DNA of 64,000 bases from Porphyra umbilicalis (lineage: Eukaryota > Rhodophyta > Bangiophyceae > Bangiales > Bangiaceae): NCBI GenBank assembly GCA_002049455.2, contig KV918782.1, positions 1 to 64,000 of the forward strand, in the 5' to 3' direction. Numbering within the stretch: position 1 is the stretch's first letter; each line of letters starts with the position of its first letter. The notes under the pieces are model-generated. The model was not told where the DNA came from. It did no database searches and saw nothing but the letters and a program-made list of their open reading frames with translations. The translations under genes were made by a program, and so were the position numbers. This document shows positions 1 to 64,000 of this stretch, piece by piece.

Positions 1-422
1 AAACTTGTCCTGCCACGCCCCGACGATGTGGGCCCAGTAGTCGGTGCGCTGCGCATCTGTGGCGCATTCGACAGAAAAAATGGAGGGGAAACTGGCCAGC
101 AACGCAGGGCGGGCGCGCCCATCCGTTGTGGCCAAAACCAGGAGCGGCGTGCCGACGGGTACGTCCCGGAGCGCCGCCTCAAAAAAGCGCAGGTCCGTCG
201 AGTCCCCCGCCGACGGGTCGTACACCCACAAGTGCGCGTGGGGATGAAGAGCCCGGCCGGCGCGGCGCGCGTGGCGGCGGAAATCGTCTCTGCCAGCCGC
301 TGCTGGGGGGTGCGCGCACCAGCCCCGCGTGACAGCGACACAAAGCCCGCGTCATAGATCGGCATTGGTGTCAGCGCATGCAGAACCGCAGCTGCGACGG
401 TGCCTTCGTCGGCGGTCCTGCC
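1..422 (-). CDS. ATAD2/Yta7-like protein, second AAA domain (partial, runs off left edge)
   Basis: Read on the minus strand, this segment encodes the inactive-type second AAA domain of an ATAD2/Yta7 chromatin ATPase. It shows a run ending AAVLHALTPMPIYD, then AATRAAPAGLFIP, HLWVYDPSAGD, then LRFFEAALRDVPVGTPLLVLATTDG and a tail DAQRTDYWAHIVGAW. The order and spacing match the ATAD2 segment in which HALE, APSIVYVPH, LLQNIP and LLLATSD follow one another. The exon probably begins at 422, because a CCTAG acceptor lies just upstream and the open frame starts there. There is one apparent frame change near 240-246 within a run of four C (minus strand), explained by one missing C. The first AAA domain lies at 2797-4178 on the same strand, so both are probably one gene. 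The assignment rests on motif recall, not on a search. Confidence 0.62.
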
Positions 423-2796
423 CTAGGTGAACTTTTGGTTCGTTCTTGGCGACACATTGGCGACACACAGCGGTCGAGTGTCGCCAACGTGTCGCGCAGG
501 GGGGCTAACTGGGTCGGAGACGGGAGCACCATGGGAGCACGCCGGCAGCGGATAAGCATCCGGCCGTGCCGGATACGGAACAAACATAGGGAGCGTCCTG
601 TTCAATTGCCATTTTCCGCGGCAAAAGTTTGGATCTAGTATTCCATAAATCGATGACTGACACGCGACCAACAATCTCAGTCAAATGACATTGTGGATCA
701 CGCGACAGGAACGCGCCCACAGGACATATCTGCAGGTCACAAGCGCCACCCTGCGCCGCGGCCGCCGCCGCCGCCGCCGCGTCGAGCGCGTCGCGAGAAG
801 CGTCAAACAGGGCGGCGTCGGCGGTGGCGGCGTCGGCACCGGCGGCGGCGGCGGAGGCGCGATGCTGCACCAGCGGGTGCCCATTGGAGACGGCGGCCGT
901 CGCGGACGCGGGGGCCGGTGGGGGAGACGGGAGGGTGCCCCGCCGCCGCCGCCTCCCGCAGCAGCAGACGCCGCGTCGCCCCCCCCCCCCGCTCCCGCAC
1001 CCGCTCCAGCACCCGCACCCGCCCCCGCCCCCGCCGCGCCCGGCAGCTGCTGACACGCCTTCCGCGCGAGCAGGAGCACGAGCACCTGCCGCACCGCCGG
1101 CGTGCGGGCGGCGGCGCCGCCCGGCGCAATCAGCGTTCGCAGCAGCCTGTCGGTGACTGCGGGCACGCACAGCATCCACACGGGCGCCGTCGACGGCACC
1201 GCGTCGGCGGGGATGGGGGCCACCGCGCCCGCCCCCCACCCTCTCACCGGCGGCACCTTTCTCATCTCCCCCCCCTTCGCCCCAACTGCCGCCGACGAGG
1301 CCAGCCCCCCCCCCCCCCCCCCCCCCACCGCCGCCGACGAGGCAAGCCCCCCCCCCCGCCCGCCGCGTTGGGCGTGGTGCAAAAGCTGAGCGCAGCATCG
1401 TCAGCCACCGCCGCCGTCGCCCCGCCGTCGCCCGACGGCGGCCGGCCGCGCCGAGGCACCGTCGCCGAGTCGCCGCCGACAATTCGTTGCCCCCGTCGGC
1501 TGCCGCAGCGCCGCCCCGCGCGAGGTGCCTGTCGCCTTCGGGCGCGAAATCCGCGGCAGCTGCAGCGGCGCCGCCCCTTGCCGCCGCAGGCGCCCGCCCG
1601 CCACCCGGGGTCGACGCGGCGCCGGCGACGCCGCCCCCCCCCCCAGCCGCGCGCACCTCCTTGGCCGCCAAGACCACCGCCGCCGCCGCGTCGCTGTCGC
1701 CTCCCGCCGCCGCGGCTTGCCGCCGCCGCCGCCGAAACCGCGCACCCCCCCAGCACGTCCGCCTTCCCCCCCGCGCCGAAAACGCGGCAGCCGCGGCCGC
1801 CGACCGTCGCATCGCCGCCGCCCCTTGCCGCCGCCGCCGCCCTGTGGACTGGCGGCGGCGGCGACGACGCGTGGCGGCGGCGGCCGACGCCGCCGCAACG
1901 CACGACACCGCCGCGGCTTGCCGCCGCCGCCGCCGACACCGCGCACCCCCCCCGCACGTCCGCCACCCCCCGCGCGCCGACAACGCGGCAGCCGCGGCCG
2001 CCGACCGCCGCATCGCCGCCGCCCCTTGCCGCCGCCGCCGCCTTGTGCATTGGCGGCAGCGGCGGCGACGCGTGGCGGCGGCGGCCGACGCCGCCGCAAC
2101 GCCCGACACCGCCGCGGCTAGCCGCCGCCGCCGGCGAGACCGCGCACCCCCCCCGCACGTCCGCCCCCCGCGGCCCCCCCGCAGCGGGCGACCGCAGACG
2201 CGATCTCGCTCCTTGCAGCCGCCGCTGCTTGCCACCTTATCGCAGCCGGCTGCGGACCGCGCCGGCTTTCTGAGTCGCGTCCACCGCGCGGGCGGCGGGG
2301 GCGGGGGATGACCGCCGGCCGCCAGGGGTGCCTTTCGCGGCCGCCAGGGGTGCCCTTCGCGGCCGCCGATGGTGGCGGTTGGAGCCTCTCCCGCCCCCCC
2401 AAGTGCTCTGGGGGCATTTATGGTAGAAGATGTCACCGCCAACCAATCATATTGCTGGAAAAACAAGGATAAACGAGCAGAACAATGAGGACATGGCTCT
2501 TATCCAATGAAAATCGTCTCAGCGCACCTCGCCGCACGGCAAAAACACGGTCAGTGTCAGAGTCCTTCTGATACTGTCATCGCAGTGCGGCACCAGTCAA
2601 TCAGAGGCAGAATTCACCGGCACGATTGCTATGATAGACGGCGGAGGCCGGTCTGCTGCTGTCCTCACCATTCCGTGCTGACAGTGATCTCGCCTGAGTG
2701 CAACAGGGGCGAGGTCCCTCCTGAGTTTGTGGAATTGCATCATTTCAGTGATACACAAGCCTGGGACTTGGCCGTATCAGCTTGATTCTCGTTGTC
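423..2796. other. Low-complexity stretch between the two AAA segments
   Basis: This stretch separates two coding parts of the ATAD2-like gene. From about 730 to 2400 it is extremely GC-rich, made of GCC/GGC runs, C homopolymers and a minisatellite. All six frames stay open for hundreds of codons with proline-, arginine- or alanine-only composition, so open length means nothing here. A minus-strand piece at about 1050-1260 (RLLRTLIAPGG, VRQVLVLLLARKAC) has more protein-like composition and could be an exon, but I do not recognise it. The parts at 423-700 and 2410-2796 are closer to average composition and show no gene. Confidence 0.45.
1700..2170. repeat. Minisatellite, three units of about 200 bp
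   Basis: A unit starting CCGCCGCGGCT recurs at about 1707, 1909 and 2106. Each copy continues with a GCC run, an ACCGCGCACCCCCC block and GCACGTCCGCC. The copies differ by a few substitutions and by homopolymer length. The block lies in the putative intron or linker of the ATAD2-like gene. Confidence 0.75.
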
Positions 2797-4178
2797 TTAG
2801 CCGTTGGACATGCCATCCGATCCGAATAATTGTGTCGCAAGATCCCCGACTGGCCATTCCAAGTCGTAGGCTGCGGTTTCGATGGGGCACCACACTGTGT
2901 CGCCCTCAAATCGCTTGAAAGTAACCAAAGAAGCGCGATTGCAGAACCGCCGACGTTGTCGCATCCCCTCGTCCCCGTCAATAAGCAGTCGCTGGGGCAA
3001 AATGGGGAGGCCCGAGGCCAAGCCTCTGAATCCAGTGTCCGCGCCGCACCCAACCGCCGCTGCGGCGGCGCACCGCCCAGACACCGACCCGAGCCGCTGG
3101 ACGGGAAAGTGGCGAGTGAGAAACCCCCGCACGTCGGCCAGCGTCGGTGCCAGCAGCGGCGCCACGCGTTCGGGGAGCGGCCGCCGCAGCGGCGGCGGCG
3201 TCCCGAGTCGCGTGAACTGTTCGCGCCGGTAGAGGGTGCCCTGCCAGTCGACACGCACGGCGGCAGGATCGTCGGCAACCTCCTCAATCGAGTCGGGCCA
3301 CCCCGGAAACCGCTGCGCGAAGACGGTCGTGGCGGCGTCGTCACAGAGGCCCGCGAGCTCGGCCCCCGACCAGTCGTCGGTGTGGTCGGCGATCCAGGCC
3401 GCGTCCGCGGCGTCCACGGGCCCGCCTACCGCGGCGGCCGACACGCGCATGATGGCCGCGCGGCCGGCCGCGTCGGGGAGCCTAAAGCGCAGCTCCGTAC
3501 CAAACTGGCCGGGCCGACGAAACGCGGGATCGATCAGGTCGACACGGGACGTCGCCGCAACAACCAACACCCGGTCCCGCCGCCCCAACCCGTCCAAGAA
3601 CGCCAACAGCGTGGCGATCACGGGCATCGACTCTTGGCGCCCGCCGGTGCGCGTGGCCGCGAGCGCCTCAAACGCGTCGAAAAAAATGATGGACGGCTGC
3701 GCGGCGGTGGCGGCGACCATCACACGCCGGACGCACTGTTTGCCGTGGCCGACGCACTCGGAGAGGAGCTCGCCGCCATTGACGACCCACAGGGGCACCA
3801 CGGTGCCTCCATTGAGCGCCTTGGCACGGCCCGCCAGCAGGCGGACGGCCAGCGTCTTGCCCGTCCCGGTGGGGCCCGTCAACGAAACCCCATTCTTGGT
3901 CGCGGCCCCCGCCGCCCGTCGCGCGTCGGGCATCAGGAGCACGGAGAGGGCGACTTTGAGGGCGTCCCGTTGGCCGCTTGGCCGTCAAGCGCCTCCCATC
4001 CCGGAGTGGCGTCGGGCAGTTGCAGCGGCTCGGGCGGTGGCGTCGACGACCGTGGTGAGTCGGCCGTGCGGGTGCGGTGGCGCTGCCGTCGCTGCGGCGG
4101 TGGCTGCTCCTCCTCCTGGTGCTGTGGACGCGGAGGGGGCGGGCCAGCCAACAACGAACAAAAGGAACCATAATACAT
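2797..4178 (-). CDS. ATAD2/Yta7-like AAA ATPase, first AAA domain
   Basis: This is an AAA domain with Walker A GPTGTGKT (about 3856-3880), the Walker B region SIIFFDAFEAL (about 3672-3700) and the sensor/arginine-finger region DPAFRRPGQFG (about 3505-3530). A lid follows (WSGAELAGLCDDA), then an ATAD2-type tail with RREQF and APTLADVRGFLTRHFP. Family members use ATP hydrolysis to act on histones or chromatin in the nucleus. Two catalytic positions differ from the family: the Walker B glutamate is Ala, and the arginine-finger segment usually RPGRFD reads RPGQFG. Start ATG 4178 (MYYGSF) leads through a Pro/Gln-rich stretch into PGWEALDGQAA. The frame then changes near 3965 to DALKVALSVLLMPD, explained by one missing G in a GGG run. 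CDC48/NSF kin are the alternative, but the tail favours ATAD2. Confidence 0.7.
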
Positions 4179-4235
4179 CGCCGAGAGGTTCTGGGCGCCG
4201 CCCGTGGCAGGTGATCGGGGGGGGGGGGGGTGGTG

Positions 4236-4288
4236 GGCGGGGCCTCGGGCGGGGCCTCGGGCGGGGCCTCGGGCGGGGCCTCGGTGCG
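4236..4288. repeat. 12-bp GC-box-like tandem repeat
   Basis: The unit GGGCGGGGCCTC is repeated about four and a half times. It lies 60-110 bp upstream of the ATAD2-like start codon, inside its probable 5' leader. GC boxes can bind Sp1-like factors, but function here is only a guess. Confidence 0.7.
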
Positions 4289-4715
4289 CCTGCCACCCCG
4301 AGCGCCGGCACCTCGGCCGGCAGCGGGGGGGGGTGCACGCGGACGCACCCCTGCAGACGACAGCGGGGGGCGCCCAAGGCCGGCGGGGGCGGCCCGCCGG
4401 CCCCCCCTGCCCCGAGCGGGCGCGGCCGCGCCACCCACGCCGCGCCGACCAGCGTCGGGGGGGAGGGCACCCCATCGCCCGCGCGGTGGCCGCCGGCACC
4501 GTCATCTCGCGTGGCGCGCGGCTTGCCGACCATGTTGACAGGCAAGGGAGCCGCCGCCACACACAAAGGGGGGGGGGGGGGGGGGGGGGGGCGCCCGACC
4601 GACGCGGCCACGGGGGCAGTTGGTGTGTGTGGGGTGGGAGAAGAGGGTGTCACTATCTGGACCACCGAGCTGCCCGTCCCGTCTCTGCCCCGAGCCGCGG
4701 CGCCCACCAACCTTT

Positions 4716-4747
4716 TATAGGGGCTGGCGCCCGCGGGACGACCAATC
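4716..4747 (-). promoter_or_regulatory. TATA box and CCAAT-type box, probable ATAD2-like promoter
   Basis: On the minus strand, CCTATAAAAGG lies at about 4716-4726, and an ATTGG (reverse CCAAT) lies about 20 bp upstream at 4741-4747. This would give a leader of roughly 500 bases before the ATG at 4178. Poly-G (4567-4590) and the GC-box repeat lie within that leader. Confidence 0.45.
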
Positions 4748-4749
4748 AC

Positions 4750-5623
4750 GATGGGCTGACAGCCACCTCTCAGCAACAGCAATGCAGCCGTCCCCACCGC
4801 AGAAACCACAACCGCTTGTCTCGTGGGCCCTGTGGCAGACCCGTCCAGTGCACTGTCGCAGTCGGTGTTGTACCCCCCATATCGTACGCGCTGGGCGTCA
4901 CGTGACCACCGGTGCCGCGACGGAAGGGGATGGACGATCTCCCACTGTATTTATTGTTAGTCCGTAAAAAATAGAATCGGGTTGGGTGGCGTCAGTGCAT
5001 CCACTAATCAGCGTTTTTCTCACGCTTGTGGGCTGTTGACTCGGGCTTGGACACGACCTAAAGGAACAGACCGGTGCTTTGTCGTGAGATTGGCCCACTT
5101 TTGCAGACTCCTTGACACCCAGGCGTGCGGTTCCAGGGTGTATGTAGAGTTGCATCGGGCCAATGTGTAAGCATGTCAGACGCTGCCTACCCATTCCACT
5201 GGTCCACATCGGCTGTTCAGGGCGACCATGGATGGTTTTTGGATGTTGTCGAGATGACAAACTCGCAATTGCGCGCACACGTTTCCAGGTCAGCGCATCG
5301 CGAGCCCCCAAGCGACGCACGCTCGCCGTTGCAATAGGCGCGTCAGTGTTGTGGTCCCTCGCGCAGCACAGTGGCGAACCCACACCTGGAACGGCGTCTG
5401 TCTATGGGCGACGCGCTCCGAGTCGCACCGTGGCGCGCTGGCGTGTCGCCTGTGGTCGACTCATTGGGATTGGGCACACATTGTATTAATACGATGTAAC
5501 AAACCTCTGCTGACTGTCCTACAAAAAAGAAGATGCATCTCGCGTGTCGATCGTTCCTACCCCCCGCCCACCCAAAACGCACGACCGGTCGACCGAGGTG
5601 GGGCCGCGCCGGGACCGCCCGAC
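4750..5623. other. Intergenic, no gene seen
   Basis: This stretch separates the ATAD2-like promoter from the 3' end of the SET-domain reading frame. Composition is mixed and only short uninformative reading frames are present. I see no repeat or RNA gene in it. Confidence 0.5.
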
Positions 5624-6385
5624 CTATCGGTCAAACGCCTGCGGGGAGCTCCGTCCCGTGCCGGCGCGCGCCTTTTGCACAAACTTCCACTCAAAGTCGG
5701 ACCCATAGTCGACCAGCAGCTCCTCCCCAAACGCAACCGCCCGCGTCGTCACGAGGGTGAGGGTGTCGTCCCGGGTCAGGTCCTCCACCGCACGGATGTC
5801 CGTGTACCACTTCAACACCGCGTTGGGCCCCTCGGCCGCGGGTGATGGGGACCGCGCGGGACCCGGCGCGGGCGCGACCGGTGCCAGAGCACCCGCAGCA
5901 CTCGCATCACGCGCATCATGCGCTGGCGCGGCCGCTCCCCCCCCCCCCCCCCCCCCCCCCTGACACGCGCCGGCCGCCGCGTCGGCGGCGACACGCGCCG
6001 CGCCGATGACCGGTCCCCAGTGGTTGACAAACCCGAGCGCCGACCCGCCCAGGGGCACAACCCAAAACGGCTTGGCCCAGTGAGACATCTTGTGCCCGTT
6101 CAAGCGGCAGAGCTGGGGCGTCACACGCGCGTTTCCGCGCATCGGCCCGTAGAAGCGGTATTTGACTTGCTCGTACTGCGCCATCTGACAGTTGTGCCAC
6201 ACGACCGGACCCCACAAGGACCCGACGGTGTGTTGAACGCCAAAGCCATCCGGCCGGCTGACAAAGCAGCCGAGGCCCGCATCCGGTCCGGTCGAGACGC
6301 CAAGGCGGACGCCACAGGCAGACGCGTCGGCGGCGCGGAGAGACGCGATCGGAAAATCCTCAAAAAGAAACCGAAGGGCACGCCG
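5624..6385 (-). CDS. SET-domain segment in frame with the methyltransferase upstream
   Basis: Translation shows GPDAGLGCFVS near the start (N-SET, compare GLGxFA), then LGGSALGFVNHWGP, a roughly 60-residue Gly/Ala/Pro-rich insert, PNAVLKWYTDI, and finally GEELLVDYGSDFEW. SET histone-lysine methyltransferases carry the pairs NH...PN and ELxxDYG, which form the S-adenosylmethionine and substrate pseudoknot. Here both halves are present, but the insert splits the first motif and includes a homopolymer at 5939-5960. There is no ATG before the domain. The frame begins immediately after a TGA (6386-6388) that closes the methyltransferase frame, in the same phase. Either the SET domain is the C-terminus of that protein, reached past the TGA, or it is a relic. 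It ends with TAG at 5624. Confidence 0.62.
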   Translation of the reverse strand, partial: RRALRFLFEDFPIASLRAADASACGVRLGVSTGPDAGLGCFVSRPDGFGVQHTVGSLWGPVVWHNCQMAQYEQVKYRFYGPMRGNARVTPQLCRLNGHKMSHWAKPFWVVPLGGSALGFVNHWGPVIGAARVAADAAAGACQGGGGGGGGAAAPAHDARDASAAGALAPVAPAPGPARSPSPAAEGPNAVLKWYTDIRAVEDLTRDDTLTLVTTRAVAFGEELLVDYGSDFEWKFVQKARAGTGRSSPQAFDR

Positions 6386-8944
6386 TCACCTTCGCGGATG
6401 CGTGGCGTACATCGCCCCAATCTCCACGGGTGTCACCACGTCCGCGGCAGCAAGCGGGACGTACGCGGCCACGACGTGGTCCACAATGTGCCTCGGCAGC
6501 ACCGTGTGTGGCACCATCTCCGTCGCGGGCGGCTGCAAAATGCTGCGCCGCGCAGGCCGCATCGCCGGTGGCCGATCGTCGGAGAGCACGTTGCGGTCGA
6601 GCGCACCGACGGTGGTCGTGACAGCCGATGCCAGCGCCGCATCTCGCTTGCAAATTGCTCGACCGTCGTGCGACGAGGACAAAAAGCGGACAAAAGACGA
6701 GAAGACGCGTCGCTTGCCAAACCGCTCCGCCACGGGGTCCTTGTCACAGCTCCAACTGTGGCGCCGCGTCTGGATGCACGCGTCCGCCGTTGAAAAGGAG
6801 CCCGCAAATAGGTTCAACACGACGTCGCTCGGTTTGGTGAAGTGTCTAATGAGCTCGCACAAGAGGCTGACAGGCTTCTGCTCGGGGCGCAGGATGCCGT
6901 CGCCCGCATAGACGACCTCGCGACCCGTCGGCTGCGTCACATGGTTGTACACGTTGCTGTTGCCGGGCATACTCGACACGTCACTGTCAAACACGCGGTA
7001 GTTGACCATGCGGTGGCCGGCCAGCCCCGCGCCGCGCCGCGTCGCGTGTACGGCCACAAACATGTGCTTGGCGAGGGTGGTGGTGCTTCGCGGCGCGCCC
7101 GTCGGCGTCGAACAAATAGAGGCCACGGGGCCCGCGTCCACCGCCCACAGCGACTCGTTTGTCTTCGGGGCCTTGTACGATTCGAGCGTCTTGGACAGGT
7201 CCGAAACCTGGGAGAAGGAACACATGATGATGGCGTGGCCCCCCTGCCGAACACTGGACGTCGCAAAGTCACACAGCACCTCCCGGTCCGCGTCGTTAAA
7301 GACGTCGCGGTCACAGTTATCATTGCCAGCGACACGCCGCGTTTTCCACGGAATGTCCGTCAGCAGCAGCTGGACGCGCAACTGGAGGCGGGATACGGGG
7401 AAATTCCAAAAGTCAAGCTCGTACGTGCGGCACTCCTCTGCCAGAGCGCGGTCGACCACCTTGAAGGCGTCACGCTCCGCGTCGGTCAAGCCGGCCACCA
7501 GCCCGACAGATGTGTCTGTCGGTAGGGCCCCTTCCGGCGCGACGGGGGCACGCACAGGGTCGGCGGGGTCCGCCTCGACCAGCAAACGCAGCTGCTTCAG
7601 GTAGCTCGAAAGGACGGGCGCCAGCCCATCCACCAGCGTGCGCCGGGGTCGAAGGAAGGACGCGCCGCTCAAACTCCCAATGTCGGCGCGCATGGACAGC
7701 GGGTTGTAGGTGTTTGACCAAACGTCCTTGCCGTTGGAAACGGCAACGACGTGCTCGACAAAGCGAACGGCCGCTGTCCGAAACGCCCGATCCGCCAGCG
7801 GCAAAGCGTCCAGCCGCCGCAACGCAGCGGCGTCGACCACGGCAGGGTCCACCGAAGGCCGTTGCCCATGCCACAGGCGATGGCGACTCGCCAGGGGGGC
7901 GAACCCCAACCGGGCGTCGGTGATCGGCTCAAAACACACCTTCGTGGCGGACCACAACAGGTAGGGCGACAGCATGGTTTCACTGTCGGGGAACCCACAC
8001 AAGATTGCAAGCACGTCCCACGATCGCACGCACGCCATGATCTGCGCCTTGACGCGAAAGCCCCGCAGCTCGCGGTCGACGGTGCCGACAGGGTCGGGCG
8101 TCCGTCGCGGACGCGGTGTCGCACCGGCCACGATCGCCTTGGCCGCCTTGGTCTTTAGGGTGCCCCCCTGTCGAGCGACGCGGGAAGCACGACCGGGGGT
8201 GTTGCGCGCCGCCGGCGCCCCGTCCGCTGCACCCGCGCGCTGGGACGGGGCCTTGCCCGCACGCTTGGGCGTCGGCAGTGAGGGCCTCGTGTCATTGACG
8301 TCTTCGAGAAACGGGTGCGCCGCCGTCACGTCGCGCGCGAGTTGCGTAAACCACCAGAGCCGCTCCCACGGGGTCGCGTAGGGACCACACGGTGCCACAC
8401 GGCGCGCCGTGGTGGTCTTGTCGATCACACAGTACGCGGCAGTCTCGCACAGCGCCTGGGAGCGATCCACCGCCGCAGCGACAACAGCAGCGGAGAGCTT
8501 TGACGGGGCACCCGCAGCTGGAGCGGTCATCGCCGCGGCGCCGGCCGATGCAGCACGTCCCTCGTCTGCAACGTTTCGGGGCGCACTCGATGCCGCGCCG
8601 GCGGCCACCTTGTCCGTACCCGTGGCAACTCTGTCGACACCGCGCGCGGCCGCGGCACCGCGACTGACGCGGCGCACCTTTGTTGGCGGCGCGCCGTCGC
8701 CACCGTCGGGCGCACCGTCCACGGCGACCGACGCCACCCCGTCTCGATCGACGTCCATTGGCGCGTCAGAGCTGCCCTCGGCGGCGTCTGCGTCCTCCTC
8801 CTCGTCGGACGGGGATGGGGATGGCCCCTCACCCGAGCGCTGCCCTCGTATGGTGCGCTTGGGCGGTCCTTTCGCGAGCTTTGGGAGAGAGGGGCCCCCA
8901 AAGTTGCGCCACTGATGGGACACCAGGACAGGGCAGCGGAGCAT
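6386..8944 (-). CDS. Amino-DNA-methyltransferase (N6-adenine/N4-cytosine class) domain protein
   Basis: An 852-residue frame starts at ATG 8944. Residues 1-280 are basic and acidic low-complexity sequence (SPSDEEEDADA; several basic patches), as expected for a nuclear linker. A conserved-looking region follows (LWWFTQLARDV, FRVKAQIMACVRSWDVLAI). At about residue 530, LLLTDIPWK matches motif IV of amino-methyltransferases (D/N/S-P-P-Y/F/W, here DIPW). At about 711, KPVSLLCELIRHFTKP then VVLNLFAGSFSTADAC matches the target-recognition helix and motif I (FxGxG, here FAGSFST). The order IV then I is that of the beta-class N6_N4_Mtase fold. The second Pro of motif IV is missing, so activity is uncertain. 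Upstream a ParB-like frame and downstream a SET frame are in the same phase. Confidence 0.72.
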   Translation of the reverse strand: MLRCPVLVSHQWRNFGGPSLPKLAKGPPKRTIRGQRSGEGPSPSPSDEEEDADAAEGSSDAPMDVDRDGVASVAVDGAPDGGDGAPPTKVRRVSRGAAAARGVDRVATGTDKVAAGAASSAPRNVADEGRAASAGAAAMTAPAAGAPSKLSAAVVAAAVDRSQALCETAAYCVIDKTTTARRVAPCGPYATPWERLWWFTQLARDVTAAHPFLEDVNDTRPSLPTPKRAGKAPSQRAGAADGAPAARNTPGRASRVARQGGTLKTKAAKAIVAGATPRPRRTPDPVGTVDRELRGFRVKAQIMACVRSWDVLAILCGFPDSETMLSPYLLWSATKVCFEPITDARLGFAPLASRHRLWHGQRPSVDPAVVDAAALRRLDALPLADRAFRTAAVRFVEHVVAVSNGKDVWSNTYNPLSMRADIGSLSGASFLRPRRTLVDGLAPVLSSYLKQLRLLVEADPADPVRAPVAPEGALPTDTSVGLVAGLTDAERDAFKVVDRALAEECRTYELDFWNFPVSRLQLRVQLLLTDIPWKTRRVAGNDNCDRDVFNDADREVLCDFATSSVRQGGHAIIMCSFSQVSDLSKTLESYKAPKTNESLWAVDAGPVASICSTPTGAPRSTTTLAKHMFVAVHATRRGAGLAGHRMVNYRVFDSDVSSMPGNSNVYNHVTQPTGREVVYAGDGILRPEQKPVSLLCELIRHFTKPSDVVLNLFAGSFSTADACIQTRRHSWSCDKDPVAERFGKRRVFSSFVRFLSSSHDGRAICKRDAALASAVTTTVGALDRNVLSDDRPPAMRPARRSILQPPATEMVPHTVLPRHIVDHVVAAYVPLAAADVVTPVEIGAMYATHPRR

Positions 8945-9145
8945 GCTTCATGCAACCCGGGGCAGGCGGTCCGCCGGGCGGTCCGTAAACCTGACCCGGG
9001 AGCGCCCCCCTGCACTGGCGCCACCGCCACTACTGGCACGTGTGCCAGCCGTGGCCGGTTCCTCATCCGTTTCGGCGGGCCCGTCTGCGTCGACGAGCAC
9101 GTCGGCCTGATCATCGACGCTGCGGCCCAGGAACAGGAACAGCTC

Positions 9146-9994
9146 TCAGCACCGCGTGACGACGGGCGCAGCGCGCGCTTGCCGCGCTGCAGTCAGGTGG
9201 TCAGAAGTCCACGGCTTGATCGCCTGCAGGAGGCGGTACCACGTGTACGTGCGGTTCTTCGATATCCACTTGACGAGCCCCTCCTCCGTCGAGGCCCCGT
9301 CAGCTCTGCCCGCGCTGCGCAGAACCTCCTTGAGAGTCACTTTGCGGACGGGTATGTCGTCTTTCCTAACCAGGTCGTCCCGCACAAAGGTCATTGACAT
9401 GAAGAATTCGACAGACGCCATACGCAGGGTCCGCGCCATGGTCGTGTCCTTAATTGACGCCATGACCACGTGCGTCGCGTCGGTCGGGTTGGCCGTCTTT
9501 GCCTCTGTCGTGGGGGACCCGAGGACCAACCAGGGTACCCGCGTCCAGCCATCGGGGTAGCCCTCTCACGCCAGCTGCCGCTCATCCGCAAGCAGGCGGT
9601 GGTGGCCCTCGACAACGACGCCGTGGCGCTCGCCGCGAATGGCGAGACCTTGGATGGGGTGGGCGGCCAAGTCCTTCAGCGAGTCCGGCTCGATCTCGTC
9701 GACGTGATCCAGCACCACGGACCGACAGCGCGTCCCGTACCGGAAGAAGCCGACTTCAACCCACACTGTTGCGCGCACTGGGAGGGAGTCTGGTTCAACG
9801 TCAAGGGGGCTGCCCGTCACGTCGGTCATCAACGGCTGGGAGGTTGCCGCGGCAGGTGGCAGCGGCTGGACCACCCCCACCGGCAGCGGTTGGACAGCCG
9901 CCACGCCGTCACCACGTCGATGTGCTTGCGCACCCCCGCGTCCCGCCTCTGGCGCGTTGGTGGTCGCACCCCCGGCTGCTGGCGTTGTCCCCAT
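9146..9994 (-). CDS. ParB-like domain frame upstream of the methyltransferase
   Basis: ATG 9994 opens a frame with a Gly/Ala/Pro-rich start, then VWVEVGFFRYGTR, PDSLKDLAAHPIQGLAI and HGVVVEGHHRLLADE. The last matches the GHHR motif of ParB/Srx-type domains (a nuclease or CTPase fold in bacteria). An in-frame TGA at 9566-9568 is followed in the same phase by EGYPDGWTRVPWLVLG, which is what a ParB fold should show next (VPVxVL), and then by a helical region to a second TGA at 9146-9148. Between 9145 and 8949 the frame stays open, with one more TGA at 8948. No TAA or TAG and no frame shift occurs from 9994 to 5624. In phages and integrated elements ParB-like domains are often joined to DNA methyltransferases, which supports a common product here. 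Confidence 0.6.
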
Positions 9995-10095
9995 CGTCAC
10001 TGCCGCGACGCACACACACACCGCGTCCGGTCCGAGCCCGACGCACGTCGGCACCCCTCAACGGGCACACCCCACGCAGCCAGACATACACCTTG

Positions 10096-10104
10096 TATTT
10101 ATAG
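10096..10104 (-). promoter_or_regulatory. TATA box of the ParB-methyltransferase-SET gene
   Basis: On the minus strand, CCTATAAATAC lies about 105 bp upstream of ATG 9994 and just downstream of repeat array A. It is the only good TATA match near this start. Confidence 0.5.
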
Positions 10105-10224
10105 GCGTATCGCAGGGGGCACTGCGTGCGCAATGACGAGCAGTGCTGGTGCGCCAGGCGTACCAGTTGCCCACCGCAGCGAGCACGCCCACAGAGGGTT
10201 TGACGCCGGCGGTATGTTGGTGTT

Positions 10225-10660
10225 GGCGGCTGACCCCCCCTCCCGTGTGTGCGGGGTGCCGTCTGGGCGACCCCCCCCTGAAGGTGCGTGTGCACCACAA
10301 TCCAATGGCAACCCTACGAGAGTTGACTCTGGCAATACTGACAGTTTTGAGGTAGCCCGGGGGGCCACGAAGAAATATTTTGAAACACGTCCCACACCAA
10401 GCACACACGCGGGGGGGGCCCCCCGGCTCCCAGGTAGGTGGTGTGGGCGGCTGACCCCCCCTCCCGTGTGTGCGGGGCGCCGTCTGGGCGACCCCCCCCT
10501 GAAGGTGCGTGTGCACCACAATCCAATGGAAAACCTACGAGAGTTGACTCTGGCAATACGGTCGGTTTTGAGGTAGCCCGGGGGGCCATGAAGAATTATT
10601 TTGAAACGCGTCCCACACCACGCACACATACGCGGGGGGCGCGTATGTTGACAAACCGCC
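10225..10660. repeat. Array A, units 1 and 2 (about 215 bp each)
   Basis: Two units begin GGCTGACCCCCCCTCCCGTG and contain CCACAATCCAATGG, GAGAGTTGACTCTGGC, GGTAGCCCGGGGGGCCA and AATTATTTTGAAAC. The central 90 bp is also found, inverted, in array B (12341-12963). Relative to the minus-strand gene starting at 9994 the core reads in the sense direction, with GTTTTCCATTGGATTGTGG containing a reverse CCAAT. Confidence 0.85.
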
Positions 10661-10805
10661 CTGCGTCGCACTGCACTGCAGTTTCGGCGAATGACCACGA
10701 ATTGAATAAAAGAAATGCTGTACTGGAATTCAATTTGTGCTCGACCAGTCGCCTTTTCTGCGTCTAACCCGCGGCGACAGCACCAGCAGTCGGTCTGGCG
10801 AACCG

Positions 10806-11040
10806 CTATCGTCTTTGGTAGAGCGTCGCGGCGTGCACGCCAAAAACTGCACAAATGTCGACGTGGCTGCCGCCGCCCAAGTACCGCAGCGCCAGAGCCG
10901 TCCGACAAAATGGCGACAACCCGCGAGGAGGAAGACGGGGGCGTAGAATGTCACTAAAGTTGCTGACGGCTTCCGCCGGCATGCGCATAGCACGGTCAAA
11001 GTGAGCGCCGTAGCGGGCCTGTACGTCCTCAATGGTGGAA
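10806..11040 (-). pseudogene. Fragment of a DDE-type transposase (Harbinger-like helix-turn-helix end)
   Basis: Minus-strand translation gives TIEDVQARYGAHF, MRMPAEAVSNFSDILRPRL and LALRYLGGGSHVDICAVFGV, followed within a few codons by a stop. Harbinger-type transposases have this order: a region with R-M-S/P and F...L.P.L, then ALR.LA.GS..D....FG. Only this N-terminal part is present. It sits between array A units 2 and 3, so it may mark an insertion that split the array. Confidence 0.5.
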
Positions 11041-11377
11041 ATAATGTTTATGAAAGGGGGTCGAGAAGCAAAGAGTCCCCGCCGACTTTACAAGGCCGCG
11101 GACACGTCAATGACGTGCGCCGCACGGCCGTCTGCCAAGCAGGTGGGTACATGACGGTGCAGGCGGCTGCAAAGAAGGAGGGCGTCCGCGGCCATGCCGT
11201 CGACGGACAAGAAAGGCACAGTAGTACTGATGATCAAGTGCTTGCGCCTAGAATCTATTTGTTCACGGTTGCTCCTCAGTACATGATTCTCTCTTTCTTG
11301 TGCAGACCGGTTCTTTCGCAGCTCGTGCACCCCGGTTCTGCACTCCCCGCGAACTGCGATTGCATCTGCGAGCGGGC

Positions 11378-11775
11378 CTGACAGCCCCTCCCGTGTGTGC
11401 TGGGCGCCGTCAGGGCGACCCCCCCCTGAAGGTGCGTGTGCACCACAATCCAATGGAAAACCTACGAGAGTTGACTCTGGCAATACGGACGGTTTTGGGG
11501 TAGCCCGGGGGGCCACGAAGAATTATTTTGAAACACGTCCCACACCACGCACACATACGCGGGGGGGGCCCCCCCGGCACCCAGGAAGGTGATGTGGGCG
11601 GCTGACCCCCCCTCCCGTGTGCGCATGGGGCCTTCTGGACGAGCCCCCCCTGAAGGTGCGTGTGCTCCACAATCCAATGGAATACCTACGAGAGTTGACT
11701 CTGGCAATATGGACTGTTTTGGGGTAGCCCGGGGGGCCACGAAGAAATATTTTTGATCATAATCCCACACATTGT
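11378..11775. repeat. Array A, units 3 and 4
   Basis: Two further units of the family seen at 10225-10660 start at about 11380 and 11601. They carry the same CCACAATCCAATGGAA, GAGAGTTGACTCTGGC and GGGGTAGCCCGGGGGGCC blocks. The last unit ends in a diverged tail near 11775. Confidence 0.85.
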
Positions 11776-12340
11776 CGACACAGTGGGGGGCTTCCTCGGG
11801 CCCTACCTGTTGAACTGATGGGCAGTTGTTGTTCAGTGTCTTTGCTGTCAAATGACAAACCCCTCACAACAACCCCCATGTTCTCCTGTCTCAAGACCCT
11901 CTCTGGAAAGCCTGAAAGCGGAGCATGGCACAAGTGACGGACAGTTCTATTTAGTCTTATCAAGGACGCATTCTTCTTGCAAGGTGGTCACTGCCTGGTG
12001 TCCATTCTGCCAACGCTAAAATCAGGCTCTGATGAAGCTCAAATAAGGCTTTCTCTCATATGGCCTGGAAACGCAATCATACTGGTGTGTCTGGGGCACG
12101 CCCTGCAAGCTTTCATCTCACACAGTCGCCCAGTTCGTGCATTGGTAAGTGGACTGCGCTGAGACAACATCACTCCTTGAGCAGCCGAGGCAGGCAATAT
12201 GGTTTCAGAGTGGCAGCCCATCTCTTGGAGGGTGCTCTGGGCGTGCCCAGGGCACGCCCAGGACACACATGCAGGGCACGCCGAAGACAGGCCGACACAC
12301 AGGGGTCCCCCCAGGACGCACCCCCTGTAGCCACGTCGGG
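11776..12340. other. Unique spacer between arrays A and B
   Basis: About 565 bp of ordinary composition lie between the two oppositely oriented arrays. It includes several short GGGCACGCCC-type repeats near 12240-12280. No gene is recognised. Confidence 0.5.
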
Positions 12341-12963
12341 GTGGTTGAATTCGCAGATTATCATTTTGGTAGCCCACCAGGCTACCATAAAACCAACGGT
12401 ATTCCTAGAGTCAACTCTGGCAGGTTTTCCATTGGATTGTGGTACTGCGACCCATCTGGGGGGGGGTGCTCTGAGGGGGCCTCACCGGCGTCCTGGGGGG
12501 GTCTGGGGTCACCACCGACGCGCAGGGGTGCTCCGAGGCCGCCTTCCGGCAGCCTCGTCGGGGTGGTTGATTTCGCAGATTATCATTTTGGTATCCCACC
12601 AGGCTACCATAAAACCAACGGTATTGCTAAAGTCAACTCTGGCAGGTTTTCCATTGGATTGTGGTACTGCGACCCATCTGGGGGGGGTGCTCTGAGGGGG
12701 CCTCACCGGCGTCCTGGGGGGGTCTGGGGAGGCCGCCCCCCGGTAGCCTTGTCTGGGTGGTTGATTTAGCAGATTATCATTTTGGTAGCCCACCAGGCTA
12801 CCATAAAACCAACGGTATTCCTAGAGTCAACTCTGGCAGGTTTTCCATTGGATTGTGGTACTGCGACCCATCTGGGGGGGGTGCTCTGAGGGGGGCCCAC
12901 CGGCGTCCTGGGGGGGTCTGGGGTCACCACCGACGCGCGGGGGTGCTCCGAGGCCACCCCCTG
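12341..12963. repeat. Array B, three units of about 200 bp, inverted relative to array A
   Basis: Units begin at about 12341, 12562 and 12758 with GTGGTTGATTT and GCAGATTATCATTTTGGTAGC. They continue with AGAGTCAACTCTGGCAGG and TTTTCCATTGGATTGTGG. Reverse-complementing array A gives the same order of blocks, so both arrays derive from one element. In B the core reads in the sense direction of the plus-strand gene that follows. Confidence 0.85.
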
Positions 12964-12971
12964 GGACAAAG

Positions 12972-13522
12972 TCACGACGTGGGGGGGTTGCGTACACTGC
13001 TTGAGCGTGGTGTGCCGACCGACGACTGGAGTGCCGCAGGTCTATATAACACCTGGAGCCTATCCGTGCCCGCTCAGTCAGGCTACGGACCGGACCCGCT
13101 GGTGACGCGCAGGGATGTCCCCAGGCCGCACCCGCGGTGGCCGCGTGGGGGAGGGTCGCGACGTGGGGGGGTTGCGTACACTGCTTGAGCGTGGTGTGCC
13201 GACCGAAGACTGGTGTGCCACAGGTCTATATAAGACCTGGACCCTGTGCGTGCCCGCTCAGTCAGGTTACGGACCGGACCCGCTGGTGACGCGCAGGGGT
13301 GTCCCCAGGCCGCACCCGCGGTGGCCGCGTGGGAGAGGGTCGCGACGTGGAGGGGTTGCGTACACTGCTTGAGCGTGGTGTGCCGACCGACCACTGGTGT
13401 GCCACAGGTCTATATAAGACCTGGACCCTGTGCGTGCCCGCTCAGTCAGGTTACGGACCTGACCCCCTGGTGCCGCACCTGTCACACCCTGAGACGCCGT
13501 CGTGTTTCTCAACCCCCCCGCC
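12972..13522 (+). promoter_or_regulatory. Array C: three 184-bp units, each with a TATA box
   Basis: The unit starts GACGTGGGGGGGTTGCG (about 12976, 13160, 13344) and contains CACTGCTTGAGCGTGGTG, then a TATATAA at 13043, 13227 and 13411, exactly 184 bp apart. After each TATA comes ACCTGG and CCCGCTCAGTCAGG. The last TATA is 140 bp upstream of ATG 13551. This looks like a tandemly amplified core promoter serving the ParB/DGQHR-like gene. Confidence 0.8.
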
Positions 13523-13550
13523 CCCTCAACCGTGCGACGCTGAGAGTGTC

Positions 13551-14264
13551 ATGGCGGCGTCTCTGGCTGGCGCGGCCGACGGGTCGGTGCCCCTGCCCCC
13601 CACTGTCTTGCGCGATGTGAAGGTCGGAAGCCTGCGCATTCCGGATCTGATGCCCCGCCGTCAGTCCAGCTCATTGGTTCGTGACATCCTGGCAACCATG
13701 CGGCCATATCGCACACTGCCAGACGCGCATGCACCGATCTTGTGCCTCGACCGTGAGGAGCCGTCCTTCTTCATCCCATGCGACGGCGGTCATCGTGTGA
13801 GCGCGATCCTTCAAGCGCTGCGGGAGGGTATCTTGGGTGCAGAGGACATCATTCGCGCCCTCGTCATTGTCGACCAAGATGAGCAGAGCGTTTCCCTCGG
13901 CGACTCCATGCGCGCCATTCTGGCGATGGAGTACAACGATCAAGGCCACAACATCGCACGCACGACGGCGTACGACATCATCACCACCAACCTCAAGTTC
14001 TTTCGAGCCTGGTCGGCGGAGACTGCCATTGAGCTCAGCATTAGCAGTGCAGTCGAGTATGCCGCTGGGTACACCACCAAGCAGCTGTACGTCTCTTGCA
14101 AGGAGGCGCCGAGGACATTTGCTGCTCGACGTAAGACAGTTGAGACGCTGTTCAAGGCTGTCTTGACCTTTCTGGAGAGCCTCAGGGCGCTACAGTTTCT
14201 GGGGAGGACTCTGGAGGAGGGCCGCTTTGAGCAACCCCTTTCCCACACTACCGCTACAGTCTGA
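13551..14264 (+). CDS. ParB/DGQHR-like protein, N-terminal part
   Basis: ATG 13551 opens a frame with MAASLAGAAD, LRIPDLMPRRQ, APILCLDREEPSFFIPCDGGHRVSAILQAL and then a helical region (ARTTAYDIITTNLKFFRAW). The segment around residue 77, CDGGHRVSAI, matches the DGQHR/ParB signature in which a strand is followed by D-G-x-H-R and a helix. A second ParB-like frame lies at 9146-9994 on the other strand, with the same order of domain then helices. The frame stops at 14264, but the neighbouring frame is already open from 14231 and reads FPHYRYSLTVLGAPSLRKPL. One extra C in the CCCC run near 14235 would make them continuous, so this is probably one gene with 14231-16896. Confidence 0.6.
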   Translation: MAASLAGAADGSVPLPPTVLRDVKVGSLRIPDLMPRRQSSSLVRDILATMRPYRTLPDAHAPILCLDREEPSFFIPCDGGHRVSAILQALREGILGAEDIIRALVIVDQDEQSVSLGDSMRAILAMEYNDQGHNIARTTAYDIITTNLKFFRAWSAETAIELSISSAVEYAAGYTTKQLYVSCKEAPRTFAARRKTVETLFKAVLTFLESLRALQFLGRTLEEGRFEQPLSHTTATV

Positions 14265-16896
14265 CGGTGTTGGGCGCCCCAAGCCTGCGCAAGCCTCTCG
14301 CCCCTGTGTCGTCGGCGGACGAGCGGGACCAAGTTCGCTGCGTGCTGCTGCGCGTGTTTGAGGCGTGGTACGACGTGCACATGGGCATTGATGGCGACAC
14401 GCCTCGACCCTGGGAGGGGGTCGAACACCCCACCCTGACGGTCGCCCTAGCCAAGCGTATTGGCGACTCCTTTGTTCCCTTTGTGCGAGGCATGACGCAA
14501 GCTGCGGTGATCGCCGGGAGATCGCTGGAGGAGGTGTTGGCGCTCCATCCGGGGCCTGCTGCCGATGTGCCGTACCCGTCGGTTGAGGACCGTTTGGTGT
14601 CCACGTTTCGCCACCTCGCTCCCCCGCCGGCATCTGTAGGGGAGGACAGTTTCGGGCTGTTCAAGGCGCAAGAAAATGCCTTGCGCGCCGACCTCGTGGA
14701 CGCGCTCCGGCAGGATTCCGAGCACCCGCCCATTGTGGCGTGGCTCGTCCCTGGTCTGCCAGGCGCCTCCGACGCAGACGCGGCCGACGAAGAGGATGCA
14801 TATGCGTCCGCGCTCGGCCCGGAAATTGAGAAGGCTCTTGCGCACCTTGAAGGCGAGGACTCGCAGAGCTTTGTGAATATTTTTCAAGAGACGTCGTCAG
14901 GGCCACTACCTCTGGTTCGTGTACCAACCGGGAACGAGCTTGCATGTCGTGCTCTCGTGGCTGCCGACCAGCGGCGTTTGGCGGATGCCGCTGGTGGCGA
15001 CGGCCCGCGCGGTACCCCCCGCGTGTCTGACGGTGGCGCCTCTGGTGAAGGTGATGGGGACGGGCCCGCCGGCACCACACCCCGTGCGGCTGACGGTGCG
15101 GCCTCTGGCGACGGTGGTGGGGACGGTGGAGGTGATGACGGCGTCGGCCTGCTCGGGCCGGTCACCGCCGGCACCACACCCCGTGCAGCTGACGCCTCTG
15201 GCGACAGTGGTGCGGACGGTGGGGACTCTGGTGGCGACGGCCCGCCCGTTACCCCCCGTGTGTCTGACGGTGGCGCCTCTGGTGACGGTGATGGGGACGG
15301 GCCCGTCGGCACCACACCCCGTGCGGCTGACGGTGCGGCCTCTGGCGACGGTGGTGGGGACGGTGGAGGTGATGATGGCGTCGGCCTGCTCGGGCCGGTC
15401 ACCGCCGGCACCACACCCCGTGCGGCTGACGCCTCTGGCGACAGTGGTGGGGACGGTGGGGACTCTGGTGGCGACGGCCCGCCCGTTACCCCCTGCAAGT
15501 CTGACGGTGCCGCCTCTGACGACGGTGATGGGGACGGGCTCGCCGGCACCATACCCCGTGCGGCTGACGGTGCGGCCTCTGGCGACGGTGGTGGGGACGG
15601 TGGAGGTGATGACGGCTTCGGCCTGCTCGGGCCGGTCACCGCCGGCACCACACCCCGTGCGGCTGACGCCTCTGGCGACAGTGGTGGGGACGGTGGGGAC
15701 TCTGGTGGCGACGGCCCGCCCGTTACCCCCTGCGTGTCTGACAGTGCCGCCTCTGGCGACGGTGATAGGGACGGGCCCGCCGGCACCACACCCCGTGCGG
15801 CTGACGCCTCTGGCGACAGTGGCGGGGACGGTGGGGACTCTGGTTGCGACAGCCCGCCCGTTACCCGCCGTGTGCCTGACGGTGGTGCCTCTGGCGACAG
15901 TGATGGGGACGGGCCCGCCGGGCCAGGCGGCGCAGACGGCACCCATGGCCGGATGGACGCACACGGCCTGGACCCCACCGGGAACTCTCACGTGGACGAC
16001 CGAGGCGGACGTGCCCGGGCAGGTGACGGTGCGAATGTTGGCGAGCCTCCCACGACACCCGCGACGGCGCTTGCCACGTCGGCCGCGGGGCACGTGACTG
16101 TGCCGCCGGATGGCGCGGCGCCGCCGGCACGCGCTTCTCAACGTGCCCCTGCTCGTGCCACGCCTGGTGCTGCTCAGCGAAAGAGGCGTCCACCAGTGTC
16201 TGGCAAAGGTGCGACTCGGCGCGGGCGGTCTCCCGAGGTTGTCGAAGTCACACCCGGCCGGGCGCGTTCCCCTCTTCGAAACGAACAAGCGGCGCGTGCG
16301 ACCCTCTCGACTCGTGGCAGCCGAGCGACGGATGCCACTCTCCCGACGACACACACGGGAGGTGTGCGGCACCGTCGCCCTCCAGGTGCGAGCGGTGTCT
16401 CTGTGCACGTGTACGCGCACCCCACGGCGAGCGCAGAGGACGCCAACTGGTTTCGCCGCGAGTGGGCCTGTGGTGCCAGCGCGGTTGCGTCCGCTGCCGA
16501 GCGCGGTGGTCCGTCGCTCATGGGTGTGCTGACAACTCCCGCTTTCAGTGTGCTCGTGCCGACGAACCACCGTGCGAGGCTGGCGGTCCGTCGCCCGTTT
16601 TGGCTGACCGTCGACGGGCGCGTCCGGAAGTGGGGCCTGCTGCAGCGGATGCGACCGCTGACTGCCGTTGGCGAGCGCCCGGCGGAGCTCACACACGAAC
16701 GCGTTGAGGGCGGGGTCGCGGCGGCCGCTTTTTTCAGTGCGAGCGCGACCCTGCTGTTCAGTCGAGGGTGGGTCACGCTGGACCACCTCGCAGACATGAC
16801 GACCATGGGGGCCGTCGGTCACGACGTCGCGGCTGCTCTGTGGACGTTGCTGGCTGGCGCGACGGCCAAGTCGGAGATGGACGTCAAGGTGTTGAC
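14231..16896 (+). CDS. Middle part of the ParB/DGQHR-like gene, with acidic tandem repeats
   Basis: The segment up to about 14930 is a mixed helical region (VLLRVFEAWYDVHMG, VGEDSFGLFKAQENALRADLVDAL). From about 15000 to 15930 it consists of a 79-residue tandem repeat rich in Gly, Asp, Ser and Ala, with PRAADGAASGDGGGDGGGDD at its centre. After a basic Arg/Pro/Ala linker (KRRPPVSGKGATRRGRSP), a compact C-terminal region follows (ANWFRREWACGASAV, LAVRRPFWLTVDGRVRKWG, FSRGWVTLDHL). I do not recognise the middle or C-terminal parts. The basic linker and acidic repeats suggest a nuclear protein. Coding is cut at 16896 by a hAT element; it resumes in phase at 17859. Confidence 0.5.
15000..15930 (+). 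repeat. Coding tandem repeat, 237-bp unit
   Basis: The DNA unit beginning GACGGCCCGCCCGTTACC recurs near 15237, 15474, 15711 and 15848. The first three spacings are about 237 bp (79 codons); the last unit is shortened. The frame is preserved throughout, and copies differ by scattered substitutions. Confidence 0.85.
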
Positions 16897-17850
16897 CAGG
16901 GGCTTTTGAATCTGTCACTTTTCATAGAATCTGAATATACTCCAGTTGCGCTGACATGCACTCAGATTTGAGTTTTTGATGATATCATGTATCTGGATTC
17001 GGATCTGACCTCGTCGGTCGGATTCAGGATCAGCATTATATTCGGATATGTTATCGCTCCGATTTCGATTATAATCTGTGTACCTTGAGTGAGTATATTC
17101 CGTCCGAGGTCACTTCTGCGCAAATAGGGATCGACGCACGTACCAACGAGAGGTTGTCCGACGACGCCGCCAACACAGTCTAGCGCCAGCGAACGTACGT
17201 TTTGAGGTGGTCTCAATCTCCTGGGAAACTGGAGTGGTATGGTGTACCTGCACAATTCCAGCGTGCAAACTAAAAGCTACAATCTCGTCGTCGGACACAG
17301 AAATATTTGTGGTGCTGCGGGCAGTGCTCGCCAAGTCACGACGAGTGCTTGTCGGGGTGCAACAGTGGTCGACGCTGGAGGGTGTTGTGACAGCAAAGAG
17401 GCGCAGTTTTTATGCGACGAGAAGCAGGGCGGCAGGGCTGCTCCTCACGCGAAGGGGATAAGATCATGCTGCGGATACCCAAACACCTTCATTTCGTGGT
17501 CCAGGCATCCGGCTCAGGTGTGCCAGACACATTTCTCTCTTAGTTGCGAATCCAGCCCCTATCGCATATCTGGTAGCCAACATTGGCATCTTGTTCGCCT
17601 GCGGCGTCGCAAGGGCTGCCCCAGACTGTTGTTGTAGCGCACAGCCGATTCCGGGAGTCGGATAAACTCAGGAAAAGTATCTCCACTCTGATTACATTAT
17701 ATCCTGACCTCAGAGATTTATTAAGGCACATTATAATCGTCGGTGCATGGATAGAGTACATTAAGAACACGCAGCTACAGCATGAATATGGATATATCCG
17801 AGTATACTGTGCGGATATATCTAGCTCAATTTTATCCACCTCAGCCCCTG
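16897..17850. mobile_element. Non-autonomous hAT element (954 bp) inside the ParB/DGQHR-like gene
   Basis: The element starts CAGGGGCTTTTGAATC and its right end, reverse-complemented, starts CAGGGGCTGAGGTGG, giving an 8-bp terminal inverted repeat CAGGGGCT. It is flanked by a perfect 8-bp direct repeat GTGTTGAC at 16889-16896 and 17851-17858. CAGGG ends with an 8-bp target duplication are diagnostic of hAT elements. The interior is much more AT-rich than its surroundings and has no transposase frame. Taking out the element and one target copy leaves the host reading frame in phase. Confidence 0.88.
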
Positions 17851-17858
17851 GTGTTGAC

Positions 17859-18903
17859 CGCCGCTTCTCGATCGGCGTCGGACCTCTTTGCCACCTTGCA
17901 CTACAGCCGCCGTGTTGCAGACATGGACCGGCCTGCCGCCGCCAAGGTGGTCCTCCTGATGGCGTGCATCTTTCATCACTTGACGGCGGCGTTCCGTGCC
18001 GCACACGAGCAGGAGGACGCTTCACGCGTGGTCGAAGAACGCCGCGTCAAGGCCGCGTGTGGTCACGTGCGAGTGACGGCCCCTGACGCGGTTCGCAGTC
18101 CTTTCTTCCACTATGGGGAGCCGGACCCGATCGTGGCGCCAGAGTTTTAGACCGTACGAGCAGACGGCAACTTTGCGGCGCTCGTCACGGCGACCAACGC
18201 ACATGTCATTGAGTGGGGGCCGTCGTCTACACCTGCGGTACTGCCCCCCTTCTCCGTCACGCTCATCCTCCAGGACCTCCGCCACGCGTACGCCAGTCAG
18301 GAGGTCGTGGCGCGCGTCGCGGTCATGTACTCGGGGGTCGAAGCCGACGGCGTGGTCACCATGGTCTTGCGGCGCACGCATCTCAACCTACCAGACGCGC
18401 CACCGCTTCGAGGCGGAGCCTGCGCTGTGTACGAGCTGCACCTGGCACAGGGAGGCATTCGTGGTTATCGGGTTGCGGACGTGGTCCGCGGCTCGCGGCG
18501 TTTTCCGGGCATGACGACTGCCATGGAGGCGCTGACAGCGGCGGACCAGGCGCACGTCAGCCTGCGGGCGTTTGACCCTGGGGAGTTGGAAGCGACCACC
18601 TCCCGCGTCGTGCCCTCCCCCAAGCCGGCGAGGCAGACGCTGCGTGCCCACACGGCGTTGGCTGGGATGACCGCACCGCCCCGCGACGCGACATTGTCGA
18701 GGATGGTCCGGCTACTCCCATCCGAAGCGCAGCCGTCGTCCGACTCGGACGGGCAACGTGCGGCGAGCTCCAAGGATGCGGATTACGAGGCCGGGGGCTC
18801 CCCCTCGGGGTCCTCCTCCAGCACCTTCTCATCAGACGACTCGGAGGGCTCCACATTTGGGTCGAGCACAGAGGGCAGTTTCACCGACTCGTCGACGGCC
18901 TGA
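17859..18903 (+). CDS. C-terminal part of the ParB/DGQHR-like gene
   Basis: The frame continues in phase from 16896 with AASRSASDLFATLHYSRR, AAAKVVLLMACIFHHLTAAF and PIVAPEF. A single in-frame TAG at 18148-18150 follows, and then the same frame runs on with TVRADGNFAALVTATNAHV, LRRTHLNLPDAPP and VYELHLAQGGIRGYRVADVV. It ends in a Ser/Asp/Gly-rich acidic tail (SSSTFSSDDSEGSTF). The alternating hydrophobic pattern between 18150 and 18560 looks like a beta-rich domain, which I cannot name. The stop could be a CAG-to-TAG change or a true end. With the hAT insertion it suggests a dead or dying copy, unless the element is spliced out. Confidence 0.5.
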
Positions 18904-19448
18904 CGCATACAATATCGGCAGTGTGCGCTTGTGTGTTCGTGGCCTGTTCTTGTGACCCCACCCCACCGTTGCTGCTCGTGTGTCAGTGGTGCTCCACTGT
19001 TTGCACTTCGCGTGTGGTGCCAAAAGACTGTCGATTTTAGGGTGGGTAGCAACGTTGTCCGACGGTCCTCACCCCAATGGAACACCGGCCACCGTTGGCC
19101 CTGCCAATATGCTTTTCACAATTGCAGCCCCAGTCCCTTGTGTCCTGCCTGTGAATCCGGCACGTGGCGCGGTCGGTCGCCGGCGGTGCCTATAAGAAAG
19201 GCTCGACAAAGCACGGCGGTGGTGGCCGTGCACGTTCCGTTGTCGCCGGCACCCGCGGACGGTGCACTCCCGCGACGCGTGGTGCAGAGGAGACGCCCGC
19301 CGCAGCACTTTGGTGCCCGAGCGTCGAGTGCGCGTGCCGGCCCGTCGTTGCCGTTGGTTGCCGCCACGCCGCGCGATCCTGATAAGATCGTTCTTTGGCC
19401 ACGTCACTCCGTGCCGCGCTCTATCATCAATGGTGTCCTCCTCGGCCG
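18904..19448. other. Intergenic, with a TATA-like box on the plus strand
   Basis: A plus-strand CCTATAAGAAAGG lies at about 19189-19201, followed by an open frame that runs into the Copia LTR at 19449. This could be the 5' end of a gene truncated by that element, but I recognise no protein. Otherwise nothing is seen. Confidence 0.3.
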
Positions 19449-19866
19449 TGTTGAATCGCAGTGGGGATAGGGGTTGGGGGACCACGGTGAAGTGGTTGAG
19501 TGGCTTGAGCTTGTGTGTGTGTGTGCGAACGTGCTTTGTTGGTTATCCTAAGGATCGCCCGCCTCTCCCAACCGAGAGCACCTCTCAAATAGTCCCCACC
19601 GGCCCAAGTGCTCCCCCCTCTCGCGCCCACACCGACGCCCACGCCCTCGCACCAAATCAAATCACTCACCAAATCAAAAGCCACTAGAGCAAAGCGAAGA
19701 TCAAATCCACGACATGCCAAAAGTAACGCCCCAAGATGACCCAACACAAATGTGTGCAACTTGACCACGTCTTGAAAATGTACCATGTGGGGTACCATAA
19801 GGGTCACCGACCATCGTCCAACCGCTAACCGCCAGTGGAGTCGGCGACGAGCATCACAGTCCAACA
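19449..19866 (-). repeat. Copia 3' LTR
   Basis: 418 bp, TGTTGAAT to AGTCCAACA, with a GT microsatellite near 19513-19525. It is the downstream LTR in the element's own orientation. Confidence 0.9.
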
Positions 19867-19901
19867 CTCCTCCTTGCTTGTTGCCGCGGCGGTTCTTGTT
19901 T

Positions 19902-22900
19902 TCAGCAGAGTCCCATGGCCTCGACATGCTTGTCGTGCTTGGTCTTGCCGAGCTCCTTCGTCATCGGGTCCGCCACCATGTCGTCCGTTGCACAATGCTC
20001 CAGTGTCACCTTGTCCGTTACGATGACCTCGCGCACAAAGTGGTAGCGAATGTCGATGTGCTTAGTGCGCTTGTGCTCGACGGGGTTCTTGGAGAAGTCA
20101 ATGCACCCGCTGTTGTCGACCTTGATGTTGATCGGCCCGCCCGAGATCGCTGTCCGCAGCCCTTGAGTTGCCACGCTTTGCACGAGCTTGTTGAGCCAAA
20201 CAGCTTCCTTGCTGGCCTCACATAGAGCCATGTACTCGGCTTCCATCGTCGACAGCGCCACCGTCTTTTGCAACTTAGAACCCCAGCTGACGGCTGCTCC
20301 GCCAAAGATGAAGGTGAAGCCCGTCGTAGAACGTCGCGTCTCGTGGTCACCCGCCCAGTCCGCATCACTAAAGCCTTGTACAACACAGGAAGAGTTCTTG
20401 CCGAAGACCAGCCCCTTGTCCATCGAACCCTTGACGTACCGTAGAACGCGCTTGATCGCCGCCCAATGCTCCTTTCCGTAGCACGAAACAAACCGACTCA
20501 GCTTCCCGATAGCGAAGGCGAGGTCAGGACGTGTCCCGACCATCAGGTACATTAGACTGCCGACAGCTTCGCGGTAGGGCAGCGCGTCGTCGCTCTCGTC
20601 GGCCTTGACCAGCTGCAGGCCCACCTCCAGCGGCGTTCCGATCGGGTTGCACTCCGCCATCCCGAACTTCTCCAGCACTTGCGCCGTGTACTTGCCCTGC
20701 GACAGCTTGAGGGTGCCCAACGCCTTGTCACGCCTAATCTCTAGCCCGAGGATGACCTTCGCCTCGCCCAGGTCCTTCATCTCAAAACGCTGGTGCAGAG
20801 CGTCCTCAATCTTGTAGATCGCCGCCAGGCTTGATGCCACCAACAGGAGATCGTTGACGTTCACCAGGACGATGATGATTTTGCCGTCATCCATGAGGAG
20901 GTAGAGGCATGCATCCGGGTCAATGTTGTCAAACCCCTGCGACTTGAGAAAGTCGTCGAGCTTGGCGTACCACATCTTGGGAGCTTGCTTCAGCCCATAC
21001 AGCGCTTGGAGGAGACGACACACCTTGTCAGGATACGTCGGATTGACATAGCCGTCTGGCTGCTCCATGTAGACCTTCTCGTCAAGGTCGCCGTTGAGGA
21101 ATGCCGTCTTGACGTCCATCTGATGTAGCTCCCACCCGTTCGCCGCCGTCATTGCCAGGATGCATCGGATGGTAGTGAACTTGGCCACCGGCGCGAACGT
21201 CTCGTTCAAGTCGAGCCCCTTGATCTGCCGGTTCCCCATGAAGCACAGGCGCGCCTTGTGCCGCGTCGTGTTGTTCCCGTTCTTGTCAGCCTCGTTCTTG
21301 ACCTTGTACACCCACTTGCCCTTCAACACGCGTCGACTGGCCGGGCGATCCGTCAAGCGCCAAGTCTTGTTCTTGCGGATGGCCTCCATGTCCTCGTCCA
21401 TGGCAATCTTCCACTTAGCCGATTCTTGCCCTTGAACGGCTTGCACGTACGTCGTGGGCGCCTCGTGAGCAACCAGGCTCACCGGGCGCCAGTACTTGAC
21501 AGGGGGTCGCCGCGCTCTGCCGCTCCGACGCAGCGTGTCTTTAGAGCCGCCACAACCTTGGTTGTCGTCCGCGGACTTGTCAGATCCATCGTCTTGCTTG
21601 TCATCCTTGTCGTCATTGTCAGCATCCACGTCTTCGCCGTCGCTTGCAGAGCGCAAACCCGTCTCGACTCCGACGTTTTCGTCTCCGGGAAGCTCCTCTG
21701 CAACTTCTGCCACCTCGCTCACGTTCGTCTCGGCGAACACGACGCTTCGTGCCTTGACGACCTTGCCGTCGTCGAGGATGACCTTGTACGCCTTGCTGCC
21801 GTCGGGATAGCCTAAGAAGACGCCCTTCGCCGCCTTGTCGCCAAACTTGCCGTCGATGTGACTCTCGTGCAGCACCACCCAGCATGTCGACCCAAACACC
21901 CGCATGTGGCTTACGTCGGGATTATTTCCGGTCCACAGCTCAAAAGGCGTCTTGCCGACGGGAAGTACCCGGCTGGTGACGCGGTTCTTGATGTAGACCG
22001 CCGTCTTGATGGCATCCGCCCAAAGATCTTGATCGACGTCCTTGTCTCGCATCATGGTGCGAGCCATCTCCACGAGAACTCGGTTGAGCCGCTCAGCAAC
22101 CCCGTTCTGCTGCGGTGTGTCGGGCACCGTGGTCTGGTGCGTCGTGCCGTTCTCATCGTAAAGAGCCTTGAATGCATTCGACACATACTCGCCGCCATTG
22201 TCGGAGCGTAGGATCTTGATCTTGGTTCCCGTGTGCAGCTGGGCCTTCGTCAGCCACTTCTTGTACTCAGAGAGCAGATCGCTCTTCTTCTGCAGGAAGA
22301 CCACGTCTGTCCAGCGGAAAAAGTCGTCAGTGAAGGTGCCAAACTAGAGCGCACCGCCCCGCGACGGCTCCGACATTGGCCCGCCCAGGTCCGAGTGCAA
22401 GAGCTGCAGGCGCTTGCTGACTCGACCTCCTCCCGCACTAGGCATAGGCGTCATAGCCGCCTTCCCATACACGCACGGCTCGCAGACGTCCTTGACCGCC
22501 ATGGAAGAGCACTTGAGTCCATCGATGTCCTTGTTCTTGATCATCCGCTTAACGCCAGCCACGTTGACGTGCCCAAGGCGCTCATGCCAGAGCTGATGAG
22601 AGGCCACCGCAGCAATATCCAACAGTAAGGCCATGTCCAGGTGGTAGAGCCCACTCTTCCGCGTGCCGCACGGAGCGACCTTGTCGCTAATCTTGATGAT
22701 CGTCTTACCGCCCTTGAATGACACTTCCGCCCCACGCTCCTCCATCATGCCGACCGACATGAGGTTGAATCCCATTGTAGGAACATGGAGTACCTTCTCC
22801 AACTTGATCTTGCGCGTCTTGCCGTGAACGATGACATTGAGCACAACGGTTCCGACGCCCGCCGTGGCTACGGACCCCTTGTCGCCCATGGTGACGCTGC

Positions 22901-23950
22901 GTCCCGTGGTCGTCTGGTAGTCGTCGAAGCATTCGCGCATCCAGCACATGTGTGCAGATGCCGCAGAATCGACAAGCCACGACTTGGAGATGTCATCGGT
23001 GTCAGCCGCATTGCCCACCAGACAGATGGCGTCGTCGCTGTCGCTACCGTCGTCAGCCGCAATCGCGGCCACCTTGTCCTGTCTCTGCTTCTTGGCCTTG
23101 AGCTCTGGGCAATCGTGAGAGATATGCCCAAACTTATGGCAGTAGTAACACTCGATCTTGGAGAGGTCACCACGGCGGCCTTGACCTCGATAGTTGGCGC
23201 CGACGAGTGCCATGTCGCCAATGCGCTTTGTCGACGGTGACTTGTCCGCCTGCCGCCGCTCCTCCTGAAGCAAGCGGCTCTTGACAAAGTCGAGGCTCAG
23301 CTCGTCCTCGCCCTTGGCGTCGAGAGCCACCAGCAGGTTCTCGTACTTGGACGTCAGCCCGTTGAGGACGCTCATGGCAACGTCCATCTCCGTCACCTCG
23401 CCGCCCATGGCCTGGAGGTTCTCCCCGAGGTTGCGCACGCGGTTGATGTAGCCCAGCATGCCCTCGCCGACGGTCATTTCGACTGTGTAGAACTCGCGTC
23501 GCGCCTTCATATTGTTCATTCAACTCTTGCGCTGGAAGACGCCTTGCAACGTCGACCACATTTCCGCCGTCGTCTTGCGGCCCGACGCGTGCTCGAGCTG
23601 CTCAGATCCAAGGGCGAGCTCGATGATGGCGCTCGCCTTCTTGTCTCGACGCTTCCACTCCGCTAACTCGCGGGCATCCGCGTTCGTCGGCTTGCCGTCA
23701 TCGTCAAGCATATCGTCCAGGTCGCAAGGGCGCGAGGACCATCTCAATGCGCTGACGCCACTCGTGGAAGTTCGTCTCCGTCAACTTGTCGATCTTGATG
23801 CCGCCCATGCCGGCAGCGCCTCCGTCCATGAAGTCGTCTTGTCGTAGCGCCCGACCTTGCCGAGCCGTGCGCCTTGACCGTCACGTCCTTGAACCACCTT
23901 GACCTCGTCTTCTTCGCGCTTGCCGCGACCGCCGCGACACCAGCTGGCAC
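19902..23950 (-). pseudogene. Copia gag-pol coding relic
   Basis: In element order (right to left): gag from about 23830 down, a CCHC knuckle (CYYCHKFGHISHDC) near 23150, protease (WLVDSAASAHMC) near 22960, the integrase zinc and core region at about 22600-21900, reverse transcriptase around 21400-20700, and RNase H around 20270-20050 (TMEAEYMALCEA). Copia elements place integrase before reverse transcriptase, as here. It is a fossil with a few breaks. Confidence 0.88.
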
Positions 23951-23990
23951 ACCTAGCTCTTGTTACAGCCCCGGCTCTGGGCCCACAACC

Positions 23991-24407
23991 TGTTGAAACG
24001 CAGCTGGGATAGGAGTTGGAGGACCACGGTGAAGTGGTTGAGGGGCTTGAGCTTGTGTGTGTGTGTGCGAACGTGCTTTGTTGTTTTTCCTCAGGTTCCT
24101 CGCCTCTCCCAACCAACATACCCTCTCAAATAGTCTCCACCGGCCCGAGTGCTCCCCCCTCCAGCGCCCACAGCGACGCCCACGCCCTCGCACTAAATCG
24201 AATCACTCAACAAATCAAAAGCCACTAGAGCAAAGCAAAGACCAAATCCAAAACACGCCAACAGTAACGCCCCAAGATGACCCAACACAAGTGTGTGCAA
24301 CTTGACCACGTCTTGAAAATATACCGTCTGCGGTGCCTTAAGGGTCACCGACCATAATCTATTCGCGAACCGCCAGTGGAGTCGGCGACGAGCATCACAG
24401 TCCAACA
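23991..24407 (-). repeat. Copia 5' LTR
   Basis: 417 bp, TGTTGAAAC to AGTCCAACA, about a tenth diverged from the partner LTR at 19449-19866. It abuts Gypsy sequence at 24408. Confidence 0.9.
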
Positions 24408-24735
24408 CATATGGCCTCGGACCATGCCCTTGGGGAGTCGCTTACTCGTATTCCCCGTATCGGTTACTTCCACCCGCCACGTCTGGTTGACGGTGCAGTC
24501 CATGGTGCCAGTTGCCACATGCACGCGATGGCGCTCATACACTTGATGGCGCTGGGTAATGACCCCATTCCCTTGGAATACCTTCTGTACTGGGACGTAC
24601 ATCCGTGACCGCGAGAATAGAACCACCTCGCGTGCCAGACGCACCTTGGCGTTCGCCTCACTAGCGGCACCAGCCTTGTTGAGTTGGTCCGTCCGGGCAT
24701 ACGACACCGTCTTACCCCGACGGAAGATGGGAACC
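24408..24735 (-). mobile_element. Gypsy (Ty3-type) fragment, segment after the protease
   Basis: The minus strand reads LAREVVLFSRSRMYVPVQ and a later LPKGMVRGHM. These fit the linker between protease and reverse transcriptase in Gypsy elements (a VPV and a KGM/GT-V-GH stretch). The matching gag-protease part lies beyond the Harbinger element at 28402-29815 on the same strand, so the two are parts of one fossil split by that insertion. The rest of the polyprotein is lost at the Copia border. Confidence 0.6.
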
Positions 24736-25399
24736 TTAGAGCATACCCAGCAACATCGGTTGCGAACGATCTGCGAACCGTTTAAGAGCGCAACGTGTGC
24801 GCCTATGAGTGGCCAAAAGCGTTTCGGCAGCGATATGCGCAGGCTATGCGAACCCGCTCCGCTCGGATCGAGAGTACTTGTTTTCTTCTATAGGCAGATC
24901 GCAGTGTATGGGAAACGGAGAAGATGACGTTGCTGGGTTGTCGACCTGCGAACTGAAGCCTGCGAGCGGCTTTCTCGTGAGATGTCCACATTCCGACAGT
25001 CCAGTGCTACATTTCAAGCAAACAGGCCATCGATCGACCTCGCGATCACGCTGATCTGGACCCGAATCGTCAGCAAATAAGACGGTCAAGTGAGACACGC
25101 ATCGCGATAAGCTCCAAATGGCTGCAAATTCTTGCGATTGAGTAGACACGACGAGGTCAAACGCAAAAATGTCGGAGACACGTTGGCAGTATCTCGCATC
25201 ATCTCGCGGCACTGTCGCATCTCGCGACCGACAACAGTGATTTGTGGGTCTCTCATTGGTCCGTTCAGCCGGCAGACGCACAGCGTGCGTGCAATTTGGT
25301 GGCGCTTTCGCCTCGATCGACACTGGAGCATTTTGTTCTGAAGCGCCTGTTAGGCGGCCATAAGGTGTCCGCCAGTCACCTTGACGCAGGGCGGGCTCC

Positions 25400-27850
25400 C
25401 GCGCGGCCGCCTGCGGCGGTCGGGTGGCCGGGCTTGCGAGTCTGCCGAGACCCAGCAGAGGCAACATACGATAGCGCCCGGCGCGGAGCGGCAAAATCGT
25501 GCGGCCACATCCGATTTTTGTGTCAGCGATCCGCATGCTCATTGGTCAGACGCGCTGTTCATACGCATCCCGCCGGACACGCCCTGCTGCAGTCCAGTGC
25601 AAGACTGCGCAAGGCCAAAGCAGCGTCGTCACGCCTCGCGTCCCTCTGGACAACGACGGCGCTGTCAATATTGGGCGCCTCTGCAGCCGCTTTTGCGGCC
25701 GCTGAGGCGACGACGGCTGCGGCCGCAGGTGGGGCTCCAGGTGCGGCAGCATCCCCTGCATGTGCGGCTTCTGCATGTGCCGGTGCGGCCGTGTCTCCTG
25801 GGTTTGGCGGAGCGCCCGCTACGCCCGGTGTCGTGGCTGTGAACAGCCGCGAAGCGGCCGCGTCGGCGTCGACCACGGGCCGTACGGTCGAATCCCCGGC
25901 GTCCGGCGCGGCCGCGAGTGCGGCCACATTGCTTCCATCTGCATCTTTTCCCAGTGGCAGCTCCCATGCGTCGCCGTGTGTCGGCGCATCACCAGCTGCG
26001 GTCGCCAGCGCGGCCGTTGCCCGCCGCGCTGCGGCTTCGGCTGATGTTGAATCTGTCAAGCGGAGGAAGGCGCGCGGCCTTAACTCGCTGCAGACCAAGC
26101 ATGCCCCTTCACGGCGGTCGGGGACTCCTTTCCGAGTCCAAGTCGATTCGTGACGCCGCGGCCGCAGAATGCGGCCGCTGGCGCTTCGGGCGACGACGAG
26201 TGGGACGCTTCCTGTGGCACTAGTGGCAGCGATGTCGCGGTTGGTGACTTGCCTTGAGTTATGCCTCTTTTAATTTGCAAGACGGAGTCCTCTCTGCGCG
26301 TTGAGTGTTCGGCTAGTTCACCACAATAATACACGTTTTTTTTTTCCCTTTGCAGGTTTTCTTTTTTCTTACTCTCTGACTCCATCCGACTCACCGACTC
26401 TGTCCGAGAAGCCAGCACGGCACGATCCCTTCACTTATGCACCAGTTACATTGCAGCATGATATTCTACGACGCTCGCGGACATCCGCCACGCCAGACAG
26501 AGCGGTGGCCTCGCCTGTCTTTCCAGAGAAGTGGAAGCCGCCCATGAGTCTTAAGTATCCTAAGTCGACGTGGCGGCCGCGGCCGACGCGCAAATTTGTG
26601 AGGAAAAAAATGCCATGACGGCGAAGAAAAGAACCGTTGAAGACTACACATACGGCTCCGGAAGGGACCTGCGGTCATCGGAAATATGGGCTGCCAGGTC
26701 TTCGCGCAGAGATCTCCCCCTCGATAGGAGGCTGTCGGTATACAGGTTCCTCCTCCTCAGCGATAAACTCAATCAGCTTCTTTGTCGCCACGTCAGTTGT
26801 GAAATTGGACAGCCGGAAATACTCATCCGCGCGATTGTACGACCCCCCGTATGCGGCCACACAGAAGGCGGCCACCAGCCTCTGCAAAACATGAGCTCGT
26901 GGCCGCCCCGTCGCATTGATGCTCAGCCGCCCACACGGCCTGTCGCAAATGGCCTTGTAAACGCGCATAAAAACAGACCGTGGCACACGGAAGCGACGCT
27001 TAAACGTCTCTTCTCCATACTCAGGCGTCTGCTCATCCACACCAAAATAATCCCGCATGATGCCGCGCATACCCTGGTCGAAATCACGTGGCCGGTTGGC
27101 ACGCCGCCCGGCCACAGACCCGACAAAACGCCGTCTGCGCGCTCCCTGCGCCGCATTCCTGTGATGAAGGCGCATCAGGAACAGAGATCGCGCTCCGATG
27201 ACGGCTGAAAGCAGCTCGTCCGCGGAGCCCTCCGACTGCCCGCGGCCGTCATCGCTCGACGACCCAGACCCATCATCAGTCGACGCGTCCATCTCCATCC
27301 ACCAGTGCAGCCGACGTCAGGAGAGGTAGAGCGGTCCAGAAGCGGCCGCAAAGGCGGCCGTCAACACGGCCGCTCACGGCCGCTCACGGCCGCTGCGCCG
27401 GCGAAGGAGACGGGCAGAACGGGGAGACGGGATGGACGACGCCGACGACGGCGGTGCCGCAATCGCGCTCCCACCAACGACGACGGTGGGATCGACGCGC
27501 CGCTGGTGGCGGGCGCACCGTGTCCATCTGTCGCTTCGCGCCCCCCCCCCCACAGAAAGCGCAATTGGCAGGTCCCGGGCGGCCGCGTGACCAATAATGT
27601 CGGCTGTGCGGCGCTGCCTGAAAACCCCCACCCAGGGCCCATTCCCGCGGGTGCGGCTGCGCGCGGACAGTCGCATGCCGGCCACACAACGTTGCGCTGC
27701 GCGGAACCACCCCCCGATTGGCTCCCAGCGCAAATTAGTGGCACCAGCAGCGCGTCAACTGGGGGCCACCCCGCCACAGAATTCCGCTGCACGACCGCAT
27801 TGCGGCCGCGCGCCCACCCATGCGACAGTGCCTCTAGGCGGCCCCCCCCC
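25400..27850. repeat. Cluster of GCGGCCGC / CGGCCGC octamers inside the Harbinger element
   Basis: The palindrome GCGGCCGC, or its seven-base core, occurs about a dozen times (for example near 25402, 25694, 25724, 25856, 25908, 26157, 26174, 26572, 27345, 27581 and 27804), plus related GGCCGCT copies at 27370-27400. The density is far above the surrounding 10 kb. Such internal motif clusters can be transposase or silencing-factor sites, but this is a guess. Confidence 0.55.
26675..27298 (-). pseudogene. Harbinger transposase, N-terminal half
   Basis: ATG 27298 opens with an acidic Ser/Asp/Gly leader, followed by a basic patch and MRGIMRDYFG, ETFKRRFRVPRSVFMRVYKAI, a glycine turn (GRPRAHVLQRLVAAFCVAAYGG), and RADEYFRLSNFTTDVATKKL. 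Harbinger transposases show the same order: D-Y-F-G, F-R-R-R-(F/Y)-R-M-S, A-x-(R/x)-x-L-A-Y-G, D-E-Y. The frame ends after 207 residues, before the DDE triad, against a family length of roughly 350-450. I could not find the catalytic half downstream. Transposition would therefore need an enzyme supplied by another copy. Confidence 0.72.
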
Positions 27851-28401
27851 TCTAATCAAACCGTTTAGCCGTGGGGGGGCCGACCCAGAATCGCGCGTGG
27901 CGGCGGATCTGCACCAGGAAAACCCGTGTCCCGCCCGCCCCCCCCCCACAGGGCCCGACAATGAGCGCCGCCTGCGCCTCAAACGGAATCTGCGGCCACT
28001 CGCGACCGCATGCTCATGAATATCAGATCTCGAGACGCCTGTGCGATCGTCAACGCAACGTGTGTTTGTCTGCGATCTTCCCGATTTGGGTGTTTGACCC
28101 CCGTTTAGACACAATTGTAGACAGATTCGGTTCGCAAAACGTTCGGAAATGCACAAACGTCTGCCCAAACGCCAGTGGTATGGTCGGCCGATGGAAAAAT
28201 GCGAACCTCCTGCGAACCAGCGCCATATTATCCGGTTGGACTTTTATCTGGCCCACCAGTAGCTCGGTTCGCAGATCTGGTTCGCGACGTTGGTGGGATC
28301 ACCGGTTTTCCCATACCTCTGCCCATAACTGGCAAATGTGCCACGTTAAACGAATAATACGCGAAAGCGGTTCGCAACCGACGTTGCTGGGTATGCTCTT
28401 A

Positions 28402-29815
28402 CATCCATTTAGTAACTGGACGTACCCCTTGGGCCCGAAGATTTTGGGGACATGGACGTCAGTGTAGTCGGTCCCTAGGAGTAGGGGGACCGACATGGCG
28501 CGCACTACTCCACACGTGACTGGGGTGGAGTGAGTGCCGACTCGCACCGTAAGAGTCACGGTGCCCGTGATGGGAAGGAGTTCCACATTCACGTCAAACA
28601 ACTGGGCGGTCGCCGCGTCTAGGGGCGCCACCTTCATCTCCGGGGGGAGCAGCGCTTTTTGTCCTGGGGAGACGCACGACCCCGTGTCGACAATGACACG
28701 GAGGACTGACCCACACCCCGCGTCCAGCCAGATGCGACTTGCCGCCTGATAGCTGGACCCCGTCAGGATGGCCAACACGTTCCGGCCGTCCACCCCCTTC
28801 GGGAGGGGCGCGTCCCTAGGGCGGATCCCCTTGGGTCGGGATTGCATGCTTACTGGTATCACATGCACGCCCCGCGTTGGGTCCACCGGTCGCCGCGGGG
28901 AGGGCCCAACACCGGTGCTTACTCGTTTCCCTCCTCGAACTCAGAAGAGGTGCCCGGTCCGCACTCGGGCTCGCTCTGCAGTTCCCCCTTCTCAAGCGGC
29001 GTCGACTCCTCGCCACTTGAGCTGCAGTCCTCGTTGGGAATGGCAACGGCTACTCGCCGGCCCATCCGCTGGGTATCGCGGAAACCTGAGGGCGTCCCGA
29101 GAGGGGACCAGCGACTGGCCATCGCCAATCGGTCACGTAGGCGTGTGTCAAAGTTGGGGCACACCTCGGCCCAATGACCCACCTTGCCACACTGCCAGCA
29201 AGGGTACTCTCCCGCCCGGGGTTTGGGTCGGGAAGACTCATCCTTCTGTCGGGACCGGCGGCGTGAGTTGTCGCCGCCCTTGAGAGTCGAGCCGTTCAGT
29301 GCCCTGGGTCGAAACGCCTCGTACCAAGCGCCGGGAGTAGGGGCGTCCACGGCCCCGACGACCCGAACGGGGGTGTACCGCAGTGGGTGACCCCGTGTTC
29401 CCCCTGTGACCCGGGGAAGTGCGGCCGCATGAGCTTGTCGCCGGAGCCGGGCCTCCTCCGCGAGCACTTCTCGCTCCTTGGTCTGCTCCTTAAGCTGCTC
29501 AAGTCGTAGCCAGAGATTTTCGTCGCCCTTAGTCTGGGCGACGCGAGCTAACTCCGCCATAGTCATGGCAAAGGGGAAGTGAGAAAGAGCGGAACAGGGT
29601 GTGCAATAGTAGAATGAGATCAAGAGAGGGGGAACAGTATGAAAAAGCAAGTAGGGGACCGGTACATGCGTCGCTGGGGTACTACAGGTACTGAGGTACG
29701 GTACAGTCATGGCACAAGCTCGACGACGGTGATACGTGGACGAGACTGCACGTGCTGCTCTCCGAGTGCGACGGAGGACAGTACCAGGCTCGGCCGCGTG
29801 CTCTGGGAGTGCCAC
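28402..29815 (-). mobile_element. Gypsy (Ty3-type) gag-protease fossil
   Basis: Minus strand: a gag part from about 29566 with coiled-coil-like sequence (LEQLKEQTKEREVLAEEA), a CCHC knuckle (CWQCGKVGHWAEVC) near 29190, and an aspartic protease (VIVDTGSCVSP) near 28690 with its later VPLLLGTDY at about 28475. These identify a Ty3/Gypsy element. It is a fragment with at least one break between gag and protease, interrupted at 28398 by the Harbinger insertion. I identified no LTR. Confidence 0.75.
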
Positions 29816-29925
29816 GGCCAGGCGCGGCCGCTACAGCCGCGCGTGCGGCGGAGAGGCTGTGCGCTCCCCCCCACGCACCGGATACGTCGGACACCTACGT
29901 CTGGCAGGCTGCGCGACGGGCGCGG

Positions 29926-30110
29926 ATCACCATGTGAGATCACCGGTCGGCCCCGGCTGGGTGCGCCGGATAGTGAGCACTCTCGAGAAACGATGGACAC
30001 TGTTGCCTGGCGGCGGGTTGGAGGGGGCGGAGCACCATGTGAGATCACATGTCGGCGGTGGACGGGTGGACCGGATACTGAGCAATCTCGGGAAACGATG
30101 CAAAATATTT
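29926..30110. repeat. Two-unit tandem repeat of about 103 bp
   Basis: Two copies begin CACCATGTGAGATCAC (29929 and 30032). Each contains CCGGATA(G/C)TGAGCA and CTCGRGAAACGATG about 60 bp in. They lie upstream of the Gypsy gag and could be part of its 5' region. Confidence 0.7.
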
Positions 30111-30751
30111 ACCACATGCAATCACACATGCAATCAAATTCACGCCGCCGTTGCCAACAGAGATCTGCAGCAATACTGTAATCAGCACCGGCGACGTTTC
30201 AGCGTACCTTGACTGGCTGCTAGACCAGGGTTTAGGGACTCATCGCACCAGCACGTGGTTCTGGTTCTACGTGATTAATGCAACATGCATATGACGTGAC
30301 GCGACGGCGACAAATACGTCAACTTACGGTTTTCGTGCCCCGCATCTCCCGCTGGAGAGCAGTAGGCTGCTCCACGCATGTCCTGTATCCGGCTCTGAGA
30401 GGGCATCTGCGCCTGCTCAGGGAGGTCGTGAGGTCCAGCTCTGCGGGGCACTGACCCACGGAGATCCTGCTCTGGTGCTCAGGAGCTATGCGCTCGCCTC
30501 ATATCCGACTCCCTGAGAGCGTACGCCTTCTCTTTGGCAGATCCGAGTCACTCTGTAGGGCTGCGCCCATAGCTACGCCCACCATACCTGATCCTGGAAT
30601 TACTCCACTGTGCCTGAGACCTCGCTACGCTTTCGGAGCGCACGGTGCGGACGGTGACTGACACGTGCGGAGATACACTTCTCGACTGCCTCCCTGATGC
30701 GCTTGCGGAGCGACCGACGTTGAATGAGACGCGGTCACGGTTGCAGATACA
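30111..30751. other. Intergenic, nothing recognised
   Basis: This is a moderately GC stretch before the unrecognised gene at 30752. There is no convincing frame or repeat. Confidence 0.5.
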
Positions 30752-31779
30752 ATGCCCAGCAGCGATTCTGGTTATGCTCCTGATGCTCCCCCCCCATCTC
30801 CAGTTGTCAATGGCGCCCTGTTCGCGAGCGTCTGGAACGCGCATGGAGTACGTTTCCCGCTTGAATCAGTGGTGTTTCGTGCACGGCTTATATCCGAGTT
30901 CCTATCTCGGATGATCCCTGATCTATTACTGGTTTTACGAGTTTTCGGACGTTGTCTAACCCATACGCGTCATCCTCGTACTCGTGCCTTTCTGCCGCTG
31001 TGTTGCACCACTTGCTGAACCAGGATGACTTGAGTGTTCTGTTTTCGCGGTACGCGCAGGCGATGCTAAAGAAGATCTCCAATGGAACAGTGAGCCCTGG
31101 GAAAAGTGGTAGCGCCGTGGACTCGCCCGAACACGATTGCCTCTCCTGGCTGGCCCCCCCTGGACAGCTGGAAGGACCTCACTCAGACTGTACTTGCTCA
31201 CTTCGTGCGGGCATGACCAAAGCTGTCGAGAAGTACGCGAACCAGATAGATTACGCTGCTAACAGCTGGTCAGGAAACAGACGTGCTGTAAAGATGGCTT
31301 TGAAGAAGGCTCTACGCACTCGCTGCAACCGAAGACGCACCTCTACTCGACTGCTTGCATATCGGACTTTCGGAGTATACATGGACAGTGGTGTACCGGA
31401 GGCATCCATGGAACGCCTGGTCCTCAGTGCGGGCGCAGAAAATGTCGCTTCGGGCGGCGCGCTGGCCGAGAGCACAGTCGTTGGGTACCGACTGAAGCTG
31501 AAAGACGGTGACGACGAGGTCGATCGAGCGCTTGATCTGAACGAAGCGGCCGCGACAATCATTGCTGAGCTTCTGTTTCTGGACTCAAGTGAAGTGTGGA
31601 CCTCTGTGCGAGCAGCCGGAGCCGCTTGTCTGAATAGCTATGTGGATACTGCACAGTACCCACAGTTTCTGCGCCCGGAGAGTACCGAGGCTCGCAACGG
31701 CGTCGTCCGGTGCATGCGGGATGAGTTGCACGACCTCAAGGCTGGCGATGTCAATCTCTCCGATGGAGAACCAGACTAG
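30752..31779 (+). CDS. Unrecognised protein, family copy 1
   Basis: A first piece from ATG 30752 reads MPSSDSGYAPDAPPPSP and VWNAHGVRFPLESVVFRARLI. About 100 bp later the main frame (from about 31000 to 31779) reads LFSRYAQAMLKKISNG, HDCLSWLAPPGQLEG, VEKYANQIDYAANSW, YRTFGVYMDSG, VDRALDLNEAA and RPESTEARNGVVRCMRDEL. The frame changes between the two pieces, so there may be a small intron or a break. A diverged homologue at 50691-51667 on the other strand conserves all these blocks, including Cys/His pairs, so the protein is real and has been under constraint. I recognise no domain. It could be a host family or a passenger of a mobile element; no terminal repeats were found around it. Confidence 0.6.
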
Positions 31780-33356
31780 GAGGCTCGTACCGCTGCTACT
31801 CGCAGTCAACCCCTTGTCGTCAACCATGCTGTCAAGGCCCACGACTCAATGCTGACGCCGGTGAGGATGACGTGCATACCGTCCTGAATACGTTGTTCAT
31901 ATACTGGTGGTCTTGCACGATTTTTTTTGTCGCTGCTGTTGTGTTTGACCGTCCATTTGTCTTCTTATTATGGTCATTTATTTGCTGGATCCTGTCGTTT
32001 TTCCATATATTTTCCGCGGGTTTCTCCAATATATTTTCTTACATCCCGTCAACGAGAAAAACTGAGGGACCTCCTGTCGGTAAATCTGACAGATAAACAG
32101 CGTACCCACAGACGGAATCGTCTTGAAACATGGCCTTGAGACTAGTTGCGCACGTCGTCGCAAGAAGAAAATCAAAAGCAGCTCTTCAGCCGGTCCATGA
32201 AACCATCATGGGGATAATGCGGTCCTCCATATTGAGGACCTCCTTGGAGGATATACCTGGCTTTATTTGCCGCAATGTTCTGTCGCACGTTCCCGGTATC
32301 ATCGCTATGCATGTGTCTCGCATCGTACACAGAGCTAGTCCTTTGTCTATTCCGGGGATGGTCTCGCCGTCTGACGTCGCACTCGCCCCTGGTTCAGGCT
32401 CTTGCGCAGTTCTCAAGGGAGGAATGAAGCGTTGCTCGTGCTCTTGCTCCGAGTACATCGCCTAAATGGAATTCTAATAAGACCCTGGACCAGTGTTTTG
32501 AAAGTGCCTATGGTTTCACTTTGGGTTCAGTCCAGAGACCATACCCCAAGATACGCCGCGAAGCTATGTTGTAAAACAGACTGCACGACAGTCGTGGAAA
32601 CAGTCCGGAAAGCAGTCCGGACAACAGTCCCTGAACTGATCCCAAGACCATCTTGCGTCGAAAACCAAGGTAATCACAGGATTGCACCAGACAAATTCCG
32701 AGAACGATCCGCGGGACGAATCGAGCCGTCTCAGGAGATAATCCTCAAGATTATCTGTCAGAATTCTAGGAACTTTCCTCAAGATACGCCTCAGAGCTGC
32801 CTTCGATCGAAGAATAATGACTGCTCCTTAATTCTTTCAGAAGAACATATCTCACTTTATCTCGTGAATTTCATACCACCACGCAGTGTAATCCGTGGAG
32901 CAGCCGTGAGTCGAATCCCAATTATAGCTCCTTATTTATAATGGAATAATAGATTTCAACAAAGACACGGATCTTAAGTCTAACACACAGTGAGTGGGCC
33001 GAGAAAAAAAGAAAAAACCGCCATGTCTCATCTTTGAGACAAGCACCATCCCACGCAAGACCCGGGATGTACGCGGCCGCGGCCAATTCGGCGCAGTTTC
33101 TGCACCGACCGTTGTGCTTGGGGGCTGAGCGTTCGGTCTGATTGCGAGCCTCGCGGGTGCACAAAAAGACTGCACACTCAGATAGAATCTTGACGCTCCC
33201 ATAGCCACTCCCCGCCCAAAAGGCTGGTAGGGACGCCCGAGAAAACACGCCACAAACATATGTGCGCGAGACCAGGCTGTACAAAACACGACCAGGTTGA
33301 ATGCCAGGCAGCAAGCAAACAGCAGCGACCCGCAACGACCAAGCGCACCCCATCTC
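31780..33356. other. Intergenic, AT-richer stretch, no gene recognised
   Basis: About 1.6 kb, notably less GC-rich than its neighbours, between unrecognised gene copy 1 and the oxidoreductase gene. Short frames only. Around 32590-32640 a CAGTCC-type short motif recurs several times. Nothing else is seen. Confidence 0.5.
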
Positions 33357-33750
33357 TCACCCCTCACACGGCGGCGCCATCCCCCACATCGCCGCCCTCC
33401 CCGCCCTCCCCCCCCCCCACACGCGCAAGACAATCTTGCCAGTTGCGTGCCCCTCCTCCAGCACCGTCATCGCCTGGCGCCACTCGCTCAGCTCGGCGAC
33501 CAAGCCGACGACCACTTCGAGGCGCCCCGCGGCGACCCAGCCGAGAAGCACGCCCACCGCCGCCCCGTCTGCGGCCACCACGTGCGGCGTCCAGTCCACC
33601 CCCGCCACCGCCGCGCGGGCGGTCGTCGGCGCCGCGCGGGCGGCGAGGTACCACCGCAGCACCGCCGGGCACGACCCGCCTGGAAACCAGTGCGCCGCCG
33701 TTGCCGCATAGACGGGCCCCGTGACGCCGACGAGTGGCGGGCGGGGGCGG

Positions 33751-33785
<35 letters not shown>

Positions 33786-34609
33786 GCCGCCGCCGCGGTC
33801 CCGCCCCCCCCCCGTCGCGAGGGCGGGGAGGAGGCCCGGCACGGCGTCGCCGACCAAGTCGCCCGCCGCCTCGACGCGCCCGCCCGCCGACGCCACAACG
33901 GCCGCCGCGACGGCGGCCGCGTCGCCGCGGGGCACCGTCTCGGTCGCGCCGAGGCGGCGCGCGAGGGCGGCCTTGCCCGCCGACACGGACACGACGATGC
34001 GGGGGACGCGGGCGACCGCCGCCGCCAGCTGCACCGCAAACGAGCCGGTGCCGCCGACGCCGCCGTGGAGCAACACCGACGCGGGCGCCGCGGCGGCGGC
34101 CGCCGCCGGCCGCCCGTCGGGCGCAAGCACGCCGAGGCGCCCGAGCACCTGCAGCGCGGTGAGGGCGGCGAGCGGCACCGCCGCGGCGCGCTCAAACGTC
34201 ACGCCGAGGGGGATGGGCGCGAGGCAGCCCCCGGGGACGGCCACGTACTCGGCGAGGCAGCGGCCGGCGGGCGCCATGCCCGCCACGCGCGCGCCGGGCG
34301 ACAGCGCCGGGTCGGCGTCGAACGACGCAACGACGACGCCGGCAACGTCAAAGCCAGGGATTTCCGGGTAGGCGGGGAAGGGGAGGCCGGCGGTGCCCCG
34401 CACCCGCTTCCAGTCGACGGGGTTGAGGCCGACGGCGGCGACGCGGACTAGGACCGTCGGGGGGGAGTCAGCGACGAGGGGGGCGGGGGGGGGGCGTCGG
34501 CGGCAGGGGGAGGTGGTGGGCGTGAGGGGAGCGTGGGCGTCGGAACCGTGGACGAGAGGGAGAGGGCCGTGGCGGGGTCGCCACGAGCCGAGTAGACGAC
34601 CGCCGACAT
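33357..34609 (-). CDS. Quinone-oxidoreductase-like, zinc-free alcohol dehydrogenase (MDR) family
   Basis: Start ATG 34609 gives MSAVVYSARGDP, the usual opening strand of NADPH:quinone oxidoreductases. The body carries VLVRVAAVGLNPVDWKRV, FPAYPEIPGFDVAGVV, RVAGMAPAGRCLAEYVAV, and the nucleotide-binding LLHGGVGGTGSFAVQLA. The C-terminus is typical (EGHATGKIVLRV). A Gly run near 33765-33800 lengthens the protein. The N-terminal piece and the body are in different frames; one missing C in a run of seven at about 34455 accounts for this. An upstream ATG near 34651 in the same frame could add a short leader. It reduces quinones or enal-type carbonyls with NADPH if typical. It is divergent from the OS-9 gene, which starts at 35256. 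Confidence 0.8.
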
Positions 34610-34822
34610 GGTCGGGGGAGGGGTGCTTGGGGCGGTGACCGCCGGCGCCATAGAGGCAAGAAGGGTAGACTGATTTCGAGACAGAAGGGGGTAAAGAGCG
34701 CGAGGGAGTGGAGCGCAGCAACAGCTCGGCGCGGGGAAGACGACCGCACGACGGCGAGCAAGACGCGATGGGTCTTTTGTTGAGGCGGCCGCGGCCGGCG
34801 GCAGCCCGCCGCCCACGTCACC

Positions 34823-34833
34823 CCATTTATACC
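34823..34833 (-). promoter_or_regulatory. TATA box of the oxidoreductase gene
   Basis: On the minus strand, CGGTATAAATGGGG lies about 215 bp upstream of ATG 34609. A TGACGTGG motif lies just downstream. Confidence 0.45.
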
Positions 34834-35255
34834 GGCAGCAAACGGCGCTGCCGTCGTGCAGGCGTCACGCCATGGACGTCAGAGGCTGCGGCAACTGCTA
34901 CAGCGGGGGCGACGAGGCCGTGCTCGTAGCGCGTGTTAGCCCTCTGCGCTCGACAACGGTGGTAGCGAGGCGGTCGCCGGTTGGCTGATGAGCCTCCCCA
35001 CCACGAGAGCTCAGTGGACTGACACTTCGATAGAGCAGCAGGGCTTACAGCTGAGGTCTGAAGGAACCATGGTATGTAGCCCCCGGTCGGTCTGATCCAT
35101 CAGCAGCAGACTTCGTGCTGACGGCACAGCACTTCTCCCTTGCCGTCCTCGACACCTCGGCGGTGTTCTTGGTCTTGCCACCTCCGAGTCTATCTGTCTC
35201 CCTTTTCACTCGTCCGCTTGCCTGTGCTTGTTGGCTGCCGGCGCGAACAGTGACC

Positions 35256-37028
35256 ATGTCTTTGGCATGGCGCCGGTCCCGCTACCGGCGCCGCCGGCCG
35301 CGCCTCGCCACTGCTACGGCTGCCGCCATCGCTGCTTCCGCCGCAGTGGCAGTCGCGACCACCCTCCTCCTCCTCCTCCCCCCCCCCGCGACGGCGCTTA
35401 AGGTTATTTTCTCCAACGCGATCCCCGACTACCCCTCCCCCGGCCCGCAATACACGCTCGCGCTCCCCCCGCCCGGGGGCGCCGTCCCCCCCGGCGCCCG
35501 CCCGCTCGCCGACGCCGACGAGTCTGTCGACGTGACGCTGACAACGCCGACCGGGCAGCGCATGCGTTGTGGGGTGCCGGTGGAGCGCCCGCCGGGCGCC
35601 GAGTCTCCGGCGGCCGCCGCTCGGCGCAAGCGGGTGGCGGCGGGGGGGGGGCTGTTTGACGGCATTGACAAGCTCCTGTCGGCGTACGACGGGCTGTGCT
35701 TTTTGAGGGTGCGTTGGAGGGGGAGGAGGGGGTGTGCATATCGGGGTAGATATAGAGGGCGGGGGTGGGACTGGGGTGAGGCGGTTCCATGGGCGGGTGG
35801 CCTTTGTCCACGCTGGAACGCCTTGCTCGTGGTCATGAGCGGGTGGCGCTGGCTGGCCGGCGCGTGCCGCCATCAGGCGTATTGTGGAGCGTCTCTGACA
35901 ACTGGAGTGTTGTTCGTCCTCGTCGTGCCGTGTTCCGCTGTCCCTTGCTACCCCACCCGCTCCCGTGTGCTGCCCTCCTCAACGATGGCGGCCCTGCTCT
36001 CCTTCTCCATTTGCACCACACAGCTGGAAGGGTGGTGGACGTACGAGTTTTGCTACGGCTCCCGCCTGGTTCAACGCCACATCCCCCGCGATGGGGAGGA
36101 CGACACGACGTATGTGCTGGGCTTGGCGCCGCCGTCACTGGCGCGGTTTGGGGGCGAGACGTCGGCGACGGCGACGGATGGGAAACCGGGCGGTGACGAG
36201 TCGTCGACAGATGGGGATGCAGAGGTGGCGGCGAGCTCCACGAGTCCAGGGTCAGCAGGTATGGTTGCTGACGTGTGGATGTTGAGGCATGCAGTGGCGC
36301 TGCTGCTTTGCGCGGTCTGCCTTTTTTTTTTTTTTGTCTGTTGCTGCTGCACCGACCGTTTCGTGGTGAGAAGCTCTCGTCGTCCAGCGCGTTGCCGCGC
36401 TGTGCTCTCTGGTCTCTCCGCCAAGGCCATGCGCCTGTTCTGTCCACGTCCTGACTTGTTTCCCCTGTTCCCGCCACCGGCTCTCCGTCCCCCGCTACCT
36501 TCTCCATTGCTTCCCCCCCGCAGATTCTCAACCCGAACAAACCGCCCCCCCCTACGTGCAAGTATACAACAATGGAACGCTGTGCGACATCGCGTCGGAA
36601 ACCCCCCGCCAAGTCACCATCCGCTACCTGTGTGCCACCGCCCTCCACGGGCCGCTGGCGACGCGCGTCACCCCCCGGGGGAGGGCACCTCGTCGAGCTC
36701 CGCCCGCGGCTCATCCAGCAGCGGCGGGAAGGGTGACGGGTCGACGCCAAGCACGCAGGAGGGGTCGGCGCCTACCGACGCGGTCACCGCGCACTACATT
36801 GCCGCGGTGCGGGAGCCCGCGTCGTGCGTCTACGAGCTGGATTTTGTGAATGACGCGGTGTGCGCACACGAGGCGTACGCACAGGAGGATGCGGAGGGGG
36901 GGGCCAAGACCATGTGGTGCACCATAGACGGGGAGGGAGGCGGCGCCGGCGACGGCGGGGCGGCGGCCAAGGGGGGGTTCCGCGGGCTGGCCGGCAGCCG
37001 CATGCCACGGGCAAGCCTCACGTTTTAG
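35256..37028 (+). CDS. OS9: OS-9/Yos9-like ER lectin (ERAD), three exons
   Basis: Exon 1 (35256-35708) begins with a basic cluster and a hydrophobic signal segment (AVAVATTLLLLLPPP), and ends GLFDGIDKLLSAYDGLCFLR. Exon 2 (36024-36258) holds WWTYEFCYGSRLVQRHI and TTYVLGLAPP. Exon 3 (36524-37028) holds PPYVQVYNNGTLCDI, VTIRYLC and EPASCVYELDFVNDAVCAHEAY. Together these form the mannose-6-phosphate-receptor-homology domain of OS-9, which binds trimmed glycans of misfolded proteins and hands them to the HRD1 ligase in the ER. Introns are 35709-36023 (GTGCGT...CACACAG, 315 bp) and 36259-36523 (GTATGG...CCGCAG, 265 bp). In exon 3 the frame changes near 36675 in a CCCCCC/GGGGG stretch; one missing C or a small third intron would explain it. 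No HDEL-type tail is present. Confidence 0.85.
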   Translation: MSLAWRRSRYRRRRPRLATATAAAIAASAAVAVATTLLLLLPPPATALKVIFSNAIPDYPSPGPQYTLALPPPGGAVPPGARPLADADESVDVTLTTPTGQRMRCGVPVERPPGAESPAAAARRKRVAAGGGLFDGIDKLLSAYDGLCFLRVRWRGRRGCAYRGRYRGRGWDWGEAVPWAGGLCPRWNALLVVMSGWRWLAGACRHQAYCGASLTTGVLFVLVVPCSAVPCYPTRSRVLPSSTMAALLSFSICTTQLEGWWTYEFCYGSRLVQRHIPRDGEDDTTYVLGLAPPSLARFGGETSATATDGKPGGDESSTDGDAEVAASSTSPGSAGMVADVWMLRHAVALLLCAVCLFFFFVCCCCTDRFVVRSSRRPARCRAVLSGLSAKAMRLFCPRPDLFPLFPPPALRPPLPSPLLPPRRFSTRTNRPPLRASIQQWNAVRHRVGNPPPSHHPLPVCHRPPRAAGDARHPPGEGTSSSSARGSSSSGGKGDGSTPSTQEGSAPTDAVTAHYIAAVREPASCVYELDFVNDAVCAHEAYAQEDAEGGAKTMWCTIDGEGGGAGDGGAAAKGGFRGLAGSRMPRASLTF

Positions 37029-37329
37029 GCGGGACGGGGGTGCGCCGTGCGGCGTGCGGTCGTCGGTGTGATTTGCACGGCGAGTGGGTGCCCGCCGTGC
37101 CCGTGGCGTGGCCCGCCGCGCGCTGAAAGGAAGTGGTGTGTGCGCCGGGCGCGGTGCCGCAAGCGCGTCGGGTAGACGTGTCGGCCGGCTGCAGCCGCAA
37201 CGTACAGCGCTCTTCCCTTCCTCCTCGCCCAAACCGCGGCCGACCGCACTCAAGCACGCGCCGTGGTGAAGTTGTCTCCAACCCGCCCGCCCCCCCCCCC
37301 GCCCCATGTCGTGCACCCGAGTCGCCCCC

Positions 37330-38451
37330 CTATTGCGCCTTTTTTGCCCCCCCGCCCCCCCCCGTCGCTGCCGCCGCCGCCATCCGCGCCCGGTGCGCGC
37401 GGCCGATCAGCCCGTTCCAGTACCACACGTAGCCCTGCGCGACGAGGCGCAGCACCCCCCCGAAAAACACCTCGGCCCCCGCCCGCGGCGCCATCCCGGC
37501 GGTCACCCCCCCGAGCATCCCCCCCTCAAAGCCAAAAGTCACCCGCTCGCGGCCCGCGGCGACGCCCGCGAGCATGCCCGCCGCCACGGCTTCGGGGGAC
37601 CAGAGCCCCCCCCCCTCCGACACGGCCACCGTCTCGGCGGGCTTGCCCACATTCTCCGCCTCGTAGCCGGGCGTGGCCGTGTCGGGCGGATACACGGTCG
37701 TGACGCCAATACCATACGGGCGGAGCTCATAGTAGAGGGCCTCCCCGAGGCCGCGGAGGCCCCACTTGCCCGCGCAGTACGTCGCCATGCCGTACACGCC
37801 GGTGAGGCCCGCCATGGAGGAGACGAGGACGAGCCGCCGCGGGTGCGCGGGGGGGGGGGTCACCCCGGTCATGGCCACCGCCGCCGCGTGGGCGGTGTGG
37901 AGGCCCGTACCGAGGTTGGCCGCCACCTGCCGGTCGAGGTCCGGCCCGGGCGTTTCGACAAACCGGCGGGCCGTCGCCGCGCCCGCCACGCAAAAGGCAA
38001 AATCAACGGGGCCGTGCGCGGCGGTGGCGGCCGCGACGGCGGCGGCCGCGCCCGCCGGCGTCGACACGTCGGCCGACACGCCGACGACGGGGGGGGTGGG
38101 GGGCGGGGACCCTGCGCCCGCTGGTGCCGACGCGGGTGCCGCCGCCGCCGCCGTCGCCGACGCGGCCGCTGCCGCCGCCGACGCTGCCACCGGCACTGCG
38201 CGGAGGGCGGCGACGGCGGCCGCGAGTTTGGCCCCATCCCGCCCGACGACGGTCACGCGGGCGCCCGACGCAACGGCGGCGGCGGCAGCGGCTTTGCCAA
38301 TCCCCGACGTGCCGCCGGTGAGGAGGACGTGGCGGCCCGCATAGGCGGCCGCCGTGCGGCGGGCGGCCGCCGCGCGGGCGGCGGTCGTGGCGGCGGCGGC
38401 GGCGGCGAGGAAGATGGGGACGAGGAGGGCGAGCACGTGAGGGAGCTCCAT
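37330..38451 (-). CDS. KDSR: 3-ketodihydrosphingosine reductase
   Basis: This is an intronless 373-residue short-chain dehydrogenase. An N-terminal membrane anchor (HVLALLVPIFLAAAAA) is followed by the NADPH-binding TGGTSGIG (about residue 45) and, later, catalytic Ser in VLVSSMAG and YCAGK (YxxxK). The family marker YPPDTATPGYEAENVGKP is nearly the KDSR/TSC10 consensus. A C-terminal hydrophobic stretch precedes the end AKKAQ, which fits a KKxx ER-retrieval signal. The enzyme reduces 3-ketosphinganine to sphinganine at the cytosolic face of the ER, the second step of sphingolipid synthesis. An Ala-rich insert at residues 80-115 lengthens it relative to the 330-residue norm. It is convergent with the OS-9 gene, with 300 bp between. 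Confidence 0.9.
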   Translation of the reverse strand: MELPHVLALLVPIFLAAAAAATTAARAAAARRTAAAYAGRHVLLTGGTSGIGKAAAAAAVASGARVTVVGRDGAKLAAAVAALRAVPVAASAAAAAASATAAAAAPASAPAGAGSPPPTPPVVGVSADVSTPAGAAAAVAAATAAHGPVDFAFCVAGAATARRFVETPGPDLDRQVAANLGTGLHTAHAAAVAMTGVTPPPAHPRRLVLVSSMAGLTGVYGMATYCAGKWGLRGLGEALYYELRPYGIGVTTVYPPDTATPGYEAENVGKPAETVAVSEGGGLWSPEAVAAGMLAGVAAGRERVTFGFEGGMLGGVTAGMAPRAGAEVFFGGVLRLVAQGYVWYWNGLIGRAHRARMAAAAATGGGGGAKKAQ

Positions 38452-40997
38452 GGTTGGTGGGAAGGGGGGGGGGGGGGGGGAGGGGGAAGAAAGTCAAGGC
38501 GAGACGGGCAGGCCGACAAGCGGAGCGGGGAGGGAGGCGGCGGCAGCGACGACTGGATGCAGGGTGGGCGGGGGCGGCGGTCGGGCCGCACGGGGCGGCC
38601 GGCACCGCCAAACCCCCTGGGCAGCACCCGCGGCGGCAGCGGCTGCGGCAGCGCGTGCCGTGTGCCCCGTCCGAGCAGGGGGGGGCGGCCTGACAGACGG
38701 GAGCCCGAGCGGCGGCAGCGGCTGCCACCGACGCGCGCGCGCGCGGGGAGAGACCCCGGGATCCGCGGGCGGCGCAGACCCCGCGTGGCAATCGCGACGC
38801 TGCGCCGGCGTTGGCGGCGACCGCGACGTGGCGCACCGCGCAATGACAAATGCTTTCGAGCCGCCTGCCGTTTCGCGCTCCACGTCGGCGCCCGGCCGGC
38901 CCGCCGCCGCGGGCCGCCCGCCGCCGCGGGCCGCCCGCCGCCGCGGGCCGCCCGCCGCCGCGGGCCGCCCGCCGCCGCGGGCCGCCCGCCGCCGCGGGCC
39001 GCCCGCCGCCGCGGGCCGCCCGCCGCCGCCGGCGCGTGCGGGCGCGCCGGTCGCCGGCGCCCCCCCCCCCCCCTTGTCCTTCGTGGCCCGCCGCTGCGCC
39101 CGGCCGTCGCGGGGTGGCCTTGGCGACGCGCGCGCCCGCGCGCGCGTGCCCCCCGTGGCGCGCCGGCGCGCCGGCGGTCGCCCGGCGACCGACGCGGCGG
39201 TGGGCGGCCGGCGCCCCGCCGACGCTGCGCGTCGCGCGCGCGCGCGCGCGCGCGCGCCGCGGCGGTGCGCCGCCGGCGGCCGCGCGGGCCACCGCCGCGG
39301 CGCGTGGCGGGGCACGCGCCGCCGGCCGGCGCCGCCGCCGCCGCCGCCGCCGCGTGGCCGCCGGTGGGGGGGGGCGGCGCCGCCCGGTGGGGGCCCCCGC
39401 CCGCGCGTCACGACCGCGGGGGCACCCGCGTCTGAGCGGGCCGACGGGCGCGCGATGACGGGCGGCGGGGGTGGGGTGGTGGGGCGGGGCAGAAAGAGAG
39501 AAAAAACATAAGATGGGGGCTCGGCGGCACTGGACGGGTGTCGTGGGGAGGCATTGGCGCTTTTGTTTTTGCCCGAGGGCGCGCACCCGTGTGGTTTTAT
39601 TTTTTTTACCCCCACTTTCTGCTCGATAGTGTTGGATGGGGGGGGCGATGCGGGCGGGCGACGCGGCCAGCGTGGCCGGCCCCGTGGACAGCAGCGCGAG
39701 CCTCGCGTGTAGCAGCGCCATGGGGTGCTTCTCTGCCACAGCGAGGGCCGGTGCCCTCTTTAGCCGTGTATCCCGAGACGCGTGGTCGCACGTGGCAGTC
39801 CCGACCACTTTGTAGCCGTTGTCACGACGGATGCTCCTGGCAGGGTGGCTCGCGGCGGGGTGCAGCTGCGTCTTTGTGCTGACGGGTCGAGGAGGACGCT
39901 TGGCACGGGCGCCCAGCGACCGCACCAGCAAAGCGTCTGGACTGATGTCGCGACCAGCATTCATGGGGAGGGATGACAATCGCTGTGCAGGACCGACTCC
40001 CGCGCCAATGGCCACCACTCTTGTGAGCGACTGGCCCCATGGTGTCAATCATGGGGCCCTCTGGCAAGAGGAAAAGTCTTGTCCGGCCATTCTTGATCGA
40101 GTACCAGCAGGGAGGAGGATTCCTGATCTCAATATGTAGCGGCCGCCAGCAACCTGCAGAGCGGCGGTGGCAGTCCCTGTCAAAAGCGACGGGCCGCCGC
40201 AGCGACACTGACGGGGCGAGGACAGCCGCGCACCGACATCCCAAGGCGTACGTCCTTTCGTACCCCCGCCGACCGCATTGCGCTCTGGGCTTGCAATGAG
40301 CCATTGGTTCCGGGCACCGTTCTGCACAGCGCAAAGAGCCGAGACAGGCGAAGCCATCCCGCCACGAGATGAAGTGGAAGAAAGCTCACTCCCGCGTTGC
40401 GCCATTGGCACAGTTTCCTCCTTTTCACACCACTTTCAGATGGCGCTGGCGCCCCAGCTTCAAAAGCGTTGCGCACACTCGGCGTTGTGACCATCATCCC
40501 GCTGTCACCCGGGTGACCACCGCGGGACGCTGCTAAACACGCCACAGTGCGACGTTCGACGGTTCTGTGCTGCGAGTCCCAGCCATGATATCAGCGGATC
40601 ATGATCCGCTTGGAAAATCTCGCCGCACCTTTGAAGTGCCATCCGGACACACTGAAGACACTTCAGCTAGTTTGGTGGGTGACCAGGACAGCCGAGTTCC
40701 CCAGCTGGATTATGATCAGTTCAGCAACCAGGCACTGGCTGGTGTCGCAGCGGGTTGAAAATCCAGTACAGTAGAGTCACCTGAGCCAGTTGCCCGACAC
40801 CTAACTTGCCGCCCAATGTGGACACGCCCTTCTCTTGGGGTGTGGGTCGCAGTGACCCAGTGTTGCAGGCGCATCAGCTGTTGCGTTGAGCCGTTCGGCA
40901 CCGTGCGCCGCTGTTGCTGCTTCTTTCTCCCTCCCCCGCCCATCGCTTCTTCATCGCGGTAATCCTCTCTTGCGCCGCGGTCGCCTGCTCGCCCTCC
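38452..40997. other. Intergenic with extreme GC repeats
   Basis: From 38460 to about 39500 the DNA is almost all G and C, with an 18-bp tandem repeat and a CG dinucleotide run (39233-39258). Long open frames on both strands are compositional. From 39500 to 40997 composition returns to normal and I see no gene. The NB-ARC/WD40 start codon is at 40998. Confidence 0.5.
38890..39040. repeat. 18-bp GC tandem repeat, about eight copies
   Basis: The unit CCGCCCGCCGCCGCGGGC repeats head to tail with almost no change. The near-identity suggests recent expansion or slippage. Confidence 0.85.
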
Positions 40998-43900
40998 ATG
41001 GCGTCGACCCAAGGGGCCTCCTCGTCCGTGCCGACGGCTGACGACTCATCGCAATGGCGGGATTACGGCCTGCCATTGGGTGAGGACACGGCCGCCTGGG
41101 CCGCCTTGATGCGCCCCTGCGTGGGGCACCTGCTGCAGATCAAGCCGGCCGGGATGATGGCGTGCTTGTCGCGCCTCTCCGACAAGGCGACGGTGTCCGC
41201 CGTGTCTGTTTGGTTGCACTGCGGCTTGCACTACCAGCCACGGCCGCCGGCGGATCCCGTGTGCACGGCACCCGTCGTTGGGAACATGCCGCCAGTGAGT
41301 AAGCCCGAAAAAGGCTGCTGCTTTCTCCCCCTGCGGCGCGACGAGTCGGGCGTGGCCTTTTGGGAGGTGCGCGTTTTTCGCGCGTCACTGACGGGGGAGC
41401 TGCCTGCCGTCGCTGGACGCTGGGTGATTGAGCTCGGGCACCTTCCACACCGGGGGGACCAGCTCCGGTTTTGTGCGGCGTCGGAAGCAGACGCGCGCGA
41501 GTGGTATCGGCAGCTCCGGATGCGCGCGGCTCCGCTGGCGCTCGTTTGGACGCGGCACTTGGGTGTGGGGAGCGGCCGCGGCCGTGGCGCCGATGGGATC
41601 GGCCCGGCGCTCGGCAGGCCGGCGGCGGCGAGGCGTCTTCTTGTGATGGACGCCCTCACCCGTGGCGCGAGCCACTTGGTGGCCACCGGCGCGCTGGAGG
41701 GCGTGGTGGGGGTGGCCGAGTTTGTGGCCGACGTGACGCAGAAAGAGGCGTCCAACCTCGCTGCCGCGGCCGGCCCTGTGGTCGGCGTGGCGCTTCAGTC
41801 GGTGTGTTTTTCGGCGCGCGTCTTTGCTGCCGCGCAAGGCGTTTTCGAGGCGGCCGCTCAAGCATCGGCGGATGTGAACGACCTGCACGGTGTTTGTCGA
41901 CGCCTGCTCGTCGCCCTCCGAGACGTCCGCGATGACGCTGACGTGGGGGCAACGGAGCTGCTTCATCTCCTGAGCCGCCTCCTTGCTGACATTGAGGCTG
42001 TGGCAGGGGAGCTGCACCACCTGGTGCGGTCCCGCCGACAACGCGCGTGGCTCGCCTGCAGTGCGTCGTGCCGGGGGGTGGACGTCGGTCCTGAATTAGG
42101 CGATCGGCTGGCCCAGAGTCGGCGGAATGCGAGCGGGCTGTTGGACGAGCTGGTCCTGGCGCTGCAGCGCCAGACGGCGGTCGACGCGGGTCGTATTCTG
42201 GCGGCAGTCGGCCCAGAGGCACAGCTCGCGGCGGCGGCACGGGTGGGGTGGCAGGGCTTGCCTGAGCTGCCCGACGACAACAGCATTTTTAACGACTGGG
42301 ATGACCCGACATTGCCCGCTGCGAGGCTGCACGCCGCGGTCATGCAGTCCGGCGAAACGGCCGCGCCGGTCGTGGGAGCTCACGGGATGGGAGGCGGTGG
42401 AAAAACGACGACATGCCTGCTTGTGGCGCACAAGGTCTCGCTGGAGAGTGACGGCCGGTCGCGCTTCCCAGACGGGGTGCACTGGACGCAGTTGTCCCGG
42501 GACTTCGGGTTGGGGGACGCGCGCGCGCAGCTGTGCCTCCTCGCGACTACCCTGTCGGGCGAACTGGTGGAGGCCATCGACCTCGAGTTGGCCATCAAGC
42601 GCCTCAAGGCTGTCGTCAAGCACAAGACGTGCCTCGTCATCCTCGACGACGTGTGGCACGAGCCGCGGGCTGCGCCATTTGTACGCGCGTTGGCCAACTC
42701 TGAGCGCTCGTCGCTGTTGTTGTCGTCGCGGCGCGTGGATATTATCAACGCATGTGGCCGCGGCCACAATGTGCTTTGTGTGGAGGTCGGCGAGCGGCAC
42801 GGCACCGACGCGGAGAGTGTGCTCCTCACGCACGCCGAGCGTGGCGGCGTCTTTGCTCAGGACAAGACCGTCGAGCGCGTACGGCGGGCGGTAGAGCTGT
42901 GCGGCGGACTGCCACTCGCCTTGGCCGTGTTCGGCTCACTCGTACGCGACTTTGCACGAAAAGGCGCTCACAAGGGCGCGTGGGCCGCCGCCCTCGACCA
43001 GGTCGGCAGCTACCAAGGCAGCCTGCTCACCCAGTCGTCTGGCGTCGACCTCAAATATAGCTGCCTGTCGGATTGCCTGCGAGCCAGCTACACGGCGCTC
43101 GGGAAGGAGGACGACGACAGGCCTCTGCGGATGCAGAACTTCCGCGCGCTGTGCGTTGTGCGCTCCAAGGAGCAACTCCCGTGGCCCGCGCTGGCGGCGC
43201 TGTGGAATGCGGAGAGTAGGGCGGCCGTGGAGGTGATTGCGCGGGACTTTCACGCGCGGTCGTTGGTGTCGTTGCGCGGCCTTGGCCCGGGCGAGACGCT
43301 GTCCCTCAGCCTGCATGACCTGGTGATCGACTTTTTGGCGGGCGTCTTTGCGATTGACTCTGCGGGACATACGGCGTGCCACAGCTTGCTGGTGGAGCGC
43401 TACTGTCAGCGCAACGGCATCGCGGCGGCCGGTGAGAAAGTCTCTCTCGGGCGCACGCGCGTGGCGCTGCGGCCGCTGTGGTTGTTACCCCCAGACGGGT
43501 ACGTGGAGCGCGCGCTTCCTCGCCTGCTTGTGGCCGCGGGCGCCGCTGACGAGCTCGACCTGCTGCTGTTGGACATGCGCTTCATCGCCTCGCGGGTGGA
43601 GGTGGCGGGTGGCCACTGCGGCTTGTACCGTTCCGACTGCCGCCACGCGGTCGGTGTGGCCGTGCTCGGCGATGTTGCCGCGGTGGTGGAAGGCGCCGTG
43701 GTCACGGAGGGTCGTCCCCTGAGCGCGCGGCTGCAGCAGGCGGCGTGGGAGGTGGCCGCCAGGTTTGGCTCCCTGTTGGCGGACGGCGCCGCGGAGGCTG
43801 ACGTGCCAGCCCTCACCTACCTATGCGAGTCGGCGCGTGCCTACCTCGTCTGCCCGTTTGTCGAGTTGCTTGGCGCTTCCCGGCTGCTCGTGCCCCAGGA

Positions 43901-46109
43901 GCGACGCGTGCTGCCAGTCTCCGAACGTGTGTGCCATATATGTGCTGGCTTCAAAGAGAGCGGCGCCCTGTTTGTTGTGACCGCACACAGTCTCGATACG
44001 GTGCCAAACATCCTCAACGTCTGGGACGAAGACAGTGAAGCGGGTGTGACTGCGATGGAAGGCCACGCTGGAGAGGTGGAGTGTTTGGCGGTGGTTGGTG
44101 GCGGCGCGTCCGGCTCTCCTCGACTCGTCATCACTGGGGCAGGCTGCGCTCTACGTGTGTGGGATACCAAGTACTGGTCCTGTGTGGCTGTGTTGGAGGG
44201 CCACACTAAGGCCGTGTGCTGCGTGACGATGTTGGGCGCTTGTGGAGGCGACGCGCCAGCCCGTCTTGTGTCGGGTAGTCGGGACTGGACGGTGCGGGTG
44301 TGGGACGCTGAGCGCTGGTCGGCGGGGAGCGTCGCCGTGCTGGAGGGTCACACCGAGACGGTCACGTGCCTGGCGGTAGTCAACAAGGGCCAGTGCGCAA
44401 GTCGGGTGCTCGTTGCTTCCGGGTCGAGGGACAAGACCGTGCGGGTGTGGGACCTGAATGACGGCAAGTGTGTGGCCGTGTTGGAGGGCCACACGAAAGA
44501 GGTGACGTCTGTCGTGGCGGTCGACGGCGACGGGAGTGGCACGCCTGAGACCGTGGTGTCGGGATCCGTGGACGGGACGTTACGGGTGTGGAGTGACGCT
44601 GAGTGCTGGTCGTGCGTGGCAGTGTTGGAGTGCAACATGCTGTCGGTCGACCACGTAGTTGTGGTGCGCAGCGGGGCATGCACAGAGCCGACTTGGGTCG
44701 TCTCGGCGTCCAAGTCATCATTATTGACCAAGGGCAACGCGTTGCGGGTCTGGGATATCAAGGACTGGTCGTGCGTGGCACTTTTGGAGGGCCACACGGG
44801 CCCGATCACCTGCTTGTCGGTGGCGGACGACGACGAGTTCGCTTCCCCGCGGGTGGTATCGGGGGCGCGGGACAAGACCGTGCGGGTCTGGGACGTAGCC
44901 GCCAAGTCATGCGTCTCGGTGCTGGAGGGCCACGTAAACCAGGTTACCGGCCTGGCGGTGGCCAATGGCCGCAGCTGTGGTAAGCCGGCGCTTGTGGTAT
45001 CGTCGGCGATCCGCGACAAGGTGCGGGTGTGGAACCTGAAGCACCGGTCAACGCAAGTAGCGTCATCCCCACACAAGATTTGTATCCGGTCTATGACGGC
45101 GATGTGCGACGGCGGGCATGATGATGCTGCGGTGCAGTTGCTGTCTGTGTCGGATGACTTTTCTGTGCAAGTGTGGGACACTGACACCTGGTCGCATGTG
45201 GCGGTCTTGCCTTGGCGTTACAAATTGCACCGTCGCATCGTGGTCGTCGACCGCAATGGATGTGGCGTGCCCACCCACGTGGTGGTGACATCGCGCGACA
45301 AGCTGTCGGTCTTGGATTTGGCCGGTACGCGCGTGGCAGAGTGGTGCGGGCATTCCTCCCCTGTTGTGGATGTGGCGTTGGTGACCGGCACCGATGGCCG
45401 TGCCGCCGGACGCGTGCTCTCGGCGTCGGTCGACAAGACGGTAAGGGTGTGGGACGTGGGCAGCGGCGCCTGCCTTGACGTCATCCGCTTTCCCGACAGT
45501 TTGAAGCAGCTGGTAGTGCTTGATGCTGGGAAGAGTGGCTCACCGGTGCGCTTCGCGGCAGCTGTTGGCTCTGATTCCTGGCGGGGCATGCACGTCGTGC
45601 ACGTCAAGTGCCTGGGCCAGGAGTCGACTCGCATCTTGGGCTGCGTACAAGGACATGCCTATGACTCCATCACGGCCGTGGGTGGCGGCGTCAGTGGGTG
45701 CGCCCCGTACCTCGTGTCGATTTTTCGCGACGGGACTGTGCAAGTGTGGGACTGGGAGCGCGCCAGTTGCTTGCATACTTTCAAGGAGCCTGTGAGCTGG
45801 TTCCAGTGCGCATCCTGGTGGCCCCTCCCATCGACAGGGACGGGGCGGCGGAGTGGGGTGCTCAGCAGCGGCGGAGCGGCGGCAGTCAACGACGCGGCGA
45901 CGGCCGGCGGGTCGGCCGCCTCGTTTGAAGATACCGCCGTGCTGATTGACCTCAAGGGTTCCTGTGCGCTCGTCGACTGTCGACAGCTGACGCTGCGGTG
46001 GCTACCCGGCCCGCCCGATGCAGCGTCGGTGTGTTGCCTCCCTGGCGGGCGGTTGGCATGTGGCACCGAGACGGGTGGGGTGTATGGCGGCCAGATCTCT
46101 TTGTTTTAA
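40998..46109 (+). CDS. NB-ARC / WD40 STAND protein (APAF1/NLR-like)
   Basis: An intronless gene of 1,703 residues from ATG 40998 (MASTQGASSS) to TAA 46107. Residues about 98-175 look like a PH-type domain ending EADAREWYRQLRM. A helical linker follows. The NB-ARC ATPase has P-loop GMGGGGKTTT (about 465), kinase-2 CLVILDDVW (about 545), RNBS-B-like SLLLSSRR (about 572) and GLPLALAVFGSLV (about 638), then an MHD-like LHDLVIDF (about 772). From about residue 1015 to 1600 there are 12-14 WD40 repeats (RVWDTKYW, RVWDAERW, RVWDLNDG and others), enough for two propellers as in APAF1. STAND proteins hold a nucleotide-locked monomer and oligomerise on ligand sensing, in cell death or immunity. A bacterial-type start TTG further upstream is not needed. 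Confidence 0.9.
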   Translation: MASTQGASSSVPTADDSSQWRDYGLPLGEDTAAWAALMRPCVGHLLQIKPAGMMACLSRLSDKATVSAVSVWLHCGLHYQPRPPADPVCTAPVVGNMPPVSKPEKGCCFLPLRRDESGVAFWEVRVFRASLTGELPAVAGRWVIELGHLPHRGDQLRFCAASEADAREWYRQLRMRAAPLALVWTRHLGVGSGRGRGADGIGPALGRPAAARRLLVMDALTRGASHLVATGALEGVVGVAEFVADVTQKEASNLAAAAGPVVGVALQSVCFSARVFAAAQGVFEAAAQASADVNDLHGVCRRLLVALRDVRDDADVGATELLHLLSRLLADIEAVAGELHHLVRSRRQRAWLACSASCRGVDVGPELGDRLAQSRRNASGLLDELVLALQRQTAVDAGRILAAVGPEAQLAAAARVGWQGLPELPDDNSIFNDWDDPTLPAARLHAAVMQSGETAAPVVGAHGMGGGGKTTTCLLVAHKVSLESDGRSRFPDGVHWTQLSRDFGLGDARAQLCLLATTLSGELVEAIDLELAIKRLKAVVKHKTCLVILDDVWHEPRAAPFVRALANSERSSLLLSSRRVDIINACGRGHNVLCVEVGERHGTDAESVLLTHAERGGVFAQDKTVERVRRAVELCGGLPLALAVFGSLVRDFARKGAHKGAWAAALDQVGSYQGSLLTQSSGVDLKYSCLSDCLRASYTALGKEDDDRPLRMQNFRALCVVRSKEQLPWPALAALWNAESRAAVEVIARDFHARSLVSLRGLGPGETLSLSLHDLVIDFLAGVFAIDSAGHTACHSLLVERYCQRNGIAAAGEKVSLGRTRVALRPLWLLPPDGYVERALPRLLVAAGAADELDLLLLDMRFIASRVEVAGGHCGLYRSDCRHAVGVAVLGDVAAVVEGAVVTEGRPLSARLQQAAWEVAARFGSLLADGAAEADVPALTYLCESARAYLVCPFVELLGASRLLVPQERRVLPVSERVCHICAGFKESGALFVVTAHSLDTVPNILNVWDEDSEAGVTAMEGHAGEVECLAVVGGGASGSPRLVITGAGCALRVWDTKYWSCVAVLEGHTKAVCCVTMLGACGGDAPARLVSGSRDWTVRVWDAERWSAGSVAVLEGHTETVTCLAVVNKGQCASRVLVASGSRDKTVRVWDLNDGKCVAVLEGHTKEVTSVVAVDGDGSGTPETVVSGSVDGTLRVWSDAECWSCVAVLECNMLSVDHVVVVRSGACTEPTWVVSASKSSLLTKGNALRVWDIKDWSCVALLEGHTGPITCLSVADDDEFASPRVVSGARDKTVRVWDVAAKSCVSVLEGHVNQVTGLAVANGRSCGKPALVVSSAIRDKVRVWNLKHRSTQVASSPHKICIRSMTAMCDGGHDDAAVQLLSVSDDFSVQVWDTDTWSHVAVLPWRYKLHRRIVVVDRNGCGVPTHVVVTSRDKLSVLDLAGTRVAEWCGHSSPVVDVALVTGTDGRAAGRVLSASVDKTVRVWDVGSGACLDVIRFPDSLKQLVVLDAGKSGSPVRFAAAVGSDSWRGMHVVHVKCLGQESTRILGCVQGHAYDSITAVGGGVSGCAPYLVSIFRDGTVQVWDWERASCLHTFKEPVSWFQCASWWPLPSTGTGRRSGVLSSGGAAAVNDAATAGGSAASFEDTAVLIDLKGSCALVDCRQLTLRWLPGPPDAASVCCLPGGRLACGTETGGVYGGQISLF

Positions 46110-47318
46110 AGAGGGCGCAAGCGCAACGAACAGCCTCGGCAAGCAAGTTGTTGGCTCTCGCTGGCGCCTGCGGCGGCGGCGGCCCGCTGCTGCTGTTCAT
46201 CCCCGCTCGCCCCTCCCCCCCTCCCCCTCCCACCCCCACCGACGACACTGAGCGGCGGGGTGACGTTGACCCCAAACTTGACGGCGTACAGCAACCCCCC
46301 CGACGCCGTCCTCCCCGCCACTCGGTGCCCGCTGGGCGACACGAGCACCGCGTCGGCATCGTCTACTTCGGAATGTTTTCCATCGACTTTCCATAGAGGC
46401 TTCGATGAGGCCATCGACCAATCGAAATGGGCAGGTACACACGTACGCACATACGCAGGTACCCAGGTACGCACGTACGCACGTACGCACATACGCACGT
46501 ACGCACATACGCACGTACGCACGTACGCACATGCGCAGGTACGCACGTACGCACATACGCACGTACGCACATACGCAGGTACGCACGTACGCACATACGC
46601 ACGTACGCACATACGCAGGTACGCACGTACGCACGTACGCACATACGCAGGTAGACTCGATGGGAGCATTCTAGGTTCCCATCGAACCCATCGATTCGAT
46701 GCGATTGCAGCTGTACTGTGTATTAGAATGCAGTTCCAGAATCTTTCTCGTGAAAGATATGCCAATATAAATAAGGAAGTATCATCTGAATTGGACGGAG
46801 GACTGCCATCCAGATATACCGATGGCATCGGATTTCCGGAGCCTCGGCAGGACATTCGGATCCAACCGAATCCGACGAACCCGAACTTTTGGCGCCTCTG
46901 GGAGGTGGGTGAACAGTAACTCTTTGTTTTATGCCACACAATGTCCACTCGCCCACCATTCCACCCCCTCGTTGGTGCGCGTTGACGCCCATGTGGCGCC
47001 AAAATATCGGGCCATGGCGGGAATATAAGAGCCTCCGCGGAGTCGGAGCCCGCGTCGGACAGGACGAGTCGGGGCTCCCCCCCCCCCCATACTCACTTGC
47101 TGCCCACCCTCGGCTGCCCACTGCGCGCTGGTCTGAGGAGGAGACGAAAGCACCCCGATTCTTTTTCTCTCGGACAACGGAACACCGCTGCGGCTCCCCG
47201 GTACCTCCCCCCCTCCCCCCCCAGCTGGCTCCCCGCTATTCTCACGACGGGTCCCCCCCACAGCCTGTCATTTGCAGGGCACCTGCTCCCCGTTAACGTG
47301 CTTCCCTAAGCCGGCATC
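46110..47318. other. Intergenic between the NB-ARC/WD40 gene and the next candidate
   Basis: Holds the octamer microsatellite and, near 47021-47031, a plus-strand AATATAAGAGC that resembles a TATA box. No protein frame is recognised. Confidence 0.4.
46434..46655. repeat. Microsatellite of ACGCACGT/ACGCACAT octamers
   Basis: About 220 bp of alternating ACGTACGCAC and ATACGCAC blocks, with occasional ATACGCAGGT variants. It lies 325 bp downstream of the NB-ARC/WD40 stop. All frames across it are open but meaningless. Confidence 0.9.
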
Positions 47319-48700
47319 CTAGTCAGCCCCCATACCCCCCAGACAAATCCCACCACCAGCAGCTCGCCCACCTACCCAATCGCAAGGCTCATGAAGAGCG
47401 ACACCACCGCCGCCAGCCACTCGGCCGACACGGCGCCCGCCCCCCCCCGCCTCCCCCGTCTCTGACTCCACCGCCACCACGGCCAGCCCCGTCAACTGGG
47501 GCACAGCCACCCCCCCCACATACAGCAGCACCCGCGCGCGGGGGGCGGCGGTGACGCGACCACCGTCGGCGACGCCACCGACGGCGACACCACCGACGGA
47601 GACGCCGCCGCCGCGGCGGCCCCGTCGCGCGCCCCCCCGACGGGCGTCGGCGGCGGCATGGACCGACCGCCGGCCGACGCCGACGCCGGGCTCCCCGGCA
47701 GGCGGCGCTCCCCGCCTTGGTCGCCGCCATGCCGGCAGTCAGCTCGGTGACGTAGCGGGCGACCACGTCCCAGAACGGTGACACCGGAAAGCGGAGTCGC
47801 AGCGGCGGCGGGGAGAGGGCGAGGGTGGTGTAGCGGGTGGCCAGCCGCAGCAGCGTCGGCGACACGTCGTCGGATGTCGGCGCGGGGGGGGGGGGGGGAG
47901 TTCACGTCGCGGTCGCTGTGGGCAGCCGCCCGCCACCGCCGCCAACGCCACCGCCGGCGGTTCCGGTGCCAACCGGGGTGTCAGACCGACGCGGGGGACA
48001 AACTTGCGACGGCTTGGAGACCGACGCGGCGGGGGGTGGGGGTCCCTGGCGGCGGCGGCGGGGGGGAGGGCGGGGGAATGTGCGGGGGCGGCAGCGGTGT
48101 CAACGGCCGAGTCGGCTGCCCCGTAGCCGGCGGTGGTGGCGGCGGCAGCCGCCGCCGTGGCGGCGGCGGAAGAGCGGGGCGATCGGCCACCACTCGGGCT
48201 CCCGCTGCCGCCGCCGCCGACTTCGTCGAGCTCCTGCGGCCGCGGCGGCGGCACCAGGGAGTCTTCCAACGCCAGCGCCAGCGGCGGTGGCGGCGCGGCA
48301 CCACCGGCCGCCCCTCTCGCCGCCGGCGCGGGGCCGACGAGCAGCCACACGAACTCAGCGCCCCCCCCTCCCCCTACGTCCCGGCCACCGCGGGGTCGGG
48401 CCACCCCCCCCCTCCCGGGCGACCCCCCCTCCTCATTCCCATCCCAATTGCAAGCCGACGCGGGCGGTTCGACTCCCCCCCCCCCCCTCGGACGCCACCC
48501 CGTACGCCGTGGGCGCGGCGGGGCCGCGTACACAGAGAGGACTCCGGTCGGCCACAAAAGCGGCAGCGGCCGTGGCGGACGCAGCGTGGGAGGCGGGGAG
48601 GAGGGCCAAAACGGGGTGGGAGGCCAACGCGCCGGCGTCGGCGACGGCGACGAAGGGAGAGGCAGGCAGGGGAGAGAGAGGCAGACAGTTGGGGGGCTCG
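47319..48700 (-). CDS. Weak candidate gene, unrecognised, in GC-rich sequence
   Basis: Three minus-strand pieces have non-random composition: AEFVWLLVGPAPAARG with LALALEDSLVPPPRPQELDEV (about 48370-48210), SPTLLRLATRYTTLALSPPPLRLRFPVSPFWDVVARYVTELTAGM (about 47860-47725; cited here in two overlapping parts, LLRLATRYTTLALS and FWDVVARYVTELTAGM), and VLLYVGGVAVPQLTGLAVVAVE (about 47530-47465). They are in different frames, linked by Gly/Pro/Ala runs with many homopolymers, so frame errors may have scattered one protein. I recognise no family. The other five frames are equally long and open, so this may be wrong. Confidence 0.25.
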
Positions 48701-49133
48701 GGGATATGCGTAGGCGTGATGAAGAAGGCGGTCCGCTGTGTCGTTTCTCTGCGAGACGTTTATGTGCCACAAATGTAGCGTCGGACAATGGGGTGCTACC
48801 CGTCGGACCGATCGGCGATTTCACCACTGTTTTGCGGTCCGACGCGGATCCGACGGGACGCAAGGACATGGTTGAAATGAATGAGATAATCCCGAAACTA
48901 AAGATGCATCTCACGCATGAATGCCTGTGGCTTCCTCGCGTGTTCAACCCCACAGAACGGTGCCTCAGAAAGGCCGAATGAGACATATTTAGATACAGGA
49001 AGGTCGCTCAACTCATCAGCTTCCAGACTACGTGCTTTTTTCCTAGCTACAGGCACCAGGTCAGTGCATTGTGGTCCGTACAAGACATATAACACGTCGA
49101 TTGGGGGGCATTCTGGGCACACTTGACGCTGTA
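48701..49133. other. Intergenic, nothing recognised
   Basis: Ordinary composition, with short frames only, up to the small inverted-repeat element at 49134. Confidence 0.5.
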
Positions 49134-49265
49134 CAGTCGTTCTCCCGAAAATCCCGCACTCCAACTGTTGCAAAAGAGTTCGAAATCGGCCTCTGCGGGG
49201 TCGTAGAGGCCGATTGGGATCTCTTTTGCAACAGTTTGAGTGCGGGATATTTAGGAGAACGGCTG
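49134..49265. mobile_element. Tc1/mariner-type MITE (132 bp) with TA target duplication
   Basis: The sequence is a near-perfect foldback: CAGTCGTTCTCC...AATCGGCCTC pairs with the reverse complement of the right half, leaving a loop of about 9-12 bases (GGGGTCGTA). Arms are about 60 bp with roughly ten mismatches. TA flanks both ends (49132-49133 and 49266-49267). CAGT termini and a TA duplication fit the Tc1/mariner superfamily. Confidence 0.85.
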
Positions 49266-50690
49266 TACTGATCAGGGTGTGGAGTTTTGTGACGTGGCGT
49301 CCCCTGCATCACTGCTCAGCGGAACTTAAATAACGAGACCTGTAGCCAAGTGTTGGTCGAAATAGAGCGCTTTTGAAGCGCTGGTGGACAGCACAACACG
49401 TGAAGCGTACAGACACGATTTCAGCGAACCTGTCAAATTTGGTTTGGGGGGATTGCCGCCACTGGGCCAGTCGCTGCCTGCAGGCCCCCCAGATCAAAGT
49501 TTGTCTTACAGTCAGTGTTTCTGGGATGGATTCTGGACGCAACGCTTCACGACGGGCACGCGAGGAAGCGCAACTCCCGCTCTTCTGAGACGAAAGATAC
49601 ATTTTTTTCTGATAATAATCGGAAGCCCCATTTCCTCCTTCTGAGAGAGATTGAAGCCCTGTGCTGCAGTTCCGACTCTTTGGTGACGTTTTTCCCGGAG
49701 GCTTTCATAGATGAGATATACCTTTAGAGTGGCACATGGTTTGAACGATTTTCTTTTTCGACGAGGCAACAAAGTTCTAGGAACTGGCCTTGGAATTCTC
49801 CTTGCCGTCCTCCAGCGTCAACCCGGGATGGTCTCGGGAACTGGTCAGCAACGGTTCCCGGGATTGTTCTTAATATTGTTTCGCAGCATAACCAACAGTA
49901 CGTTCGAAGGAAGAGTTTTCGAAACACATGCAGTAACTGATATCAAGGAGCGCAGCAAGCTAGGAGCAGGATGATGCTGGAAGCTTCTCTCTGAATAATG
50001 TGCGGCGAGGAAAGAGCTTCCTAACTCAGTCCTTACCTTGAAACAGAAGGAGACACCATGCCCAAAGAAGGTCCCACGAGCGCTTAAAGAATAGTCGTGC
50101 GAGGAGTTCGTCGCTGCTTGAGTGAAATGTACCCAGACCCACTCTTGTGAACGTCTTCTCCGGATAAGCTTGAAAGAAGTTCACGGAAGAGCTCCTTTGT
50201 ATCCTCCGCGGCATTTCTCTCTCACTGTTACGCAGATGGTCCTTGCTTTTTTTCAGAGATCGTTGCGACGGGAGGTCGCTCCAATTTACGACCAATTCAC
50301 CTCTGAGGCAGTTTTTGAGGCCAATCCACAGGACTGCTCCTGTTATTGCGGTGCATGACGGTCCCGTGCTGTTTCTTTGCGTGACATGCGAATGCTGGCA
50401 GGAATAAATTTACTACGACAAATAGGAACAAGTAAGAGTAACATGATAAAGGTACGATAGTAAATGGGATAAAAAGAGAAAAATTCAACTGCGCGCTCCA
50501 CTCACTTGCAGAGATCTTTGTGGGGCAGGGCCCGCTGGACAGGGCTCCTCAGATTCTCGCCCAGTGCATGAAACCTGATCTCTGTTGCCGACGCATCATC
50601 ACCCTTGTGCAGCCTCATTCAAGGCATACGGCGGAGCATCACGTCAGAACATTAGTCTGAGTCTTCATCAAATGGATCAATGTAACCGGC
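49266..50690. other. Intergenic, nothing recognised
   Basis: AT-richer than the host-gene parts of the window. Many short frames are present, none protein-like. It flanks unrecognised gene copy 2 on its 3' side, as 31780-33356 flanks copy 1, but I saw no clear similarity between the two flanks. Confidence 0.45.
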
Positions 50691-51667
50691 CTACAGGTCT
50701 TTGAGCTCATCGCGCATGCAGCGTACGACGCCCTTGCGAGCATCAGCGCTCTCAGGGCGTAAACCTTTGGGGTACACGGCGTCGTCCACATATTTCTTCA
50801 AGCAAGCCGCAGCACCTTGACGCACAGATGCCCACACCTGGCTTGGGTCAAGCAACAGGAGCTCTCCTACTATACAACCGGCGGCTCCATTTATGTCCAG
50901 CGCTCGCTCCATTTCCTGACTGCTGTTCTGCAGTTTCACGCGGTACCCAATGTTGCTTCCACTGGCCAGGGCCACACAGTCCTGCAGTTTCAGGCGGTAA
51001 CCAATGTTGCTTCCACTGGCCAGGGCAGCAGGCTGCGGGACTGGAGCGGTGTGGTTCACGCCGTGGGCCAAAACAACGTGTTCGAACGTGGCCTCTTTCA
51101 TTTCAGCGTCCATGTATACTCCCAGGGTACGATAGGCACGCAGTCGGGCCGATGCGCGTCGGCCATTGCATCGTGTTCGTAGTCCTTTTCTCAGCGCAGC
51201 TCGCACTTCACGCCGCTTCTGGGACCATCCGTTAGCGCCGTGGTCAATCTTTCCGACGCACTTCTCAACCGCTTTGTTCACAACAGCGCGGAGGGGGCGA
51301 GTGCAGTCTCGATTGGGGCGTTCCAGTTGTCCCGTCGGGGCGAACCACGAAAGGCAGTCACGTTCAGGCGAGTCAGCTGCGCTGCCATTCACACCAGGGT
51401 TCACAGCTCCATTTCGTATCTTCTTGAGCATAGCTTGGCCGTACCTGATGAACAGGCGGCTGACCTCATCCCACGGGAGACAAGCTCAACCAGCACGCAT
51501 GCATGGAAGGGGAATGAAATCACACCGTCACGCACGCACAACCAGCGACAAGCGAGCTTCCAAGTTAGGTCATACGTCGATGCAGCGCGCATTGTGATGT
51601 TGCTCAGCAACGCCAGCGCATCGCGTGACCACATGCAGCCGCCTACTCCGTATCCAACAGCACTCAA
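50691..51667 (-). CDS. Unrecognised protein, family copy 2
   Basis: Homologue of 30752-31779. The main frame (51480 to 50691) reads SRLFIRYGQAMLKKIRNG, RDCLSWFAPTGQLE, VEKCVGKIDHGANGW, YRTLGVYMDAE, MERALDINGAA, LLLDPSQVWASVRQ and RPESADARKGVVRCMRDELKDL. An N-terminal piece in another frame (from about 51667, WLCVRDGVISFPFHACVL) corresponds to the first piece of copy 1. A 54-bp tandem duplication gives two copies of ALASGSNIGYR(L/V)KLQ at about 50929-51040 that copy 1 lacks. Identity looks around half, so the copies are old. The function is unknown. Confidence 0.6.
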
Positions 51668-52734
51668 AAACGTACCCCGTGAGAGCTCTACACGCTCATA
51701 AAAAAGGCAGCATCGACAGCAGGTGAGTTGGCACCCGGTGAGCCATGCGGCGCGCCCTTGCCGTCTTCGAGGTCAACTTCAACCATCGTTGCGTTTGTAC
51801 TCAAGCGGATGACAGCAATAGCATCTCAGTCGATGAAGGGCTGAGATTTCAGCTCCAGATAGCCACGGCAGTCCACAGATCCAAAGAGGACAACTGGTGC
51901 CTGTAAAGGATTGGCAAGCGCGTGCATCAGAGCATATCACATGCGGTGTGCTCAAAACGCGGTATCTGCGTTCGCGCACCTCCACCTGCACCTGCGTGCA
52001 CCTTCGAAGCATCCGGGCGGCCACGGATTGCTCATCGGAGCGATGAAAAATCGCCAGCCACGCCCCACAGTGCCCTCTTGCAGTACGTACGTTCCATGGC
52101 GACCATTGGCCGAGACCGACTACGCCACTGTCTCGGAGACAGCCGCTGTGCCGAGAGCAAGGGAGGTCCTCCAATGGCTGCAAATGAGCATATGAGAGCT
52201 TTCATTCCGTGCTATGCGCTTGAGCAGTGCTTCTGGGTCAATTTCTTCAGCTGGTCCTTCGCGAGACTCACAAATTGCTCAATTCTTCAAACTTTCGCAT
52301 GGAGATATCGCTGTATCCGGTCTCTGAATAGCGGCCGACGGGTGATCTCGATTCAGCCGTCGTCCCCGTCCATGCCGCGGACGAATCTCCCGGAGTCACA
52401 CGTTTGAGGGGTCGCTGGAAAGCGCTGCAGTGAGGGGCTTGCTGGGCGCTGGCTGTGCGGATGCAGGCAGCGCGGGTGCCTCATTCGTGCACAGGCGCTC
52501 GCCGAGCGGTGCGTGGCGCCGAGTCAGTGCTTCTGCGTCACTGTCGTTAGACCTCCCCCTTCGTCGTCCCTGGTTTGCACACCACTTTCTTTTCGCACAC
52601 GCGCTGTCGATCCATTTGCTCTCGCGTTCGCATCCTGAAACACCTCCACTATCCTTTCTAGCTCCACTTTGTCTCGTAAAATCATACCCCCAGTGCGGCG
52701 CGATCATTGTTTACTCGGTGGCCCCTACGTGGAG
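51668..52734. other. Intergenic, nothing recognised
   Basis: Ordinary composition with short frames on both strands. No repeat or RNA gene is seen. Confidence 0.5.
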
Positions 52735-53145
52735 GCCAGCCGGATCTCGGCCTGCCCCTCTGTCGGGTAGGGCTGCGCATCCGTGCTGTCGACAGGCGCG
52801 TCCCGCTCACGCGGCCGACCGCCGTCGTCGCAGGTGGGCCGTCTCAGTGGATAGGCGGCCCCTGCGTGAATCTGAGTCGGCCACCTTCGGAACGTGCCTG
52901 ATGAATCGTGGCCCGCCCCTCTGGTGGGCAGGGCCGGGCATCCCTGCCGTCGACAGGCGCGTTCCGCTCACGCGGCCGACCGCCGTCGTCGCCTGCAGGC
53001 CGCCTCTGCGGACAGGCGGACACTCAACACTGTTTGGGTTACCTCTGTGGACAGGCGGCCCCGGTGTGAATCGGAGTCGGCCACCTTCGGGGCGCGCAGG
53101 CTGGGCCACGGCCCACCCCTCTGTCAGGCAGGACCGTGCATTCCT
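52735..53145. repeat. Diverged tandem repeat, two full units of about 170-200 bp and a partial third
   Basis: Blocks GCCCCTCTGTCGGGTAGGGC, GTCGACAGGCGCGT, CTCACGCGGCCGACCGCCGT and GAGTCGGCCACCTTCGG occur in the same order at about 52755-52895 and 52910-53090. GGCCCACCCCTCTGTCAGGC starts a third copy near 53110, and a TATTTATG follows at 53153. The block precedes the Gypsy gag and could be part of its upstream region. Confidence 0.75.
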
Positions 53146-53640
53146 ATTTATGTTTTGCTGTCTGCGTGCCGCGTACCTTGAAGAAAACAGTGGCACGGCG
53201 TTGACGCCGTAGCGCGCCACCGACCATGCCCAAATACGGGGCCCACTCTGATGAGATCAGCGACAACGGCGTTATGAGCGGCTTGTACGAGGCGGTCGGG
53301 TGGGGGGCCAGCTATGCATGTGGCCAACGGCGCCGATTCCGCCGAGCACAGGCGGACGCCCCGCGTATCGCCGCGTAGGCGCTTCGAATGTCCCAGGCAG
53401 CTGCAGCAGCCGCCAACGCGTTGCAAGCACTGGGTCTAGACTCGGCTTTGCACGCGCCTCGGAGCGGTGACTCCGGGCCCCGGCTGTTTGAGCCAGGTGG
53501 CGCTGTTCGTGGCGCCAATAGCAGCACGGTCGACGCCGGCGTGCATGGCGGCAGTGGCATGCTGATCCGTCTCCCCAACCGGCGCGGCCTGGACGGGGCC
53601 AGATCTGGCCGCCAAGATCGACATTCAAGGAAGAGCAGCC
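53146..53640. other. Spacer before the Gypsy gag
   Basis: It may hold the element's leader. I could not identify an LTR, because no matching copy exists downstream. Confidence 0.35.
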
Positions 53641-56600
53641 GCAGTGACGGGCTGTGGCACGGCCAAGCGGCATCAAATGTCTTGCAAGGGCCCAACGCGT
53701 ATCTCCGAGCGCGTGCCGGCGGGTACATCCGCGGTGACCCCAGCGGTCGCTGCAGCAGGGGGATCCGCGGCCGGATCGGGGATTCCCTTCACTCCACCTC
53801 GGCCATTGGCGGACCTCGTGGGCGAAACGGTACGTCGGGTCCCGCCGGGTGCCGGTGCCTTTCTCCCTCGACGTTACGACGAACGGACGGGATTGGTTGA
53901 TCAAGATCGTGATCCGGCGACGCCTCTGGCGATGGCCGATCTGGACACGGCGCTGTCGACGTTCCGCGAGTCGTTATTGGCCGAAGTTTCTCGAGTCATC
54001 GCGGCGAGCCCCGCGGGTTCTGCTCAAGATGCCCCCCGCCGAGATTCTCCAGTGGACACGCGGAAGAGCCGCAGCAAAGGACAGTCACGGCGTCACCGTA
54101 GTCCCTTGTCGTCATCGTCGTCTTCATCTTCCTCGCCGTCGCCGGCGACAACCGACAACGACGACGACCACGCGGGGCGCAAGGTGGGGTCCGGCAAGTT
54201 GGTGGTCCTTGAGTTCCCGGACGATCGCTTCGCGGGCGACCTGTAGTACCAATCGCACCGCCTACGGAACCGTCACGCGACCTACGGGGCGTCGCAGGCC
54301 CGCAAGATGGGACGGACGGCCAAGAATATGAAGTTCTCCTTCGGGGGGACCCCGATGTTCAACGGGATGGAACCCCTCAAGGTCTTCTGATGGCTCCGAC
54401 AGTTCGTCAAGGCCTGCGATGACAACGACGTGTCCGAGGGGATGGGCTTGTACCTAATTCCCAACTTCCTCGCGGGCGACGCTGAGACGCGGTTCACTCG
54501 GAACTTACCGGGGTCGGATATCGCGGGCGGATGGGGCTCGCTTGGATTCTTTCCCGCGGCGGTCAATTGGCTGCTGTCGACCTACGCGGAGCCGCACGCT
54601 TTGCGGCTGGCGCAGGACAAGTTTAGCCGGGCGGCGCTCGTAGACAACGATGGGGTGGATGCCTTCGCGGCACGTCTCCGGAGCCTCGCGGAGCTTTGCG
54701 GCAACATCCACTCCGAGTGGACGATGAAACAGCAGCTGATCCAAGGCCTACCGGAGTATCTACGGACGGATGCCTTCGTGTACAACTCGGCGCAACGAAG
54801 CTACCAGCAGTTGTCGACGTACGTGGCGGGGAAGTATCGGGCTGCCAAAGACGACATGGCTTTGGCTTTCCGGTGGTCCCCCGCGGGGTCATCGTGGAAG
54901 GGACAGACGTCGACGGAGCCCCGAGGCCTCTCGGTCAACCAGCTCCACTCCCCGTGAGAGGAGGACGACACGGCGACGCACGACACGGTCGCGGTGTTGC
55001 CGTCGGGTACCCCGGGGTTCCGCACGGCCGGAGGAGCGCCCTACGCTCGGCGGGAGGCCCCAACGGGTCCCTTGTTGTGGTTTATGTGTTGGACGCTCGG
55101 ACACCGGGTCTCTGATTGCAAGAATCTGACGGATAAACAGCGGGACCTCGTGAAAGCCGCGCGGAGCACCTTCCTTCGACAGAAGAACGCGGGAGCGGGC
55201 GCCGTCGCGTATCGGCCCTCCGGCGTGGCCGTGGTGTGGGACGACCTGTTTGGCGGCGTGGAGTCAACGAGGACGAAATGGGGGGACACCCCGCCCATGG
55301 CAACCCCGGCAAAGGGGCGCCGCGGGGCGGGAAATGCCTAGGGGAGGTGACGTCGCCATCCCTCTCCATTTTCCCTGTCCGCCCCAACTCCCCGGTCGCC
55401 CCCCGTCACGTCACGTGTGCCTCCCCGGGGGTAACCGCGACGTGGCCTGTCCCGGCCCGATGCCCCTGCCGTCCTGCGCGATACCGCCCGCGGTTCAAGG
55501 GGACGCTGTTGCTGTTATGGAAGGAGAATTTTGAGATTACCGCGTCGTACCAGTTGGCGCCGTGGCAGACCGCCGTCCCCACGAGGGCGGTGGTCGACAC
55601 TGGCGCCGGGCCAAGCGTGATTCGTGCGGATATGTTGCCCGAGGGGTGGACTGAGTATGCATTCCGGGCGCCGCCCCGGACCCAAGTGAGGGACGCCTCG
55701 GGGCAGCTGCTCAAGGTGAACGCGGAGGTGTCGCTGACTATCTTCGTCGGGGAGGCCGCTATGGAGTATGAGTTCCTCGTGGTCAAGGCACTGTCGGTAC
55801 CGCTCATCCTCGGGTGGGACTTCTAGCGCAACAACGTGGACACCATCTCCCCCAAGACGCAGACAATCCAGTGGGACGACGGCACGTCCACGATGGCGTT
55901 GCGGAGCTCGACGGGGAACACGCGGCCCGCGGCCCCACGCCGAGGAAACAAGCCGAAGGCCCAAGCTGGGGCTATCCGGCTTCGGCAAGGGGTAACCGTG
56001 GGCCCACGGTGTATCCAGGCGGTCCAAGTGTGCTGCAACATCAAGGGGGCCCACTTGGTACGGGAAGGCCACGTCAGAATGAGCCGGGGGCAGGTACTGT
56101 TGCACAATGCCATCGCGGAGTTCTCCCCCAACACCCTACAATGGACCGCTGCACGTCGTCGAGGAGGAGGAGGAACAGGGGGCCGTCCTAACGATGGGGG
56201 CGGACCCCCGTGACAAGCCGGACGAGGAGGTCAAGACCGGGCGGCAAGCCGAAGAGGGGATCGACGAGGGACAACCTCCGCCCCACCAGCCGGACAAGAC
56301 GTGCCCCAAGCCGGAGGTCCACTGGGATGGTGTCCCCGGTACGCTCCGCGGTGCTGTGGACGACCTCTTCGAGGAATACAAGGCGCTATGGGTGGGGCAA
56401 CTCGGCAAGGACGACGTCACCCCGCATCGGATCAAGGTGACCCCCGGGGCACGGCCACGGCGGGCTCAACCTTATCGGGCGAGCCACGCTTCGAGGGACA
56501 TTATCGCGAAGGAGATGCCATGCCAACGGGACCTCGGGGTTATTGAGCCCTCGAGTGCCGAGTGGGCCTTCCCTGGGGTTCTGGTCCCGAAACTCGACGG

Positions 56601-57477
56601 GACGATGCCGTTCTGCGTGGATTACTTCCGACTCAACGAGGTAACGGTGCAAGATGTGTACCCGTTGCCACGTATGGACGATTGTATTGACCTCCTTGGG
56701 GACGCCAAGGTGTTTTCGACGCTCGACAGCAACTCGGGGTATTGGCAGATCCCCGTGGCGGACGAGGAACGAGACAAGACGACCTTCGTTTGCCACAAGG
56801 GTGCTGTTCCAAGAGGAGGTGGAGTATTTGGGCCATATCGTGGGCCGGAGGGAGCCTAATGTACAAGACAAGAACATCCGCGGACTCAAGGAGGCGTCTC
56901 CCCCGAGGTGCAAGAAGGACCTACGCTGCTTCCTCGGGATGTGTAGCGTCTATCGGAGGTTCGTCAAGAACTACGCCCAAGTGGCGCGGCCGCTGGCCGC
57001 GATGACGAGTTCCAAGAGGCCCAACCGGTAGGGGCCGTTGTCCGACGAGGCCCTGGGGGCATTCGAAGAACTCAAAAGGCAACTCACGGAGGCCCCCATC
57101 CTGGCCCTACCGCGGCAAAAAGGGACCAGCACGTTGGACACGGACGCAAGAGCGGGGCAGGTCGGCGCGGAACTTCTACAAGAGCAACCTGACCAATCCA
57201 CGCGGCCCGTTGACTATTGGAGCAGCTCCCTCGACGCGGCGGAGCGGGATTACGGCAAGACGGAGCGGGAGTGCCTCGCCGTGGTGTGGGCGTCCCTCTT
57301 TCTTCGCCCCTACGTCGGAGCGACCCGCTTCACGGTAAGCACGGACCACGCGGCGCTCAAGTGGATGCTGCACATGGACGGGGCCCACGGGAGGCTGGCG
57401 ATGATGGGCTTGCGGCTGGTGGAGTTCGATTACGTGGTACAGACGCGGCCCGGGGCGTCACACCACGCGGCAATGTG
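53641..57477 (+). mobile_element. Ty3/Gypsy element, decayed and truncated
   Basis: Plus strand, in order: gag (53641-55130) with a zinc-knuckle remnant (CWTLGHRVSDC) near 55090, aspartic protease (VVDTGAGPSVIR) near 55590, reverse transcriptase with SSAEWAFPGVLVPK and STLDSNSGYWQIPV at about 56550-56750, and RNase H (PVDYWSSSLDAAERDYGKTE, STDHAALKWML) at about 57200-57370. The protease-RT-RNase H order without an integrase in between identifies Ty3/Gypsy. The coding region has more than five breaks, no LTR pair is visible, and the element stops within RNase H at a junction with a PIF1-like gene. It is an old fossil. Confidence 0.85.
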
Positions 57478-59301
57478 GAAGCCAACGACGACACCACGGG
57501 AGCCTGCGCACAGCCCGTGCACATACAAATACTGGTTGGACAGCTGTTCGATAACGGCTCCGACACGTAGGGTCACAACAAGTTGTGCCGCCGTCACAGC
57601 GGTCAACAGCGCGACGCCCTGCTCCTTGTAGAGCTGCTTGCAGTCGTCACCAGCGTAGAACTCGACCACGGGAGTCTTGCGCTGGTCAAGGCGCTCAGCG
57701 TTGTGCTTGCGCGCTTTCTCGTTGTTAGAAAAGAGCGTCACGACGTCAGCAGGAGTTGATCGACGGACCCTTGAGTTCAGCGTTTGAACGTCGTCTTGTG
57801 ATAGCTCCGCCGGTCGCATCCGGCGCAAAAGGCCTAAGAAGCGGGAGTCGGCTCCTTGTCAAAAATCGACCCGTAGGAGCACACCTTGGCTCTCAAACAG
57901 GGCAGGCCAGACCTCAGCTCGGTAGGCGTAGGTGCCCGGGAACACGCCTTGGCCTGAAACAGGAGGGAGCTGTACAAAGTTACCGCAGAAGAGCTCTACC
58001 AACCCTCCCAAAGGAACGTTGGGCTGGTGTCGCAGCAGTCGGTAGCAGGGGTTGGTGAGGATAAATCCTTGGAGGATATAACCGCACAGGATACTGTTAT
58101 CCATCCAGGATATGGGCTGAGGCTAGAAGCTCTCGATGTACTCCAACTCGGAGGGAAAAGAGTAGAGCCGTCCTTGTCGGAGACCTTGTGCCAGAATACA
58201 CAGTACTCAGATCAGACTTGGGACACTCCGCTCAATCCGGTAAGAATATTTGTGAAAACGATGGCAGCAGTGGCGCATAGAGATTCATATGCGGGCGTTC
58301 AATCGAATCGTGAAACAAGCCACCTGTCCCATTCGTGCTAGCACAGTTAGTGCAGTCTCCTGAACTTTGGCCGATCTCGACGAGCAGAACTGTGCTGAAC
58401 AGATGTACGGCAGTCATGCATTGGGCCGGATACGAGCTCTCGGCAAATCAGCAGTTGTGCGGACTGCAGGTTGCTCTTGCTCCCATGGTCCAGAATCGAT
58501 CAGATTGCAATACGTATCTCGACTGCTGATGCGACGCTCTGAAATGGGGCCTTCGAGAACTGGTTCCAGCATCCAGCACACGTGTTTCTGACAGTCCTGC
58601 CGAGGGCACCAGATGGCGACAGAACCCGGGCTGTCGCCTCTCCGGCCGATCTTTCTTTGCTGTCCATCCCGCTCGCGATGCCAGGAGAGTTGCGATCTTA
58701 TCCAATGTCACCATCGGATTTTATCCTAGATCGTTGCAAATGCTCAATCCGATATGATTCGTGATCTCCTCCAGAATTTCTCATCCATTCCGTAATTGAT
58801 TTTTCGCTATTGTCATGCGCCTGGTATACAATCATTATGTATTTTCATGGATTGTATCGGAGTACTGACGAAATATCAGATTCCACCAATCCCTGGTCGG
58901 TAGATGCCGTCGATGCCGTCTAGTAACGTCGCGTTCAACATGGAGATCTCATCGAGTATGAGGAAACGAGCAGACGACAATCGCGCCCGAGCACGTGGGG
59001 GCAAAAGGCTCACCCACTCGGATGCACTTGTACCATTCATCAGTGCGGCTGTAGGAGCAAGGCGCAAGCCGGCCCGAGAGTGCAGCAACACTCCTTCCAT
59101 CAACAAAGCCGCCATATCCGTAGTAGCACACTCGCTCATGTTGCGGTCCAATACCCGAAGTTGCGGAGCAACTTCCTTAAGTAATGTGGTCTTTCCAGTT
59201 CCTGCAGCCTCCTTCAATGAGACGCTCCTGCTCCTGGAAAGCTGCAAAACAATGGAGGCCGCGGGCTTGCTCGCCGCTTCCGAGACAGCTGCAGTCTTCA
59301 T
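57478..59301 (-). pseudogene. PIF1-like helicase gene, split by a hAT element
   Basis: The minus strand shows helicase motifs in order: Walker A KEAAGTGKTTLL (about 59190), Walker B FLILDEISMLN (about 58960), then beyond the insertion GGLVELFCGNFVQLPPVSG (motif III, about 57990), NNEKARKHNAERL, LVVTLRVGA and GLCAGSRGVVVGF (motif VI region, about 57490). PIF1 enzymes are 5'-3' DNA helicases; Helitron transposons carry close relatives, and this could be either. An in-frame TGA at 57859-57861 lies exactly where the family has the Arg of F-R-Q. The frame is otherwise intact across the insertion (858 bp, a multiple of three). The gene stops at the Gypsy junction near 57477. Confidence 0.8.
58046..58895. 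mobile_element. Non-autonomous hAT element (850 bp) in the PIF1-like gene
   Basis: The left end CAGGGGTTGGTGAGG and the reverse complement of the right end, CAGGGATTGGTGGAATC, share a 12-bp terminal inverted repeat with one mismatch. A perfect 8-bp direct repeat GTCGGTAG flanks it (58038-58045 and 58896-58903). Both features are typical of hAT elements. The interior has no transposase frame. The insertion separates helicase motif II from motif III. Confidence 0.9.
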
Positions 59302-62107
59302 CGCGCTGCTAAACTGCCTGCCGACAGATTAGGTTGCCGGCGCGCGCTGACGAGCTGATGTCTTACAATACGCACCCCTTGAGCGGGCAACGTTGGCGAC
59401 GCCCAGTTGCCGGGGAGGATGCCGAGTGTGTCCCACCTGCCCCGCTCGACCGGCGGCGGGAAAGGCCATGGAAGGGGGTAGTGATGAGGGCATTGGCAGT
59501 ACAGAGGGGTGAGCACTCCGACGAGGCTCAACACTGCCGGGGGCAGCAGGTACAGCGAGCGGCAGCGAGTGCGCCGTTGAAAAGGATGCGCGAGCAGATG
59601 AGCATGAAGTGAAGCACTTTAGTCCGGTGATAGTTGCGGTAGTGTCGAGTAGATGGAAGACAGTCGCAACGCTGTTCGTGTTCGAAAGATCAAACACGAC
59701 GCTCCGCCCTGACATTGTCACTCGCACAGCACGCTCTGATACAGCGACTTGGACTGGCGCCCGCACGCCAGCGGCTCGTACACGTGACCCGACAAAGATC
59801 CATCGAGTGGCATCGGCCTTGCAACTGACCACCTGTGCTTCCAGGTCTCCTTGCGACCAGATGTGAGTCAGCAACAGCCGACGGTGCTCGCGTTCGTTGC
59901 CATGAGCAGTGAGGAGCATGGAGGCGGCGTTGGTGCCAAGCCAGCGGTAGGCCACAAGCAAAAGCCGATCAATCGTCTTGGATTGCTGCGCTGCAAATGT
60001 TGGAGCGTGAGTATGAGCCGACAGCGCTCTTCGGCTTCGCACCGTCTTGTAATGTCTGGTGTCTGAGCATGCAACAAATCTACCGACGAATTCAAGAACC
60101 AGATTTTTTCTGTTTCTCTTTTTACTGCCACGATCTCTTCTGCAACTGCGTTTTCGGCACGAAACCTCCACCTCGGTGTTAAACGACACAGCCCACGCTG
60201 CAGTGTACATCACAAGAGGCTTCCGTTCATAGTATGCAGGGTTGTGCCGGGACCGATTCTGGTTCGATGCTTCCATGACCTCTTTCTCATCAAGCCACAC
60301 GATGCATCGATCGTGCCAGATGTACTAACAGATGGAATCACTTCTACGACCCCAACATACCGGCCACGGCATCGCAAGTCATTTCCCAGACTGTCCCATC
60401 AAAAGGAGAAACAGACTTCGCACCACTCTCGGCACAACGCGTAGCAAGTGTTTCGTACACTGTCTGGATGAGCCCACCTCTAGCGGTGTCAAGCGCACTG
60501 TTCGCCGACGGGTCCTGCTGCGACAATCTCTCGCCGGTGTTGATGAGACCTCCATCACCAGGGCTTGCACGCGAGAACGGGAACGAGTCTGCGCCACTTC
60601 ACTCGCCCAGGGCTTGCCACACTACGGCCGAATCGATGAAAGACGCCCACGACGTGACAAGCACCAGACCGAGAAGGTCAATGGCATGCGTTGCTGGGAA
60701 CTCCGCGACGGGCACCCGAGGAAGAAGCGCGAGAATCCAATTTTCCGCAAAGGACTTCTCGAAGCGCCAAACGGAGGACCGCTCGTCATCAGCACCTAGA
60801 TCTTGATAACGTGAAGGGTAAACATGTCGAAGAGGCACCGCTCTGCCAGGCGCAATCGCTCTCATAAAGAGCGCAATGTGTCCAGCACAAGACGCATGTG
60901 CTCGATTGTTGAGCAAGTCATGAGTTCCCGGTAACACGCGTCGTGAATCGAGGAGAGGCAAATGGATGACGGCAAGCCGGTGGACGACGCCGCCGTGGAG
61001 CAGCCGCCCTCTTGGCTTCCATCAGTCACACGAAAAGAAGAGAAAAGCGTCTGCATAAGCTGCTGCAGAACGTCCAGCCGCTCGCAAAACGCGCTCGGGT
61101 CCTCGAAGTTAGCTCCCGTGATACCATCATGGGCTTCAGAACGGGAGGCCATGACTGCTCCTGCGCTGGTCACAACGCCTCGCACAGTTTGCTCCGCCAT
61201 TCACCAAAGAATATTTTCGGCACAAATACCAGGGAAGGCCAGCCCCCATTGACCGGGTGCAGCATCCATCGCTGTTGCTACGTGCAGCCTGAGCCTCCGC
61301 GCCGCCGCTCGATGGACGATTGCACTCTTGGCGCCGCTCCTTCCACCGTCTTGGTCGGCACGACATCCGCGGATTCGTCAAGGGAGGCGTTGCCGTCCCT
61401 CTCGTCACCAGCTGCCGCGCTCGTCGAGCACACGCCGGCTACTGGAAAAAAAAAAAAGATCAGGCCCTCGTCTGCAGGTGCACCTTCTCCTGCACTTCAT
61501 GAAGACCCGCGCGAGCTTTCGCCAAGTTGGGCCCCGTCCCCAACAAACACCCCTAACGCCGCTGCTGCTGCTTCGTCATGCGGCACCCCTTCGCCTCGCC
61601 CCACCGCGCGCACAATGCCGAAGACAACATTCACCGCGGCCGCTTGTTCGCGCACGCCAAATCCGAGGAGGTGTAGACCGGCTGTGGCTGACACGGGAGG
61701 AGTGGGATGCACGCAGTACGAGTACTGCATAGTCGAAGGAGGTGTGCCACACTCGGAAAAGCTCGAGGATAGGGGGCTGGCCGACAAAGATGCAAGGAAA
61801 GTGGCGTTGAGCAAAACGCTTATCCAGTGGCGGGTGAAAACATGCGCGGAGAACACGTATCTAGAAAGAGGACCTTGGTGCCGTCCGCGGCAAGTATCGG
61901 ACGCCGAGGAAGCCGGCAGGAGAGGAACAGGGAGAGCCGAATACACTTTGCCGGCAAGGTCGGCGTCAATGGAGACAACATCGAGGAGAGCGCCCTCACA
62001 CGTGAGCTTGGCGTGAGACATATCGTTGGGGGTACACAAGGGGAATGGAAGGCACTCGTTGCAAGGGCTGCGAGACACAAGGCACACAGATTTGTTCTAA
62101 GCCGCAA
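59302..62107. other. Region upstream of the PIF1-like gene, possibly its N-terminal remains
   Basis: Several minus-strand frames have protein-like composition: about 62087-61497 with Cys pairs (PCNECLPFPLC) and VSIDADLAGKVYSALPVPLLP; 61200-60862 with FCERLDVLQQLMQTLF; and 60300-59329 with TRWIFVGSRVRAAGV. If the PIF1-like gene is long, as in Helitrons, these may be its upstream part. The frames do not join and I recognise no Rep motif, so this is a guess. A poly-A run (about 61445-61458) belongs to the plus-strand view. Confidence 0.25.
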
Positions 62108-64000
62108 AAATGCCCATTTTGGATGAAAGCACCTGTCAAATAATCATTGTTGTACTTGCAATTAGGTAACGTCGAGGCTTACGCCTGAGGCTCAAGTATG
62201 AAGGCCCATACGTCTCTCCACGAACACGGCGAGAACCATGGCGGTCAGCCCGCGAGGACAATGGCGGTCAGCCCTCAAACAACCGCTCATGCCGAAGGCT
62301 CAATGGTCGGAGCTCAGGCGTGCCGCCCTGTAAGCTCCGTCAAAGTCAGCAGAGAACTCTCGTCGCGTAACCCGAGTGGCCGAAACTCCCCGCTCGGGAT
62401 TCTCGCTGGTGATTATCAGTCGTTGTTCTGGCGACACAGCGATCAAGCATGACACTGGTGCTGTCACGTAGGAATCAACCGGCCATCGAGCAGTATCGTG
62501 TGTCATCAAGGCGGCTTGTTGTCACGGACAGCATCAGACGTGCTTGGCTGCTCACTCTGTCCGACGTGACGACGATTGACCGACACAGATGTCAGGCTGT
62601 GTTTTCATATGTGGAACACAACTTGAAGTACTGCACTATTTAGAACCGAATTGTATTTCCACGAACATAGAAAGGCTCAGTGCTGCCAAATTCAAAAGGT
62701 TCAGAAGCTCTTGGGACGCTGCTTCGACGCGTCATGTTGAGAGAGAGGATGCAGGAGCTGCTGCCCATATCTCACCTCCGCCTTGCAGCCAATATGACAC
62801 TGCTATGAGGGCTCTGACAGCGGCTGCCACCGCAAGCCATTTCTGGTCTGTCGTCGCTGGATTTGCAGTTTTCCATGCGGAGAGCCTTCGGCGCTGCGAG
62901 TTCTGACGATTGCGGCGCCGGAGGCGAACCGTGCAGTTGACGCGGTACGCTTCGATGCCGTATGCGACGAGACTGCGCCGCCTGTCAGTCGTGCGAGCCG
63001 CGACGCGTTATTGAGAGCTGAGCCCGCCTCGTGGCTCTCGGAGGTCGACTGTACACACGCATGGCCGACAGGTAGGTTCCGCCTACAATCACACCTGCTC
63101 TGCTATTCTTCAAGTCTTGCCCTGCACTTACCTGTAGAACAAGGTCTAAGTCGCTCAAAATGATCGTTCCAAGGAGGCACCACGGGCAATGCGTACTCTG
63201 GTGTTCCAATCGGTGCTCAGGTCCGGTCTCTCTGGCTGGATTCCTAGGGTAGCACGTTCGGAAATCAACGCATCCAACTACTTGGTCCTTTCAAAAATAC
63301 GGGGGGCTGTTGCAGTGGTGGCACTTGCTCGCGGTCTTTCAGGGGCAGAAAACGCAAGAAGGAACCGTCGGCGGGCAAAACGGCACACGTGGTCGTAAAA
63401 TGGAGGCGGTGAAGCACCCAGTAGCAAACTGTCGAGACGAATGGTGGTGCAATCGTACTCCACCCAGAAGGGCCACGCATGCTCTGTCGTGCATGCGAAA
63501 TAAGATGGAAAGGGGCCGGGAGAGTGTCGCCACCAGACAGCTTCGACTTCTTTCTACACCATGAAAGAAGGACATAGCGTCCTCTGCGAGACCGGCACCG
63601 GTGTTTTTTCCAGTAAGTAGCCGTGGAAACCGCTTTTACAGAGCTCTGAAACGAAAGCGCACAACCCACTGGATTGAGCAGTGTCCGGCTCGAACGAGGC
63701 AGCAAACACGCAATACTCTGCATTGGACAGTGCTGGGTTGGCACGAGGTACCATGTGATCCACTGGAATGCTCAGTGTCAGTCACGATCTCCAGTGCACA
63801 CGGCATCCTACGCGACGTCTTGGGGGTTTCATCTGTCCGTTGTTGGTTGATGGGCACGCTGCCATCATGCATCCCTCGTTAGGAGGACATATTCCAGACG
63901 CCTGAGATTTGCTGCCACCCCCACCTCTGTGCCCTCCGCTCTGCGTCACGCGCGAACGCCCTCCTGTCCCAATTCCGCCTTGCGCTTAACCCCTCGACTT
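62108..64000. other. Right end of the window, nothing recognised
   Basis: About 1.9 kb of ordinary composition with short frames on both strands. ATGGCGGTCAGCCC occurs twice in close succession (about 62238 and 62261). No gene, RNA or mobile element is identified. Confidence 0.5.

Follow-up and report, generated by a model that had tools for sequence, protein, structure and literature searches.

Several described transposons stand close to the locus reported here, among them the Helitron2-type elements that carry Fanzor genes. In the accessible part of their description, the 5'-ATIR lies 0-2 bp from its end and the 3'-ATIR 20-30 bp from the other end, upstream of a hairpin, and a 5' hairpin and 5' T are also given as terminal features (Bao and Jurka, PMC3627910). 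The same part of the source states that full-length Chlamydomonas copies are inserted after T-rich sites without duplication, and describes CRe-1, 2 and 3 as non-autonomous for RepHel (PMC3627910). The present element resembles these carriers in its ATIRs, 3' hairpin, 5' T, Fanzor gene, non-autonomous character and, as described for full-length carriers, insertion after T without duplication; it differs in its length of about 33 kb and in at least six further genes, whereas that portion of the source describes no carrier in which a methyltransferase, SET, AAA or protease gene accompanies Fanzor (PMC3627910). Another example is the methyltransferase-bearing Mariner elements, which are likewise DNA transposons with a methyltransferase, or a Fanzor instead, beside other enzymes, but which have a Mariner transposase, TIRs and three genes, a methyltransferase that is not joined to SET, and never Fanzor and methyltransferase together. 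The enzyme carried by fungal DNA transposons encoding TET/JBP likewise targets DNA marks, but it is an eraser and not a writer, and neither SET nor Fanzor appears in the accessible description (PMC12730594). In SETMAR, a lysine methyltransferase domain is likewise joined to transposon coding sequence; it differs as a primate fusion with a Mariner transposase, with no DNA methyltransferase in the portion of the description available (PMC9062482).

Outside transposons, the methyltransferase core considered below resembles that of phage beta-class methylases (PHROG 67, PHROG 498), of which the two top-ranked proteins examined are stand-alone enzymes of about 240 and 260 amino acids without SET. 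The N4CMT of bdelloid rotifers is reportedly a host gene, whereas the methyltransferase-SET protein described here (MTase-SET) is cargo of an amplified transposon and is fused to SET. N4CMT is, like it, a bacterial amino-methyltransferase in a eukaryote, according to the accessible part of its description (PMC8885841). Among the literature matches listed, no element of the present kind has been described.

The stretch analysed, hereafter the window, comprises 64,000 nucleotides of Porphyra umbilicalis DNA at the start of contig C22, and the genome searched comprises 83.8 Mb in 665 contigs. It is probable, in our judgement, that the locus is the decayed remnant of part of a giant DNA transposon with several genes, for which rolling-circle movement, Fanzor-aided re-copying and self-marking by MTase-SET are proposed. 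Its features are collected in Table 1.

Table 1. Features of the window, with positions counted from its first nucleotide.
Feature	Position	Strand	Evidence or detail
AAA-ATPase gene B, 3' part, cut off by insertion	1..406	-	97% identical to C272
Insertion without counterpart in the C272, C60 and C445 copies	407..2955		Sequence comparison
AAA-ATPase gene B, remainder	2956..4674	-	Pfam AAA 3.4e-25 in frame 2797-3984
MTase-SET gene, pseudogene in window	5624..9994	-	TGA at 9566, 9146, 8948, 6386
N-terminal GHHR region, ParB-like by motif only	9374..9835	-	GHHR at 9607-9596
Beta-class N6/N4 methyltransferase core	6734..7357	-	DIPW 7357-7346, FAGSFST 6808-6788, Pfam match 6886-6734
Divergent SET domain (NH...PN, ELLVDYG)	5624..6300, left limit approximate	-	Interrupted by a G-rich low-complexity stretch
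Shared control region	9995..13550		Core repeats and TATA boxes
DGGHR gene, first part	13551..16897	+	DGGHR 13782-13796; frame change near 14230-14264
TIR element inside DGGHR gene	16898..17849		AGGGGCT...AGCCCCT, 9-bp duplication GTGTTGACC
DGGHR gene, second part	17850..18903	+	
Ulp1/C48-type protease gene, 5' remnant	19196..19448	+	97% to C272; C48 E=6.6e-5 in C272
Ty1/copia retrotransposon	19449..24408	-	LTRs 19449-19867 and 23991-24408, 89.5% identical

The window copy is a dead, decayed fragment, with four in-frame TGA codons, a frameshift, and TIR and copia insertions. The initial annotation had placed DIPW and FAGSFST in one minus-strand frame, and this frame is indeed continuous but for the four TGA codons, with both motifs present. 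At the corresponding sites the C363 paralogue reads TGG three times and GGA once. A reassignment of TGA to tryptophan was rejected, and nonsense mutation is the simpler explanation, because one of the four codons is GGA in C363 and the copia frames (19902-22343 and 22344-23519) contain no TGA. Domestication, which had been proposed as one possible fate, is unlikely for this copy because it is a pseudogenised fragment. Homology between the window and the copy on contig C272 stops exactly where the copia element begins, and no end of the giant element was found within the window at up to four mismatches. A 20-kb DNA search for relatives, which scored 1 of 2087 candidates, carried little information. 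The insertion that splits the AAA gene is GC-rich and contains a 201-bp tandem repeat, and G+C reaches 74.6% over positions 1-2000. The TIR element, of 0.95 kb, has related pieces at 72-78% identity in C445.

The amino-methyltransferase assignment is borne out by the N6_N4_Mtase profile (PF01555), which matches the window's minus frame with E=1.1e-9 and 39 bits against a cut-off of 26.7, and matches protein P0001 with 52 bits, above the curated cut-off; PHROG 67 also matches P0001 at residues 963-1192 (E=3.5e-17). The catalytic motif of this family is (D/S)PP(Y/F/W). The window has DIPW in its place, while DPP is kept in ten aligned family members. For the SET domain the outcome was divided, since the window's own region falls below the PF00856 cut-off (14.0 against 22.4 bits, E 0.071), whereas the relative P0012 passes it over the full profile (24.3 against 22.4 bits, 4.2e-5). 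All four SET-region sequences scanned match SET and no other family, each below threshold (best E 0.014). When a ten-row family profile was compared with the PDB, all 20 matches at E≤0.1 were DNA methyltransferases or modification subunits, or SET/PR-domain proteins, two of the 20 carrying only the name 'methyltransferase'. The analysis thus supports the earlier proposal that one gene joins a DNA methyltransferase of prokaryotic type to a SET domain.

The ParB-like domain assigned to the same gene found no support in profile searches. The GHHR motif is conserved as GHxR in a paralogue that is 31% identical; a genome search with ParB_N (PF02195) came back empty at E≤10, although the same profile was positive in 11 of 14 control genomes, and the GHHR region found no match among PHROGs and no ParB in the PDB. 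Comparison of the GHxR and DGxHR regions as profiles returned a probability of 3%, and structure prediction of the GHHR region, with TGA read as tryptophan, gave an unusable model (mean pLDDT 35.4). As for a ParB part in phage methylases, the two that were examined are too short to contain one.

Long open MTase-SET frames are found in C5 (1463 aa) and C82 (1495 aa), the former departing from the SET reading frame near its end and the latter continuing through SET. Both are members of a second subfamily, which has the motifs DPPY and DLFMGTGTT and is 34% identical to the window methyltransferase piece (P0004). A search with P0005, which had been identified with P0001 as query, returned the query itself and a further seven proteins with the same architecture; these measure 1311 to 1551 aa and come from the sets jgi, lgn and ena. 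The MTase-SET protein had no match in viral_contigs or genome_contigs. All seven relatives scanned (P0005 and P0007-P0012, with P0013 left out) pass the N6_N4_Mtase cut-off; for SET, P0012 lies above the cut-off as noted above, P0011 reaches 16.9 against 22.4 bits, and five have no match at E≤1. Three features are invariant across the ten-row alignment, namely DPP, F-x-G-T and the asparagine of SET. The GHxR region at the N-terminus of P0001 has no counterpart in the relatives, unless their genes have been called from too late a start.

In the DPPY clade, dN/dS of the methyltransferase gene is 0.38-0.47 in the eight pairs whose dS reaches about 0.2 or higher, pairs which are not independent and in which C62 and C40 are truncated frames; the gene therefore seems constrained in at least one active lineage. 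Where dS is very low, the values of this clade are spread between 0.43 and 1.30, and the window clade gives 0.38 to 1.16 at small dS. In the window clade the invariant DPP is replaced by DIPW (DFSR in C363) and motif I is changed to FAGSFST, which suggests that DNA-methylating activity may have been weakened or lost there.

The plus-strand gene has the DGGHR motif and the divergent orientation first reported for it, while its likeness to ParB stays below threshold. Its best score against the ParB-like PHROG 1033 is 0.017 (three of four members) and against DndB 0.19 (two of four), the top PHROG being the unnamed 19019 (0.0025, one member), so that the protein may be called weakly ParB/DndB-like at the level of sequence profiles. 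A search for relatives of this gene found no homologue, and its predicted structure was unusable (mean pLDDT 37.7). The divergent layout recurs elsewhere in the genome. The DGGHR protein has 48 genome matches, although many of these are upstream repeats or belong, as separate pieces, to a single copy; the methyltransferase profile has 21. When all 21 were paired with 17 of the 48 (one per copy), 14 methyltransferase matches shared a contig with a DGGHR match, and for 12 of these 14 a divergent DGGHR partner lay 4-25 kb away. One such pair is C25:357780 with C25:351634, and two methyltransferase matches in C5 have a convergent DGGHR partner only.

Between the two window genes, a 33-base core (≤6 mismatches) is repeated on the minus strand at 10295, 10516, 11443 and 11667, upstream of the methyltransferase gene, and on the plus strand at 12410, 12632 and 12826, upstream of the DGGHR gene. 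Every repeat in the window is oriented with the transcription of its gene, and none occurred in one shuffled window. TATA boxes precede both genes, at 10103 on the minus strand and at 13043, 13227 and 13411 on the plus strand. The C272 copy has four core repeats before the methyltransferase gene, four before the DGGHR gene and six before an LRR gene, with one in the opposite direction between the AAA genes. These shared repeats point to a possible coordination of expression.

The initial annotation described a two-gene locus that might belong to an unknown mobile element; the latter suggestion fits, and the former proved too narrow. As judged by sequence comparison, the window gene pair is part of a putative element of about 33 kb with dozens of copies and at least seven genes. 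The C272 copy, the only one read end to end (50 kb of its contig was read, the other intervals resting on end pairing), spans 33.3 kb from left end TTAGCGAAGCTTC to right end AGCTTCGCTCCTCACCTCTTCCAGAGGTGACTACTGG. Its main aligned blocks are 97.7-99.8% identical to those of C60, of which about 28 kb of a 48.5-kb interval was read, and the two diverge sharply at both ends. A 38-base right-end pattern (≤3 mismatches) has 62 genome matches, with 0 for the reversed control, and the left end has at least 41 (40 of 172 candidates scored). When 40 of the 41 left ends and all 62 right ends were paired by position and strand with the nearest in the same orientation, 14 intervals of 14-84 kb resulted, including C272, the longer ones containing extra copies or insertions (for example C60 and C25). 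Within these intervals lie 11 of the 21 methyltransferase matches, and 15 of the 21 have a correctly oriented left end upstream. The right flank of the C141 insertion, whose empty site was searched for and not found, recurs at C274. The two may be one insertion seen twice, through a duplicated contig or one from the second haplotype, in which case copies may have been overcounted.

Besides a coiled-coil-like frame, C272 encodes two AAA ATPases (2e-41 and 2.9e-31, the latter being gene B), an LRR protein (9.1e-9), an MTase-SET gene whose N-terminal part is deleted, a DGGHR gene in two frames and an Ulp1/C48 peptidase (6.6e-5, 23.3 bits against a cut-off of 20.7), for which PDB matches were weak and mixed and included Ulp2 and SENP7 at E 0.4-0.8. 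Large DNA viruses are known to carry AAA ATPases, Ulp1-type proteases and SET genes, a likeness that raises the question whether such a virus, whole or in fragments, has become endogenous here. Fanzor genes, too, are known from such viruses in the accessible part of the source (PMC3627910). This origin is nevertheless very improbable, as no viral hallmark was found among the subset of C272 frames scanned, viral_contigs contains no MTase-SET relative, and the element has fixed ends with a target between T and T at dozens of sites. A segmental duplication of a host gene cluster, in which MTase-SET would serve the host, would agree with the full-length genes and with the constraint on the methyltransferase gene in one clade. 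We give this reading scarcely any weight, given the precise common ends with differing flanks, the sharpness of the ends already contradicting it, and the position of the C272 ends between ordinary host-like genes, with glutaredoxin-like and RRM genes on one side and PAP2, EVE-domain and kinase genes on the other (assigned by eye, without profiles).

The gene at the right end of C272 consists of two frames with zinc knuckles, the second of which contains GWDPG, TSQTCAEC and RDTNAARN. Its protein scores just below the Pfam cut-off for the TNB zinc ribbon (1.5e-5, 25.5 against 26.3 bits), and an OrfB/TNB zinc ribbon followed by RD, as in Fanzor/TnpB, is present; the gene is here called Fanzor-like. 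In the accessible description of Fanzor/TnpB proteins, the catalytic D lies 125-275 residues before the TS/zinc finger (PMC3627910); in the C272 protein GWDPG is at 35 and TSQTC at 538, which puts the RuvC-like aspartate 503 residues before the zinc finger, a spacing outside that range which a large low-complexity insert may explain. Comparison of this protein with the PDB gave no TnpB match. The zinc-ribbon profile (PF07282) has 32 genome matches over cut-off, seven of them only with neighbours in frame; 23 of the 32 have a right end on their own strand no more than 1.2 kb away, and nine are not at a listed right end. Those without a listed right end, in C50, C71, C39, C438 and C88:256398, may represent other Fanzor families.

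The element ends in turn agree with most of the Helitron2 description. A 9-bp ATIR is formed by AGCGAAGCT at positions 3-11 and AGCTTCGCT, which ends 28 bp from the 3' end; this placement is as described for Helitron2, and an ATIR of this length was equalled in 10 of 20000 mononucleotide shuffles. The 3' end folds into a terminal hairpin (CACCTCT-TCC-AGAGGTG) and closes with CTGG-3', as in Helitron2, while for a 5' hairpin using the ATIR only a 3-bp stem (AGC/GCT) is predicted. As in Helitron2, insertion is between T and T: all 20 left junctions have a T immediately before the end, which may be the element's or the target's (with A ahead of it in 17), and a T follows the right end in all 19 readable junctions of 20, the twentieth, C82, reading CTGAG. 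No consistent target duplication was seen by eye in 11 readable junction pairs, C8 sharing TCAT and C33 sharing TAT. The Helitron N-terminal profile for RepHel (PF14214) has 28 matches in the genome and none within the 14 paired intervals, so the element looks non-autonomous for RepHel. Two RepHel copies share the 3' grammar (hairpin, CTAG, T) in other sequence, ending in GCCCACGGGCACTAG before the T. Because RepHel is absent from the paired intervals and the RepHel copies end in other sequence, the element is here labelled Helitron2-like and not an autonomous Helitron2. At L105 (C195:102504-105503), the flank past the 3' end of a RepHel Helitron resembles, by eye, the left part of the giant element, and the Helitron seems to be inserted into or beside giant-element-like sequence.

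TnpB near the right end and right-end hairpins are features of IS605-type elements. The Fanzor-like stop lies about 45 bp from the C272 right end, a hairpin is present there, and RepHel is missing from the paired intervals, all of which would suit an element with its own unrecognised transposase, in which Fanzor and an unknown gene (DGxHR, coiled coil) would serve an IS605/IS607-like route and the Helitron2-like ends would be convergent. We regard such a route as unlikely but worth weighing, since the ATIR positions and the T-T target agree with the published Helitron2 description as far as it is accessible (PMC3627910), and no serine-recombinase or Y1 match was found among the subset of C272 frames scanned.

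In the favoured reading, a giant Helitron2-like transposon, the element would move by rolling-circle transposition with RepHel supplied in trans, which we infer because none was found inside it. Fanzor, guided by RNA from the right end, would promote re-copying by cutting target sites that are empty. For relatives, the accessible parts of two sources propose both movement by rolling circle in trans and re-copying aided by Fanzor (PMC10432273, PMC3627910), and by analogy both may operate here. MTase-SET would place two marks on the chromatin of the element itself, a base mark, probably N6-methyladenine as judged from DPPY/F, and a mark on histone lysine; these marks might keep the repeat-driven genes expressed, or spare them from the element's own nuclease. 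Such self-directed marking of DNA and histones is the likeliest role of MTase-SET that we infer. More tentatively, and with somewhat more doubt than assurance, the copies may represent a class of giant Fanzor-bearing Helitron2-like transposons with their own dual epigenetic writer (one protein methylating DNA and histones) and coordinately controlled accessory genes (shared promoter repeats, AAA ATPases, a SUMO-type protease), which manage their own chromatin state in the host. Helitrons are described as acquiring full-length host genes only exceptionally, in the accessible part of the source (PMC6431247); in the element copies compared here full-length genes recur, and two diverged subfamilies both have the methyltransferase slot. 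Confirmation would make this a transposon with an RNA-guided nuclease in which a single polypeptide marks both DNA bases and histones, and it would become testable whether mobile elements set their own chromatin state, as opposed to only suffering host silencing. MTase-SET itself is an added protein family, present in several sequence sets and open to assay.

The second methyltransferase subfamily, about one third identical to that of the window, is located at C5:450148-534608, C8:258748-311169, C265:91669 and C33:241184. The left ends upstream of it are 98-99% like that of C60, and thus the ends look homogenised and the cargo old. Genome-wide, the SET profile has 85 matches, the window's own SET not being among them; many lie in open frames of 1000-1400 aa, and most are off the contigs of this element and may represent another multi-copy SET-bearing family.
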